Source of the DNA: Glandiceps talaboti
Lineage: Eukaryota > Hemichordata > Enteropneusta > Spengelidae
DNA: 64,000 bases
Reading direction: 5' to 3'
NCBI RefSeq assembly: GCF_964340395.1
Contig: NC_135566.1
Coordinates: forward strand, 2,501 to 66,500
The position numbers were made by a program, and so were the translations under genes. Below, piece by piece: positions 1 through 64,000 of this stretch (position 1 is the stretch's first letter; the number at the start of each line of letters is the position of its first letter). Below the pieces are notes generated by a model. That model was given only the letters and a program-made list of their open reading frames with translations. It searched no databases and was not told the DNA's origin.

Positions 1-3000
1 ATACAAGAGCAGGGTATGTATTGGTTTTGATAGCAAAGTTATCCATGTAGGAAATAACATATACATGTTAGTGTATACTTTTGACCACCACTGTACTACT
101 AATAGTGCTTTGTTTACAAAATGGCTTCCAATGGCAAGAGAGTTTGTCATGTCCTATCCAAAACATTAATCACGTTGGTCCTAAGTCTATGCCTTGCTTA
201 ACAGTAAGAGTTCAAAGGTGACCACGCAAAATCCTTCAAAATCCCTGTACACCGTGAAATATGCACCAAAATTGGAAATTAGTGAACACTAGAATTTAGA
301 AACCGACTCAGACAAGATATTAAGTGTCTGCTTCATGATCATTAACACGAGTAGTTCAGCACACAAAAACTTGTGAAATTCCATATAAATGTGCCTTTTA
401 AAAATTAAAATTACTTTTCCCCATAGGCTAACATGGTTAAAATAATGTGGAAAAAATTGAAATTCAAAAAACATATTTCCGCTAATCATTGTGACATGCA
501 ATTTATAACATTAGTCATTCTGATTAATAAGAGTAGTTCAAGACAAAAAAAACGGTGAATTTATATAGATAAATGCCTTTTACAAATAATGACAGTTTTC
601 CACATGTTAACCTAATGGCAAAAAAAACAGTCAAACAAACATACTTCTACTAGCCATTGAGACATGTGATTTATAACATGAGTCAAGGATATTAATATAC
701 ACCTATCCTGAAAATTTGGTCAAAGAATACTTACAGGAAAAAAAAATTTAATTGAAAAGCAAAGCGCGCCCTCAGTGGTAACGTTTATTTTGACATTTTG
801 AAAACTTAGAAAAACACTCATTTCTCATTATTTTTCGACCACATTTGGTGAGCAGGTACAATTTAGGGTACCTAACAACATATTGACGGCATTAAACCTA
901 AATTCATTTCTCCTTGAATAAATTAACCGGTTAGGGTTATGCATAAACATATTACCCACAATACAACCTTATGATGACATTTGACCCCCGAAATTTATTC
1001 AATCAATGCAAGTAATTTTTATACATCTATCCTTAAGATTGGGTCAAAAAATTCAATCAGGAAGGTACAAAATTAGCCAGTTTTCAAATAAAATCGCGCC
1101 CCCTAGTGGCAATATTCAGGTAAAAAAGTACTCTTCTTTTGATGACTTTGGCAACGTTCAATACCCAAGATGGGGCTTCACAAATGTACTTTATTTATAA
1201 TGTATCTTTATGAAATTGTCAAGTTACATTGCCAACTAACTAATCTACCCGACACTGAAATCAGGGGGTCAAAGGTCAAAGGTCAAAGTAGTGAGAGCCA
1301 GTGCTCAAATTAGAACTTATATCATGAATTTTTTTTCACCATTTACAAATAGAAAATCATAATATCTATATTATAAAGTTATAAACTATATTTAATACCA
1401 GAGCAGGGTATGTATTGGTTTTGATAGCAAAGTTATCCATGTAGGAAATAACATATACATGTTAGTGTATACTTTTGACCACCACTGTACTACTAATAGT
1501 GCTTTGTTTACAAAATGGCTTCCAATGGCAAGAGAGTTTGTCATGTCCTATCCAAAACATTAATCACGTTGGTCCTAAGTCTATGCCTTGCTTAACAGTA
1601 AGAGTTCAAAGGTGACCACGCAAAATCCTTCAAAATCCCTGTACACCGTGAAATATGCACCAAAATTGGAAATTAGTGAACACTAGAATTTAGAAACCGA
1701 CTCAGACAAGATATTAAGTGTCTGCTTCATGATCATTAACACGAGTAGTTCAGCACACAAAAACTTGTGAAATTCCATATAAATGTGCCTTTTAAAAATT
1801 AAAATTACTTTTCCCCATAGGCTAACATGGTTAAAATAATGTGGAAAAAATTGAAATTCCAAAAACATATTTCCGCTAATCATTGTGACATGCAATTTAT
1901 AACATTAGTCATTCTGATTAATAAGAGTAGTTCAAGACAAAAAAAACGGTGAATTTATATAGATAAATGCCTTTTACAAATAATGACAGTTTTCCACATG
2001 TTAACCTAATGGCAAAAAAAACAGTCAAACAAACATACTTCTACTAGCCATTGAGACATGTGATTTATAACATGAGTCAAGGATATTAATATACACCTAT
2101 CCTGAAAATTTGGTCAAAGAATACTTACAGGAAAAAAAAATTTAATTGAAAAGCAAAGCGCGCCCTCAGTGGTAACGTTTATTTTGACATTTTGAAAACT
2201 TAGAAAAACACTCATTTCTCATTATTTTTCGACCACATTTGGTGAGCAGGTACAATTTAGGGTACCTAACAACATATTGACGGCATTAAACCTAAATTCA
2301 TTTCTCCTTGAATAAATTAACCGGTTAGGGTTATGCATAAACATATTACCCACAATACAACCTTATGATGACATTTGACCCCCGAAATTTATTCAATCAA
2401 TGCAAGTAATTTTTATACATCTATCCTTAAGATTGGGTCAAAAAATTCAATCAGGAAGGTACAAAATTAGCCAGTTTTCAAATAAAATCGCGCCCCCTAG
2501 TGGCAATATTCAGGTAAAAAAGTACTCTTCTTTTGATGACTTTGGCAACGTTCAATACCCAAGATGGGGCTTCACAAATGTACTTTATTTATAATGTATC
2601 TTTATGAAATTGTCAAGTTACATTGCCAACTAACTAATCTACCCGACACTGAAATCAGGGGGTCAAAGGTCAAAGGTCAAAGTAGTGAGAGCCAGTGCTC
2701 AAATTAGAACTTATATCATGAATTTTTTTTCACCATTTACAAATAGAAAATCATAATATCTATATTATAAAGTTATAAACTATATTTAATACCAGAGCAG
2801 GGTATGTATTGGTTTTGATAGCAAAGTTATCCATGTAGGAAATAACATATACATGTTAGTGTATACTTTTGACCACCACTGTACTACTAATAGTGCTTTG
2901 TTTACAAAATGGCTTCCAATGGCAAGAGAGTTTGTCATGTCCTATCCAAAACATTAATCACGTTGGTCCTAAGTCTATGCCTTGCTTAACAGTAAGAGTT

Positions 3001-4132
3001 CAAAGGTGACCACGCAAAATCCTTCAAAATCCCTGTACACCGTGAAATATGCACCAAAATTGGAAATTAGTGAACACTAGAATTTAGAAACCGACTCAGA
3101 CAAGATATTAAGTGTCTGCTTCATGATCATTAACACGAGTAGTTCAGCACACAAAAACTTGTGAAATTCCATATAAATGTGCCTTTTAAAAATTAAAATT
3201 ACTTTTCCCCATAGGCTAACATGGTTAAAATAATGTGGAAAAAATTGAAATTCCAAAAACATATTTCCGCTAATCATTGTGACATGCAATTTATAACATT
3301 AGTCATTCTGATTAATAAGAGTAGTTCAAGACAAAAAAAACGGTGAATTTATATAGATAAATGCCTTTTACAAATAATGACAGTTTTCCACATGTTAACC
3401 TAATGGCAAAAAAAACAGTCAAACAAACATACTTCTACTAGCCATTGAGACATGTGATTTATAACATGAGTCAAGGATATTAATATACACCTATCCTGAA
3501 AATTTGGTCAAAGAATACTTACAGGAAAAAAAAATTTAATTGAAAAGCAAAGCGCGCCCTCAGTGGTAACGTTTATTTTGACATTTTGAAAACTTAGAAA
3601 AACACTCATTTCTCATTATTTTTCGACCACATTTGGTGAGCAGGTACAATTTAGGGTACCTAACAACATATTGACGGCATTAAACCTAAATTCATTTCTC
3701 CTTGAATAAATTAACCGGTTAGGGTTATGCATAAACATATTACCCACAATACAACCTTATGATGACATTTGACCCCCGAAATTTATTCAATCAATGCAAG
3801 TAATTTTTATACATCTATCCTTAAGATTGAGTCAAAAAATTCAATCAGGAAGGTACAAAATTAGCCTGTTTTCAAATAAAATCGCGCCCCCTAGTGGCAA
3901 TATTCAGGTAAAAAAGTACTCTTCTTTTGATGACTTTGGCAACGTTCAATACCCAAGATGGGGCTTCACAAATGTACTTTATTTATAATGTATCTTTATG
4001 AAATTGTCAAGTTACATTGCCAACTAACTTATCTACCTGACACTGAAATCGGGGGGTCAAAGGTCAAAGTAGTGAGAGCCAGTGCTCAATTTAGAACTTA
4101 TATCATGAATTTTTTTTCACCATTTACAAATA
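1..4132. repeat. 1394-bp satellite, three tandem units
   Basis: A 1394-bp unit is repeated three times with only scattered differences; the third copy has one fewer GGTCAAA step and a few substitutions. The first unit touches the window edge, so the array probably continues to the left. Inside each unit there are older, degenerate sub-repeats: two related blocks around unit positions 330-480 and 500-620, and two blocks carrying a GCGCCC...AGTGG motif near 765 and 1095. The short reading frames recur identically in each unit and show no codon-level conservation, so I treat the array as non-coding satellite. It ends abruptly where telomere-like repeats begin. Confidence 0.95.
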
Positions 4133-4238
4133 GAACCCTAACCCTAACCCTAACCAACCCTAACCCTTACCCTAACCCTAACCTAACCCTAACCCTAACC
4201 TAACCCTAACCCTAACCTAACCCCATCCCTAACCCTAC
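4133..4238. repeat. Interstitial CCCTAA telomere-like repeat tract
   Basis: About 105 bp of CCCTAA units, mixed with CCTAA and CCCTTA variants, lie directly between the satellite and a Gypsy fragment. The C-rich strand reads left to right, the orientation expected of a chromosome's left end. Satellite lies further left, however, so this is an internal tract. The degenerate units suggest it is not freshly made. Confidence 0.9.
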
Positions 4239-4641
4239 CTGGGAAAGACACCCTTATATAGTAATTAGACAACCAGATCCACAGATACCTGTCTACGTAG
4301 TTCGTCCTGAACACAAGAAGGGGCGAGAGCGCACTTTACATCGTAACCTATTGCTGACGTGTTCTGCTTTGCCGAGACCTGAGATGGTTCAGCATGACAT
4401 AGGACAAACACAGCAAAGGAAGCGAATTCATACAAGACAGAATAACCAGACTGAGGACCACAGTTGTGAAGATACTCTATCTTCAGATGAAGAATATGGA
4501 CTAGAGTTATGCCCAGTTCCTCTGTTGCAGGTTGAGATTTCACGTCCTCCTGGAACAACTAACGGAAATGGAATAGCTACATTACCAGAGTCAGATGTTC
4601 AACCCTTTCTTCAAAATGTCATGAATTTGAAGAGGGAATGA
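4239..4641 (+). mobile_element. Fossil Ty3/Gypsy retrotransposon fragment (end of pol)
   Basis: The translated stretch contains a PVYVVRPE ... GRERTLHRNLL block. This is the motif that follows the integrase core at the C-terminal end of many Ty3/Gypsy polyproteins. Only the end of pol is present; no gag, protease, reverse transcriptase or LTR was recognised nearby. It is a truncated fossil of uncertain age, and its left border coincides with the telomere-like tract. Confidence 0.7.
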
Positions 4642-5819
4642 TACTCACAGCAGTGTACTAAAAGTTTTAAAAATGAAACAAGTTTAGGATTTCTCAAAGT
4701 TTTTATTCAATCATATGTTTACTGTGACTTATTTTGAAGTTGTTCTTTGTCCTTGTCTGAAAAAAGGGAATTATAAATTTGAGCACTGCTATTCATTGAT
4801 ATTCAGATTAAAAATTGTGACTACCTGGCTGTCCAATCTTTCTAAACAATATGTAATATACTCTGTAGAAATGACTTAAAATTACATAATCTTAATTGCC
4901 TTCTATTTCTAAGGTGTAATGTGTAGTACACAATTTTCAAAAAATAGCTTATTGGGAACTGTTATTAGGAATGGAATTTTTTTATGTAGTTAGGTAATGG
5001 TCTACACGTAATGGAATATCTCAGACCACAGTATCTCTATAGTGGTCTGAGATAATCTATATGAATATTTCAGACAATAATAATTGACCCCACTCCCTGT
5101 CAAATGACACCACTTTTTGCAACCAAGGGGCCTTTGTCCCCACTTGTTGGAAACCTTGGCAGAACACTGCCGTCTAACCCCTAGCACACTGATGACAATC
5201 ACGTAAGTGTTTCAAAAAGTTACATACTAAAGTTCAAATTGGATAACTTGAACAAATTGTTAGCGATGTCAATGCCACTTTGATTAGTAGGACGAATGTA
5301 TTAGTACTCCTGATAAAATCACACAATAGAGTTCATGGCTACAGATATACACCCATCAGGATGATAAGTAATTATCTTCTTACAAAGTTGTTCTAAGGAC
5401 TTGTCAACCTTGCTAAAATGAAGGAAAGAGACCTGTAACAAGGATTCAATAAAGATAAGAGAAAGGAAGTTGTAGAGAGACTGACAGGACAGAAAGGACA
5501 GAGAATAGAACTAAAAAAATACAGATTTTTTTTCTTGCCCCCCCCCCCCCTTTTTTTTTTATTTCGCCTGCCCGCCCCGCCCGACTATTCCACTGGAGAT
5601 GAGAAACAAAAAAACAAAAAAGGTCACCCTTAGTAAATGACAATTTTTAGTGAATATATCTTTGGTTATTTGATGAAAAAATACATCCAGTTGCAGCCAG
5701 TGCAGGTTTAATGATGTATTCTTTATGTAAATAAATGAATATCACAATTGACACAAACTGCATTTTATTTCTTTTTTTATTCAGAAATAATATTCAAAAC
5801 TTTATTACAGGTTAAGACA
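4642..5819. other. No gene seen; one short perfect hairpin
   Basis: AT-rich sequence with no supported gene. At 5021-5058 a perfect 13-bp stem (TATCTCAGACCAC and its complement) encloses a 12-nt loop. A C-run followed by a T-run lies at about 5538-5561. Confidence 0.5.
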
Positions 5820-6720
5820 AGTCTTCATAGAAAACAGTCCCCCACAAAAACAAATTACTTCTGTGTGACTAAGAGATGAAATTGATTTATTGTATTAAAT
5901 TTTGACTAAGTAGGTAAAGGTCAGGGTCAAATATAAAGATACTACGAAAACATCTTATCAACAGAAAGGGAACATCTTACACTATAGGAGTAGACATTTG
6001 ACTGAAATCTCTATGTCTTACATTTCCAGAGCTATTTACAGGCAAATTGCTGATTTGTACACCAAATATGGCTTCTATTTAGCAAAACAGTAATATGAGC
6101 ACCAAAATTAATGCATGTGTGTATCCACCCTTGTTTTTCATACATATGCCCAAAATCTTAAAAAATATTAGTCACACTTTAAGTGTCTGGAATATGCAAG
6201 AATTGAATTTGATTTTGAGATTTTACCCTGAAGGTCAAGAGTCACTGTCTTACATAAAACATACACCTGATAGTATGGGGATAGACACTTGAATGAAGTT
6301 GCTATGTAATACAGTTTATAAAAGTTATGCAGTACAAATATGGCAAACATTCAGTAAAAAGTGATACGAGCGTCAAAAGTAATGGTTGGGTATACATGTA
6401 CTTATCTTCTCTTCTATCACCTGTGAATGTGATTTACAAGAAATTGGCATCATTTATTGTCTGTGATATATAAGAAATGGCTTAAATTTTGATATTAACT
6501 GACTTGGCCTTGGTCAAAGGTAGCTTGTAACTGATAATATGGGGTAGACACTTGAATGGAGTCTCTATATTCAGTTTTTGAGTTATGCTGTAAAAAATGA
6601 CTTTTAACTACAAATGTGGCCACCGTTTGGTAAAATTTGCATGTCTTGAAATAAAGTCATGTATATGTCCCATATGTTATGTCACCTTTGTACAAGGTTT
6701 AAATAAAATTAGATATTACA
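5820..6720 (-). repeat. Dispersed repeat family B, copy 1
   Basis: Reading the minus strand, the end near 5820-5850 (GGGGGACTGTTTTCTATGAA) matches the end of a copy at about 42120-42710 and, more loosely, one at 48780-49365. The shared body includes phrases about GGTCAAATATCAAAATCA and TATGCAATATT-like sequence. No coding capacity is evident. The outer border on the 6720 side is uncertain. Confidence 0.5.
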
Positions 6721-6994
6721 TGTCTAAGAAATGACATAATACAGATGGATGGTCTCACCAATGGAACCCATTCTAATAGCCTACCCCTCCCCATGAAGAC
6801 TAAAAGTATAGAGCAAGCTTAAGCGAAGTTTGAATAATTCATGCAACCACCTTCATTTATGTCTGATGAGGTTGAGGGACATCCATGAACACAAAATCTG
6901 TTGTTTCAATCAATGTCATAAATTGGATAATGACATATTGACATTTCCATCTTAAGTATTCGTAAATAGCCCAACCATTCAACAATACCACTGA

Positions 6995-8292
6995 TTATTC
7001 AGGTAGTTCAGATTTTTGACAAAGCCTTGCCAGAAGTCCTGACATTTGTAACAATGACTGCACTCCTTCTGCTATTCTTAGATGAGTGTATCCAATTTCC
7101 TGTGAAAAAAATAAGAAGATATGAAGCTAACTGTTCCTGTTTATACTTGGTAAAGTATGCCTGCATGTTGGTACAGTAAGAGAGACCGACTTATTTTGAA
7201 ACTTTTTCTTTGAATGTTACAATTTTCACATATTGTATATTTGTTGAGTTAAAAAACTCAAACTTGGTCTATCCTGTGTCACATTGTTTTTCCTACAAGA
7301 AAAACATAGTAAAGTTACAGTATTCATTAACCAGATTTAAACTGAATGCCTCTTGTAAGGGCAAAACCAGAGACTTTTGGTCTTACACACATTGTTGGCA
7401 TGCAAAATTCGGAGCAATAGGCATTATACATGATGTACCTCTAATTGGAACATTAATTATATGAAACTATACGACAATTGGCACTTGCATAGTTAACATA
7501 TTACCCAATTATTGAAAAATCGTTAATTATGCAAATTAACCATTACCATTATAAACTACATATACATCAACAAGCTTTAAAGGACACATCATGACATGCA
7601 CTTCCTTACCATCAATGCATACACTAAATTATCTGAAATTTAAAACTTGCATTTTAAAGGTAGTGCCGAATTATCAAAATAGATTGTTTATGCAAATTAC
7701 ACATCACAATAAAAAACTACATAAAAAACTACATCAAACACATGTGATTTGTTATGGTTGATGTATGTACCAAGTCAAATGAAATTTGAAGTTTTTATTC
7801 TTGAGATACAGCCTATTACTGGAAATAATGAATTATGCAAATTATTCATTAAAACTATAAGCTACATCAACAAACTATATAATAATTATAATAATGGTTT
7901 ATTTCCAAACGTTGTGACCTAATGGTCAAAATTACGATTGTTACATTACTTTTTAAAACACACTAAGAACAAAAACAACATCAAATATACATCAAATGCA
8001 CCTTGTTATAGTTAATGCCTGTACAAAATTATGTTGAATGTGAAGTGTGCATTCTTAAGATATAGCCTAATTACTAAAAAACACAATTATGCAAATATCT
8101 AATGTTCATTCGATGTTTACCAAATTTAATCAGTTCTTGTGATTAGCATATGGAAGATGTGTAACAAGTTTCATTAAAATCACTGCAGTACTTTTTGAGA
8201 TATTGTGTCCAAAGATAGACAGATAGCCAGACATACATACATACATACATACATACATACATACATACATACATACATACATACATACATAC

Positions 8293-8323
<31 letters not shown>

Positions 8324-11300
8324 CATACATACATACATACACAGACACAAGCATAACATAAAACAGGTAAAAATTAGAATAGATACCCATTTTTCAACCA
8401 TAGAACTACTTATTAAAATTACCTTGATAAACTCTAGTTTAAGGTACTCTGGCATTTGAGCAGTTTTGCAAACACGAAACATGTTTCCAATGATATCTTC
8501 TGATGAGTATCCCATCATCCAGAGATGTCTTATCAACTGGTAGGCTTCATCGATGTTGGCTTCAACACAGAATTGTAACATCTTTTTGATAACTAGAGGA
8601 TGTGGTTCATCACAGACCTGTGTGAAAAAAGAAACAATGGTAAAATCAGTAATAAGCAGACTATGTGGACCATCACATCACAGACCTGTGTGAATTATAC
8701 ATTGTAGTCCTGAATGGTAATGGTGAAGGAATGTCTTTATTACCTTTAGTCTGTTTACTTTCAGTTTGTTATGGAGTTGTACATGTAGTAATGGGGAATC
8801 TATCTATCTATCTATCTATCTATTAAATTTATATAGCGCCAAATATCCAAAGAAAACAATGTTCAGTGGCGCTTAGAGTTAGAAAGGAGATGAAAAAGCT
8901 CTCTGAAATATGTGAGTTTTCAAGCGTCTTTTGAAAATGTTTACATTGGGAGAGGTTTTAATGTCCAGGGGTAGAGAGTTCCAAAGTTCAGGAGCTGCTG
9001 AAGAGAAGGAGCGGCGACCATAGGAAACCAGATTCCATTTGGGTGTATGCAGAAGGCATTTATCTGATGAACGAAGAGTGTGTAATGAAGAACGAGGTGT
9101 AATTAAGTTCTTGAGATATTGTGGAGAGATTCCATTAAGGGCTTTATAAGTGATGAGCAGAAGTTTGAAAACAATACGATGAGATACTGGAAGCCAATGA
9201 AGTTGTTTTAGAAAAGGGGTTATGTGTTGAATTTCCTGGTGCGCGTAATAATCCTAGCTGCCGTATTTGGGGCACGTTGTAAGCGCTGTAAGTGAACGTC
9301 AGGCAGACCAAATAGTAAGGAATTACAATAGTCTAGCTTCGATGATATGACAGCATGGACGAGGGTGGCACAAGAATCCTGAGAGAGGTATTTCCTGATG
9401 TGTCCATTTTTACGAAGGAGGAAGTAAATGGTGTGGCAGGTGGTAATTATCTGTTGTTGAAATGTATCATTGTCATCAAATATAACACCAATGTTTCTCG
9501 CAGATGAAGTAGTTTCAATTACGCTTGAACATATGTTGATGGAAGTGAGAGGCAACGGCGAATGATCAAATTTGGAATGAATTAAAAGTCTTAGAATCGT
9601 TTAACTTCAGTTTATTTTGCGTCATCCATTTGTTAATATCGTTGACACATTCTTCAATAGAAGATACGGCAGAGGTGGTATTGGATTTCTTAAAAGACAA
9701 GTACAGTTCATTATCGTCAGCGATAATGAATGAATGATTTTGTTACCTAATAGTTTGTTTACTTTCAGTTTGGAGTTGTACATCTAGTAATGGGGAATGA
9801 ATGACTTTGTTACCTTTTAGTTTGTTTACTTTCAGTTTGTTTTGGAGTTATACAAGTAGAAAGCAGTGCTTTGCTGTTGTTGTTTTTTTCCTTTTGTGAA
9901 GTATGTTGTACATATTGTGAATTTTTACATCGTTTTATTGCAGACGTGTAAATTGCACTTAGGGATTAGAACTGCATTATGTATTTTTATATTCACAAAA
10001 CCAATAAATATTGGGTTTACTTTAATATGAGTAAAGTTTTGTATGTTAATGATTTATGAGCAAAGTATGGACACTGGGATGAATCATTATGAAATTAAAC
10101 AATGTTAGGCACTTCTTTTCTTCGTAACAGATGGCCTCGGCATTGTGTGAGCATTGGTTCAAGAGATGAGGGCTTCTAATTATGTTCACATCAGGCTAAA
10201 CTGATGATAACATAGGGCAGGTACAGTTCCCGTTACAAGACATTACAGTGAGGTGTTGGTGCAAGCCTGTGGTTAGCAATGAGCTAGCAGGATGATACCC
10301 CTTTAGCTTTATTTTGAAATGTTTCACCACTGGCAATGCTCTCCCTCTAGGGAAGATGCAGCTGCTTCTATTTTACTGTTTTGGAGGGTCACGGCACTTC
10401 ATGTTAATATTATTACTGTGCATGTTTTCTTGGGCCACAAACCCGACATCTTTGAACAATTTATTTTTGTGGTTCAGCCAGAAGTTTAAAGTTATTTTTG
10501 TTTACTTTTCATTGCCAACGTATTTACTTAACTAGTTCCTTTATCTCACTTCTTTTCATTTCTTTTCAACTTCAGGCAAATAAATATGTAAATATGTGTT
10601 ACCCGACTTTGGTGAAAGTACTTTCCAAAGACTGAGTTGACTACCAGATACTTTTTAAAAGATTGAACACAACAAATATATCTCCACATAAGATCTTCAT
10701 CTTGGCTGGAACTTTGTTTAAGATGTTAGTTATGCGCTTTAGTGACCACGACTGACGGCAACCACAAAAAGGAATAGACTGTGGCCTCCCTAGAGTGAGC
10801 ACGTCACCAATGGCGAAACATTTCATAATGATGCTGTTGGAAAGCAATTCTGGAGTTATACTGTATGTATGAGCAAGCAGTCCAACATTATCTGTACCTT
10901 AAATACATTGTCTCCACTGACGTCACCAAAACCTTGCCAAGTTGACTGTAAATTATTTAATGCCTGGGAAGACAAGAAGATGGAGATTGTTACTCATTGT
11001 ATTAAAACAAATGATTTGTTCAGTGCGTCTTTAAACTGCAATGAATATTTCAAAAATCATACTATTTTAATTATTGGTTTATTTACTTCCTTCAAACTAC
11101 AAAAATCTAAACATGTTTTGAGTGGACAATTACATAAATACTAGGAGAGGCAATATGCAGCATTAATCTGTTATCACTATACACTTTCCATAATTGCTCT
11201 ATGTGAGATGCATGATGCATTGTAAAACTCATGCAAAGCAACTGCACAAATTGCCTGTGTTGCCAAGAAATTTTCTTTTTTTTTCATGAGTCAACAAGCC

Positions 11301-14300
11301 AGGCCTCATTTAAGAGACTTGGACTACTTACTTGTCTCATATCCCCTTGTGATGTAAATATAATGGCTTCCAATCCACTGTCATTGTATGTAACTTGCTC
11401 CTTGTCACAAACTGTTAACAAACGATTCAGCACTTGGGCATCTGTTAATTTAGAGTATCGAAGAACAGCACATCTCGATTGAATAGGCTCTGAAATAATG
11501 GTCAATAATCAACAATTTAAATATTTTATTAACCTCAAAGATCCAACTAAAACCAGTTCAAACTAGATTGCTTCAGAAGTCTAAAACCAGTTCAAACTAG
11601 ATTGCGTCAAGTCTTCAACCAAGACAATAAAAGATATATAAATGATAAGAGATCAAACCAGATTTTTCTTTCATTTTGTTTTTCAATACTTTCTGATAAG
11701 AAACAGTAAGTTTGACTCTAATTAAAAGCTACTAAACACTTTATAAGAAATTGGCTTGAGTTACCGTTACTGATATGACAGGGTTCTGTTGCCAACAGGA
11801 AAGCTATAAAGTATTTGGGAATTTTGTAAGTATATTCTTACCTATAATTTTATCCGATGTATTACAAGCTAATGCAAATCTTGTTGTTTTGGAATAAATT
11901 TCCATGGTTCTCCTGAGTGCTTGTTGAGCACCATCAGTCATGCTGAAAAACATCAAGAAAACAGATCCAATGCTAAATTGCATCACAGAGGAATTCATAC
12001 ACTACTAGTCATTTAAATTTCCATTTTTCTGGTCTGCTATGTTATTTCTGAGGACATCTTACCAAGAGACTGCCATTTGACTTGTCAACACAAAGTTTTA
12101 TTATCAGACAAAGGAGTTCTCAACATTTTTTTAAACTTCATAAATTTCTTTGTCCAAATATTTCTGTAAGTAAATGAAAATTTTCAAGAATTTCAGGACG
12201 TTTAAAAATCACACACACTTTTCTGTATGTAATAGTATAGTTACCGGTTTACTGAATGATGTAGATGTACAGCTACTCAACCAAAGGTGCTATGTTACAG
12301 TACACATGATCTCACAGGAATTAACAGAAGAATGGCCATTGATAGCTTGCACACAACTGTCATATTATCAATACAGTGTCAATCATGGCTATACCCTTCA
12401 GTAAGTTTTATGCCGTACTAAATAATCATGAACCAAATGAACCCCTTCAGCAACTATGGACTAAAACTATAAAATAAAGCTGTCACTTTTGAGGAGTGGC
12501 AATATTTCATTTATGGCTTCCTCTTGCATGAATTTTTCCAATACTTTTCCATTCTGTCATTTTTGTAAATATTTGTGACAAAGACAATTGGCAACATTGA
12601 ATTAAAAATTTTACCTGTCAGCTTCATCTAAAATAATAATTTTGTGTCTTCCTTTCGGCAGTGTCACTTTCTGCTGTGCAAACATTTTGATTTTGTTCCT
12701 GACTACATCAATACCTCTGCAAAAGAAATGATTCATCAAAGATAATTGCTACAGATGAAATGTAAAATGTTGTATTTTCCAATTTATTACTGATAGAAAT
12801 GGCTATAATTACACTCCAAATACAAACAAATCTTACTTTACTTGCTACACATAAGTTTTTTTTAAATCAATACCTGAATATTGATCTTAACAAATCAATT
12901 CATTTACCCTTCATTGTCCTTATTAAGGTATTAAAATGAATATGGTGTTGATGTCAGTTATCAACGTGCCAATCAAGAAACTATTGATGGTCTTCACCAG
13001 CTTTTTTTCCACATTCATACATGCAGACGTACATTTGTACATGTAAACCTGTCCCATCACCTTTGTTTCTCTTGAATAATACAACTTAAAAATTACAGAA
13101 CATAATGTGATATGATATGACATGACTTTAACACCTTTACCTAGCATTTAAACTTGGTACATGAATGAAAATAAGAAACTGAAATACACTCATCTTTCAA
13201 AAAGACAGATATGAAGTGATGACAACTACTGTATGGGTTTATGTAAACTAAAAGATTTTCAAATTATATGCAATAATCTGTTGGCCTGCCTCAATTGAGT
13301 CTCAATCACCTATTACTGCACTATATTTACACTTACCTATCATTAGAAGCATTGAGTTCCAACACAGCATCTTTGAATGCTTGTCCAAGCAATGACCTGG
13401 CTAAACATAAAATACTGGTTGTCTTGCCAGTACCTGGTGGACCCTATTTACATTCATGGAGAACAAAAATAAAAATGGATAGTTTCAACAAACTCAATTT
13501 GCTTTTGCTCAGCTCATAGAGCATTAGGTCAGCACATGTAAGAACAGCAAATTAGTCACAGGGCCCATATGAAACGAGAAAACGTTTAGTTCTTATCTTG
13601 TTTGATATTGTCAATATACTGGTATAATATAATAGCGATAAACCACCCCCTTGGGAAGTGGTATACCGTTCCCAGGGGATGGTTTATTGCTTAATTTAAC
13701 CACCCTACCTGGGGTAGTTTGTTATGCCGAGTTCAAAAAAGGGGTCATTTTATGAACATCTGTTGCCATGGTAACCAAAATCACCATAAAATGTTAATAA
13801 TTTTTCCAAAATTTGACATAAAACATTGAAAAAAAAAGTAATTTAGTGAAAAAATGTCCTTGTTTTAGGCATGTATGATGTAACATAAATTGTATAAAAT
13901 TGGATAACTGTTTCCACAGAAATGTATGGTAGATGTGAAAATTATGTTTTCATTATATACACATATATCTCACAGACAACATTATAAATCTGATAAATAT
14001 CTTTATATTTGCACATTGACCCCACTACAAAGGGCACTTTGTCATGCCGAGTTCAAAAAAGTGGTCATTTAATGAACATCAGTAGCCATGGTAACCAAAA
14101 TGACCATATTATGTGGATTTTTGAAAAATTAAGACATAAAACATTTTTAAAAATTAAAATTTAGGAAAAAATTCCTTCCTGATGGCAGGTATGAGTTGGT
14201 GATATCTGTTGTAACACAAAGTTTCATGTTTTCTGAAATTATCTATCAAAGGTTAAGCAATTCTAAAACTCTAATATTTGATAAATTATCCAGAATTTCT

Positions 14301-17300
14301 CAGTCAGGAGTCTTGCTGTGTGACCATGAGTAGTAGCAGATGGCAACTGTAATGTGCATGCGATGGGCAATTGACATGTACACATCTGGAATGTAATACA
14401 ATGTACAATGTAACAATTTGACCTAAATCATATGCACACCATTACGCATGTGTGCGGTACACACATCATATACAACTATTACGAGTGAGATACACAATTA
14501 CAGAAACAAACTCACTAGCATATTGTTTACATGAATTTGGTGAACAACAGGGAATAATCATTAATTTGCAGGAAGTTGCTAAAATGTACGATTATCTGAA
14601 AACACATACTATGACTTCAAAACAGCAAGGGGCATTGCAAATATCTTTTTTCTGGCATTTCATGGACGAATATTATTATATTATAATAATAGTGTATATT
14701 TTTTGAAGGCGATAAGCTGGTAACAGGTACATGTTTCCTGATCAATTTACTGGAGTTTCCCCCATAGCTGGGGCCCATGACCAAAGTGAAACGACGGAAA
14801 CCATATAAAATGCTTTGAAAATTTTAACTAATAAAGAACGCAAGTTAGCTTCACAAAATGTCTTCATGTCTTGCTTTCCGGCATAGTACTGAGAGTTTAT
14901 TGTTTTTGTTTTGACATCAATGCAAAAAGACGCAACACTGATGTTGCAATTCAGTGTTACCATTGTTGTGTGTACCTGGAAAATTACTGCATCATGCCAA
15001 ACACAGGTTCATATGGACACAGCAAAAAAAACAAAAACAAAAACCCCAAACCAACTAAAAAAACTCACACAGTAAGACATAGTTCTCTTCAGCATGTTCA
15101 GATTTAAATAGTCTTGAGACGATACAGCACCATGCCACAGTAGGCCTTCACTGAGGACATACATTTGTAATCTATAGCTACAAAATGTATGTTTTTGTTA
15201 GATGCAAAGCAGATCACTAAAACACATATAAAATTCATCTTACTGCAATGATTATGTTTGGTACATTGCCTTCCCTGGCAAACACATCAAGTCTGCTGAC
15301 TGTGTCTTCATTGCCCACAACCTCTGTAAGTATAAGTGGTCGGTACTTCTCAACCCTAAAAACACAATAAGACATTAAATCATCATAAATCATAAATTCT
15401 ACCATTGTCCCTGATCAGATCATTTTAGTTCCTGACACACGTTAGCTTGTCTGCATCATCACCATCATCATCACTACATGTATCAGTATTTACTACACAG
15501 TATAGTTCAAGAATCCATTTCCAATACTAGCCTAGTGTATGCCTGAAGTTAACATTGAGCTGAAACAGGCAATAACCCTTCTACAAAATGTGTATGGTAG
15601 TTGTCGTTCTGGCGAGATGTTAATACCTACGTATTATACACGATGGAAATTAATTTTATGCATATTTGATCGAATGATCTGTATCCTGTAAGCAACCAAT
15701 GATGTTGATTTAATCCTTCTATTAACTTGAAAATCTAAAGTTCAATCATCAAAAATGACTATTCACCAACAGTTTTCGAAATTCCAAACAGATTTGTACA
15801 TTTTTTCATGTGATAGTTGAAACATCTGAAAGTCGCCATCAACGTGTTCATCACACGTCATGGTGCAGGGCATGTTTATTTGAGCCATCAAAATCTATGT
15901 GTACAAATTACGGAAACGTTACACATGTCAATAAAAACGACAGAAACAACTTGAACACTATAAAAACACAATAACTGATAAATATAATTTCCTGGTGAAA
16001 GTATTGTTTTGCAGAGACAGTAAAATGTTTTACAATTTAAATGCAGTATGAGTTTGTTTCCATTTTTCAGGGTATGTTCTATTCATGGTATGTTCTATAG
16101 GTACCATAACCCCGGAAGTAAATTGGTGATGTATCAAAATTAGGTTGATATGTAAATTTCAATGGCCTCTGTGTACGACATACGCAATGAAAAAAATCAC
16201 CGAGAACACTGCATACATTGCATGTAATATCATGCACAATCACTACTTGAGATGATCCTATTGTTGTTTGTACAACTTGCATGTAATTTCATTAAAAACA
16301 TTATAAGATAATTTACATTTCAAGGCTATGATATGGTATAATTAATATGTATACACTTTCTCCTTTTAAAACATGTACATGTAGTCCTATTTCGCAACTG
16401 CCAAGAAATGCTGGTTAAAGGGATAAGGGTAGATACTTTACAATACTTGCAATTTTCAATAGACAAAGACTGTAAGCATGACGTGTACTGCATGCTGTGT
16501 GACAGAAAAATAGAAAGTATGTGGTTCGATATTTATGACAGCAATGTACACTATGAATGATTTCGAGTTTTTTACCGACAATGAAAAACATTTCATTTTA
16601 GACTGTGTCAATAATTGCAGACTGTTGTAACTCTTTCACCACCATTGGCCTCATGGGATTGTTTGTTCTCCACCAACCCCCTCACTAACATTAGGTGAGC
16701 GTGAGTGGTATGCAATCAAATTGATATAAAAATACTTAGAGTTGCATATTTTTGAAAAATATGGTATCATTTTAATGGAAAGTAAATTTTCTACATTACA
16801 TGTACAGTTGCAAATTCATACATTCAAATGTTACATACACAACCGAAATATGGATTAAAGTAATAAAATAGTAATAAAACAAACATTGGTTGTATATTTA
16901 TTGACATATCACAAATAAACAAACATTTATGTCACAAACAAAATTCAAAATGCCAACATTTACGTTCCTACAAAACTTCTGTATACTGGTTAAATGGTCA
17001 AAATTGGCAAAAATTTGGCAGAAAAATGTTATTTTCCGTTGCATTAAATTTGAATGAAAAAAATTAACAGCTCAATAATCCATTTATAATGCTATAGTCG
17101 GTCCCCACTGGCATTGAAAGTGTACTAAAATATCTGAAGTCGTCGCCTCAAGACCATCTGGAAAGTGAGTTTCTGTAAATGTAATTCAGTATTTAACAGG
17201 ACAGCAAAAAATTATCACCAAATTTGTTCTCTAAATCGGTAAAGAATGCCCATAAGTCAGTAGTATCGGTGCCAAAATTGGATGGGCAAGGTGGTGGTAT

Positions 17301-20300
17301 TTGCCAACATGCACACCGATCAATGGAAATATGCAGCTAGCATTTTGTATGTACATCAATTCGCTGTAATGTAATCGTTACATAGAGTACACTGAGTTCA
17401 TACAGCCACCTACTTGTAGTCAATAATGCCATCCAAGTCGAAAATTAAACAGAATTTTTCATGAACAAAACTGTTATTTACATTGTAAATTATGTTAGGG
17501 GAGATGATTTTGGCTGCGGCAATGTTGAAATTTGAATTCCCCTAAAAAAACGCACGCTAAAAATCCGATCGAAAAATCCTCAGTTCGTGCGTAATGTACC
17601 CACCACTGACCAGTATAAATTGACCTTGTATGAGTATGATTCATTATTGAACATTACCCATAAAGAAATATGACCAAATTAATTCTTTACATCGATAAAA
17701 ATTGGCCCCAAGATGATAATATGGACGCAGACTACCGGTCAACAAGTTACACACTTTGCCGACTTTCACTATTCATGTACAACACCCGTAAATTCCCTGT
17801 TGGGAGATCACATGAACTTAGTGGGTACTTCTGATGCTTGTACCATTCCCACAGCCAACTACATGTATTCAACAATGCATTTCTGGTAAAATTCAGTGGA
17901 TATTTCTTTGGACGGTTAACAAATTGACATCGTAAGAGATGTTATGAGGGCCATTGGTTACTTCTGCCATGTTGAAATTCGATTTTGTCAGTGAAAAACG
18001 CATACAGAAATTACAATTGCTCGTCATTCCGGTCCTATTTCTAAACTGTTCACTTCCATGTGTTCAAAATGGCAGGCTAGCAAAACATAGCTAATAAGCA
18101 TGTGTGGAACTAGTTATGGCAGTTATGAACTTTGCCGTCCCTACATATGGGGTACTGGTGGTGAAAGGGTGGAAGACATCTATCACGACGTTGTACTCCT
18201 TTTATCGAATGTTGACAGATTCATTAACAAGCAACATTTAAATGAGAGTGCATCACCTTAACTATCTATTTTCTTCATTAAAATTTGATGTCTGGCTTAA
18301 AAGGTTTTCAAGGTTATTAAAAGTGCTTGAGGTTAACACGTCTATTAAATGTACCTGTCATGATGCTTTTACTGACCCTTTCCTCTTACTAAAATATTAC
18401 CATTCTAAGCTAATTGCAACTATCAGCACAAATCAACACCACGAGTTATATATGTTATCATTTCCCAAAAAACAGTATCAAACGAAAGGTTTTTTTAACA
18501 TGTCAAACCACACCTTCCTATTAAAATTCTACACACAGAGTAATGTGTACATAAAAACATCACACAATGCAACATACAGACAACAACAATGTGTCATGGA
18601 CAGGACTAACATCTATGTGGTGACTACTGTCTCCACAACAATGTGACATGGACAGGACTAACATCTATGTGGTGACCACTGTCTTCACAACAATGTGACA
18701 TGGACAGGACTAACATCTATGTGGTGACTACTGTCTCCACAACAATGTGACATGGACAGGACTAACATCTATGTGGTGACTACTGTCTCCACAACAATGT
18801 GACATGGACAGGACTAACATCTATGTGGTGACTACTGTCTCCACAACAATGTGACATGGACAGGACTAACATCTATGTGGTGACCACTGTCTCCACAACA
18901 ATGTGACATGGACAGGACTAACATCTATGTGGTGACTACTGTCTTCACAACAATGTGACATGGACAGGACTAACATCTATGTGGTGACTACTGTCTCCAC
19001 AACAATGTGACATGGACAGGACTAACATCTATGTGGTGACTACTGTCTCCACAACAATGTGACATGGACAGGACTAATGTGGTGACTACTGTCTCCACAA
19101 CAATGTGACATGGACAGGACTAACATCTATGTGGTGACTACTGTCTTCACAACAAAGTGTCATGGACAGGACTAACATCTATGTGGTGACTACTGTCTCC
19201 ACAACAATGTGACATGGACAGGACTGCTATCTATGTGGTGACCACTGTCTCCACAACAATGTGACATGGACAGGACTAACATCTATGTGGTGACTACTGT
19301 CTTCACAACAATGTGACATGGACAGGACTAACATCTATGTGGTGACCACTGTCTTCACAACAATGTGTCATGGACAGGACTAACATCTATGTGGTGACCA
19401 CTGTCTTCACAACAATGTGTCATGGACAGGACTAACATCTATGTGGTGACCACTGTCTTCACAACAATGTGACATGGACAAGACTGCTATCTATGTGGTG
19501 ACCACTGTCTTCACAACAATGTGACATGGACAAGACTGCTATCTATGTGGTGACCACTGTCTTCACAATGTGACATGGACAAGACTACTATCTATGTGGT
19601 GACCACTGTCTCCACAACAATGTGACATGGACAGGACTAACATCTATGTGGTGACTACTGTCTTCACAACAATGTGACATGGACAGGACTAACATCTATG
19701 TGGTGACCACTGTCTTCACAACAATGTGTCATGGACAGGACTAACATCTATGTGGTGACCACTGTCTTCACAACAATGTGACATGGACAAGACTGCTATC
19801 TATGTGGTGACCACTGTCTTCACAACAATGTGACATGGACAAGACTGCTATCTATGTGGTGACCACTGTCTTCACAATGTGACATGGACAAGACTACTAT
19901 CTATGTACATGTAGTCACTACTGTCTTCACAACAATGTGACATGGACAAGACTGCTATCTATGTAGTCACTACTGTCTTCACAACAATGTGACATGGACA
20001 GAACTGCTATCTATGTACATGTAGTCACTACTGTCTTCACAACAATGTGACATGGACAGGACGGACGGCTAGCTATGTGATGACTACTGTCTTCACATGT
20101 GCATGTGCTGATGTACTTGGCTTCAACAGTCAACAATGGTGGGTGGGGCAACTGGATTGATTCCTGGTTCAAGTAACAGATTTTATTCTCTGGTGCAGTC
20201 CGTGATGAAATCTGCTGGATGCCTGGTGTCAATTTTTCATCATCTTGTCATTGTGCTGGAGTGCTATCTTGCCATTGTAGCACCATGAGCTTACCACGCA

Positions 20301-23167
20301 TGACATAACACCAAGAAGAGCTCAAGTCACTGTGATGTGGAACCTACCAGCCTTTCTCAAGATTTCTACCTACATGTATCTGCCAAGGTCAGAAGTCTGT
20401 CAAATGCTTACTTCTAACAATGTGCGGGTACACATTTGAATGATTCTTTAGGTAAAAAAACTTCCAGTTATTGAAGAATTTGCTACTCTACTGGAAGATG
20501 ATGGTCAAGGTCAAAGCTACATGTAGGTGCCCTGCTTGAAAGTTTACTTTGATAAACATTCATGTACATGTACGCAAAATGTGAATAAAATCTGCATTTG
20601 GGGAAAATATTTTTGATACAATTAGCCAAACTTGCGAATCCAATTTAGAACAGGCACCAGAGAATCTATGCGTAAATGCTTGTGGTTTCTTTGTCGCAAC
20701 GTGGAACATCCGTAATTTAAACTACATTGTATTACATTTAGAAGGAAGTAGTGTACACACGGTGCTTCCCTCAAAAGTTAAACAAATCATAAAATTGTTA
20801 CATCAGCAATGCAAACAAACATCCCCTCCAACAAACTTGTAAGTTCCTTTGTTTAAACTTTGCAACATCTGATCATGCGATCTATGCTTGATAAAATTTG
20901 ATCAAGTAGTTCGTCACAGGCATGCAAGGAGCGCGTTGGCAGATGAGTTGTCTTCCACAATGCAGGCCGAAAAAACGAAACGTCAGTCATCACTATTTGA
21001 CTTTTGTTGCAAAGAATCAAAGGACAACTTCAAGAGTACTGACGAACCATCTAAAAAGAAATGGAAACCAAATTATGAAAATTGGAGCGGGGAGGGTTTG
21101 GATAAGAAAGTCAAAATGTGGTCTAAAGAATTAAAACGAGTTGAACTGAATGGAGACTCAAAATCACAGACACTGACGTGTAAATGGTGCAGAGATGCCA
21201 AATTGAGTAACGTCTACACCGAAGGTAAGAACATTTAATAAAATCATTTCCTGGTTCATCAATTCTATGTATAATGTTCAAGTTTACAGATATTACACGC
21301 TGAACTTCAAAACGATTTATTATGGAAGTTGACGTACGTACGTACGAATGGGTTGATGGAAAAAGTGATAATGTACATACAGTGCAGCAGCATAATACTA
21401 CCCACGATCTTCAATTGAATCATTTCGAAATAAAAAATACACCAAATAAAAAAACAAAACGCAAAATTAGATTTGTATGCCTGTTTTGAGCGAGTGGGGA
21501 TAAGTTTTATGACATTGACAGGGCGTAGATGATTTCCACGAGTCATGCAGATTGTAATGTGGCGATCCGTTCACACGTGACATTGCGTCATTTTGTACAA
21601 GGTCGGTCATAGGTCATGTTATGTTCGCTATGACACCGATGTTCGCGTATTCTTGTACATGTGTAAACCTACACGTGCGTGGTATAAAACAAAGAAAATT
21701 CACTAATACTAAAATGTAACATGTTTCATTTTAGGTTGTATGTACTTTAGAAAGGATGGGCTTAAAAAACACGAGGAAACTCACGACCATATCATAGCGA
21801 CTACCCGAAGACGAGTGACAAACGCAGACAACAGTGGTGCTGGTAATGACGTAGACAAGTGCGAGGGTATTCAAGTGTCGTTGATGAAACAAGCGTCAAG
21901 GGCAGCCAAGGCAATTTACCCAGCAATACAAATCGTGTATTGGCAAGCCAAAGAAAACATCAGCAATCTAAAGTATGGCAGCCTGATCGAACTGTGTAAA
22001 ATACAAGGTTGTACGGACTTAGAGAAACTGAGAGTAGATGAAAGGACTAATTATGAACACAATGACTCTTTCTATGCTATTTTGCAAGGAATTGTCGATG
22101 TTCTGGACAGTAACGTCATTAAGAAAGTTAAGCAAGCATTATGTTTCGGATTTATTTGTGATGAGCCAACAGATGTTTCAGTAGAGAAATGTATTGTAGC
22201 ATATATCAGATTTGTACATAATATAGTTTTGGAAACTCATTTTATTCGACTCCATGGCTTGCCTGGTGGAACAGCGTTTGTGAGCTTATAAATAAAACTA
22301 TTATTATTATTATTATTGTTTTTATTTATGTTCATTTTTATCGCAAAAGTTTGGCTAATTGAAAGTCTGGTTTGGCAATAATAAATAAATTTTGAGGCAA
22401 ATTAGCCAAATTGCTAGTAAATTTTTTGACCCAGAGGAAACACTGCTATAATTCTTTGCAAAATATTTGAAATGTCATGTTACAACACTTCAGTATCTAT
22501 TTATAAATCACATGATCTAAACATACAGAGGTGTTGAAATCTATCTCATGGCACAGCTTACATGTAATTAATGTTAAAAAGAAAAAATATCAAATTTATG
22601 ATAAATCTGAATACAGAAGGTTAATGGGTTATGGAACAATGGCCCAACTGCACAGATTACTTTTAGTAGTTATAACTCACACAGTAATTGAATAAATCAG
22701 AAATACAATTATGTCAGCACTCCATTAGTTTCAATAAGTGTGAATACAGAAGGTTTATGCGTCAATCATGGAATAATGGACCAACTGCACAGATTGCTTT
22801 CAGCAGTTATAACTCACATGTAGTAATTGAATAAATCAGAAATACACACTGTATTACAGCACCTCATTATTTTCAATATAAACCTTCATACACATATGGC
22901 ACATGATATATATTACATCTGCATATACAAAAATTCAATTATTTACTGAATGACATACGTTTCAGAAACAACAGGAGATATTTAGTACAACAGGCTTAAA
23001 AAAAATTCTGCGTGGACGTGTTTGAGTAGAACAAGTGACAAAAACAGTTCCATTTATAACATTCATTGTACATGTACATGACCAAAAATGGTTTTGCCTG
23101 AATAGTTCATTTATACACAACTAAGCTTGGAGAGGATACAGTGTACATACATCACCACTGTGTTTGT

Positions 23168-23201
<34 letters not shown>

Positions 23202-26200
23202 CCACCATTTAACTTTGCAATCTACCAGAAGATCTGATCTACTTGGTGTGAAAAAGTCATCATGAATACAACAATCAACAACAGCTCAGTCTGTGACACT
23301 GATAAGACTTCAACGTATGTGATAGTTTCTGTAATGACATTCCTCATTATACTTGCTATCACATTTGGTAACACTTTGGTGATTTTATCCATCTATCAAT
23401 TTCATCAACTGCGAACTGTAGCCAACTATTTTGTATGCAGTCTGGCATGTGCTGATTTGTTTGTTGTTATCACAGTCATCTTTGATGCAGGATGGGTGAC
23501 AGGTATGATCCCAATGCAGGGCAATATCTACTATTGTATACTTCAAAATAGCGTAATGACCATGTGTATCAGTGTATCCATAATTCATCTTCTTGTTATT
23601 GCGATGGATCGATATCTAGCCATTACATCACCACTAACTTACCATGCCAGAATGACACAAAGAAAAGCTAAAGTATTGATATTTGTTGCCTGGTTTCTGC
23701 CCCTCTGTCTTGCAGGTTTCACCTACTCAGTGTGGGACAAAGCTGCATTTACACAGGAAGACATGTCATGTTACGCACCCGATATGCTACCATTATGGGT
23801 ATCATTCTTTTACTCGTCAATTTACTTCATTATTCCATTATCTATCATGTTCATCCTTTATACACATATCTTCTTGATAGCAAGAAAACATGCACAGAGT
23901 ATTGCAGCTCAAGAGAATCGTTCTGAGAACACCACATACAAGAAAGACTTAAAGGCAACCAAGACAGTAGCAATAGTGCTGGGAACGTTCATAGCATTCT
24001 GGATGCCTGCAGCTATTGTGATAGTTTTTGCAGAAGTTGATTTCAAGGATTGCGAGACACCATGGTTGTTCTTCATGACATTCTCAATTGCTTTGAGCAA
24101 CTCAGCCTGTAATCCTATAATTTACGCCAATAGGAATTCTGAGTTTAGACAAGCTTTTAAGAAACTTTTGACAGCTAGATTATAACAATGTTTTGATTTA
24201 ATAACTAATTTGTACGTGGAGACATGCTTCCAAGAAAACACTTCAATTGTAAATGTGACTACAATGTTCTGTTCAGTGACTTATCAAGAAGGAAAGATAC
24301 TTCGTGAGAGATCCCTTAACTTCTGACTATATCAGCATTAATACACTTTTTAATAACTACATTGTACAACTCATTTTGATCTATTGAATGGCATCATTCT
24401 TATATATTATTAGTTGAATGTACCTTCTACTTTTTTTAATATGCTTGTATCATAAATATTACAAGTACACTGTAATAAAGTCATGAAGAGTTCAGAAAAG
24501 TGACTTTGAATTCATGGTCACGTGATGGTGTTAAAGACTCAATTGTTGTACAATGGCTTGAAACAAATCATGTTTGTGAAGAAATATGATTACAGACTGA
24601 ATGGTTTGCAATAATTACATGTAGAGTTACCCAGACTTTCTTACTTCTGCCACCCCCAGCAGAGTCTGGTGCATTACAACACCAGCAATTGGAATATGAT
24701 GGCTGTGCAGACAGTAAAATGTAACTGAGATTGGTGTGAATCTTGATAAACTTAGTGGAGGACAACTTGAATACTACTTGGTTTATTTCATGTGACTGAG
24801 TGTGTACGGACTGTTACAGGCATCGCAGGAATTTCCCAGCTGGCATCTTATCGATGTTACCTGCTAAGTAATGCATAATACTGAGTTTAATTGACAACTT
24901 CCATTTCTGCACTTTGAGCTCTGCTTGCAGAGATTATGTGCTCTGTAAGTCTACTTTATTACGGTATTATTAAATTAATATTATTATTATTACAGAGACA
25001 CGTCTATCTTGTAACTGATGTCACTGCATACTTATGCCTTTCTTGTTTATTACACCATCTCTGATACAAAATAAACAGCACTTTATGCGCACATGCTTTG
25101 TGACTTAGGGACGACATGGAAATCAAAAGCATCGTAATTACGCATCGTAACGAGTAACGATGAGTAGCTACTAGTAGTTACGATGTACTATGCGAAACAG
25201 GAGATAATGAGGTGTTCAAGTTCATGAATAACTGACAATAGATAATCAGTTCACTTTTCTTTGTTTCCCATAAAGACGTCGTCTTTAAGCGTAGATACGC
25301 ATAATTTTTTATCGCCAACACACAATAGATAGTGATTCTCACCTTCCGTGTTTCCAATGATGACATTGTCTTCTATCATAGTTGATCGTAGTTTGTCATA
25401 CTTTTCGATCATCAAAGAAAACCACGTACTCCAGCCAGTAATGTGCTGATGAAACTAGTACTGTACATGTTTTTATGAGTACAAGTTCATGGGCGATATT
25501 CATAAAAAAAACAATAAGATACACACGAAATCAAAGTTTCAATATTCAGCAATACTTTTCTCGAACATGACGGTATGTATACAAAATTTATTGTGATGGA
25601 CGCATGGACGTAATATTGTAACAGTATAATAACAGTAAATCTTTGAGGAAGATTATCGTACAATTGTGTGACTCTCAAAGCATCAATCGCGGTTAGACTT
25701 TCTTTTTGTTTTTTGCACGGTCTACAAACTAAAAGTACAACTTACAAGTTACAAGCTCACGCTTGGCGGCCATGGTAGGGCCAAGAAATGCTGTTGAATT
25801 TCCGGGTTGCGGAAGTGCAGTTTTGACTTTTATATCACCGAATAACGGGATTTGTTTTATATATTCTAAAACAACAACTAATTTTTTATGTTTCTCAGTA
25901 TAGTAACATTCCTAAATGATGGGGTTGAGTTGAGAAATCGCAATGTTCGGCAACACGTGTCGTGATGCATGACGTCGGTAGATAAACATAGAGACGCAAG
26001 TGATGAACGTATTCAGTTATTATTAGCCCGAAATTTCGTTTTATAAATGACGTTTTTCCTCAAAATTTTGAAGAAACAAAACGTTTTTAGGTGACTTCTA
26101 AATCAATCAAATCAAACGATATATTAATGCGAGACAAGCTTTAGTTTTTAATTTGTTTTTGTGGACAATGTTCGAATTCGACTGACGAATCCTGCGACTC

Positions 26201-28826
26201 GAATCTAACACGATCAATGCACCGTTCACCAGCCATACGAAAAAGGTCGACATGTTTGTTGACTAGCCGAGAAGTGCATAAGGAACTTGTGAGGCAGTCC
26301 GAATAAATAGATGTAAACTCCGACGTTTCGAATAAAAATTCTTCTTCAAGGTATTTTTAGGCAAGACATATTAGGTAAACATCTGAATATATCTTAAACA
26401 CTTAGTTGACTAGCCGACTGTACGAATGCCATAGAATTAGAAGGCATCGAATGAATAACATTGAAAAAAGTAAGCGTGAAACTGATTTGCACAGAAAAGA
26501 AAATCTTTTTGTTTCGTTATTTTTTTCACGATGAAGACTACGCGTAAATGGTCGTAGTTTTGGCTCATGGATAACGGACAATAGGTGTTTACTTTTTATT
26601 GTCTACAACCTAAAGTACATGAATATGCGTTGAGACTTATGAATATTCACCGTAGTACATCGTAACTACTAGTAGCTACTCGTCTTTACTCGTTACGACG
26701 CGTAATTATGATGCTTTTGATTTCGATGTCGCCCCTTCGAAATAGTCATGTAATCTGCTATCTCGATGCCAATAGATGCATTGTTTATAATGAGATGCTG
26801 ATGTATTGTTAACTTGATGCACCGTTAATGAGATGCTCTGTGGACACCTCAAAGGTGCAAATTGAATGCTGTTTACATACACTAATCCCCAAGAGCATTG
26901 TTCATGAACTTCTCCAGCATGATGCTTTAAAGATGCAAGCATAGTTCATGCACAATATCCCATTATGCTTGATCTGTACTGTACCCCATTCTCAGCTAGT
27001 GTGTTATCAGTTCTTCTTTCCAGACACCATCAGGCTATGGAACACTGCCTAACCACATTACAGACAGCATAGACTTGGACACTTTCAAAGAGAAGGTCCA
27101 GTCAGTAACACTATGGGACTAATGCAAAATACTTTTTAATTGTATATATTTTGTTTAAACTTCCCTCTGCTGCTATGCTGCCATTACGACATTACATGTT
27201 TTGTATTCATTCTGAGGACTGTACTTTAAAAGAAGAATAGTGCACCTACCAACAGACACATCAGCTGAACATTGACATCTCACTAATGTCCATGCGACAA
27301 ACTTGATTTTCATGTAATTTACCCTATGCAAGCTAAGACATCCCCTCTCCCAATTATTTATCATTTATTTATTAATCTTTAAAATACAGACCGTGCTATT
27401 TCACTGTTTTCCCAATGGAACCTGTTGATCAAGTTAGCGTGAAGGGGGAACATGTCACAGGCACTTGAATCAATCTGTATGGTTTTTTTAAAATTTAAAT
27501 GTATACTAAATACACATTTTTCAGTAAAAATCATATAAATTGATTTGAGTGCCTGTGGAACATGTCATGTGGCCTTTATCATGTTATTATTTCTTGTTCG
27601 ACTGCTCTTTTCTGGAGTTATTGTAATTTTTCGAATACGAGACTGAATCTGAGACTGTCCTCAGATTGTCCTCCAATGTGAATCTAATTCTGAATGACAC
27701 TCATCCTGACCTTGGAGTAATTACTGTATAATTACTCAGTCCAAGTCCTGGCTTACTCCATTATTAGGGACCGGTCAGTTTCTTCAGCCTGGGGAGTGCG
27801 GTGGATTCTTAAATTGGGCCGACAAAAAGTCACTGACCCCCCCCCCCCCCCCCATCTGTAAAGCCAAAAACAGGCTGACCCCCCCCCCCCTACATCACTT
27901 AATTCTAAAACATGATGACCCCCCCCCCCATATATATATATGAAGCCCTGGAGGTTTTTTACTCTGAAAAGTCAATTTTGAGACTATTCAGGCCCTTTCA
28001 GACAATAATTTCCAAGCTTTACAAGACAGCAACAACATGTAAAAAGAAAAATATTTTTGAAATATTAAGTTTGAGACTGGGATGTGTACACCTCATGTAG
28101 TGGGGGGGGGGGGGTCCTAGAGGGTGTCCCCCTAGAAGTCCTGGAGGTTTTTTACTCTGAAAAGTCAATTTTGAGACTATTCAGACCCTTTCAGACAATA
28201 ATTTCCAAGCTTTACAAGACAGCATCAACATGTAAAAAGCAACTACACATGGTTGAAATACTTTTGAAATATACTTTGATAGCATCTTGACAGTAAGAGG
28301 GGAAGAACTTGAGACTGGGATATGTCCACCTCATGTGGGGGGGGGGGGGGGGGGTCCATGTGGTGTGGTAGCTAGGTAATACATGTATATGTATATTATA
28401 GTTATGCTTGAACTAATAAGTAATATTAAAGAATTTATGTAAGAAACAGGGAGAAGAACAAATATTGACATGTACCACATTTCAGACAAGGCTATATGCC
28501 ATTGTAGAAAAAGGATTTTTTTTCTTCCATCACAATTATAAACACAATGACCCCCCCCCCCCCCATCCACAATTCTGAAAACAGCATGACTCCCCCTACT
28601 GCCAATTTCAAAAACAGAGTGCCTCCAACCCCCCCCCCCCGGCCAAAGAAACTGACCGGTCCCTTAACCATAAATGATATCTAAAACAGGACTACTTGAG
28701 TGCATGTAATCCTACTTACCATGGTAGTTCATACCCAGTTGATTTTCCTGATTTCTTCCCTTTTTCTTTCGCACTTTCCTTGCTTGTACTTTGGTCAATT
28801 TCCATCATCTCTTTTTCCGTCGCCAT
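6995..28826 (-). CDS. RFC2: Replication factor C subunit 2 (RFC2, RFC40), complete
   Basis: Small AAA+ subunit of the RFC clamp loader, which loads PCNA onto primed DNA in the nucleus. The nine coding exons, in transcription order, are 28826-28720, 15355-15244, 13443-13337, 12716-12615, 11942-11842, 11489-11332, 10963-10898, 8617-8423 and 7099-6995. All are bounded by AG/GT with consistent phase, giving 350 aa (human is about 354). Landmarks: ELPWVEKYRP at residues 33-42, Walker A GPPGTGKT at 74-81, DEAD box at 139-142 and the SRC arginine-finger motif at 181-183; the helical C-terminal domain (about 252-350) ends in LPE. The clear [14 protein letters not shown]-type core separates it from RFC4 and RFC5. 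Exon 1 ([10 protein letters not shown]...) ends YELP plus TG, and its missing G is supplied by the next exon across a 13.4-kb intron. That intron contains an opposite-strand GPCR gene and several mobile elements. The gene is head-to-head with CENPQ. Confidence 0.97.
7480..8350 (+). repeat. Dispersed repeat family A with about 150-bp internal sub-repeats
   Basis: Four degenerate sub-units each carry a TTATGCAAATTA-like core (near 7532, 7689, 7833 and 8086), followed by a phrase like CATCAACAA and a line about a cacatgtgatttgttatggt type sequence. The block ends in a long CATA microsatellite at 8228-8341. A related block in the opposite orientation occurs at about 31960-32745. This copy sits in the last intron of RFC2. 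Confidence 0.6.
8228..8341. repeat. (CATA)n microsatellite
   Basis: Almost pure tetranucleotide array of about 28 units with a single CTTA interruption. It lies at the end of the family A repeat, 80 bp downstream of an RFC2 exon. Confidence 0.95.
8738..9856. repeat. 68-bp tandem repeat split by a LINE insertion
   Basis: Related units, each containing TTTGTTTACTTTCAGTTTG followed by a TGTACAT..TAGTAATGGGGAAT phrase, occur at about 8738-8797, 9741-9808 and 9809-9856. The LINE at 8798-9735 lies between the first and second unit and appears to interrupt one of them at GGGGAAT. Confidence 0.65.
8798..9735 (-). mobile_element. 5'-truncated CR1/L2-like LINE (RT C-terminal part)
   Basis: The minus strand starts at the reverse-transcriptase catalytic region (an ADDNELY block near 9730). 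It continues through a thumb-like region with [20 protein letters not shown] (9366-9307) and, in other frames, an LHWLPV block. This pattern is typical of CR1/L2/jockey-type LINEs. The frame is interrupted (the open part is 9555-9220), so the copy is dead. The 3' end carries GCGCTATATAAAT and a (GATA)n tail at 8798-8825. It is inserted in the RFC2 intron between the exons at 10898 and 8617. Confidence 0.8.
10300..10835. mobile_element. Candidate MITE with about 45-bp inverted ends
   Basis: ATGAAATGTTTCaCCAcTGG-like sequence at about 10310-10360 is repeated inverted at about 10783-10830, including a CTCTAGGGA block in both arms. A second, weaker inversion lies inside. No coding sequence was found. 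The outer ends and target duplication are unclear. Located in an RFC2 intron. Confidence 0.45.
13635..13690. repeat. Imperfect hairpin, about 22-bp arms
   Basis: GCGATAAACCACCCCCTTGG at 13635 pairs with the reverse complement of CCCAGGGGATGGTTTATTGC at 13671-13690, with three mismatches. The loop is about 11 nt. It lies in an RFC2 intron just upstream of a direct repeat. Confidence 0.7.
13705..14115. repeat. 75-bp direct repeat, about 320 bp apart
   Basis: Two copies of a block containing ATGCCGAGTTCAAAAAA and GCCATGGTAACCAAAAT start at 13721 and 14041, with a few differences. The intervening 240 bp are unrelated AT-rich sequence. The origin is unknown, but it could be a degenerate tandem of a dispersed element. 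Confidence 0.7.
15356..16620. other. RFC2 intron 1, featureless part
   Basis: No gene, RNA or clear repeat was seen here. Reading frames are short and without recognisable similarity. Confidence 0.4.
16625..18172. repeat. Possible 1.5-kb inverted-repeat element
   Basis: CTCTTTCACCACCA near 16630 is mirrored by TGGTGGTGAAAGGGTGG near 18155. Both occurrences are followed inward by a CC(T/C)CAT-like stretch. No target duplication or transposase remnant was found, so the element status is tentative. Confidence 0.3.
18590..20095. repeat. 52-bp minisatellite, about 28 units
   Basis: Tandem units contain GTGACATGGACAGGACTAAC and TCTATGTGGTGACTACTGTC. Variants (ACTAAC/ACTGCT, TGACTAC/TGACCAC, TCTCC/TCTTC) are arranged in higher-order blocks. 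The right-hand units are shortened or carry an extra TACATGTAG. The array lies in RFC2 intron 1. Confidence 0.95.
20760..22445 (+). mobile_element. Truncated hAT-like DNA transposon
   Basis: The right end, read inward, is CAGTGTTTCCTCTG, a typical hAT terminus. The left end CGGTGCTTCCCTC at 20760 is a weaker match. Between them lies a spliced hAT-type protein gene (20960-22291). No 8-bp target duplication could be matched (TGTACACA on the left, CTATAATT on the right). A separate inverted pair, CAATTAGCCAAACTTGCGA at 20619 and its near-complement at 22341-22361, raises the possibility of an older or nested boundary. Located in RFC2 intron 1. Confidence 0.6.
20960..22291 (+). pseudogene. hAT transposase-like protein (ZNF862/KIAA1586-type), C-terminally truncated
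   Basis: Two exons, 20960-21224 and 21735-22291, join through consensus splice sites (GAAG/gtaaga and tttcattttag/GTTG) to give about 273 aa. The N-terminal part holds a zinc-finger-like module spread over the junction: CKWC in exon 1, then GC.YF...L..H..THDH in exon 2. This layout is seen in ZNF862/KIAA1586-like hAT proteins. [21 protein letters not shown] block near the end resembles the hAT catalytic-domain DE.TD motif. The rest of the RNase H-like fold and the hAT dimerisation domain are absent, so no active transposase is expected. The methionine at 20960 was chosen because the upstream frame lacks an ATG. It could also be a domesticated fragment, but nothing here shows that. Confidence 0.7.
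22597..22862. repeat. Two-copy tandem duplication, about 137 bp
   Basis: GAATACAGAAGGTT ... CCAACTGCACAGATT ... GTTATAACTCACA ... AATTGAATAAATCAGAAATACA occurs twice in succession, with moderate divergence, upstream of the nested GPCR gene. Confidence 0.8.
23169..23204. repeat. (ATC)n microsatellite upstream of GPCR start
   Basis: About eleven ATC/CAT units end some 60 bp before the GPCR start codon, probably within its 5' leader. Confidence 0.9.
23262..24185 (+). CDS. Class A (rhodopsin-family) GPCR, adenosine-receptor-like, intronless
   Basis: A 307-aa single-exon seven-helix receptor of the plasma membrane. Landmarks: N-glycosylation sequons near residues 2 and 7, GN at 36-37, LACAD with Asp65, the disulfide pair Cys92 and Cys170, DRY at 116-118, FWMP at 246-249 and NPIIY at 284-288. 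A very short tail ([14 protein letters not shown]) follows. Position 3.32 is Met, not Asp, which argues against a biogenic-amine receptor. The NPIIYANR...EFRQ.F.K end and the IAMDRYLAI block resemble adenosine receptors and related orphans. The ligand is not inferable. The start ATG at 23262 has nothing in frame upstream; an AATAAA signal lies at 24474. The whole gene is nested, in opposite orientation, in RFC2 intron 1. Lack of introns is common in this receptor family and may reflect retroposition. Confidence 0.88.
   Translation: MNTTINNSSVCDTDKTSTYVIVSVMTFLIILAITFGNTLVILSIYQFHQLRTVANYFVCSLACADLFVVITVIFDAGWVTGMIPMQGNIYYCILQNSVMTMCISVSIIHLLVIAMDRYLAITSPLTYHARMTQRKAKVLIFVAWFLPLCLAGFTYSVWDKAAFTQEDMSCYAPDMLPLWVSFFYSSIYFIIPLSIMFILYTHIFLIARKHAQSIAAQENRSENTTYKKDLKATKTVAIVLGTFIAFWMPAAIVIVFAEVDFKDCETPWLFFMTFSIALSNSACNPIIYANRNSEFRQAFKKLLTARL
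24474..24479 (+). terminator. Polyadenylation signal of the nested GPCR gene
   Basis: AATAAA about 290 bp downstream of the GPCR stop codon. No stronger candidate lies closer. Confidence 0.5.
24480..25104. other. RFC2 intron 1, no further gene seen
   Basis: AT-rich sequence with no supportable gene or clear repeat apart from a short TTA run near 24970-24990. Confidence 0.4.
25108..26735. mobile_element. 1.6-kb element with 83-bp terminal inverted repeats
   Basis: 25108-25190 (GGGACGACATGGAAATCAAA...) is mirrored at 26653-26735 with roughly 90 percent identity. The left end follows TTA; the right is followed by TTC, so a TTA duplication of PIF/Harbinger type is possible but imperfect. The arms contain an inner near-palindrome around CTACTAGTAG. 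The interior holds no recognisable transposase. It does contain a short minus-strand frame starting at 25788 (MAAKRELVT) with a good splice donor, and a hammerhead-like motif near 26320-26350. Confidence 0.7.
26736..27220. other. RFC2 intron 1, no feature seen
   Basis: No supported gene or repeat; a run of GATGC-rich sequence (26750-26940) is the only peculiarity. Confidence 0.35.
27225..27745. repeat. Rearranged copy of the foldback family found at 33985-34565
   Basis: Read on the minus strand, 27225-27360 (TTGGTAGGTGCACTATTCTT, GAGAGGGGATGTCT) matches the core of the element in a CENPQ intron. 27590-27740 (TTTCTTGTTCGACTGCTCTT, TTTTTCGAATACGAGACTGA) matches one of its arms. The second arm is missing or unrecognisable. 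Confidence 0.6.
27767..28663. mobile_element. Non-autonomous PIF/Harbinger-like element with poly-C/poly-G tracts
   Basis: A perfect 18-bp inverted end, GGGACCGGTCAGTTTCTT, occurs at both termini, flanked by TTA on each side (27764-27766 and 28664-28666). TTA duplication fits PIF/Harbinger. The 897-bp body has no transposase. It carries at least five C-runs after TGA on the outer parts, two G-runs in the middle, and a 110-bp internal direct duplication (from about 27945 and 28138, GGAGGTTTTTTACTCTGAAA). It ends 56 bp from the RFC2 exon 1 donor. Confidence 0.8.
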
Positions 28827-29060
28827 GGTCTAGTGTTAACGTGTTGGCTTATCGAAATATTTCAGAAGACCTTTCCCGCCACATGTCATCCAAAGATAGC
28901 GAACGAAAATAATACGTTTCGTTGTATTGGACATAAATTGCTCTTGTATAACAAATGAACCAATCAAAACGTCGATAGCTTTTAACAAATTGAGGTCAAA
29001 TTGTGTCACTGCACAGGCGCACAACCAGTGTCTAGTGTAGACGGCGGATATTTCGAATGT
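28827..29060. promoter_or_regulatory. Bidirectional RFC2/CENPQ promoter with E2F-like, CCAAT and CDE/CHR motifs
   Basis: The gap between the RFC2 start codon (28826) and the CENPQ first exon is about 0.2 kb. It holds TTTCCCGCC (28872-28880, E2F-like), ATTGG (28926-28930) and CCAAT (28960-28964) in opposite orientation, and GGCGG-ATAT-TTCGAA (29043-29057). The last matches the CDE, 4-nt spacer, CHR arrangement known from mitotic gene promoters such as CDC25C. RFC2 is an S-phase gene and CENPQ a kinetochore gene, so cell-cycle control through E2F/DREAM-type factors is a sensible inference, not shown by sequence alone. Confidence 0.6.
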
Positions 29061-32000
29061 GTAGTGTACTACTTATTTCTCAAATTCTCTTTCATTCATT
29101 CAAGATGCAGATGTAGACATTTTGAAGAACTTCAGGTGAGTATATCATAAATATATTCTCTTAAATAACTTTGAATTATAAGGTATTTAGATCAGAAATT
29201 TGCTTAGGGTGTAAATAAATTATATCTCCTTTGAAAAGCGTTTAAAATGCACACAAGGTATTAATGAACGATTAATACAGTCGACCCCCTTGAAGGTGAA
29301 GAACGAAGTGGCTGGTCGCTGTCACAGTCACTTGTGAGCTAATAACATTGTATTCTATTTGTGGCGTCATGATGGGCAAATGGTTAGCGAGGCCGGCTTG
29401 GAATCTACAGTAGGTTCGAGCCTCATCGCTGCCGTTTGTTTCTGAGTGGCTAAAGTCCTTTGGCAAGACTTGAAGCACGACTCGACTTTGCCTCAGTCCA
29501 CCCATAATAATATTGGGGATTTGGTAGGATAGAGCATGGAAGTATGGTTATACTTCCATGGATAGAGGTTGCAATGTGAATGCTCTAATCCTATGCGCTT
29601 AACAGCTGCAATGGAATGTATTCTCCACGGGGAGTTGAGGAAGAATAAAGGGCTGTTGTGCCATTGTGATCCATTCTGATTAATAATTGTAAAGCGCTTT
29701 GAGCACAGATAATGCGCTATATTATAAGAGCAAACATTATTATTATTTAAACAATAATGTACGCCCTCCCAGCCCATAATGGACGAAAGCAAACTTTGAA
29801 CGACATAATGGGCAAGGCGACAGCCGAGCCCATTATGGAGTGCAAAGTTTGCTTGAGTCCATTATGGACTGGGAGGACGTACATTATTGTTATTATTTTA
29901 TAGTTTTGCCAATTCCAGTGAATTTGTAGACCGAGAAACGCAAAACAACGTATACTATACACAGCGCTGAACATCGTCTGCCATGTTCGGCCCGGAAGCT
30001 GAATACTAATCATAGCGACACACGTACGTACACGTACACACACATATACACTTCAGTGAACTGCTGTGAACACAAATTTGTTTCATGAATGCGTTGTATT
30101 TTTAAACAGTGGAAATGACAATCATAAGTAACAACATACATTTCGAAAAGATACCTAGTCGTATGAAGAAACAGAACAAATAAGCTTGTATTGTTATGCT
30201 CGTTCAGGGGCCGCGATGCCCAATAACGGAGTACATTATCAGTAATAATGTACAGCGATGACGTCACAAAATTCACTGGAATTGGTAATGCTATAATATA
30301 ATTATTAATATTATTCTAGGATGATCTTAACACAAAATAATGACGTTATTAAGTATTTACAGTATTATATTTACAGTATTAAAAAAAATACTGTTGTCGG
30401 TGATTTGTTCTGGCACTGGCAACAGTATTTTTCGTGCCAAATCACCTGCTTTTTACCAAAAATTCTTGCACAGAGACCTTGCAGAATTTTCGTGAAATGT
30501 GTAAATTTTCCGGTCTGTATTAAGGAAACTATATATACATGTATGAGCGAAAAACCAAACCAAAATATCCTGGGATCAAGTATGCTTCATCAAAGCGCCA
30601 TCAGTATTCCTACAAAAATAATTCATCAATTGATTATCACTGTCCATTGAGGTTTACACTTTTAAGTACAAAATGTATCTAAAATTTTGGACTCTATTGA
30701 AAGTTACGTATAATAGACTAGCTATAACTCAGAATTTTGCATTCCAACAGTGAATGTACATGTACATGTACAAATGTAGGTGCAGAAATCTATATGTATA
30801 ATGTATGGTTTCACCCTTATGGGAGGCAGCTCAGTTTAAATCTGTGGTTAGTGTGTATCAGTCATCACATGTAAATTATGACAGTGAAAAACGTGTCTCC
30901 AACAGTTTCGCCAAATCAAATTTTTTGTAGCCCGCTAGACTTTTTATTCGCATTTGGTGACTTGGCATCGAGAGCCCTGGCCTGGAATATAATGACACCC
31001 CCTCCCCCATACATGTAGAAATGTCATGTACATCAATGTCTACATGTATGTCTAGTTTTACCATGGTTCATCAAGTTTACATGTACATGTACTCTTTGAA
31101 TTTAGAGAATGGCACCTCCGAAGATCAACAAAAAGACCCCTCGTTTGGTATCCAGTGGTGGTCTAGTAAAAGACAAAACACAGGCTGTACAAGAACATCC
31201 TAAACCAGGTACTTCAAAGTCCTCTCAGTCATCAAACACTATGCCATTAAGACAGAGTAGAAAGAGAAGTTCAAGAAGTGACTCTGGTGCATCTCAGGTA
31301 AATATTGGATTTTGAACTGTTTTTGAGCTTTTTTTTGTTATGGTGTTAAGCAGAAACCAATTCCTGCTGGGATAACTCAAATAGATGGGTGCTAGGCCTC
31401 ACAAAGTTGGGTGGACTTTTCTTCTAAATTACGCCTAAGGCTTACCTGCCAAAAACCAGACATTTCTTACTCCTACTGTACATTAAATTTGATTATGGAG
31501 CCTTCAAGACCCAAGAATTTTTCAAATGTATCCCAGTTCCTTAAAAAATGGCCAAAGTAGCACCACAATAATTTACAGGGGTAGTATGGCAAGATCATGT
31601 TGAAATGTGAGTGAGATACATGTATCAACATCACACCCATACTACCCTCTTGAAAATGTTGTGGTGAAGGAATTTTTAGTGTTTGTTTTGTGATTTAAAT
31701 AACAAAACAAAAACTCAAAAACAGCTCAGTATCAAAACTAACACTAGAATTATTGCATCTAAGAGGAAGTGTAACATGCACACATATGCATCATTGCATG
31801 TGCACATGCATGCATGCAAAGACCAATACACCAGAAAACCTTTTATATACAATGTTTAGACATGTACAAGCCTGAGTCGGGTACACTGTGTAGTAAAGCA
31901 AGTACAAACATGTACATGTAGATGGTACATGTACAATGTATAATCTGTATTCTGTGTATGAAAATATCCATTTTATGTAGAATATCTTTAAAATACACAC

Positions 32001-35000
32001 TTCAAATTCTGCAGCATTTGATACATACATCAACCGTAACAAAACACACATGTTCTAAAAAGCTACATTGTACTTGGTGTAGTTTTTAGTTTTAATAAGT
32101 AATTTGCATTATTAATGATTTTCAGTAATAAAGCCATATCTGAAGAATACACACTTCAAATTCTGCAACATTTGGTCTCATTTAAGAATGCACACTTCAA
32201 ATTCTGCAGCATTTGGTCTAATTTAAGAATACACACTTCAAATTCTGCAACATTTGGTCTAATTTAAGAATGCACACTTCAAATTCTGCAGCATTTGGTC
32301 TAATTTAAGAATGCACACTTCAAATTCTCAGCAACATTTCGTACATACATCAACCATAAAAATTATTGATAAACACACAATTCCTGAAAAGACTGTAGGC
32401 ATAGCAGTTATTTTTAATGCGTATAATTTGGTACACATGTCAACCATAACAATGCAAACATGTCATATGAAGCTCATCAACATAGCTATTACTTTTAATG
32501 AGTAATTGCATACTTAATGATTTTCAGTAATTAAAATATATCTTAAGACTACCGACTTCAAATTCCAGATAATTTGGTACATACATCAACCATGACAAGG
32601 CACACATCCTACAAAGCCTGTTAATATACATGCCATTTTTAGTTTTAATGAGTAATTTGCAAAATTAATGATTAGGCAGTATCTGATGAATGAAAACTTT
32701 AAATTTCATTTAGCCTGGTACATACATGTACATGTACATCAACCCAATCTGATGAAAATCCGATGTAAGTGACAGTGCAATATCTTTTTGGCTGTTAGGT
32801 TTACTGTCGTTTTTTTTCTTTTGTGAGCGCTCACTACATACATCTGACATAATACCATAGGTTTCCCAAACCACACAAGAGTCCTGAGTGAAGTTGCTCA
32901 ACCAACGAAAATGCATAATACATCAAAACATATGAGTACAATACTTCAGAGCACTCTGTTTGAAAAGAGCTCAAGCACAGAGGGCAGACAGCGATGTTAT
33001 CATTACATTCTCTTTCTTTCAATTTTGAACATTGAGTGTTATATTGTAAGTGGGATTCTTATTGGCTTCTCATAAGTGTGAGATTGGGTTTGGGAAAACC
33101 TATAGTATTGTGTCAGATATGTAATGGGCGCTCACAAAAGAACAAATGACAGGAAATGTATAATTAATAATATAATTAGTTTTCCAAGTAGGGGAACATC
33201 ATGTTTAATACCTATAGCCAAGAATTTTGCATTCCAACAATGTGTGTAAGACCAAAAACCTATGGTTTGCCCATACAGGAGGCATTCAGTTTAAATCTGG
33301 TATGTAGATGGTATAGTATGTCTGTGTAAGAATATATTCATTTTAATCATATGAAAAGTAAGAACATTCAAGCAATCTTTAATTTATCTGTATTGTAGTA
33401 CAAATGATGCAGAGAAGCAATCTTTAGTCACCTGGATAATTCGCATAAATATTCATGTTTCTCCAGAATTAAGGTTTGATTAAAGTTTGGGTCCTGAGTT
33501 ATTGAATAAATCCAGTTGTTGGCATACTTGTATTTATCAAAGAGTAGTTCTTAAGTATGTTTGCTCTTATCATCAAGATCTTTATTGTTGTTGTTTTCAG
33601 AAAAAGAAGAAAAGAATACAAGATGCAAAAAAGATTAAAACTGAAAAGAGGACTGAGAAACTACTGCAAGGAAGGAAACAAAAGAAAACACCACCTCAGA
33701 CTCAGAAACCTCAAAGACAAAAAGGTAGCCTGTATTTAAAGTGATGACAAAGGCATTGCCTCCATATTAGCTATGACTAGTATGAGGATATATATGGCAA
33801 TGATGGAAAGATGATTTTAATCATTGACCATGGAGATCCTCTCCCTACTGTCTATTTTGTACATACATGTAACTGTGATGTGAAGATTGTCATGATATCT
33901 ACTGTAATAGGTATTTTTTATCTCAACAGCAAAGGTTCCTTCACATACTCTCATATTGCAGAAGTGATATTTGACAGTACAACTCCAAACGAGTATAAAA
34001 TTGGTCTCAGATTCACAATCAGATTCAGATTGGGGGAAAATATGAGGCCATTCTCATATTGAGCCTCAAGTTCAGCCTCATAGTTGAAAAATCATGATAA
34101 GTCAGATAACACCAGAAAAAAGCAGTCAAACAAGAAATAATAACTTAAAGGCTGCCAGATATGTTTCCTCATCATGCTCATTTGATGGGAGAGGGGATGT
34201 CTCAGATTGCATGGGGAAAATTACATGAATACCAGAGATAAAAGTTTGTTGTCAAGACATTAGAGAGGTCAAAGTTCAGCCTATGCGTTTGTTGGTAGGC
34301 GCACTATTCCAATGATGTATCTACACAAGGATTTAAGTGTTATTTAAAAGTCTGTAGAAAGTAATATTTTACGATGGGTGAATAATGGGACATTTCCTGT
34401 AGTCCCTATGGTGTAATTTCTTGTTTGACTGCTTTTCTTGTGGTGTTATTGGGATTTTTCGAATATGAGACTGAACCTGAGGCTCAATAGGCGACTAGCC
34501 TCATATTGTCCTACAATATAAATCTGATTCTGAATCTGAGACCAACTTTATAGTAATCAATTGAAAACCTAGCTTTATTTTATACATCTGTCTGGATGAT
34601 TTGTCATTGGGTACACTTGGTACACACCAGGACTGTACACAACAAATCTTTTGTCACCAATTTCCGTCTGCTGCAAAACAGGTGTTTCGTTACTTGTTAA
34701 TTTTCAGAAGATAAAGCTACAAAGCCCAGTGACAAACAGGACTGACACTTTGTCACAGCATCAGTGTTGGCTAAAACTCATACAGGTTAATTAAAAGTGC
34801 TCAGATATTTTTCATAATTGTGATTATATTGTGATTATATTGTATTGTCAAATTGTATCTCCTTTTTCTTCCTTCTATTAAGCACAAAGAAGTCTTGATA
34901 ACTTCCAAGAAAAGATAGTATCTACCAAAAAGTTAGCCAATTGGAAAGTAGTGCAGAAGCCAACACACGACTTGGTGATTGGTTTAGTTGATCAAGCAAT

Positions 35001-38000
35001 TATGTAAGTTTGACACTGTACAATAAAATTTAATTTGTGCAAACTTGAAAGTCAAATATCTTTATGAGTGTGAAGCTACCATCATATTCATATTCATCTT
35101 CACTTTCAAAAGTTGACCTCTAGCTCAATGTGAATATGATGATAGCTTCACACGTTCATCATCAGATTCGAAGTCTTCCGAATGGGTACGAACACGCGTT
35201 CGGTAAATCACATATCCTTCATTGGCAGGTTGAAATCATGTGATTGTAATTACTTTTCACTTGATTTGCGTGGATTTGCATGCTTTCTTCTTATTTTTGC
35301 CAGAGTATCCAATTTGCACCATGAATTATTGTTGTCATGGACCATAATTTTTACAATCGATTGCGTTGACCCTCCCCGATCAAGGGAACTACATACATTG
35401 TGATAATTGTGGTCTTGACAACGCTATTTTGTTTAAATTTCACCAGTGTAAGTGTTAAGTAGGGTTTCAAAGATAGCGACACTGCTGGAAATCAAAACAC
35501 ACCCAGCCAAGCTGTATTTTATTACATTACTCATACAGGTTTTTTGTACACCCAAATATTGATATTTCATTTTCAAAGATATGGGAAAGTCATACTAAAC
35601 ATCCAAATTAGTTTTTTGTATAACAACAATAATTCATGTGCAAATTGGATACTCTGGCAAATCCACGTAAATCAAGTGAAAAGTAACTACAATCACATGA
35701 TTCCAACCTGCCAATTAAGGATTTATGTGATTTGCCGCGGCCCGAACGCTTGTTCGTACCCATTCGGAAGACTTCGAATCTGATGATGAACGTGTTAAGC
35801 TATCATCATATTCACATTGAGCTAGAGGTCAACTTTTGAAAGTGAATATGAATATGAATATGATGGTAGCTTCACACTCGTAATATCTTTGCCTACATAT
35901 AAACTGCAATGCCCTCTTCTCAGAGGTATTTCCCTTCAATTGTCTATGCAGACAGTAACAAGCTGGTGTTAGCAAAACAGTCCATTGAATACTGTAAAGT
36001 TCAATGTTTTACACATTTGCACATAAAAATGTGAAATGATAGCAGCCTGTTTTACATTTAGTAACTGATGTATGACACTTGGTCTCCTCCAAACTGAGAT
36101 AAACTGGTTACAACTAAAATACACTACAGCCTTATATTATACATTGAAAAAAGATTTTATGTTCAAAACAGTTGTATACTGTGTCATGTATTACTAAAGT
36201 ATTGTTCTTGTTAGTGGGCATTAAGAAGGAGTAATCTACTTGACTTCCAAGGCATTTTATTGTAAGTTATTCCCACCAAAATTGTGGTATAAGGTGTAAA
36301 ACTTTATGCAAGTTTTACCAGACTAGGGATTATTTTGTGTGTGGACACACAAATTTGACCTTGTCTGGTACATGATATTGTAAATAATCATGTTAAGAAG
36401 TTTGAACTGGAAATGAGCAAACAAGAAATACAATCGCAGTGGAACTGAAACTATACAGCACTACATGACCTTTCTAAAGTCCAATAGGTCATGAAGTATA
36501 ATCAGGTGACTTTTGACGTCAACCCTACAATATATGCTATAGGGGTATAGTGTATTGCTTAATTGAATAGGAAATTGATGTGACCACACTGTTTGAATAC
36601 TGAGGTGAACTTTGACAGTTGAACATTGATTGCATGAATATATTAGCAGTATCAATTAGTGCAGTATCAGCCCATTTAAAGTTGTAAGTAGAGAATGGCC
36701 AATCTTTTGAGGTATGTTTTTGTAGTTAAACAAATGAACAAAATGACAACTGGACAACTGAACAGCACAACACAATGTGACGAAGAACAGTCCGATTTGA
36801 GGGGGGAAAATAGTGACAGTGGTAGCGTATGTATTCCTGAGGCTGAATAATCGATGAAATGAAAAACCTCAAATGATATTAACGTGGATCTGATGAAGCA
36901 TCAGAAATATGATAGAAAGAAGCAACAACGTAAATTCCAGAATCCAAGAACATCGGAAAACAACATGGCCATGGTTGCAGTATGACAACAAAAGTGGTAC
37001 TATGTTTTGTCAAACTTGTTGGGACAGCCCAGGCATTGCAAGCAAATCATCTCAACTTAGCAAAGGAACCGACCACTTCAAAAGTTGATTAAAAAAATCT
37101 CCAAAAAAAACTAAGCTTAATGAACGCAAACATTGCCTGACTAGAGGAGTCCGTGTCGAGGTAAATTTGAATTCACCAATCATCAAGGCTTTAGCAAATA
37201 TCAGTGCTAAAAATATACTTTGTTAACGATGTTGTTCAACAGATTTGAAATAAAATTCAAATTGAAAATAAAATAGTTTGTTTCTTCCTAAATATTTCAT
37301 TGGGGGAAAATGTCCTTCATAATAGACTGACTTACATTCCTGTCTTGAAAAAATTGGATCAAAATATAAAGTTGACATGCTGTATACAGATTCATGGGAA
37401 AGATTTAATGTTTCATATAGCGGGACCTGAAACCACTAATTCTTTCAGCAGGACCACTGGATTTTTTTAAGGCACTGGTCTGGGGACCACAGTTCACAAA
37501 ATTATTTGTTCACCCCTTGGGACTGTCATTACCAATTATCTCCTCCACTATGCATTGTAACAGTTATGTCATTACATGCATGTATGTGTACTTGTCAATA
37601 AGTTATTCTCTTTTCCTCCTTTGTGTTTTAGGTCTTCCTTGAACCATACAAGTGCTGTCAGCTACAGTAATGTTCAAGACCATTTGAATAATTTAAAAGA
37701 CAGGTAATTAATTATTGAACAACATTGCTGAAAATATGTCTCCATATCTTTGACAATATCAGAGAAGATAAACATATGTCACAAAAAAGAAACAGCAATA
37801 GACTTAACAGTAATTCAAGAAATTATATATGAATGGACTAATTAATCATTCAAAAACTTATTTTTACATTGTCACAAAGGTAGCTTGCAGGTTTTTTAGT
37901 ATTTTGTTTGATTGTATGAATGATGGGAATTTTCTTGATATCTCTCTTTGGACAATATGTGAAGTACTGGTTCAGTTGTGAATTTTACAAAAGGAAATAA

Positions 38001-41000
38001 AGTAAAACCAAACGTTTTCCTTCACAATAGCAATACATTATGCTGCCTGTATACATGTATACATGTACCTGTACATGTATACCTGACCACTTCACACATC
38101 ATGGTTTCAGGATGATGCTTTATTGTCTTGTTTTATACAGAGTTACAAATCAGTTGAAAGGACTAAAAGTTCCAACAACAAGGTACATGGATTATAGAAA
38201 AATGGAAAGTCAATGTGTAAGTAAAGCAGATCTTCTGTTTTGTGTTGTTCGTTTCAATGAATGTCAAAAAGGCCAAGTGATAAATATTGATGCTATACAC
38301 AGTGTACTAGATCTCATGAAAATAGGAGGATTTGACTTTTTATCAAGTATTATCATATTTGGAAGTAATCACAAAAATCATGACAATGTAAAACATTTTC
38401 ATTTGATAAACCTTGTCGTATTTGAATCATTTAGATCATGTTAAGGGAGACAAACACTTTAATCTCCATCCAAATTCTATACATGTATGTAGATGGTCTA
38501 TAATCTCCATCCAAAGTCTATACATTTGTACATATATGTAGATGGTCTATAATCTCCATCTAAAGTCTATACATTTGTACATATATGTAGATGGTCTGTA
38601 ATCTCCATCCAATGTCTATACATTTGTACATATATGTAGATGGTCTATAAGCTCCATCTAAAGTCTATACATTTGTACATGTATGTAGATGGTCTGTAAT
38701 CTCCATCTAAAGTCTGTACATTTGTACATATATGTAGATGGTCTATAATCTCCATCCAAAGTCTATACATATGTACATGTATGTAGATGGCCTGTAATCT
38801 CCATCCAAAGTCTAAACATTTGTACATATATGTAGATGGTATATAATCTCCAGCTAAAGTCTATACATTTGTACATATATGTAGATGGTATATAATCTCC
38901 ATACAAAGTCTATACATTTGTACATATATGTAGATGGTCTATAATCTCCATCCAAAGTCTATACATTTGTACATATATGTAGATGGTCTGTAATCTCCAT
39001 CCAAAGTCTATACATGTAGATGGTCTGTTATCTCCATCCAAAGTCTATACATGTAGATGGTCTGTTATCTCCATCCAAAGTCTATATATGTAGATGGTCT
39101 GTAATCTCCATCCAAAGTCTATACATGTAGATGGTCTGTAATCTCCATCCAAAGTGTATACATGTAGATGGTCTGTTATCTCCATCCAAAGTCTATACAT
39201 GTAGATGGTCTATAATCTCCATCTAAAGTCTATACATGTAGATGGTCTGTAATCTCCATCCAAAGTCTATACTTGTCAATGGTCTGTAATCTCCATCCAA
39301 AGTCTATACATGTAGATGGTCTGTAATCTCCATCCAAAGTCTATACATGTAGATGGTCTGTAATCTCCATCCAAAGTCTATACATGTAGATGGTCTGTAA
39401 TCTCCATCCAAAGTCTATACATGTAGATGGTCTGTAATCTCCATCCAAAGTGTATACATGTAGATGGTCTATAATCTCCATCTAAATTCTATACATGTAG
39501 ATGGTCTGTTATCTCCATCCAAAGTCTATACATGTAGATGGTCTGTAATCTCCATCCAAAGTCTATACATGTAGATGGTCTGTAATCTCCATCCAAAGAG
39601 TATACATGTAGATGGTCTATAATCTCCATCTAAATTCTATACATGTAGATGGTCTGTTATCTCCATCCAAAGTCTATACATGTAGATGGTCTGTAATCTC
39701 CATCCAAAGTGTATACATGTAGATGGTCTGTAATCTCCATCCAAAGTGTATACATGTAGATGGTCTGTTATCTCCATCCAAAGTCTATACATATAGATGG
39801 TCTGTCCTCACAAACTAACAGAGTTATGCATGGCGCAATGGCTACATTTAGCATCTATGATGCTTTCTATCAGGCCATACAGGCATAGTTGTACACTGTT
39901 ATGATGCCTTCTATCGGGCCATGCAGGCATAGTTCTACATTGTTATGGTGCCATCTATCAGGCCATACAGGCATAGTTGTACACTGCTATGGTGCCTTCT
40001 ATCAGGCCATACAGACATAGTTCTACTACTTGTAATGGTGCCTTCTATAAGGCCATACAGACATAGTTCTACTACTTGTTATGGTGCCGTCTATCAGGCC
40101 ATACAGCCATAGTTCTACACTGTTATGGTGCCTTCTATCAGGCCATACAGGCATAGTTGTACACCGTTATGGTGCCTTCTATCAGGCCATACAGGCCTAG
40201 TTCTACTACTTGTTATGGTGCCTTCTATCAGGCCATACAGGCCTAGTTCTACACTGTTATGGTGCCTTCTATCAGGCCATGCAGGCATAGTTGTACACTG
40301 CTATGGTGCCTTCTATCGGGCCATACAGACATAGTTCTACACTGTTATGGTGCCTTCTATCAGGCCATACAGACATAGTTCTACACTGTTATGGTGCCAT
40401 CTATAAGGCCATACAGGCCTAGTTCTACACTGTTATGGTGCCTTCTATCAGGCCATACAGGCCTAGTTGTACACTGTTATGGTGCCTTCTATCAGGCCAT
40501 ACAGACATAGTTCTACTACTTGTTATGGTGCCATCTATAAGGCCATACAGGCATAGTTCTACACTGTTATGGTGCCTTCTATCAGGCCATACAGACATAG
40601 TTCTACTACTTGTTATGGTGCCATCTATCAGGCCATACAGGCATAGTTGTACTACTTGTTATGGTGCCATCTATCAGGCCATACAGGCATAGTTCTACTA
40701 CTTGTAATGGTGCCTTCTATCAGGCCATACAGGCATAGTTGTACTACTTGTTATGGTGCCATCTATCAGGCCATACAGGCATAGTTCTACTACTTGTAAT
40801 GGTGCCTTCTATCAGGCCATGCAGGCATAGTTGTACACCGGTATGGTGCCTTCTATCAGGCCATACAGGCATAGTTGTACTACTTGTTATGGTGCCATCT
40901 ATCAGGCCATACAGGCATAGTTCTAATACTTGAAATGGTGCCTTCTATCAGGCCATGCAGGCATAGTTCTACACTGTTATGGTGCCATCTATCAGGCCAT

Positions 41001-44000
41001 ACAGGCATAGTTGTACACTGCTATGGTGCCATCTATCAGGCCATACAGGCATAGTTCTACTACTTGTAATGGTGCCTTCTATCAGGCCATGCAGGCATAG
41101 TTGTACACTGCTATGGTGCCATCTATCAGGCCATACAGGCATAGTTCTACTACTTGTAATGGTGCCTTCTATCAGGCCATGCAGGCATAGTTGTACACTG
41201 CTATGGTGCCATCTATCAGGCCATACAGGCATAGTTCTACTACTTGTAATGGTGCCATCTATCAGGCCATACAGGCATAGTTCTACTACTTGTTATGGTG
41301 CCATCTATCAGGCCATACAGGCATAGTTCTACTACTTGTAATGGTGCCTTCTATCAGGCCATGCAGGCATAGTTCTACACTGTTATGGTGCCATCTATCA
41401 GGCCATACAGGCATAGTTGTACACTGCTATGGTGCCATCTATCAGGCCATACAGGCATAGTTCTACTACTTGTAATGGTGCCATCTATCAGGCCATACAG
41501 GCATAGTTCTACTACTTGTTATGGTGCCGTCTATCAGGCCATACAGGCATAGTTCTACTACTTGTAATGGTGCCATCTATCAGGCAATACAGGCATAGTT
41601 CTACACTGTTATGGTGCCTTCTATCAGGCAATACAGGCATAGTTGTACACTGTTATGGTGCCTTCTATCAGGCCATACAGGCATAGTTGTACACCGTTAT
41701 GGTGCCATCTATCAGGCCATACAGGCATAGTTCTACTACTTGTTACGGTGCCTTCTATCAGGCCATACAGGCATAGTTCTACTACTTGTTATGGTGCCTT
41801 CTATCAGGCCATACAGGCATAGTTTTACACTGTTATGATGCCTTCTATCAGGCCATACAGGCCTAGTTGTACAAGTTGTCTGTTTAAAAGTGTGCATGGT
41901 TAACTGTATAAACTTGTTTCTATTCATTTCAATCACGAACACACACTCAAACTCAAACACAAACACAAACACAAACACAAACACAAACACAAACACAAAC
42001 ACAAACACAAACAAAAAATAGCAAGTAGGCCAAAGAAAACAAATTGTGTGGTTCAGATAACACCCAGTTACAAAACACGGTGGGTAGGTAGACAATTTTA
42101 TTTTCCATTTTCATGTTCTATATTTTTTGTCCCCCAAAGGGGACTATTACAATGGGCTCTGCCCATCCATGTGTGCATTTGTGATACCTCATTTCTCAGA
42201 CATGCAATATTCGACTTCTTTCAAACCTGGAACATATGGGACATACACACATCAATTTGTTTTTCGATATATGGAAATATGACCGTATGGCGGCAATATT
42301 TGTAGTTACAAATCAATATTTACTGCATAACTCAAAAACTGTGATACATAGAGACTCCATTCAAGTTTCTACCCCAGATCAGAGTTGCAAGCTATCTTTA
42401 GAAACTTGACCATTTGACCTTGACTCTGACCTTCAGGGTCAAATATCAAAATCAAGGCAATTCTAGCCTATCACAGACTCATTGTAGTATTTGTATATTG
42501 TCAATTCTTTGAAATTATGTTCACAAGTAATATGCCTTGACCTGAATTTTCAGGTTCAATCACCAAAATTCAGCAATTTCCTGCATTCTCACATACTAAA
42601 AATGTAGTATTTGTTTGTTGCCACCAATTTTTTAAAAATCATGTCTCCATTCTGTCACGTAGAAGTAATATATTTGAAGGGGATGTTTCTTCTATGAAGA
42701 CTTCTTGTTTTTATTTTTGGTCTGGTTCAGGTGTTAAAATGTACTTAGAGGTCAACAGAGATTTTTCATCGATGTGTTTGCATTTTCCATATGATATGTA
42801 GAAGACATTGTGTGCTACACTATATTCTGCCATGTTGTTTTGAGTACAAGATGATAATGTCATCAAATCTCACAATTTCTTTCATGACTTTGCAAAAAAT
42901 TTCGATTTTTTCAAATTACGTATACTTACAAAAAAGTTTAGGGTTGGCAGTGAAAAACTAAGTTGGGGTTGAGTTACAGGAACCAAACCAATAATAAATT
43001 TGTTTGGCCTTATAAAAATAATGTTATTTTTTGTATAGCTCTTTATCAAACTGTGCTCAAATTGCTTTAATGACAATTATGATATTTTGACAGAAATTAT
43101 TGGAAGAAGTCCTTGTACAGAGTTCCAGTCAAGTTGAACTAATGGAATCACAAGCAGAACAATTAGAAGAGTAAGTCTTGCAGATTTTGCGTGCTTGAAA
43201 AATGTCTCCATGATGAATGACTAGATGTCACCACTAGATGCATTATGCATGCAAAGGATGGTGTATTTTACTTCTGAATTTTATACTCAAGTATTTCTAG
43301 CCAATTATTACCCCATTTTCTCCCTGCCTCCCTGTAATGACTTCATAAATATGGGAAGAAGAAATATAAATTTTTCACAAATCACATGAACTATTATACA
43401 ATTTGTTTTGTCTGTAGATCTGTCAAGGAGAAAGAAGATGAAGTCAAACAAATTGTAGAAAAAACAAACTTATATGAGACAAATCAAACAAAATGGAAGA
43501 AAAAGGTACACATGTTTATGATTATAGGATCAGAAGTGCTATAGAAGAAACCACATCTATATTTTAAAGGCCAGGGTTTCAATCCCAGGTTCCCACATTA
43601 GTGTTATTTCAGTGGAGCCATATAGATTATGTAGGACCATTCATTTGTACAAGACCAACTTATTCCATAGCTCTACCCATAAACAGTGGAGTTTTCTTCT
43701 CCAATGTCTATGCTCTGCCAGACAACTGTTTTCACATCATAATTTTACAATCCTAATCAAAACTGGATCTTTCAATGGTCCCTGTGAATGGGCATAATGT
43801 TTGTCACACTGATCTGATGTGTGGAATGCAAACAGAAGTAATGTTTCGGTTGTTTACATGTAGGATGAAATCTCTGCCATAAATAATGTGTCACTTTATT
43901 GTGTGAAAGTGTGAAAATATTGAAATATTGGTGATGTCTGTCTGTTTTGTATACAGTTACATCCCATTCTTAGAGAAGACTATGCAGAACAGTTTAATAT

Positions 44001-45316
44001 AGCACCACTGCCAGAAGAAAGCTACCAAGTGCCAGCACCAGAGGTATGCATATATATGATATAATTATGGCTGTTAACTGTGACTTGGACTAGAATATTT
44101 ACAGGAGTTTGTTCATATATCAATGATGTAACATTCTAATCAAGGTTAATTTCATTTCTCAGCTACTTCAAATCATTACATACCAGTACTAATGTAGCTA
44201 CATGTATCATTCAAAAACTGTCTGTCACCAGGAATTACAATTGTTTCCTGGGTGTAACATGTATCTTTTTGGTGAATTAATAACATATGGTTATCAGAAA
44301 GACAAAAGATTATATATTTTGGCCACTGGGAGTACTGTTCAAAAACAGTGTTTGGGCTGGTCTTGATAATAGTTCTTATACAGTTTCATTCCTTGAAAAA
44401 AATTGTTCCCAGTGTTTCACAGCATTTTCAACCAATCGAAACGTTCTGCTTACTTCATTTCAGATGCCATAATTTGTTGGATCTCACTAAGTTGTTTTAG
44501 CCATATTTTGTTGACTACTTCATGTACAGCCATATTATGTAGCCCTCACTCTGACTCATGTTGTGCGCCATCTTGTGACGCTTCTTTAAAAAAAAAATGA
44601 CTGCAAAATGGGCAATTGGAATTTCATTGTTGGTATTTATAGGTGGCAGTGTCAAATTTAAATTGCCTTGCCGCAAAATGGGCAATTGGAATTTCATTGT
44701 TGGTATTTATAGGTGGCAGTGTCAAATTTAAATTGCCTTGCCGCAAAATGGGCAATTGGAATTTCATTGTTGGTATTTATAGGTTGCAGTGTCAAATTTA
44801 AATTGCCTTGCCACAATGTGAAGTACAATTATCACTGTGAGTATATTATAGCTGTTAACAAAGACAAACGAAAGGCACTGTAACAAATGGATAACAATAC
44901 ACCATCTTATTATGTAAAACAAGAGCAACTTATATTGTAAACAACTGAAGTTACCAATAAAATCTTATAAATATTTTTTAAAAAATATGACATGAGAAAA
45001 GTTTGTCTGGTAAAATATTTGCATTGCTTAGAAAGTATGAATTTTACACACAGTCTTCAATCTTTCTACTCCTTGTCATGTGTCCAGATTTGTGAGTGTT
45101 GCAACTTGTGTTTTTATTCCAAACACAAACTTATTTATACATATGTAAGTTTTATTAATCTGTTTTTTCTCCCAGGTGAATGATGACTTGGATCCCCAAC
45201 AGACCAGGTTATTACAAAGATTGTCATATTTACAGAGTTCGAATGCTGCCAGTGATCTGACAGAATATGTGGAAAATGTTGGTGCTGTAGCTAATGCCCT
45301 AACAAACAAGGATTGA
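29040..45316 (+). CDS. CENPQ: Centromere protein Q (CENP-Q), complete
   Basis: Subunit of the constitutive centromere-associated network (CENP-O/P/Q/U/R group) at the inner kinetochore, partner of CENP-U. The non-coding first exon ends at 29135 (TTCAG/gtgagt; its exact start is uncertain). Coding exons: 31109-31297 (ATG at 31109), 33601-33724, 34883-35003, 37632-37703, 38141-38216, 43094-43170, 43418-43505, 43957-44043 and 45176-45316. All splice sites and phases agree, giving 324 aa (human 268). The N-terminus is basic and Ser/Lys-rich; a W-containing segment (LANWKVV) precedes a coiled-coil-prone region (exons from 37632 to 43505). The segment LKGLKVPTTRYMDYRKME closely resembles the human LKVPPKKMEDL region, which is my main reason for the name. 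An upstream 3-codon reading frame lies in exon 1. Introns hold a SINE, foldback elements, a hAT relic and two minisatellites. The promoter is shared with RFC2. Confidence 0.88.
29345..29752 (+). mobile_element. tRNA-derived SINE with LINE-like tail
   Basis: A tRNA-like head (GATGGGCAAATGGTTAGCG as A-box region, GGTTCGAGCC as B box at 29412-29421) is followed by a conserved body and a 3' end with AAAGCGCTTTGAGCAC, GCGCTATATTATAA and (ATT)n. A relative in reverse orientation lies at 52225-52720. The tail resembles the 3' end of the CR1/L2-like LINE at 8798, suggesting shared mobilisation. Located in CENPQ intron 1. Confidence 0.8.
29751..30296. repeat. Nested inverted repeats (snap-back element) abutting the SINE
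   Basis: 29751-29890 folds into a hairpin with arms of about 64 bp (ACAATAATGTACGCCCTCCC and its partner GGGAGGACGTACATTATTGT), rich in CCATAATGG-like motifs. Directly after it, TTATAGTTTTGCCAATTCCA at 29898 is mirrored at 30266-30296. There is no coding sequence. The two palindromes may be parts of one element inserted at the SINE tail. Confidence 0.65.
30710..30865 (+). repeat. Dispersed repeat family C, copy 1
   Basis: Shares CAGAATTTTGCATTCCAACA and a GGGAGGCAGCTCAGTTTAAA-like block with 33215-33320. Both copies lie in CENPQ introns and point the same way. Confidence 0.6.
31298..31955. other. CENPQ intron, no feature seen
   Basis: No gene or clear repeat beyond short ACATGTACATGT-type runs. 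Confidence 0.35.
31960..32745 (-). repeat. Dispersed repeat family A, reverse copy
   Basis: Reverse-complement relatives of the 7480-8350 block: TTTTAATGAGTAATTTGCA, CATACATCAACCATAA and ACTTCAAATTC recur two to four times here. A recent 41-bp tandem expansion lies inside at about 32144-32335. Confidence 0.6.
32144..32335. repeat. 41-bp tandem repeat, about 4.5 units
   Basis: Units contain AAGAATGCACACTTCAAATT and CTGCAGCATTTGGTCTAATT with few differences, expanded from a single family A sub-unit. Confidence 0.85.
32805..33150. mobile_element. MITE-like element with about 58-bp inverted repeats
   Basis: 32815-32872 (CTTTTGTGAGCGCTCACTAC, CATAGGTTTCCCAAACC) pairs with 33087-33143 in reverse complement, with several mismatches. 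About 215 bp of non-coding sequence lies between the arms. No target duplication was identified. Confidence 0.6.
33215..33320 (+). repeat. Dispersed repeat family C, copy 2
   Basis: Matches 30710-30865 over AGAATTTTGCATTCCAACA and the GGAGGCATTCAGTTTAAATC block, with gaps. Confidence 0.6.
33985..34565. mobile_element. Foldback element with about 150-bp inverted arms
   Basis: 33990-34140 (TATAAAATTGGTCTCAGATT ... AAAAGCAGTCAAACAAGAAA) is mirrored at 34420-34545. The core contains GAGAGGGGATGTCT, also present in the rearranged copy at 27225-27745. No reading frame of note and no clear target duplication. Lies in a CENPQ intron. Confidence 0.75.
35064..35881. mobile_element. Foldback (MULE-like) element, 9-bp target duplication
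   Basis: An 818-bp element is bounded by AATATCTTT direct repeats (35055-35063 and 35882-35890). Terminal inverted repeats of about 260-270 bp begin A(T/C)GAGTGTGAAGCTACCATC. The outer 85 bp of each arm is itself a palindrome (GTGTGAAGCTA...TAGCTTCACAC). The arms are about 95 percent identical, differing by small indels. No transposase is present. A 9-bp duplication with long inverted repeats fits Mutator-like foldback elements best. It sits in the CENPQ intron after the exon at 34883-35003. Confidence 0.88.
36735..37165 (+). pseudogene. hAT transposon relic (N-terminal zinc-finger region)
   Basis: Translated pieces read KFQNPRTSENN and, in a neighbouring frame, PWLQYDNKSGTMFCQTCWDS followed by KGTDHFKS. 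This is the N-terminal C2-type zinc finger found in ZNF862/KIAA1586-like hAT proteins. Stops and a frameshift break the frame, and the catalytic region is absent. It is a second, older relic of the same broad family as the copy at 20760-22445. Lies in a CENPQ intron. Confidence 0.65.
38461..39811. repeat. Minisatellite, 49-bp units giving way to 37-bp units
   Basis: Units contain TAGATGGTCTGTAATCTCCA and TCCAAAGTCTATACATG. The left third (to about 39000) uses a 49-bp form with an extra TTTGTACATATA; the right part uses the 37-bp form. About 32 units in total. Begins 245 bp after CENPQ exon 38141-38216. Confidence 0.95.
39858..41871. repeat. Minisatellite of alternating 44- and 46-bp units, about 44 copies
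   Basis: Units contain ATGGTGCCTTCTATCAGGCC and ATACAGGCATAGTT, followed by either GTACACTG or CTACTACTTG. The two unit lengths alternate in blocks, giving higher-order structure. Long open frames here merely reflect the repeat. Same CENPQ intron as the preceding array. Confidence 0.95.
41940..42016. repeat. (AAACAC)n microsatellite
   Basis: About eleven hexanucleotide units with slightly variant ends. Confidence 0.95.
42120..42710 (+). repeat. Dispersed repeat family B, copy 2
   Basis: Starts with the palindromic GTCCCCCAAAGGGGAC and ends ATGTTTCTTCTATGAAGACT. The body includes GACCTTGACTCTGACCTTCA. Relatives are at 5820-6720 (reverse) and 48780-49365 (same strand). Confidence 0.6.
44284..44590 (+). 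repeat. Dispersed repeat family D, copy 1
   Basis: ATATGGTTATCAGAAAGACA, TTTTGGCCACTGGGAGTACT and CTTATACAGTTT are shared with 62628-62800, and the first part with 47222-47330. All three lie outside exons. Confidence 0.55.
44603..44813. repeat. 70-bp tandem repeat, three near-identical units
   Basis: Each unit starts GCAAAATGGGCAATTGGAAT and ends AATTGCCTTGCC. Only a single-base change separates units, so the expansion is recent. In the last CENPQ intron. Confidence 0.95.
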
Positions 45317-45530
45317 GCCTGTAACATTAATGACATGATATGTGGTAGATGCTGGACAGGTGCTGTAGCTAATACCCTAACAAATACAGATGGAGCCCAT
45401 ACTGCCAATGATCGGACAGATTACATGGGAAATGTTGGTGTTGTAGCTACATGTAATGTTGTTCATGATCTAAAAAGAATTGTGGAAAACATTGGTGCTG
45501 TCGCTAGTACCCTTCCAAAGACAAGCTGAG
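45238..45530 (+). repeat. Degenerate repeats of the CENPQ C-terminal coding sequence in its 3' flank
   Basis: The coding end YVENVGAVANALTNKD (up to 45316) is followed by three related stretches: GAVANTLTNTDGA (about 45360), YMGNVGVVA (about 45424) and IVENIGAVASTLPKT (about 45480). At DNA level GGTGCTGTAGCTAATRCCCT is conserved between the first two. They lie after the stop codon, in the presumed 3' UTR. Confidence 0.75.
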
Positions 45531-46178
45531 ACTAGATTGACAGATTATGTTGGCACTAACACAGACCATGCATCAACTATGCTACAAGCAATGCAGATAG
45601 CTGGAGTTTTGTAAATAGCAGCTAAACTTAAGTTGCTAGAAGACGAAAACCTAGATTAACAGATTCATCCACATATAGTTGAGAGTATGGGGGAAGGGGG
45701 AGTGTTCTTTTTATATGGTTTTTAAATGCTTCCATCAAACATGTTTGAACACTCTTGTAATCATGTTCCACATAGCATGATACTAAACGCATTGTATAGG
45801 CTGGCTTGCTGAAGACTCATTGCACAACCACACTGATATTGTAATCTGGGACATACATAAATATTGATGGCATTTGTACATACTCAATGTATGTGCTTTT
45901 AACATACTGTGAAATGTATTATTAAGTAAATGAATTTACTTTATTACAACAAAAAAGCTTCAAAAGAAAAACGCTTTCACTGCCATTTCACTTGATAAAT
46001 AAGAAGATAAGTATTCTTATTAAAATATTATAATGTTGTTATTCTTAGTAAAAGAATTCTTCCTTTTCCTCATCATGATCTGCAGCTATTGAAGGCACTC
46101 ATGGGGAGAAACCTGAAAAAGATATTTCAAAGTACAAGCTAGTAAAACAGTATAGGTCTTTATGCAAGAGTCTGCTTA

Positions 46179-46780
46179 AGCCAGGCGCACACTAGAGGAA
46201 TCAGCTGAGCAAAATTTCACTTGTGGCAATTTCCTCACTCCGATCCCTCTCGTGTGTGGGCAACTTTAATGAGGTATGCATATATATGATATAATTATGC
46301 CAAAATACCGTAGCCATTGCTTTACTGAGCGGAAATAGTCACAAAACTATACCAAGTGAGATAACTATCTCATGCTATGACACAATAAACAGCGTCTTGT
46401 TGACTATTCCCTCTAAGGCAATAGCCACAGGTATTTAGGCCAAAGATCGACATGTTTGTCTTCTGAAATCATGAAAATACCTTCGTTATTGACATAAAGT
46501 TTCTCACCTTTATTTTAGGCAGGGCACAAACATTTTGTTCTTGCATAATTGCGACGCATGCGCTCTTAAGAGAAAGTTGTGAGCAGAATGCTCATGTTCA
46601 GGCACTCTCATGAGAAAATTCATGTGAGGCCAAAAATATCAAATATGCTAGATATTTGGCTCACGGTCGCGCATGACCAAATTCTCATTAAAAGTTTCCC
46701 CGCACACAAGAGGAATCAGCGTGAGGAAACTGCCACAAGTGAAATTTTGCTCGGCTGATTCCTCTAGTGTGCACCTGGCT
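46179..46780. mobile_element. PIF/Harbinger-like MITE with about 95-bp inverted repeats
   Basis: A 602-bp element flanked by TTA (46176-46178 and 46781-46783). Its ends read AGCCAGGCGCACACTAGAGG, with about 90 percent identical arms extending to a TTTAATGAG block. No transposase. It contains a 29-nt sequence at 46271-46299 identical to the CENPQ exon-intron junction at 44041-44069. Confidence 0.85.
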
Positions 46781-47221
46781 TTAGTTTGCAGAAACTATAT
46801 GATATTATGTAAAGTACATTGAGGTTGATGTGTTAACAAAATAGAATGTGTTGCAAATACATGTTCTTCTTGTAGCCATAGTTTATATTTCTTCAATTGC
46901 ATGCTGCTGCACGTGCATGAGTTATGTAAAAATTACTTTCAGTTTTGTAAAAATGTTGAAATTTTCATTTTTTGTTATGATTAAACTTTAATTACATACA
47001 GTATCTGTATTTTTGTGTGTTTGTAATGGTCATCACATTTAATAAACAATGCCTGTCTTCTTTTGTTTTTTAACACTATGTTTGATTTTTCACCTGAGAT
47101 TTTCAGTATGCCCAGCGTACCTGTAGCCTTGAAGGACTAATGGTGCACGAGCACAAAATCAAAATGACAGTTAGGATACCTGAAGTAATGTAGTAGTGTT
47201 TAGGCCTTTAAGACTACGGAT

Positions 47222-47330
47222 AGGCTACAATATGGCATATTGTGGTTATCTGGAAAATAAAAGATTGTATAGTTCGGCCACTATGTGTGCAGTTCAGAAA
47301 TAGGTTGGCCAAACGCATGCATTGAAAGAA
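47222..47330 (+). repeat. Dispersed repeat family D, copy 2 (partial)
   Basis: CAATATGGCATATTGTGGTT and a TTCGGCCACTATGTGTGCAG block match the family D copies at 44284 and 62628. Confidence 0.5.
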
Positions 47331-48779
47331 GCCTTTCAAAGGGTTTGTTCAAAGAGTGTGTCGTCTCATTTGTGCTTATGATTTTGACTCAGGCATGGAC
47401 CATAAATATCTTTAGAAGAAAATTATACATGTACATGTTAAACTAGACTACATATGATATAGAGCTCTATGTCAGGAAAGGGATGGGTAAATACAGAATA
47501 AGTGATAAACTTGACAATGTGTCTGTCACTTGGTGTTTAGCATGGTAATCTGCAGTGTCTATCTGTGTTGCCATAATATATTGTATACATGGCACACAAA
47601 TCATGATAATGATGATGTATATAGCTGATTTCATTCTATGCAAATCTGTGACTATTTCCTGTGTGTCACATTGCTGTGATTTATAGAATTTTTCACTAGT
47701 AGTATGAGCATATGGCACCACACTGACAATAACATGGGACAATATGTTAGTTGCCAACATATTTTGATTTTTAGAAATTACAATACTTTGTGTACTTAAT
47801 ACTTCCTGAAGATGAAGTCTTAACAGGTACAGCAAGCTGTTGAAAAATAAAAGGATTGACATTTATTGAAAAGGGCATAAAATGTCAGAAATTCTGTAGG
47901 TGTATGTGTTCTCATTTGTATTAGTCTGGATACCAACATGGTCTCTAACTAAACCCAACTTGGTAACAATACCCTAAAGGAACTAGACTACATTTGTATA
48001 AGTTCAGATTTAATGATTTTCTGAAACTTTACATTCCTATCCTTGCTAAGGAATTCAGAAACCAGAAGCAGTATATTCTTGTAATTGTAACGCTGTCTTC
48101 CATTACACACAAAGTGTTGCTGACATTTAAATGAAATATTTTTTATTTCATACTTACTGACAGGTCACCAGAATTGTAGCCCATGAGAAAACATGATGAC
48201 ATTATTGTAATACTCATGATATGCTCCTAAATATATATTTTTGACATTTAAAAAAAAAAAGCTTTAAATATACAAAAAAAGGTCATGATGTCAATCAATG
48301 AATAATATTTATCAATCATTGTATTGTTTTGATGAAACTGTTTGTTACTGAGTAGGTTATATTATGTCAAACTATTGGTACTTTTTGTGGAATCATAAAA
48401 ATCAGCTGGAATATATTGCCAAACTGCAGCAATAATAAATTATTCATGCTAAAAATCCACTGTTCAACATCTGTTTGATATTAATTTTCCTTTTAAAACA
48501 TACTAACAGTGTTCAACACGAGAATGAAGATAAGCAGGTATCAGCTGTCACACTGTTTTGTACAATAGGCAGAGTTGTAATACTAATACTATATGTTCTA
48601 TTAAATGATGAGGAATGGAAATTTTTACACTATAATCTTCTAATTAGAACCTAAAAATATTCATCAGTTTGGTAGATCAAATGTATTCCAAAAGTTTCAA
48701 TCTGTCTTGGTCAACGATCCTCATCAGAATGACAAATGATAGTAACTTAATAAAATATCACAATGATAACCATGGCAAC
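47331..48779. other. Intergenic, no supported gene
   Basis: A 131-codon minus-strand frame (47467-47862) exists but has no recognisable family, is AT-rich and lacks supporting context. Nothing else was seen. Confidence 0.35.
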
Positions 48780-49365
48780 CACAATAACTTTAAGTCCTTG
48801 GGGGGTAGGGTGGGGCTATTGAATGGATTCTGTTCATCTGTGTCCATAATATGACATTTCTCTTACATGCAATATCCAATTTCAATCTAACACTGGCTCA
48901 AAGGTGACATGTCATATGGGTCATATGCATGTTACTTTGTTTCACAACATATGCAAATTTGACCATATTTGCCATATTTAGACTACTCAAGTATTTACCT
49001 CCATATTATCAGATGCAAGCTTTCCTGTAAAACTTTGACCTCCAAGGTAAATTATTAAAATCAAGCCAGTTCCTGCATATGACAAGACACTGTGCAGTAT
49101 TTATTTGTTACCAGTATCATTTAAATCAGGTTTACAGGTAAAATACAATAAAAGATATATACACATAATACACAAACATTACATTTGGTGTTATATCACT
49201 TTTACTGAGTTTGGGCCATATTTGTAGTACAAAGTCAATATATTGCTGCATATCACAGTCACGTTTTAGTATTTTATTTGTTTCCATGAAATTCTTTTAA
49301 ATCATGTCACCATTGATAGAATTAAACTATTTGAATGGTAGTATCTCCTATGAAGAGTTGTACTC
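48780..49365 (+). repeat. Dispersed repeat family B, copy 3 (diverged)
   Basis: Ordered similarity to 42120-42710: CATGCAATATCCAATTTCAA, a GACCATATTTGCCATATTT-like line, AAATTATTAAAATCAAG, and an ending GTATCTCCTATGAAGAG. Confidence 0.5.
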
Positions 49366-51990
49366 ATTATATTAGCATACACACAAACTAATTACAACAC
49401 ATGATAATAATCATAAATATAATGGTGGTGAAGTACAAGTTTTCACTTGAAAAATGTTGTGATGGCTGTGTCTATTATTATAAATTTCAATTTTTTTCAG
49501 GGGTTTATGTTGTCTCAAACGGTAGATTTAGAATGTAAATACTAACTACCATTACAAGCCTTGCAGAACGTTATTACATGTAGTCGTTTAGATCATAGAA
49601 ACTTATTGCCTTTTGTGAGTGAATTCAATAAAGAATTGATACAACCCTTGAAATTGGCATCTTGGTATGTGTATGAAATCAGTTTTAATTCTGGAGACTT
49701 TAATCAAGAAATTGTTTGATTTCACTGTCTCTGTCCTTAGAATACCAGAGGTTCATAACAAACATTCCTGAGTACTCATTGTTTGCATTCAGACAACCAA
49801 GCATTATTCTATAATCATCAGAATTGTCAGTCTTAGATTATTGATACTAATTTCTTGGGTCAATGTTTACTTTTAAAATCTCATATGCACAGATGTCACT
49901 TTCTGTCATTAAAGGGGAACACCAGTATAGGAAATCATATATTATATCTCAGATACCTAAAAAGAAATACCCATCAGATTCAAATAATATAAGACTAGTC
50001 TTGTTTAAGGAGTTATGACAAATTCACACTTTAAAACAATCTGCATATTAATTTACCGATCTGGTCACTTTACTCTCCTCAACAAGAAATCCAAAGTTAA
50101 CCTCATCAAGTTTTAACTGCAATCGGTCCAGTGATTTTTTGACATTTGACCTTTACACACACATACGCACACATGTACACCAGGACTATAAATCCAGTTG
50201 TGTTAAAATTCTAACTCTAATACAAACCCAACTATCAAACATCACACTGAAAATAACATAAGAATATGCATCTTCATTTATTGTGTTGTATTTATTCAAT
50301 AATGTTTTAACTATTATCACTTTCTATTTCACTACAAGCATTAGTATTGTGGTTAGCCTCAATATTAAAAAAAAAACCTCATAAAAAAATTGTTTTTGTT
50401 ATGTAGAATGGAAGCCCTTGGTTATCTGATAAAACATTTATATAATAACATATTTACAATTTTTGAACTGTACATGATATAATGCTACAAAAACATTTCT
50501 TAATTTGTAGCCTTTTCTCATATTAAAAAAATAATTTCTGTGATTGTACAAATGCTATGATCTATGTATGGAATAGCAAAACATTTCAATTGTGTGATTT
50601 CTTGTGATTTCAAGGTGTGTGTAATGAATTGTCGCACTAACTTCTTCAGCCTTATGCTATTAGCCCACTGTTAAGTCCATACAACTTACAATTATTGCAT
50701 CCATGTGTGAACCACAAATTAAGTTTTTTTCTGTTTCATTTCAACAAGAAAAACAGTAACATCAACAACAACAAAGAAAATATTCAGACAAAAGTAGCCT
50801 ACTTATTCTTTTGGAAGTTGCATATATTTCATGGAATTATATCACAAAAACCACAAGGAATATATTACAAACAAAGCAACAGCAACTACTGTAAATGCCT
50901 CATGATAGCCATTCATAAATGTGATGATAAGAAATGTTGATTGTGTTATTTAGTGGACTTCTCATGATTGAAAATTGTTGTTACATATCAGGAACACATG
51001 GGATTATGTTATACCAATTGCTATGCTAATTAATTAGCATAATTAACTGTATATTTGAACCATACATTTTGTCTTTCATATTTAGTAGTTATCACTACAA
51101 CCCAACACAAGATAAAAAGGTCCAAAATTCCTGTGCATACACTGAAACAATATCATGAAAACACAAGCATTTACAAATATTCACAACATAACAATTTGAG
51201 TAGGGCAACAACTCTGTCCTCAAATCCCAAATTCATAGTACAAGATTATTCTTTGTTCTCTTCTAAATCATAATAATTATTTTGACTTGGAAAATTATCA
51301 TTTAAAGTTTTCATATCACAACAGTCTGCATAAAATGTATTTTCAAATGATGTAACAGACCTGTGCCATGTCAATTCATATGTGAAACCAATGCTTCTGA
51401 TTTCTCTTGGTAAATCACTAACCACTGGCAACAACTGCCTCTATTACAGAGTAATACAGTAAACTGTAAAGTTATATATTTAATGATTGACTCATTTTCC
51501 AATTTTTTAGTCATTCTGACTGCTCTGTTTTTCAACATGTACAGTAATTTGAATAACTAGTTATTAAGCTGTCATATCTATTGTGTCCCAGCTAAATTTA
51601 TATGACTCTATATTTTGACAAGAAAGGGCTGATAATCAATTGCTTTCAGACACAATTCTGTCTATGAAATCTTGTATTTTGTGAATTGTCATGGTTCTGA
51701 TGACTTGATCAAATTTATACACTAGTAATAGTTCAAACTTACGTATCAGATAAATGATCAAACATACAAAACATACATTACTGACAAGGATTACAAGAAT
51801 GCATACATCTCGAAAGGTTTATGATATTTTTTTCTTGAAATTGATTGCACATTATGTTCATTGCACATTCATAGAACACAAAATCCATCACACATTGTCA
51901 AATGACAATTCAATCTGTAACAGTAAACTACAAAAAGGGAAGATGAGATGGCTTAAATGAAAAGTAGCACCAATGGCATTGTTGCACATC
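49366..51990. other. Intergenic, no supported gene
   Basis: AT-rich. The only recognisable piece is CAATCGGTCCAGTGATTTTT at about 50121, shared with the composite repeat region at 52.9 kb. Confidence 0.35.
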
Positions 51991-51994
51991 TCTA

Positions 51995-52057
51995 CAGTTT
52001 TGACCAAAAATGACATTTTTTTACCCAAATCACACATCTGTGATGCGATCATGTCAG

Positions 52058-52102
<45 letters not shown>

Positions 52103-53205
52103 CGCGCGCGCGCTGACAGACACTGCACCATGCGTATAGCGCTACTGAACCTTGTCAGTTCAGTTGTGCTGAAAAGTATGATGGTAATATTTTTTTTATG
52201 GTTGACTCTATTGGCTGATATAATAATGTTAATAATGTTGGGTTCTTATATAGCGCTTTCCCACACCGTGCTCAAAGCGCTTTACAATTATTACCCCTGG
52301 CTCGGATCAGAACGGCACAACGTATGTTGTGACCGGCTTGGAATCTACAGGTTGCAGGTTCGAGCAGGTTCGAGCCCTGTCCAGCAGTTTTTGAGTTTCG
52401 GTCATCCACACACTCACACCACACTACTGAACTTCACTAGTTCAGTTGCACTAAAAATGTGCAAAACATTTGTTATTGTACATACAATCCATTGCAGCCA
52501 TTTAAGCGCATAGGAATAAAGCCTTCACATTGCAACCTACATCCTACCAGGTCCCCAATTATACAGCTGGGTTAACTGAGGCACAGTTGTGGTTCAAATC
52601 TTGCCCAAGGACTTTAGCCACTCAGAAACAAACAGCAGGCAGCGACAGGGCTCGAACCTGCAACCTGTAGATTCCAAGCCGGTCACGCTAACCATTCACC
52701 CATCACGACTCCACAATCTCTGATTATAATCAACAGTATTACCATTTATAGTGGCCATATGGATGAAGATTTGGTATTTATTTTGGATTTTTAATTTATA
52801 AAACAATTTTATCATGGCTTCCTACTTGATCTGCCCAGTAGTTTTTGAGTTCAAGTTTTTTGACCAAAAATAACATTTTTTACCCAGATCACATGCCTGT
52901 GAGGTGATCATTTTGCTTTGAATAATTTCCAACTAGACACTACAAGTAATGTCCCCACCAAATACCAAGGCAATCGGTCCAGCAGTTTTTGAGTTTCGGT
53001 CATCCACACACTCACACCACACTACTGAACTTCACTAGTTCAGTTGCACTAAAAATGTGCAAAACATTTGTTATTGTACATACAATAACAACAGTTGACA
53101 TATTTCTTAATCTTTTGCAATGTATTGTTTTTCAAGTAGAAAGCCATGATAACATTGTTTTATAAATTAAAAATCCAAAATAAATACCAACTCCTCATCA
53201 ACATG
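51995..53205. repeat. Composite repeat region: SINE, CA repeat, 112-bp duplication, inverted repeat
   Basis: 52225-52720 carries a minus-strand tRNA-SINE (B box GGTTCGAGCC, tail AAAGCGCTTTGAGCAC). A foreign block, 52379-52490, interrupts it. That block recurs exactly at 52977-53088 (CCAGCAGTTTTTGAGTTTCG onward). 52755-52832 is mirrored at 53143-53205 (TGGTATTTATTTTGGATTTT). (CA)n lies at 52059-52100. Part of the SINE head is duplicated in inverted form around the insert. Confidence 0.75.
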
Positions 53206-54750
53206 GCAACTTAACACTAACAGCACAGTAAACCGTAAAAAGTATTCTTCCGAGGATAAAAGATGATGGATGGATTCATCCTGTGATTTCTTGGGAGGGT
53301 GTATGGAACAGATTTACATAACAACAGGTTTCTTTTACTATGCAGATGTCTACAGGACAACAAAATTATCTAGTTTTAAGGAATGCAGTTTATGGCAGGT
53401 GCATAATACCTGAGAAATATCACTTCAAATGGAATGTAAAAAATTTGGACTTTATACTTATGTTTTACTGATTCAAAAATAAAGAAAACCAACTATTTAG
53501 AAAGTCTCTACTCTGTATCTTAACTACGAAACAAGATCACAGAACAGTCAGTTACACAGGGTAGAGAAGCTATGTCCTAAAATGTGTAATTGATTGTTTG
53601 GTAGTTAAGATCCAGTGTATAAAAACAGCAAGTCTAGTACAAGAAAACAACTCTATTACATTGTATCTATATTGTACATGTACTATCAGCATATTACAGA
53701 CTCAAACTTTAAGAAATCTAGTAGAGTTTGTTGAAACTAGAATTAATCACACAAATATCACACATAATTTACCATAAATCAATTCCCTTAAAGTAATGGT
53801 AATTTGAAAATGATAATATCCATTTTGGGTAGTAACTCAGCTGTTGTGGTGGTGGTGGTGGTGGTTGTGGGATGAGTAAGATCTTGTGATAAAGATTGTC
53901 AGTCATTAAAAGTACATATCCTATCATCTAATTAGACCGTATCATAAAAGTTAAGTAGATTGTTAATGTAATTATTAAGTAGTACTGTACATGTGTTCAT
54001 ACTTTCCAATGTTTGGCAAATCCATGATCTCTGATTGTTTTTCTCAGAGAGAAAGTCAAATAATATGCACTGCTTTTAAATTCATGTCTACCATTACATT
54101 TTATAACAGTATTAATTCTTACAAACCACATGTGGGTTTTTTTTAACTTATTTTTTATCTGCGAAACTACATCAATTTCCATTCTCAACATTTACGTTTA
54201 TATGTGGTAATAAAGTTATTATTATTATTATTATTATTTAATTATTATGATCTTTAGAAGTTTATCTAATGTTCTTTCATACTTTTGATTCATTCTAAAC
54301 AAAAGTGCTTTTTGGGATGAAAACTTGGAAGCATGATTGTGTTTGAACATTTTTGAGCTGTATCAGAATTATAATGTTGTACATACTATATTGATAGAAA
54401 ATATCATTGAAAACGTGACTCATTTTGAAAATTTGAAAGTATAATCGTCTTCTTTTGAGAAAGTGGAGTTGTGTCTGAATTATAATCTTTACGTACTATA
54501 TCTAGCCATTATTATGATAGAAAATATTACCAAAAACATGATCAAAAAAATGAATTAGCATAGGTGTAGAGGAATATGCAACGTGACTTTTAAAACCAAT
54601 ATGGTCAGAAACATGTGGTTTTTATTATAGTTATGTTTTTTCAATAAATTATGATAAATGTTAGTATGTTATTCATCAATATGCTAATTACTTAAAAAAT
54701 TACAGAAATTAACATTATTGCATAGATTAAATGTTTGCCAACTTTCTTAG
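53206..54750. other. Intergenic, no supported gene
   Basis: Short (GGT)n near 53845-53865 and (ATT)n near 54215-54245 are the only features. Confidence 0.4.
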
Positions 54751-54762
54751 CCAGTGTTTCTG

Positions 54763-54988
54763 TAGACTCTCTCACAGTCCTAGGAGCTTCACATTGCTAA
54801 GAGCTATTTTACATGTACTGATATCTACTGTATAATTGTACTCAAATATCCTTGTACTGTAGACCCTCATTGATCACATAGGGCTAACCTTTTGTTGACG
54901 TGCTACTGCAGTGCTCCGTGTTACTGCAAAGCCCCACAATAACAGCCCTTTTAGCGATGCCACACTCTGTGGTTTGTGAGAGAGTCTA
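54763..54988. mobile_element. Small MULE-like MITE, 9-11 bp target duplication
   Basis: A 226-bp element with perfect ends TAGACTCTCTCACA...TGTGAGAGAGTCTA and further degenerate pairing inward. It is flanked by GTGTTTCTG at 54754-54762 and 54989-54997. The duplication length (9, or 11 if the A/T ends are counted) fits Mutator-like elements. Confidence 0.82.
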
Positions 54989-55015
54989 GTGTTTCTGTTG
55001 TGGACAGAAAGTTTC

Positions 55016-55021
55016 TTTATT
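55016..55021 (-). terminator. Polyadenylation signal of the membrane-protein gene
   Basis: AATAAA on the minus strand, about 160 bp past the stop codon at 55181. Confidence 0.5.
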
Positions 55022-55180
55022 GCTTTTTCCCTTGTTTTTCACCTCAAATTTTACAGTGTATTGTACAGGAGTCATTGTCAATTTTACCAGTATTGTTACT
55101 TGAAATCTCAAACCTCACAAAACACTGTACTGTGGTGGGCTAGTTAATACAAATTTCCATGCAGTGCAAAACTACACATC

Positions 55181-57696
55181 TCAAAGATAATCATCATCTG
55201 AAGACTCTCCATCTACAATGTTTGTCAGATCCTTCTTTCCATTCTGAACTGTGTCACTGTGGTAACCATTGCTGGATGACTTTGATGGTTTCCTCTTCAA
55301 AAGAGCTGCAAAAATAAAATATTGTTACAGGTTATGTACATGTTACATTTTGTGAAGTGTAAAACCTTGACAAATATGTTGTAAGTGATGACAGAATCAT
55401 TCAAACTTAACAACGATCCCAAATTCCCCTTTCCAGCAAAAGAAATCTCCTTTTTTGGGAACTATTTTGACCACATTTACCTACTGATACAAAAACCATA
55501 CCAAAACATACCTGCAACACTTAATGAATCTCTTCTATCATGTTTATGCCATCTCTTTAATTTCCCATGCCTTTTCTTCCATAGCCCAGTGTATAACACA
55601 GCACCAGTTAGTAATAAGAGAAGAAACGTTAGACTTCCCAATGCCCACAAGGCATCCTTATTTCTTCCTGTTGGTACACGGACTTGGATACAATTATTGC
55701 CTTCACATGGTGTCACAGTCTTTGTCACTGACTGTGCAGTGTCTGCGGCATGTTTAGCAACCGACTCAGTTGCCTTTTTGATTGGATTTGTGACTTCATC
55801 AGCAACTAAAGTTTTTTCTGTTGCTTGAACAGTTTTAGGCATTTGTACTTGCTGTGTAGGATGCTCACCATTTTCCATACCATTTCCATTAACTTGTTCA
55901 GGTGAAATCATAGGTGCTAGAGCAGGTAATTTTGCTGGTGTAATGTTCTCTGGAGTAGGTTTAATTGTAGGTTGTTGAATTTCTTCTGAAGGAATAGGGT
56001 CCTTTTGATCTTCACCTTGAATGATACTTCCTTTACTGTCTTGTGTAAGTGATTGTACTTTTTCTGTTGGTGCTTTCAAGGTGACACTTTTCACATGATT
56101 TAGGGGTGCTGTTCCTTCCATATGTTTTGTTGTGATCTTTAGTTTCTGTGTTGGTGTCAATTTCAGTAGGACGTTTTCCACAGGCACTGATTTCACTGTT
56201 ACTTGACCTCCCTGTTCCTGGCTATCAACTGGGTGAGGTTTTACTGTGGGACCTGGTTCAGCTGCTGGCAGACCATGAGCATCTAAATTCTGTTCAGAAT
56301 TCTCACTGGTGATTGCATTTAAAGGTGTTGGGATTTTTGTAGGACCTGTAGGTACATGTTGCTCACTCCTTTTTGATCTCTTTTTTTGCATAGATTTTAT
56401 AATCTGTTCAAATTTATTTAATGAGTTCTGTAATTCTTTCCAATTCGATACCTCCTTGCTATTTCTATCTAACTGTACACTTTCCTGTAAATAAGTAAAA
56501 TATCTAGTTAATTCAACAAACTTGTACTAGCATAATGTAACCAGATTTTAATCATGTAAGCAGACATCTATCTTCAATGTCTGTGATCTAAGTAACCATT
56601 TATATTCAATTTCATTAGACATCAGGCATTTCTTTCAAAACAACATAATTTTCATTAAAATTTAAATGATTACATGAATCCATTAAACATTGATTAACAA
56701 ACATCCTCAAAACTATTTCAACACAATACAAAATGCAAAACAATTACAATTTCAAACATTAGGATTAAAAAGGAACCCTGATTTCTGAAGAACACTTGCA
56801 TGCTATATCTCTATGAATACCATAACTAGCCAAAGTAGAGGAATTTGCCAATGGTAAGTCATATAGCTTGTTAATTCTGTATGGGAGGTGATATCATATA
56901 TTGTACAGTAAACTACATGTATCTATACTATGAGTGGGTAGTTAATTCTGTATGGGAGGTGATATCATATACTGTACAGTAAACTACATGTATCTATACT
57001 ATGAGTGGGTAGTTTATATAAATTAATGTAGCATAACACTGCTGCCTGGTATCACTAAACTTTAGACAGGGTGAGCTTGATGATAATTTGTTAATGCTGG
57101 GCAAGGTTCACTCTCCAGAGTGACTCTGTGCCACGCAAGCAAGGTACCAGCAGAAAGCCTAATCCTCAACAGTAAACAAAGTTTTGAATATAGATATTTA
57201 TTTTTGTAATTTATCGCATTTTGATATTATCATACCAAAAACAGGAATATCATTGATAATGACAAGAGTTTCAGAAAATACGATAATTTGACCACAAAAA
57301 TTGTTAAAGGGTCTGTAGACTGTACAGTAAACACTGTACCAGTGACACTGCTACCCTTTATAATGTTTTTCAAAACAAATAAACAATACTCTGTCATGAT
57401 ATATTCAGTAATTAGAATCATTTTGAGGCAAAGTTTGACAAATTGTATACGCTGACTACTACCGTATTTCCGATGAAACCCACCTCTTCAAACATGCTGT
57501 CCTCGCCATAGACAGAACGATTTTTCCTTGACTTGAAGTTAATCAAACTCCGAACTTCTTCAAGTTCATCTTTCTCGAGCACCGTGTTGTGACTGTCGAT
57601 GACTTTTATGGGCTTACTATGAATTTCTGTACTCCACTGCCCAAAAACGACAAGGCTTACGAAAAAGAAACATCGTAACCTCCCTATGGTTGTCAT
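55181..57696 (-). CDS. Unrecognised type I single-pass membrane protein
   Basis: Three coding exons, 57696-57484, 56484-55512 and 55305-55181, join in phase through AG/GT sites to give 436 aa. I do not recognise a family. Visible features: an N-terminal signal peptide (hydrophobic about residues 8-20, CFFFVSLVVFG) and a possible furin site RSKR at about 107-110. A long Pro/Thr/Lys-rich, low-complexity ectodomain carries few cysteines (a C-x4-C pair at about 331 and 336). One membrane helix lies at about 348-372 (ALGSLTFLLLLLTGAVLY), followed by a basic KKRHGKLKRWHK stop-transfer. The cytoplasmic tail ends in an acidic ESSDDDYL, with GYHSD and DDYL as possible sorting or phosphorylation motifs. 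The layout recalls trans-Golgi or cell-surface sialomucin-like proteins such as TGOLN2, but no sequence identity supports that. It is head-to-head with PPIL2. Confidence 0.8.
56869..57010. repeat. 71-bp tandem duplication
   Basis: GTTAATTCTGTATGGGAGGT through CTATGAGTGGGTA occurs twice with one difference. It lies in the intron of the membrane-protein gene. Confidence 0.9.
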
Positions 57697-58203
57697 TTTG
57701 ACAATAATGTCCTATTTAAAAGTCCATCAAATGCTCGGTGAGCTCAGGTGACAGAGCGATACACACGTACAATTTTCTACACTCGTATCCTATTTATAAA
57801 CACGATAAGTTTATACAGTATCTTTTATACACAACCTGTGGGTTCACACATCTATTTTGACTTTTCGTAAAATTAATAGCATTCAAATAAGATATTATCA
57901 CGCTAAAATCAAACAAATTAAACAATTTCATTTTAACAAAATTCATTTATTTACATGTTTTGAAGAATACTATTTTTCTGGTGACATATTTTGAACGAAT
58001 ACTGTTGCTATAATTCTCGGCTATGACTCTTCCAATATATTGGTGGTATCGTTATGTAGCATGTGTAGTTTACAATATGGGAAGTCGTTGACAAACGAAT
58101 GGAATCGCCCATAAGCACTTCCTGTACGCGAATTTTGTATGCCGTCAACTTCTGTGTATTTGTGATTTGTTTGGAAGGAATAAAACCATAGCATTCAAGC
58201 AAG
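57697..58203. promoter_or_regulatory. Shared upstream region of the membrane-protein gene and PPIL2
   Basis: About 0.5 kb between two divergent start codons. Candidate motifs are CCAATATATTGG near 58031 (CCAAT on both strands) and ACTTCCTG at 58117-58124 (ETS-type). No TATA box was assigned. Confidence 0.45.
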
Positions 58204-61200
58204 ATGGGGAAAAGACAGCATCAGAAGGATAAGATGTAAGTGTGGTAATAACTTTTGGCGAAATAAATCAACGACAATCATCGTTTGTTTATCACGTCGT
58301 CGTACTAGTACTCTTTGGAACCAGGCAACAACTTGCTAAAGTTAGTTTTGATCATGTCACTATAGGAAATGATAGAATCAAAATAGTTGATAATATTCGT
58401 AACCTTGGCGGTTGGTTGGATTCTAAGTTATCCATGGATCATCATGTAAACCAAGTGTCTAAACGGGTCAATCACAATTTGTACAATTTACGTCGAATAC
58501 GTAAATATCTCAATCAAAGTGCAACTGAAATATTAGTTCACTCACTGATCAGCTCCCACCTGGATTACGCAAATGTAATGTTGTATGGTATGCCAGCGTA
58601 CTTATTTGACAAACTACAACGTCTACAGAATAGAGCAGTACGCGTTATTAAAGGCTTGAGGAAATTTGATAGCGTATCCCAATCACTAATTGAGTTGCAT
58701 TGGCTTCCTGTTAAGGCGAGAGTGGAATTCAAAATCATTTTGCTTGTTTATAAAGCTCTGAACGGCAAGGCTCCTGTGTACATTGCAGATATGCTTGAGG
58801 GGGTTTGCAACTCCAATTATAACCTAAGAACAAATAACAGTCACAATCTCGTAGTTCCACGGTCTTATAATAAATTAAATGATAGGGCTTTTGCCGTATG
58901 TGGTCCGAGACTATGGAATTCCATTCCACAAGAGTTGAAATGTTTAGATGAAATGGAACAATTTAAAAGAGGGTTGAAGACATACCTCTTTAAAGTTTCT
59001 TACAACTTGTAACTGTTGATTTTAGCCATGTTTCTGTTTTAAACACTTTTAGGAATGGTTTTAATATGCTATTGATGTGTATTATTATTACTATTATTTT
59101 TTTTTTTTTTTTACAGTATTTCTTAAATGTCTCTTTTAACTTATCAAATTTCTCTTTTAACTTATTGTGCAGCGCTTTTGAATATTTTCTTTTAAATAGA
59201 GGAAGCGCTTTAGAAATGAAATAAATGTTAAAATGTTACTAGTAGTCCTGCTTGCTTACGGAGTAATCCGGGACTCGATTCTGACAATTGCCCCTACTAT
59301 TTAGGTGTTTTAAAGTCAAGCAAGTCAGTAATATAGACTCGTGCACCGCCTGTAAGCAGGGCTACTGTACTAGTACCTGGGGTCACTCACAGGCACTTGT
59401 TTCTCGAGATTTGTATCAGAATGTTTCTATTTAATATTAGAATACAATTAAATGTCGATAATATTGACGTGTTTAGCCATGGATGTATTAGCCAACTGTG
59501 TATGAAAGGTGTAAAAAAATACACTTGTTTCTATGATAGCGAAAGTCCACTCACCGCGGTCTTTATCTCACTTACAATTGTAATTGTTAGTGTAGTTGGG
59601 TTTTATTGATTTAATAATGTGGTGTACATATACATCATAATGCTTTGACACTCGGTGTTTGTTAATGTTTTGATCATTGAATATTTTATCCAAATACTTG
59701 GGCAACAACAAATAGTGATTTAGCTTTACAGTAGTTTATACCTCATTTGCAATGGAGTGAAAATTCTTAGCTTTCTTGATAGATACATGTACATGTATGT
59801 ACCAAACGAAGATATATTTGCTCTTTTTATAATTTTGAATATGAATTAACAAACTAAAATCAAGATGTGTATGTCAATAGCCATATGTTGAGCGAGAAAG
59901 CTACTGGCATTCAAGTGACAGTAATGTCTTTGTTTAAGTACTACAGCCTACAGATATCAAAATAGTTTTAAATGATGGTTGACATTAACTTGCCTTCTGT
60001 CTTTTCAACAGGTACATCACATACAGTGAATGGACAACACAGTATGGTGGAAAACAAGCAGGTGAATAATCTTTAGTGTATAGCATATAAAATGTGATGT
60101 ATGCAATTGCATGTACATTTTTGTACATTTTTGACACCAGGTCCATCGAAACGCGAACTTCTCTCCCTGACCGGTACTCTCAGCTTCGCCTGTAAATGCA
60201 TACCTGTCGGTCGCATACTCCTATGCCACATGATCGACCTCAGCACAACCACAAAACACTAACAGCCAACATCATACTCAATGCTAACTTCGCAGTGATG
60301 TCCAGTGGTGGTGTGATTTCTTCCCAACCGGGATGGGTCTGCCTCCATGCTTCAGTCTTCCTGGACTTCTGCTCCCGACATAGACCTCACCACCGATGCG
60401 TCTTCTACCCTAGGATGTGAGGAATACTATGCAAGCCACTGGTTCTCCTACCCATGGCCCCAACACTTGCCAATGACACTAACACTAACTAATGAATACA
60501 ATGGAAAGAACTACTTCCAATTTCTATAGCATGCTTAATTTGGGGCATTTATTTAATGTTTAAGTGTAATGTTTCATTGTGACAATGAAGCAGTTGTAAA
60601 AAAAAACTCAAAAAAATCAAAAAAACAGTTCTGCGCCTGCTAGCCTCGCAGTGTACCCATGACAGGATTTCTACTGCACTACGCACACAAGAGAACATCT
60701 GATGTAACCCAGGGAATCAAATACGTGACATACATGTATGGGACTTCACTAAGCCGCGTGACTTAGACAATCACTCCTAAGGACACCAAGTTAACGAATA
60801 GACCATTATTTAACGTTGCATGATTGGCACCCTGATTACTATAATTAACTACATTGCCTAAGACTCTTTCAGGCGTGCCACACAACCTTGACCTAGGTAA
60901 GCAAGGACTAAAGGCCGGGACACTATGGCCAACTGCGCGGACCATTATATCTTTCCCCTGTTTATTTATGCACAATTGAGTAATCGCAACTATAGAATAA
61001 CTATGCATGCCCCAACTGTCATATCAGCCAACACCACACTAACCTTAACAAATTAATTTGGTGGCTGAATATGAATGTAAGTCTCGCTGGAGAGAACAGT
61101 GCTCGATGCAAATATTAGTAGCAGAGCATTATAGACTTAATTCAAAAGAATAAGAATGTAACAAGTCATTACTCAGAATTTCACGCTTCAAGCGATCACC

Positions 61201-64000
61201 AGACGACTAATTGAAATTGGGATTGTGCTTCAAAAATGCACTGTACCATAATTCAAAGCCCTTTTCTCACTAATTTAATCTTGGACTGACTAGTGTAAAT
61301 ATGTGTTCTGGCCAAGTAATGCTAAATTCTAATTTAATCTTGGACTGACTAGTGTAAATATGTGTTCTCGCCAAGTACTGTTAAATTCTAATTTAATGTT
61401 GAACTGATTAGTGTAAATATGTGTTCTGGCCAAGTAATGCTAAATTATAGGTTATTCAAGACTCATTCATGATTTGATTCTTTTTAACAGGTTCTGATAT
61501 TGGTGAAAAAGCTGCTTTCAGAAGATTACCCTTTGACCATTGTAGGTGAGTGAATCTTATTCAGTAATATGCCTTGTTCAAAGTGAAAGTTCAACATTAT
61601 TTTTAGTTTTGTCAATGATATATTATTATATTAATTGATATTCATATTTAAAGTGCAACAATGCCACAAACTTAATCATGATACAGTACATGTACACTGT
61701 ACATAATTAAAAGCTAGAATGTACTTCTTGCCTATTTTATGTTTACTTGTTTTTATGTTATTGTTGTATCATATATGTATGAGTGTGTTTGTATGTAAGC
61801 ATGCATGCTGAATTATAATTGGAGTTATTATTCTTTGATTATTAGTTTTACAAAATCTCAGACAACTTGCTAAGAAGTTATAACACAGTTAGATGTAATG
61901 CTTTTGTGTAATACTTTCGATTTCTTGGTTTACCCCTTTCACCCAGTCTTTCACTGCAGCCATTTGAACATCCATACTGCACAGCTGATGGTACCTTATT
62001 TGATCTTACAAATATCATTCCTTATCTGAAGCAATATGGAACCAGTCCCATCACTGGAGAGGTATGCCAACTTATGTGTAAGAATAATACAAGTCAAACA
62101 ATAAACCACACAGTTACAAAAATGATTATGTGTATTCCTTTAAAAGCACCAGCATTCTTGATATTTTACTTTTGATATACAATAGGTAACTACTGGGATG
62201 TTCTCATATGAGGGCTTAAGCACTGGTAAATGTAACTACCGTTGTTGACTTTTCTGGTTCCAATGTACATTACATTGATGGATGTAGCTTCTAGGGTTAC
62301 CTGTTGGCTGATTTTGACTCTATCACATTTGAAATAACATTTACAGCATTATACTCATGTTGAATTGTCAGTTTTGTACAACCATAATCTCCATAACAAA
62401 GCCATGAAATAATTTATAAAGTTTGGTGTGTGTATTGTAGCATGTCACTACATAACCATAAATTTTCATAAACTGGCAACTTATTGACCTTTTAGAAAGC
62501 TCCTTTATACCTCCATTAAAGTTAAATGTACCTCTTTTGTTTTGGACTTACACATACTCACCAGGCAGACACAACCATCTCCAAAAATGTAAGCCTACAG
62601 AACAATAATTCACTATTAAGCCTGATGTAGCATGCCCCAATATGCCATATTATGATTATCAGAGATATAAAAGATTTCATGGTTTTGCCACTAGGAGTGC
62701 TGTTCACAAGCTGTTTTGGAATCAGAAGTGAGGGCCAGAATAATTGGTATTGTAATGTAACGATAGTTCCTATACAGTATTGTTACAATTTATACCTTCA
62801 CTCACATTAGAAACCACAGTTGGCATCCAGACTAACGTAACGACAGCAGAGACGAAGTTGCCACTCATTTTCTTGTTGCTCTCACTACTATTTTATTAGC
62901 AACTACTAGTGATGCTGAATCACTGACTGCTGCAATTTACTTTTTCAGGAGTGTGTTTGCCATGATACAATCAGTGGCCATGACTAAATTTTAGTCAACA
63001 CTTTTCCAAATCTGGGGCACCGTCTTTTGCAATCCTTGGTGTGAAATGGCTGGAAATTCCAAAACCAGAATATCGTGTACTATGTGGGGCATGCTAGTAT
63101 TGCCAGATATATTGATAAACAAATGCACATAATATTGAAAATACTCAAGCATATACAAATACAGTTTGTCTTGCCTATCATCTTTGCTAACTATTGTTCA
63201 AACACATAATTACCAATTCTGTTTACACAGCCAATGGAGCCAAAAGCTTTGATCAAGTTGAACTTTTTCAAGAATGCAGAAGGTGAGTGATATGTCAACT
63301 CACTCTAATGCATGCCCGTGAGGCTTCTGTTCAGATTAATTTGTGATAGCCAGGACAATAATATTTTTTCACCTTTAAAAAACTGCTAGTAATTAAAACT
63401 CTAATGTGATTATTAAACTTATTATCATGATATTGAATGTATACTATTTTCCAAGGTGTAGTTCTTCACTCAAAGAAAATATCCAAATTGTTCTTCAGTA
63501 TATTACATTATTTGATTACATAATATATTACAACCTTGTACATTTATTTCTCTGTTTTGTAGATTTGCATACCTCACTACATAAAGTAATTCAAAGTCAC
63601 CTTGTTTTATTGGTCCCAATCATATTATGTACATGTTCATGCACATGTATAGTACACATTTTCAATGAAACAATCATTCAACAACATTGAGATTTGTATG
63701 GCATTTTCACATGTTAAAGCTAGACAAATTAACATAAAATGTTTTCATACTCATGTATAGTTTGTTGCTTTACAGGAAAATACCATTGTCCTGTCACATA
63801 CAAAGTCTTTACCAACAATACACACCTTGTAACCATCAAGCAAAGTGGTAATGTGTACGCCAATGATGTAAGTCCATTTCTTTGGTCATCTCATTAATTA
63901 GTTTTTCACAACTTAAATAACAAATTTGCAGACTGTTGATATTTGAATCATGTCTAGTCACAGATGTTGGAGCAGGCTCATTCTATCAGGTGTAGCTCAC
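58204..64000 (+). CDS. PPIL2: PPIL2, U-box cyclophilin (5' part, six exons; runs off the window)
   Basis: Nuclear peptidyl-prolyl isomerase-like protein 2 (CYC4/Cyp60 family), with an N-terminal U-box (E3 ligase, spliceosome-associated) and a C-terminal cyclophilin domain. Exons here: 58204-58235, 60012-60061, 61491-61545, 61947-62061, 63231-63282 and 63776-63867. They are all in phase and give the first 132 residues. The start MGKRQHQKDKM is the signature N-terminus of the family. Then come YITYSEW, FRRLPFDHC, LSLQPFEHPYC...FDLTNIIPYL (U-box), IKLNFFKNAEGKYHCPVTYK and FTNNTHLVTIKQSGNVYAND. The cyclophilin domain lies beyond the right edge. Intron 1 holds a LINE fragment, intron 2 a fossil DIRS-like fragment. 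Confidence 0.97.
58310..59235 (+). mobile_element. 5'-truncated CR1/L2-like LINE in PPIL2 intron 1
   Basis: An open frame of about 230 codons (to 59012) covers the C-terminal part of a LINE reverse transcriptase: NIRNLGGWLDSKLSM, ILVHSLISSHLDYANVMLYG, LQNRAVRVI, LHWLPV, FKIILLVYKALNG and PRLWNSIP. These are typical of CR1/L2/jockey elements. The frame runs to its natural stop without interruption, suggesting a fairly young insertion. The catalytic motifs and endonuclease are absent (5' truncation), so it cannot move by itself. The tail has GAAGCGCTTTAGAAATGAAA. It begins about 75 bp after the PPIL2 exon 1 donor. The upstream codons of the frame are host intron. Confidence 0.85.
59236..59382. 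repeat. Short inverted-repeat element
   Basis: TAGTAGTCCTGCTTGCTTAC near 59238 pairs with CTGTAAGCAGGGCTACTGTA near 59349-59368 in reverse complement. About 90 bp lies between. It lies directly after the LINE tail. Confidence 0.5.
60140..60780 (+). mobile_element. Fossil DIRS-like (tyrosine-recombinase) retroelement fragment
   Basis: Translated pieces contain KRELLSLTGTLSFACK...PVGRILL.HMIDLST, DIDLTTDAS and HWFSYPW. These are motifs of the reverse transcriptase/RNase H region of DIRS-like elements. Only this region is represented; no recombinase or terminal repeats were recognised. It is clearly broken, with several interruptions, and looks old. Located in PPIL2 intron 2. Confidence 0.65.
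61271..61447. repeat. 59-bp tandem repeat, three units
   Basis: Units contain TAATTTAATCTTGGACTGAC and TAGTGTAAATATGTGTTCTG; the third is slightly diverged. It lies 44 bp before PPIL2 exon 3. Confidence 0.95.
62628..62800 (+). repeat. Dispersed repeat family D, copy 3
   Basis: ATGCCATATTATGATTATCA, TTTTGCCACTAGGAGTGCTG and AGTTCCTATACAGTATT match the copy at 44284-44590 in order. Located in PPIL2 intron 4. Confidence 0.6.

Follow-up and report, generated by a model that had tools for sequence, protein, structure and literature searches.

A candidate bidirectional promoter with CDE/CHR-type and E2F-type motifs between RFC2 and CENPQ in Glandiceps talaboti

Introduction

In the hemichordate Glandiceps talaboti, the genes for a replication factor subunit (RFC2) and a kinetochore protein (CENPQ) face away from each other across a gap of 234 bp. 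This raises the question of whether so short an interval could serve both genes, and whether it might place them under common control by the cell cycle. We addressed this question in a window of 64 kb (64,000 nucleotides of contig NC_135566.1), to which all positions refer. The gap, a candidate bidirectional promoter without strand of its own, was read directly at 28827..29060.

The motifs of interest are well described. CDE and CHR elements are reported with a four-base spacer between them, with GGGCGG and TGGCGG as CDEs and with TTCGAA among the common CHRs; the same source connects E2F sites with S phase and CHRs with G2/M, and gives TTSSCGC as the E2F motif (PMC5716687). Ten CHR variants are listed elsewhere, with Bub1 as the gene that has a TTCGAA CHR (PMC4705690). 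The LIN54 consensus is given as TTYRAA and is described as optimal when the centre holds T or A; TTCGAA fits this consensus but not its optimal form (PMC4974476). A hybrid E2F-LIN54 motif has been described for worm, and fly and human have related ones (PMC3093354), and 423 DRM sites are counted in the bidirectional promoters of 844 genes in Caenorhabditis elegans (PMC5683655).

Identity and layout of the two genes

RFC2 is encoded on the minus strand. Its first coding exon (28720..28826) opens with an ATG at 28826-28824, in the context ACCATGG, and closes at a donor reading ATG/GTAAGT. The other coding exons lie within 6995..15355 and end in a stop codon at 6997-6995. They were located by tblastn with the human protein, followed by inspection of the flanks, and the minus-strand pieces (15244-15354, 13336-13443, 12617-12718, 11843-11944, 11332-11496, 10895-10966, 8372-8620 and 7001-7123) in several cases extend past or stop short of the real exon boundaries. 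Compared with PDB, the spliced protein matches the chain 'Replication factor C subunit 2' at E=2.8e-183. The next-ranking subunits from entries of similar origin (7z6h and 6vvo, human) match far more weakly, subunit 5 with 2.2e-65 and subunit 4 with 2.8e-58, so that the subunit name RFC2 is correct.

Intron 1 of RFC2 harbors several other features. An element of ~0.9 kb at 27766-28664, ~55 bp from exon 1, ends in 37-nt inverted repeats (84%), contains long runs of C and of G, and looks like a non-autonomous DNA transposon. On the opposite strand of the intron is an open reading frame for a rhodopsin-type GPCR (23265-24182, plus strand; 7tm_1, E=1.8e-48), and a large minisatellite with 52-bp units occupies 18583-20097.

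CENPQ is encoded on the plus strand in nine coding exons: 31106-31297 (ATG at 31109), 33601-33724, 34883-35003, 37632-37703, 38141-38216, 43094-43170, 43418-43505, 43957-44043 and 45176-45316. Spliced together (31106..45316), these give 324 amino acids with consistent phases throughout. The product resembles CENP-Q over the conserved region: its residues 118-312 match chains labelled 'Centromere protein Q' in PDB at E=1.8e-5, and it matches Pfam PF13094 with E=8.4e-4 and 19.9 bits, under the cut-off of 28.5 bits. Both E-values are flattered by the choice of the middle exons (34883, 37632 and 38141), which were picked partly by likeness to the human protein; in their favor, the phases stay consistent from exon to exon and the exon at 37632-37703 had the top splice score in its search. 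A blastp comparison with human CENPQ, in which the last exon was out of frame, gave 65 identical residues of 258.

The likeness was found solely by the nine-exon splice. An incomplete set of exons did not match CENP-Q, the best tblastn hit with human CENPQ had an E-value of 0.93, and a Pfam scan of the three plus-strand frames of ~31000-41000 and of ~40990-52988, with stops read as X, returned no CENP-Q match. In one pattern scan of each collection with the CENPQ protein, 87 stretches in genome_contigs and 8 in viral_contigs matched, with none confirmed in either and hence no relative found; these collections consist mostly of bacteria, archaea, phages, plasmids and viruses. Given the spliced protein, we take the name CENPQ as correct. 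The initial annotation had proposed both gene names and a head-to-head layout, and all three hold: RFC2 on the minus strand by its PDB subunit 2 match, and CENPQ on the plus strand once the nine exons are spliced.

Human RFC2 and CENPQ are on different chromosomes; the pairing is therefore not common to animals in general. Titles and abstract openings listed by a literature search on CENPQ, RFC2 and bidirectional promoters do not describe the pair, a statement about those titles and openings that is not a claim of absence from print.

Repeats also occur on the CENPQ side. Large minisatellites with 49-, 37- and 44-bp units fill 38480-41879, in a CENPQ intron, and diverged repeats of the last-exon sequence were seen by eye 3' of the stop codon at 45280-45530. 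Between the gap and the first coding exon, a stretch at 29360-29760 has a B-box-like GGTTCGAGCC and a tail TAAAGCGCTTTGAG, and resembles a tRNA-derived SINE.

A probable untranslated first exon of CENPQ

The first coding exon of CENPQ, with its ATG at 31109, is ~2 kb from the gap. Just downstream of the CDE/CHR composite, a strong donor reading CAG/GTGAGT at 29135 probably marks the end of an untranslated first exon of CENPQ (within 29058..29135, plus strand). The donor has the exact form MAGGTRAGT (29133-29141), which occurs twice on the plus strand of the 64 kb and never on the minus strand. This assignment is suggestive only, because none of the eight donors used in the CENPQ splice has the same exact form. 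The CHR lies 78 bp ahead of this donor of the probable first exon. If both genes start near the positions so predicted, they would fit the 1-kb span by which bidirectional promoters are defined, as the RFC2 ATG (28826) and the predicted donor (29135) do.

The CpG observed/expected ratio is 1.41 over the 234-bp gap and 1.59 at 28801-29000, compared with 0.39 in the window. It is raised at 28801-29079, CpG is entirely absent at 29080-29239, and ratios of 0.60-1.22 are found at 29201-30200. Values as high as in the gap also occur outside it, at 30201-30400 and 25801-26800. Six of 320 tiles of 200 bp have a ratio of at least 1.5, and 4 of 320 combine this with at least 11 CpG, namely the gap tile and three at 25801-26800. 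Those three, in RFC2 intron 1, have ratios of 1.58 to 2.22. We give CpG little weight because they are equally rich, and CpG content was rejected as a clear promoter mark.

Motifs in the gap

The composite GGCGG-ATAT-TTCGAA lies at the CENPQ end of the gap on the plus strand and was read directly. It consists of a CDE-type element GGCGG (29043..29047), a four-base spacer ATAT (29048-29051) and a CHR-type element TTCGAA (29052..29057), a hexamer of listed form at the published distance from its CDE. TTCGAA is palindromic, and the direction towards CENPQ is set by the CDE. At the RFC2 end, ~45 bp upstream of the ATG, is an E2F-type site TTTCCCGCC (28872..28880, plus strand), which the sense strand of RFC2 reads as GGCGGGAAA; it matches TTSSCGC at 28873-28879, and 162 bp separate it from GGCGG. 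Between the two are two CCAAT boxes in opposite orientation. The plus-strand box, AACCAATCA (28958..28966, with CCAAT at 28960-28964), is the only one that fits RRCCAATSR; the minus-strand box reads ATTGG on the plus strand at 28926..28930.

These elements had been pointed out in the initial annotation, and the composite at 29043-29057, TTTCCCGCC at 28872 and the opposed CCAAT boxes are all present as it described them. It had further ascribed to the composite the exact geometry of mitotic genes such as CDC25C. The four-base spacer bears this out, but the base 5' of GGCGG is C, unlike the common listed CDEs GGGCGG and TGGCGG, and the likeness concerns the four-base rule and not the CDC25C sequence itself.

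Further CHR-type hexamers are scattered nearby. TTCGAT, a listed variant facing RFC2 (28851..28856, minus strand), is a weak candidate that is not four bases from a GGCGG. The canonical TTTGAA at 29121 (plus strand) lies inside the probable first exon of CENPQ and is not preceded by GGCGG. On the minus strand are CTTGAA at 29099, TTTGAG at 29079 and TTTGAT at 28963. The MYB (YAACKG/YAACNG) and FOX (RYAAAYA) patterns have no match at 28800-29140. We also considered an E2F/CLE tandem on the RFC2 side, in which a CLE (CTTGAA, CTTGAC or TCTGAA) would follow the E2F site by four nucleotides. The CLE form nearest the site is TCTGAA at 28861-28866 (RFC2 strand), and the assignment was dropped because it is not at the four-base spacing.

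Chance expectation and a housekeeping alternative

Chance frequencies were estimated for 279 bp (28827-29105), a region picked after the motifs had been noticed, so the numbers that follow are descriptive and not clean p-values. There is one copy of the strict composite GGCGG-N4-TTYGAA in the 64 kb, where 60 dinucleotide shuffles of the window average 0.02. The strict composite was absent from all 4000 shuffles of the 279 bp, and appeared in 39 of 300000 simulated gaps (order-1 Markov sequences of 279 bp with the composition of the gap); the form GGCGG-N4-TTYRAA appeared in 76 of 300000. Under a laxer rule (GGCGG, 3-5 bases, any of the ten CHR variants) there is a second match in the window, at 42289. 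GGCGG has eight occurrences in the window on both strands, two of them in the gap, and TTYGAA alone is common (162 in the window versus a shuffle mean of 120, with palindromes counted on both strands).

The other motifs were treated in the same way. TTSSCGC, weak alone, was found in 15836 of 300000 simulated gaps (5%), the full TTTCCCGCC in 105 of 300000, and RRCCAATSR in 8753 of 300000. Of 4000 shuffles, 8.5% had at least two CCAAT boxes. The ten CHR variants occur six times in the 279 bp, a count that 11% of 4000 shuffles reached (shuffle mean 3.2). Among the 300000 simulated gaps, 9 combined GGCGG-N4-TTYRAA with TTSSCGC, and not one had the strict composite alongside both TTSSCGC and any CCAAT. 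As the site was selected with the motifs already in view, we regard the composite as suggestive and not as proven.

Two repeats within the region were set aside. An inverted 9-mer ATATTTCGA (28852-28860 and 29048-29056), with only two copies in 64 kb, was considered as a mirror-image CHR; its first copy contains most of the TTCGAT at 28851. Of 400 shuffles of the 361-bp region, 76 contained an inverted 9-mer, as did 63 of 175 other tiles of the window, and we did not build on these copies because such frequencies are at chance level. A 19-nt direct repeat of 79% identity (28823-28841 and 29025-29043) is not unusual either, its like being found in 22 of the 400 shuffles and 68 of the 175 tiles.

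The likeliest alternative is a plain bidirectional promoter of the housekeeping kind, with genuine E2F and NF-Y sites, in which the CDE/CHR match would be coincidental. The 5% of simulated gaps with TTSSCGC, the 8.5% of shuffles with at least two CCAAT boxes and the 162 copies of TTYGAA are what it would lead one to expect, as is a match found in a region selected afterwards, and TTCGAA is not the optimal hexamer for LIN54 (PMC4974476). It accounts less well for a strict composite that 39 of the 300000 composition-matched gaps contain and that reads in the sense direction immediately ahead of the probable first exon of CENPQ. Human CENPQ is, moreover, listed together with RFC2 in a table of RB/E2F1-bound p53-p21-RB targets (PMC9090780). 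On balance we consider a plain housekeeping promoter somewhat unlikely.

A putative DREAM/E2F-type promoter and the timing of its output

We favor the reading that 28827-29060 is a short bidirectional RFC2/CENPQ promoter acting as a DREAM/E2F-type cell-cycle promoter, with a probability of roughly 55%. This is the simplest account, and it makes the gap a plausible further case of an ordinary promoter type that is already known. In its favor are the exact motifs and their published spacing, the 9 of 300000 simulated gaps that have the broad composite with an E2F site, the gene identities, the donor at 29135, the CpG ratio of the gap, the listing of both human genes as RB/E2F1-bound p53-p21-RB targets (PMC9090780) and the worm precedents (PMC3093354, PMC5683655). 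Counting against it are the 5% of simulated gaps with TTSSCGC, a TTCGAA that is not optimal for LIN54 (PMC4974476), the C before GGCGG, the selection of the region afterwards, CpG values equally high elsewhere and the lack of MYB and FOX matches at 28800-29140. From the motifs and their arrangement we infer the binding events, start sites and timing outlined here, as well as the use of one region by both genes. In resting or G1 cells, DREAM would bind TTTCCCGCC via E2F-DP and GGCGG-ATAT-TTCGAA via LIN54 and E2F-DP, and binding at both sites would keep RFC2 and CENPQ low in G0/G1. In S phase, RFC2 would be activated by E2F. CENPQ could be supported from the CHR by MuvB with B-MYB, and a CCAAT box may provide basal activity in one or both directions.

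Whether such a promoter would time its two genes differently is a separate matter. The initial annotation saw in the shared promoter a link between S phase and mitosis, and part of this stands, as the CDE/CHR is oriented towards CENPQ with the strong donor at 29135 just downstream. Its implication that the CENPQ side is necessarily mitotic lacks support in that form, given that human CENPQ is classed as G1/S (PMC5453983), and for this reason a split between S phase towards RFC2 and mitosis towards CENPQ is possible without being the expected case.

Dual timing would mean that a single DREAM-bound element of 0.23 kb splits into an S-phase output for RFC2, driven by E2F in G1/S, and a G2/M output for CENPQ, driven separately by the CDE/CHR. 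This is a special case of the DREAM/E2F-type reading, and the odds of the two overlap. It would fit the placement of the motifs, the E2F site adjoining RFC2 and the CDE/CHR facing CENPQ, and the published division between E2F sites in S phase and CHRs in G2/M (PMC5716687). There is also a precedent in the 246-bp gap of CDT2-INTS7, where the response to E2F is reported for one direction only (PMC2194621). Set against these are the G1/S listing of human CENPQ (PMC5453983) and the described tendency of head-to-head genes towards co-expression, and we regard dual timing as quite improbable.

Least probable of all is a pair of separate promoters, with CENPQ starting elsewhere (e.g. just upstream of 31106) and the motif serving RFC2 only or nothing: the 2 kb to the first CENPQ coding exon and the lack of the exact 29135 form among eight CENPQ splice donors would agree with it, but one of just two plus-strand MAGGTRAGT donors directly follows the motif (29133-29141), and the raised CpG content of 28801-29079 gives way to no CpG at all at 29080-29239.

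Comparison with known promoters

Several described systems resemble the putative DREAM/E2F-type promoter in part. With CDE/CHR genes the gap shares the GGCGG core, the four-base spacer and a listed CHR hexamer, for which Bub1 is the example with TTCGAA. CDC25C, which requires both CDE and CHR, likewise carries CCAAT boxes (PMC4747163). The gap differs from promoters of the CDC25C type in the C before GGCGG and in that the gene it faces is listed as G1/S in human. The DRM/DREAM-bound bidirectional promoters of C. elegans have the same E2F-LIN54 type of motif in a shared promoter (PMC5683655, PMC3093354), whereas the gap is known from its sequence only and has a separate E2F site, 162 bp from the CDE.

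Among individual gene pairs, CDT2-INTS7 of human and mouse likewise places a replication gene head to head with another gene, across ~246 bp; its partner is not a kinetochore gene, and no CHR is named in the description on which we draw (PMC2194621). PRR11-SKA2 has a kinetochore-associated gene in a head-to-head promoter under NF-Y control, but it comes without a replication gene, and the account used here names no CDE/CHR (PMC5372550). In SRGAP2-FAM72, a CHR and E2F sites are described in the shared gap, with the CHR adjoining the start of FAM72A (PMC7957592); the genes are other than RFC2 and CENPQ. The parts, and their use in shared promoters, are thus already known, and the value of this locus lies in its gene pairing and in the test that it allows. 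If active, the gap would offer a small natural construct for comparing control by E2F with control by CDE/CHR on one DNA in two directions.

Other features of the window

A plus-strand reading frame at 61912-62172, which gave no Pfam match at E 0.01, looks by eye like the U-box that opens PPIL2. Weak matches to zf-C17orf113, under the curated cut-off, occur on the plus strand at 21713-22288 and ~36969-37082 and may be transposase remains. A telomere-like array of ~18 AACCCT copies is found within the sequence at 4134-4237.
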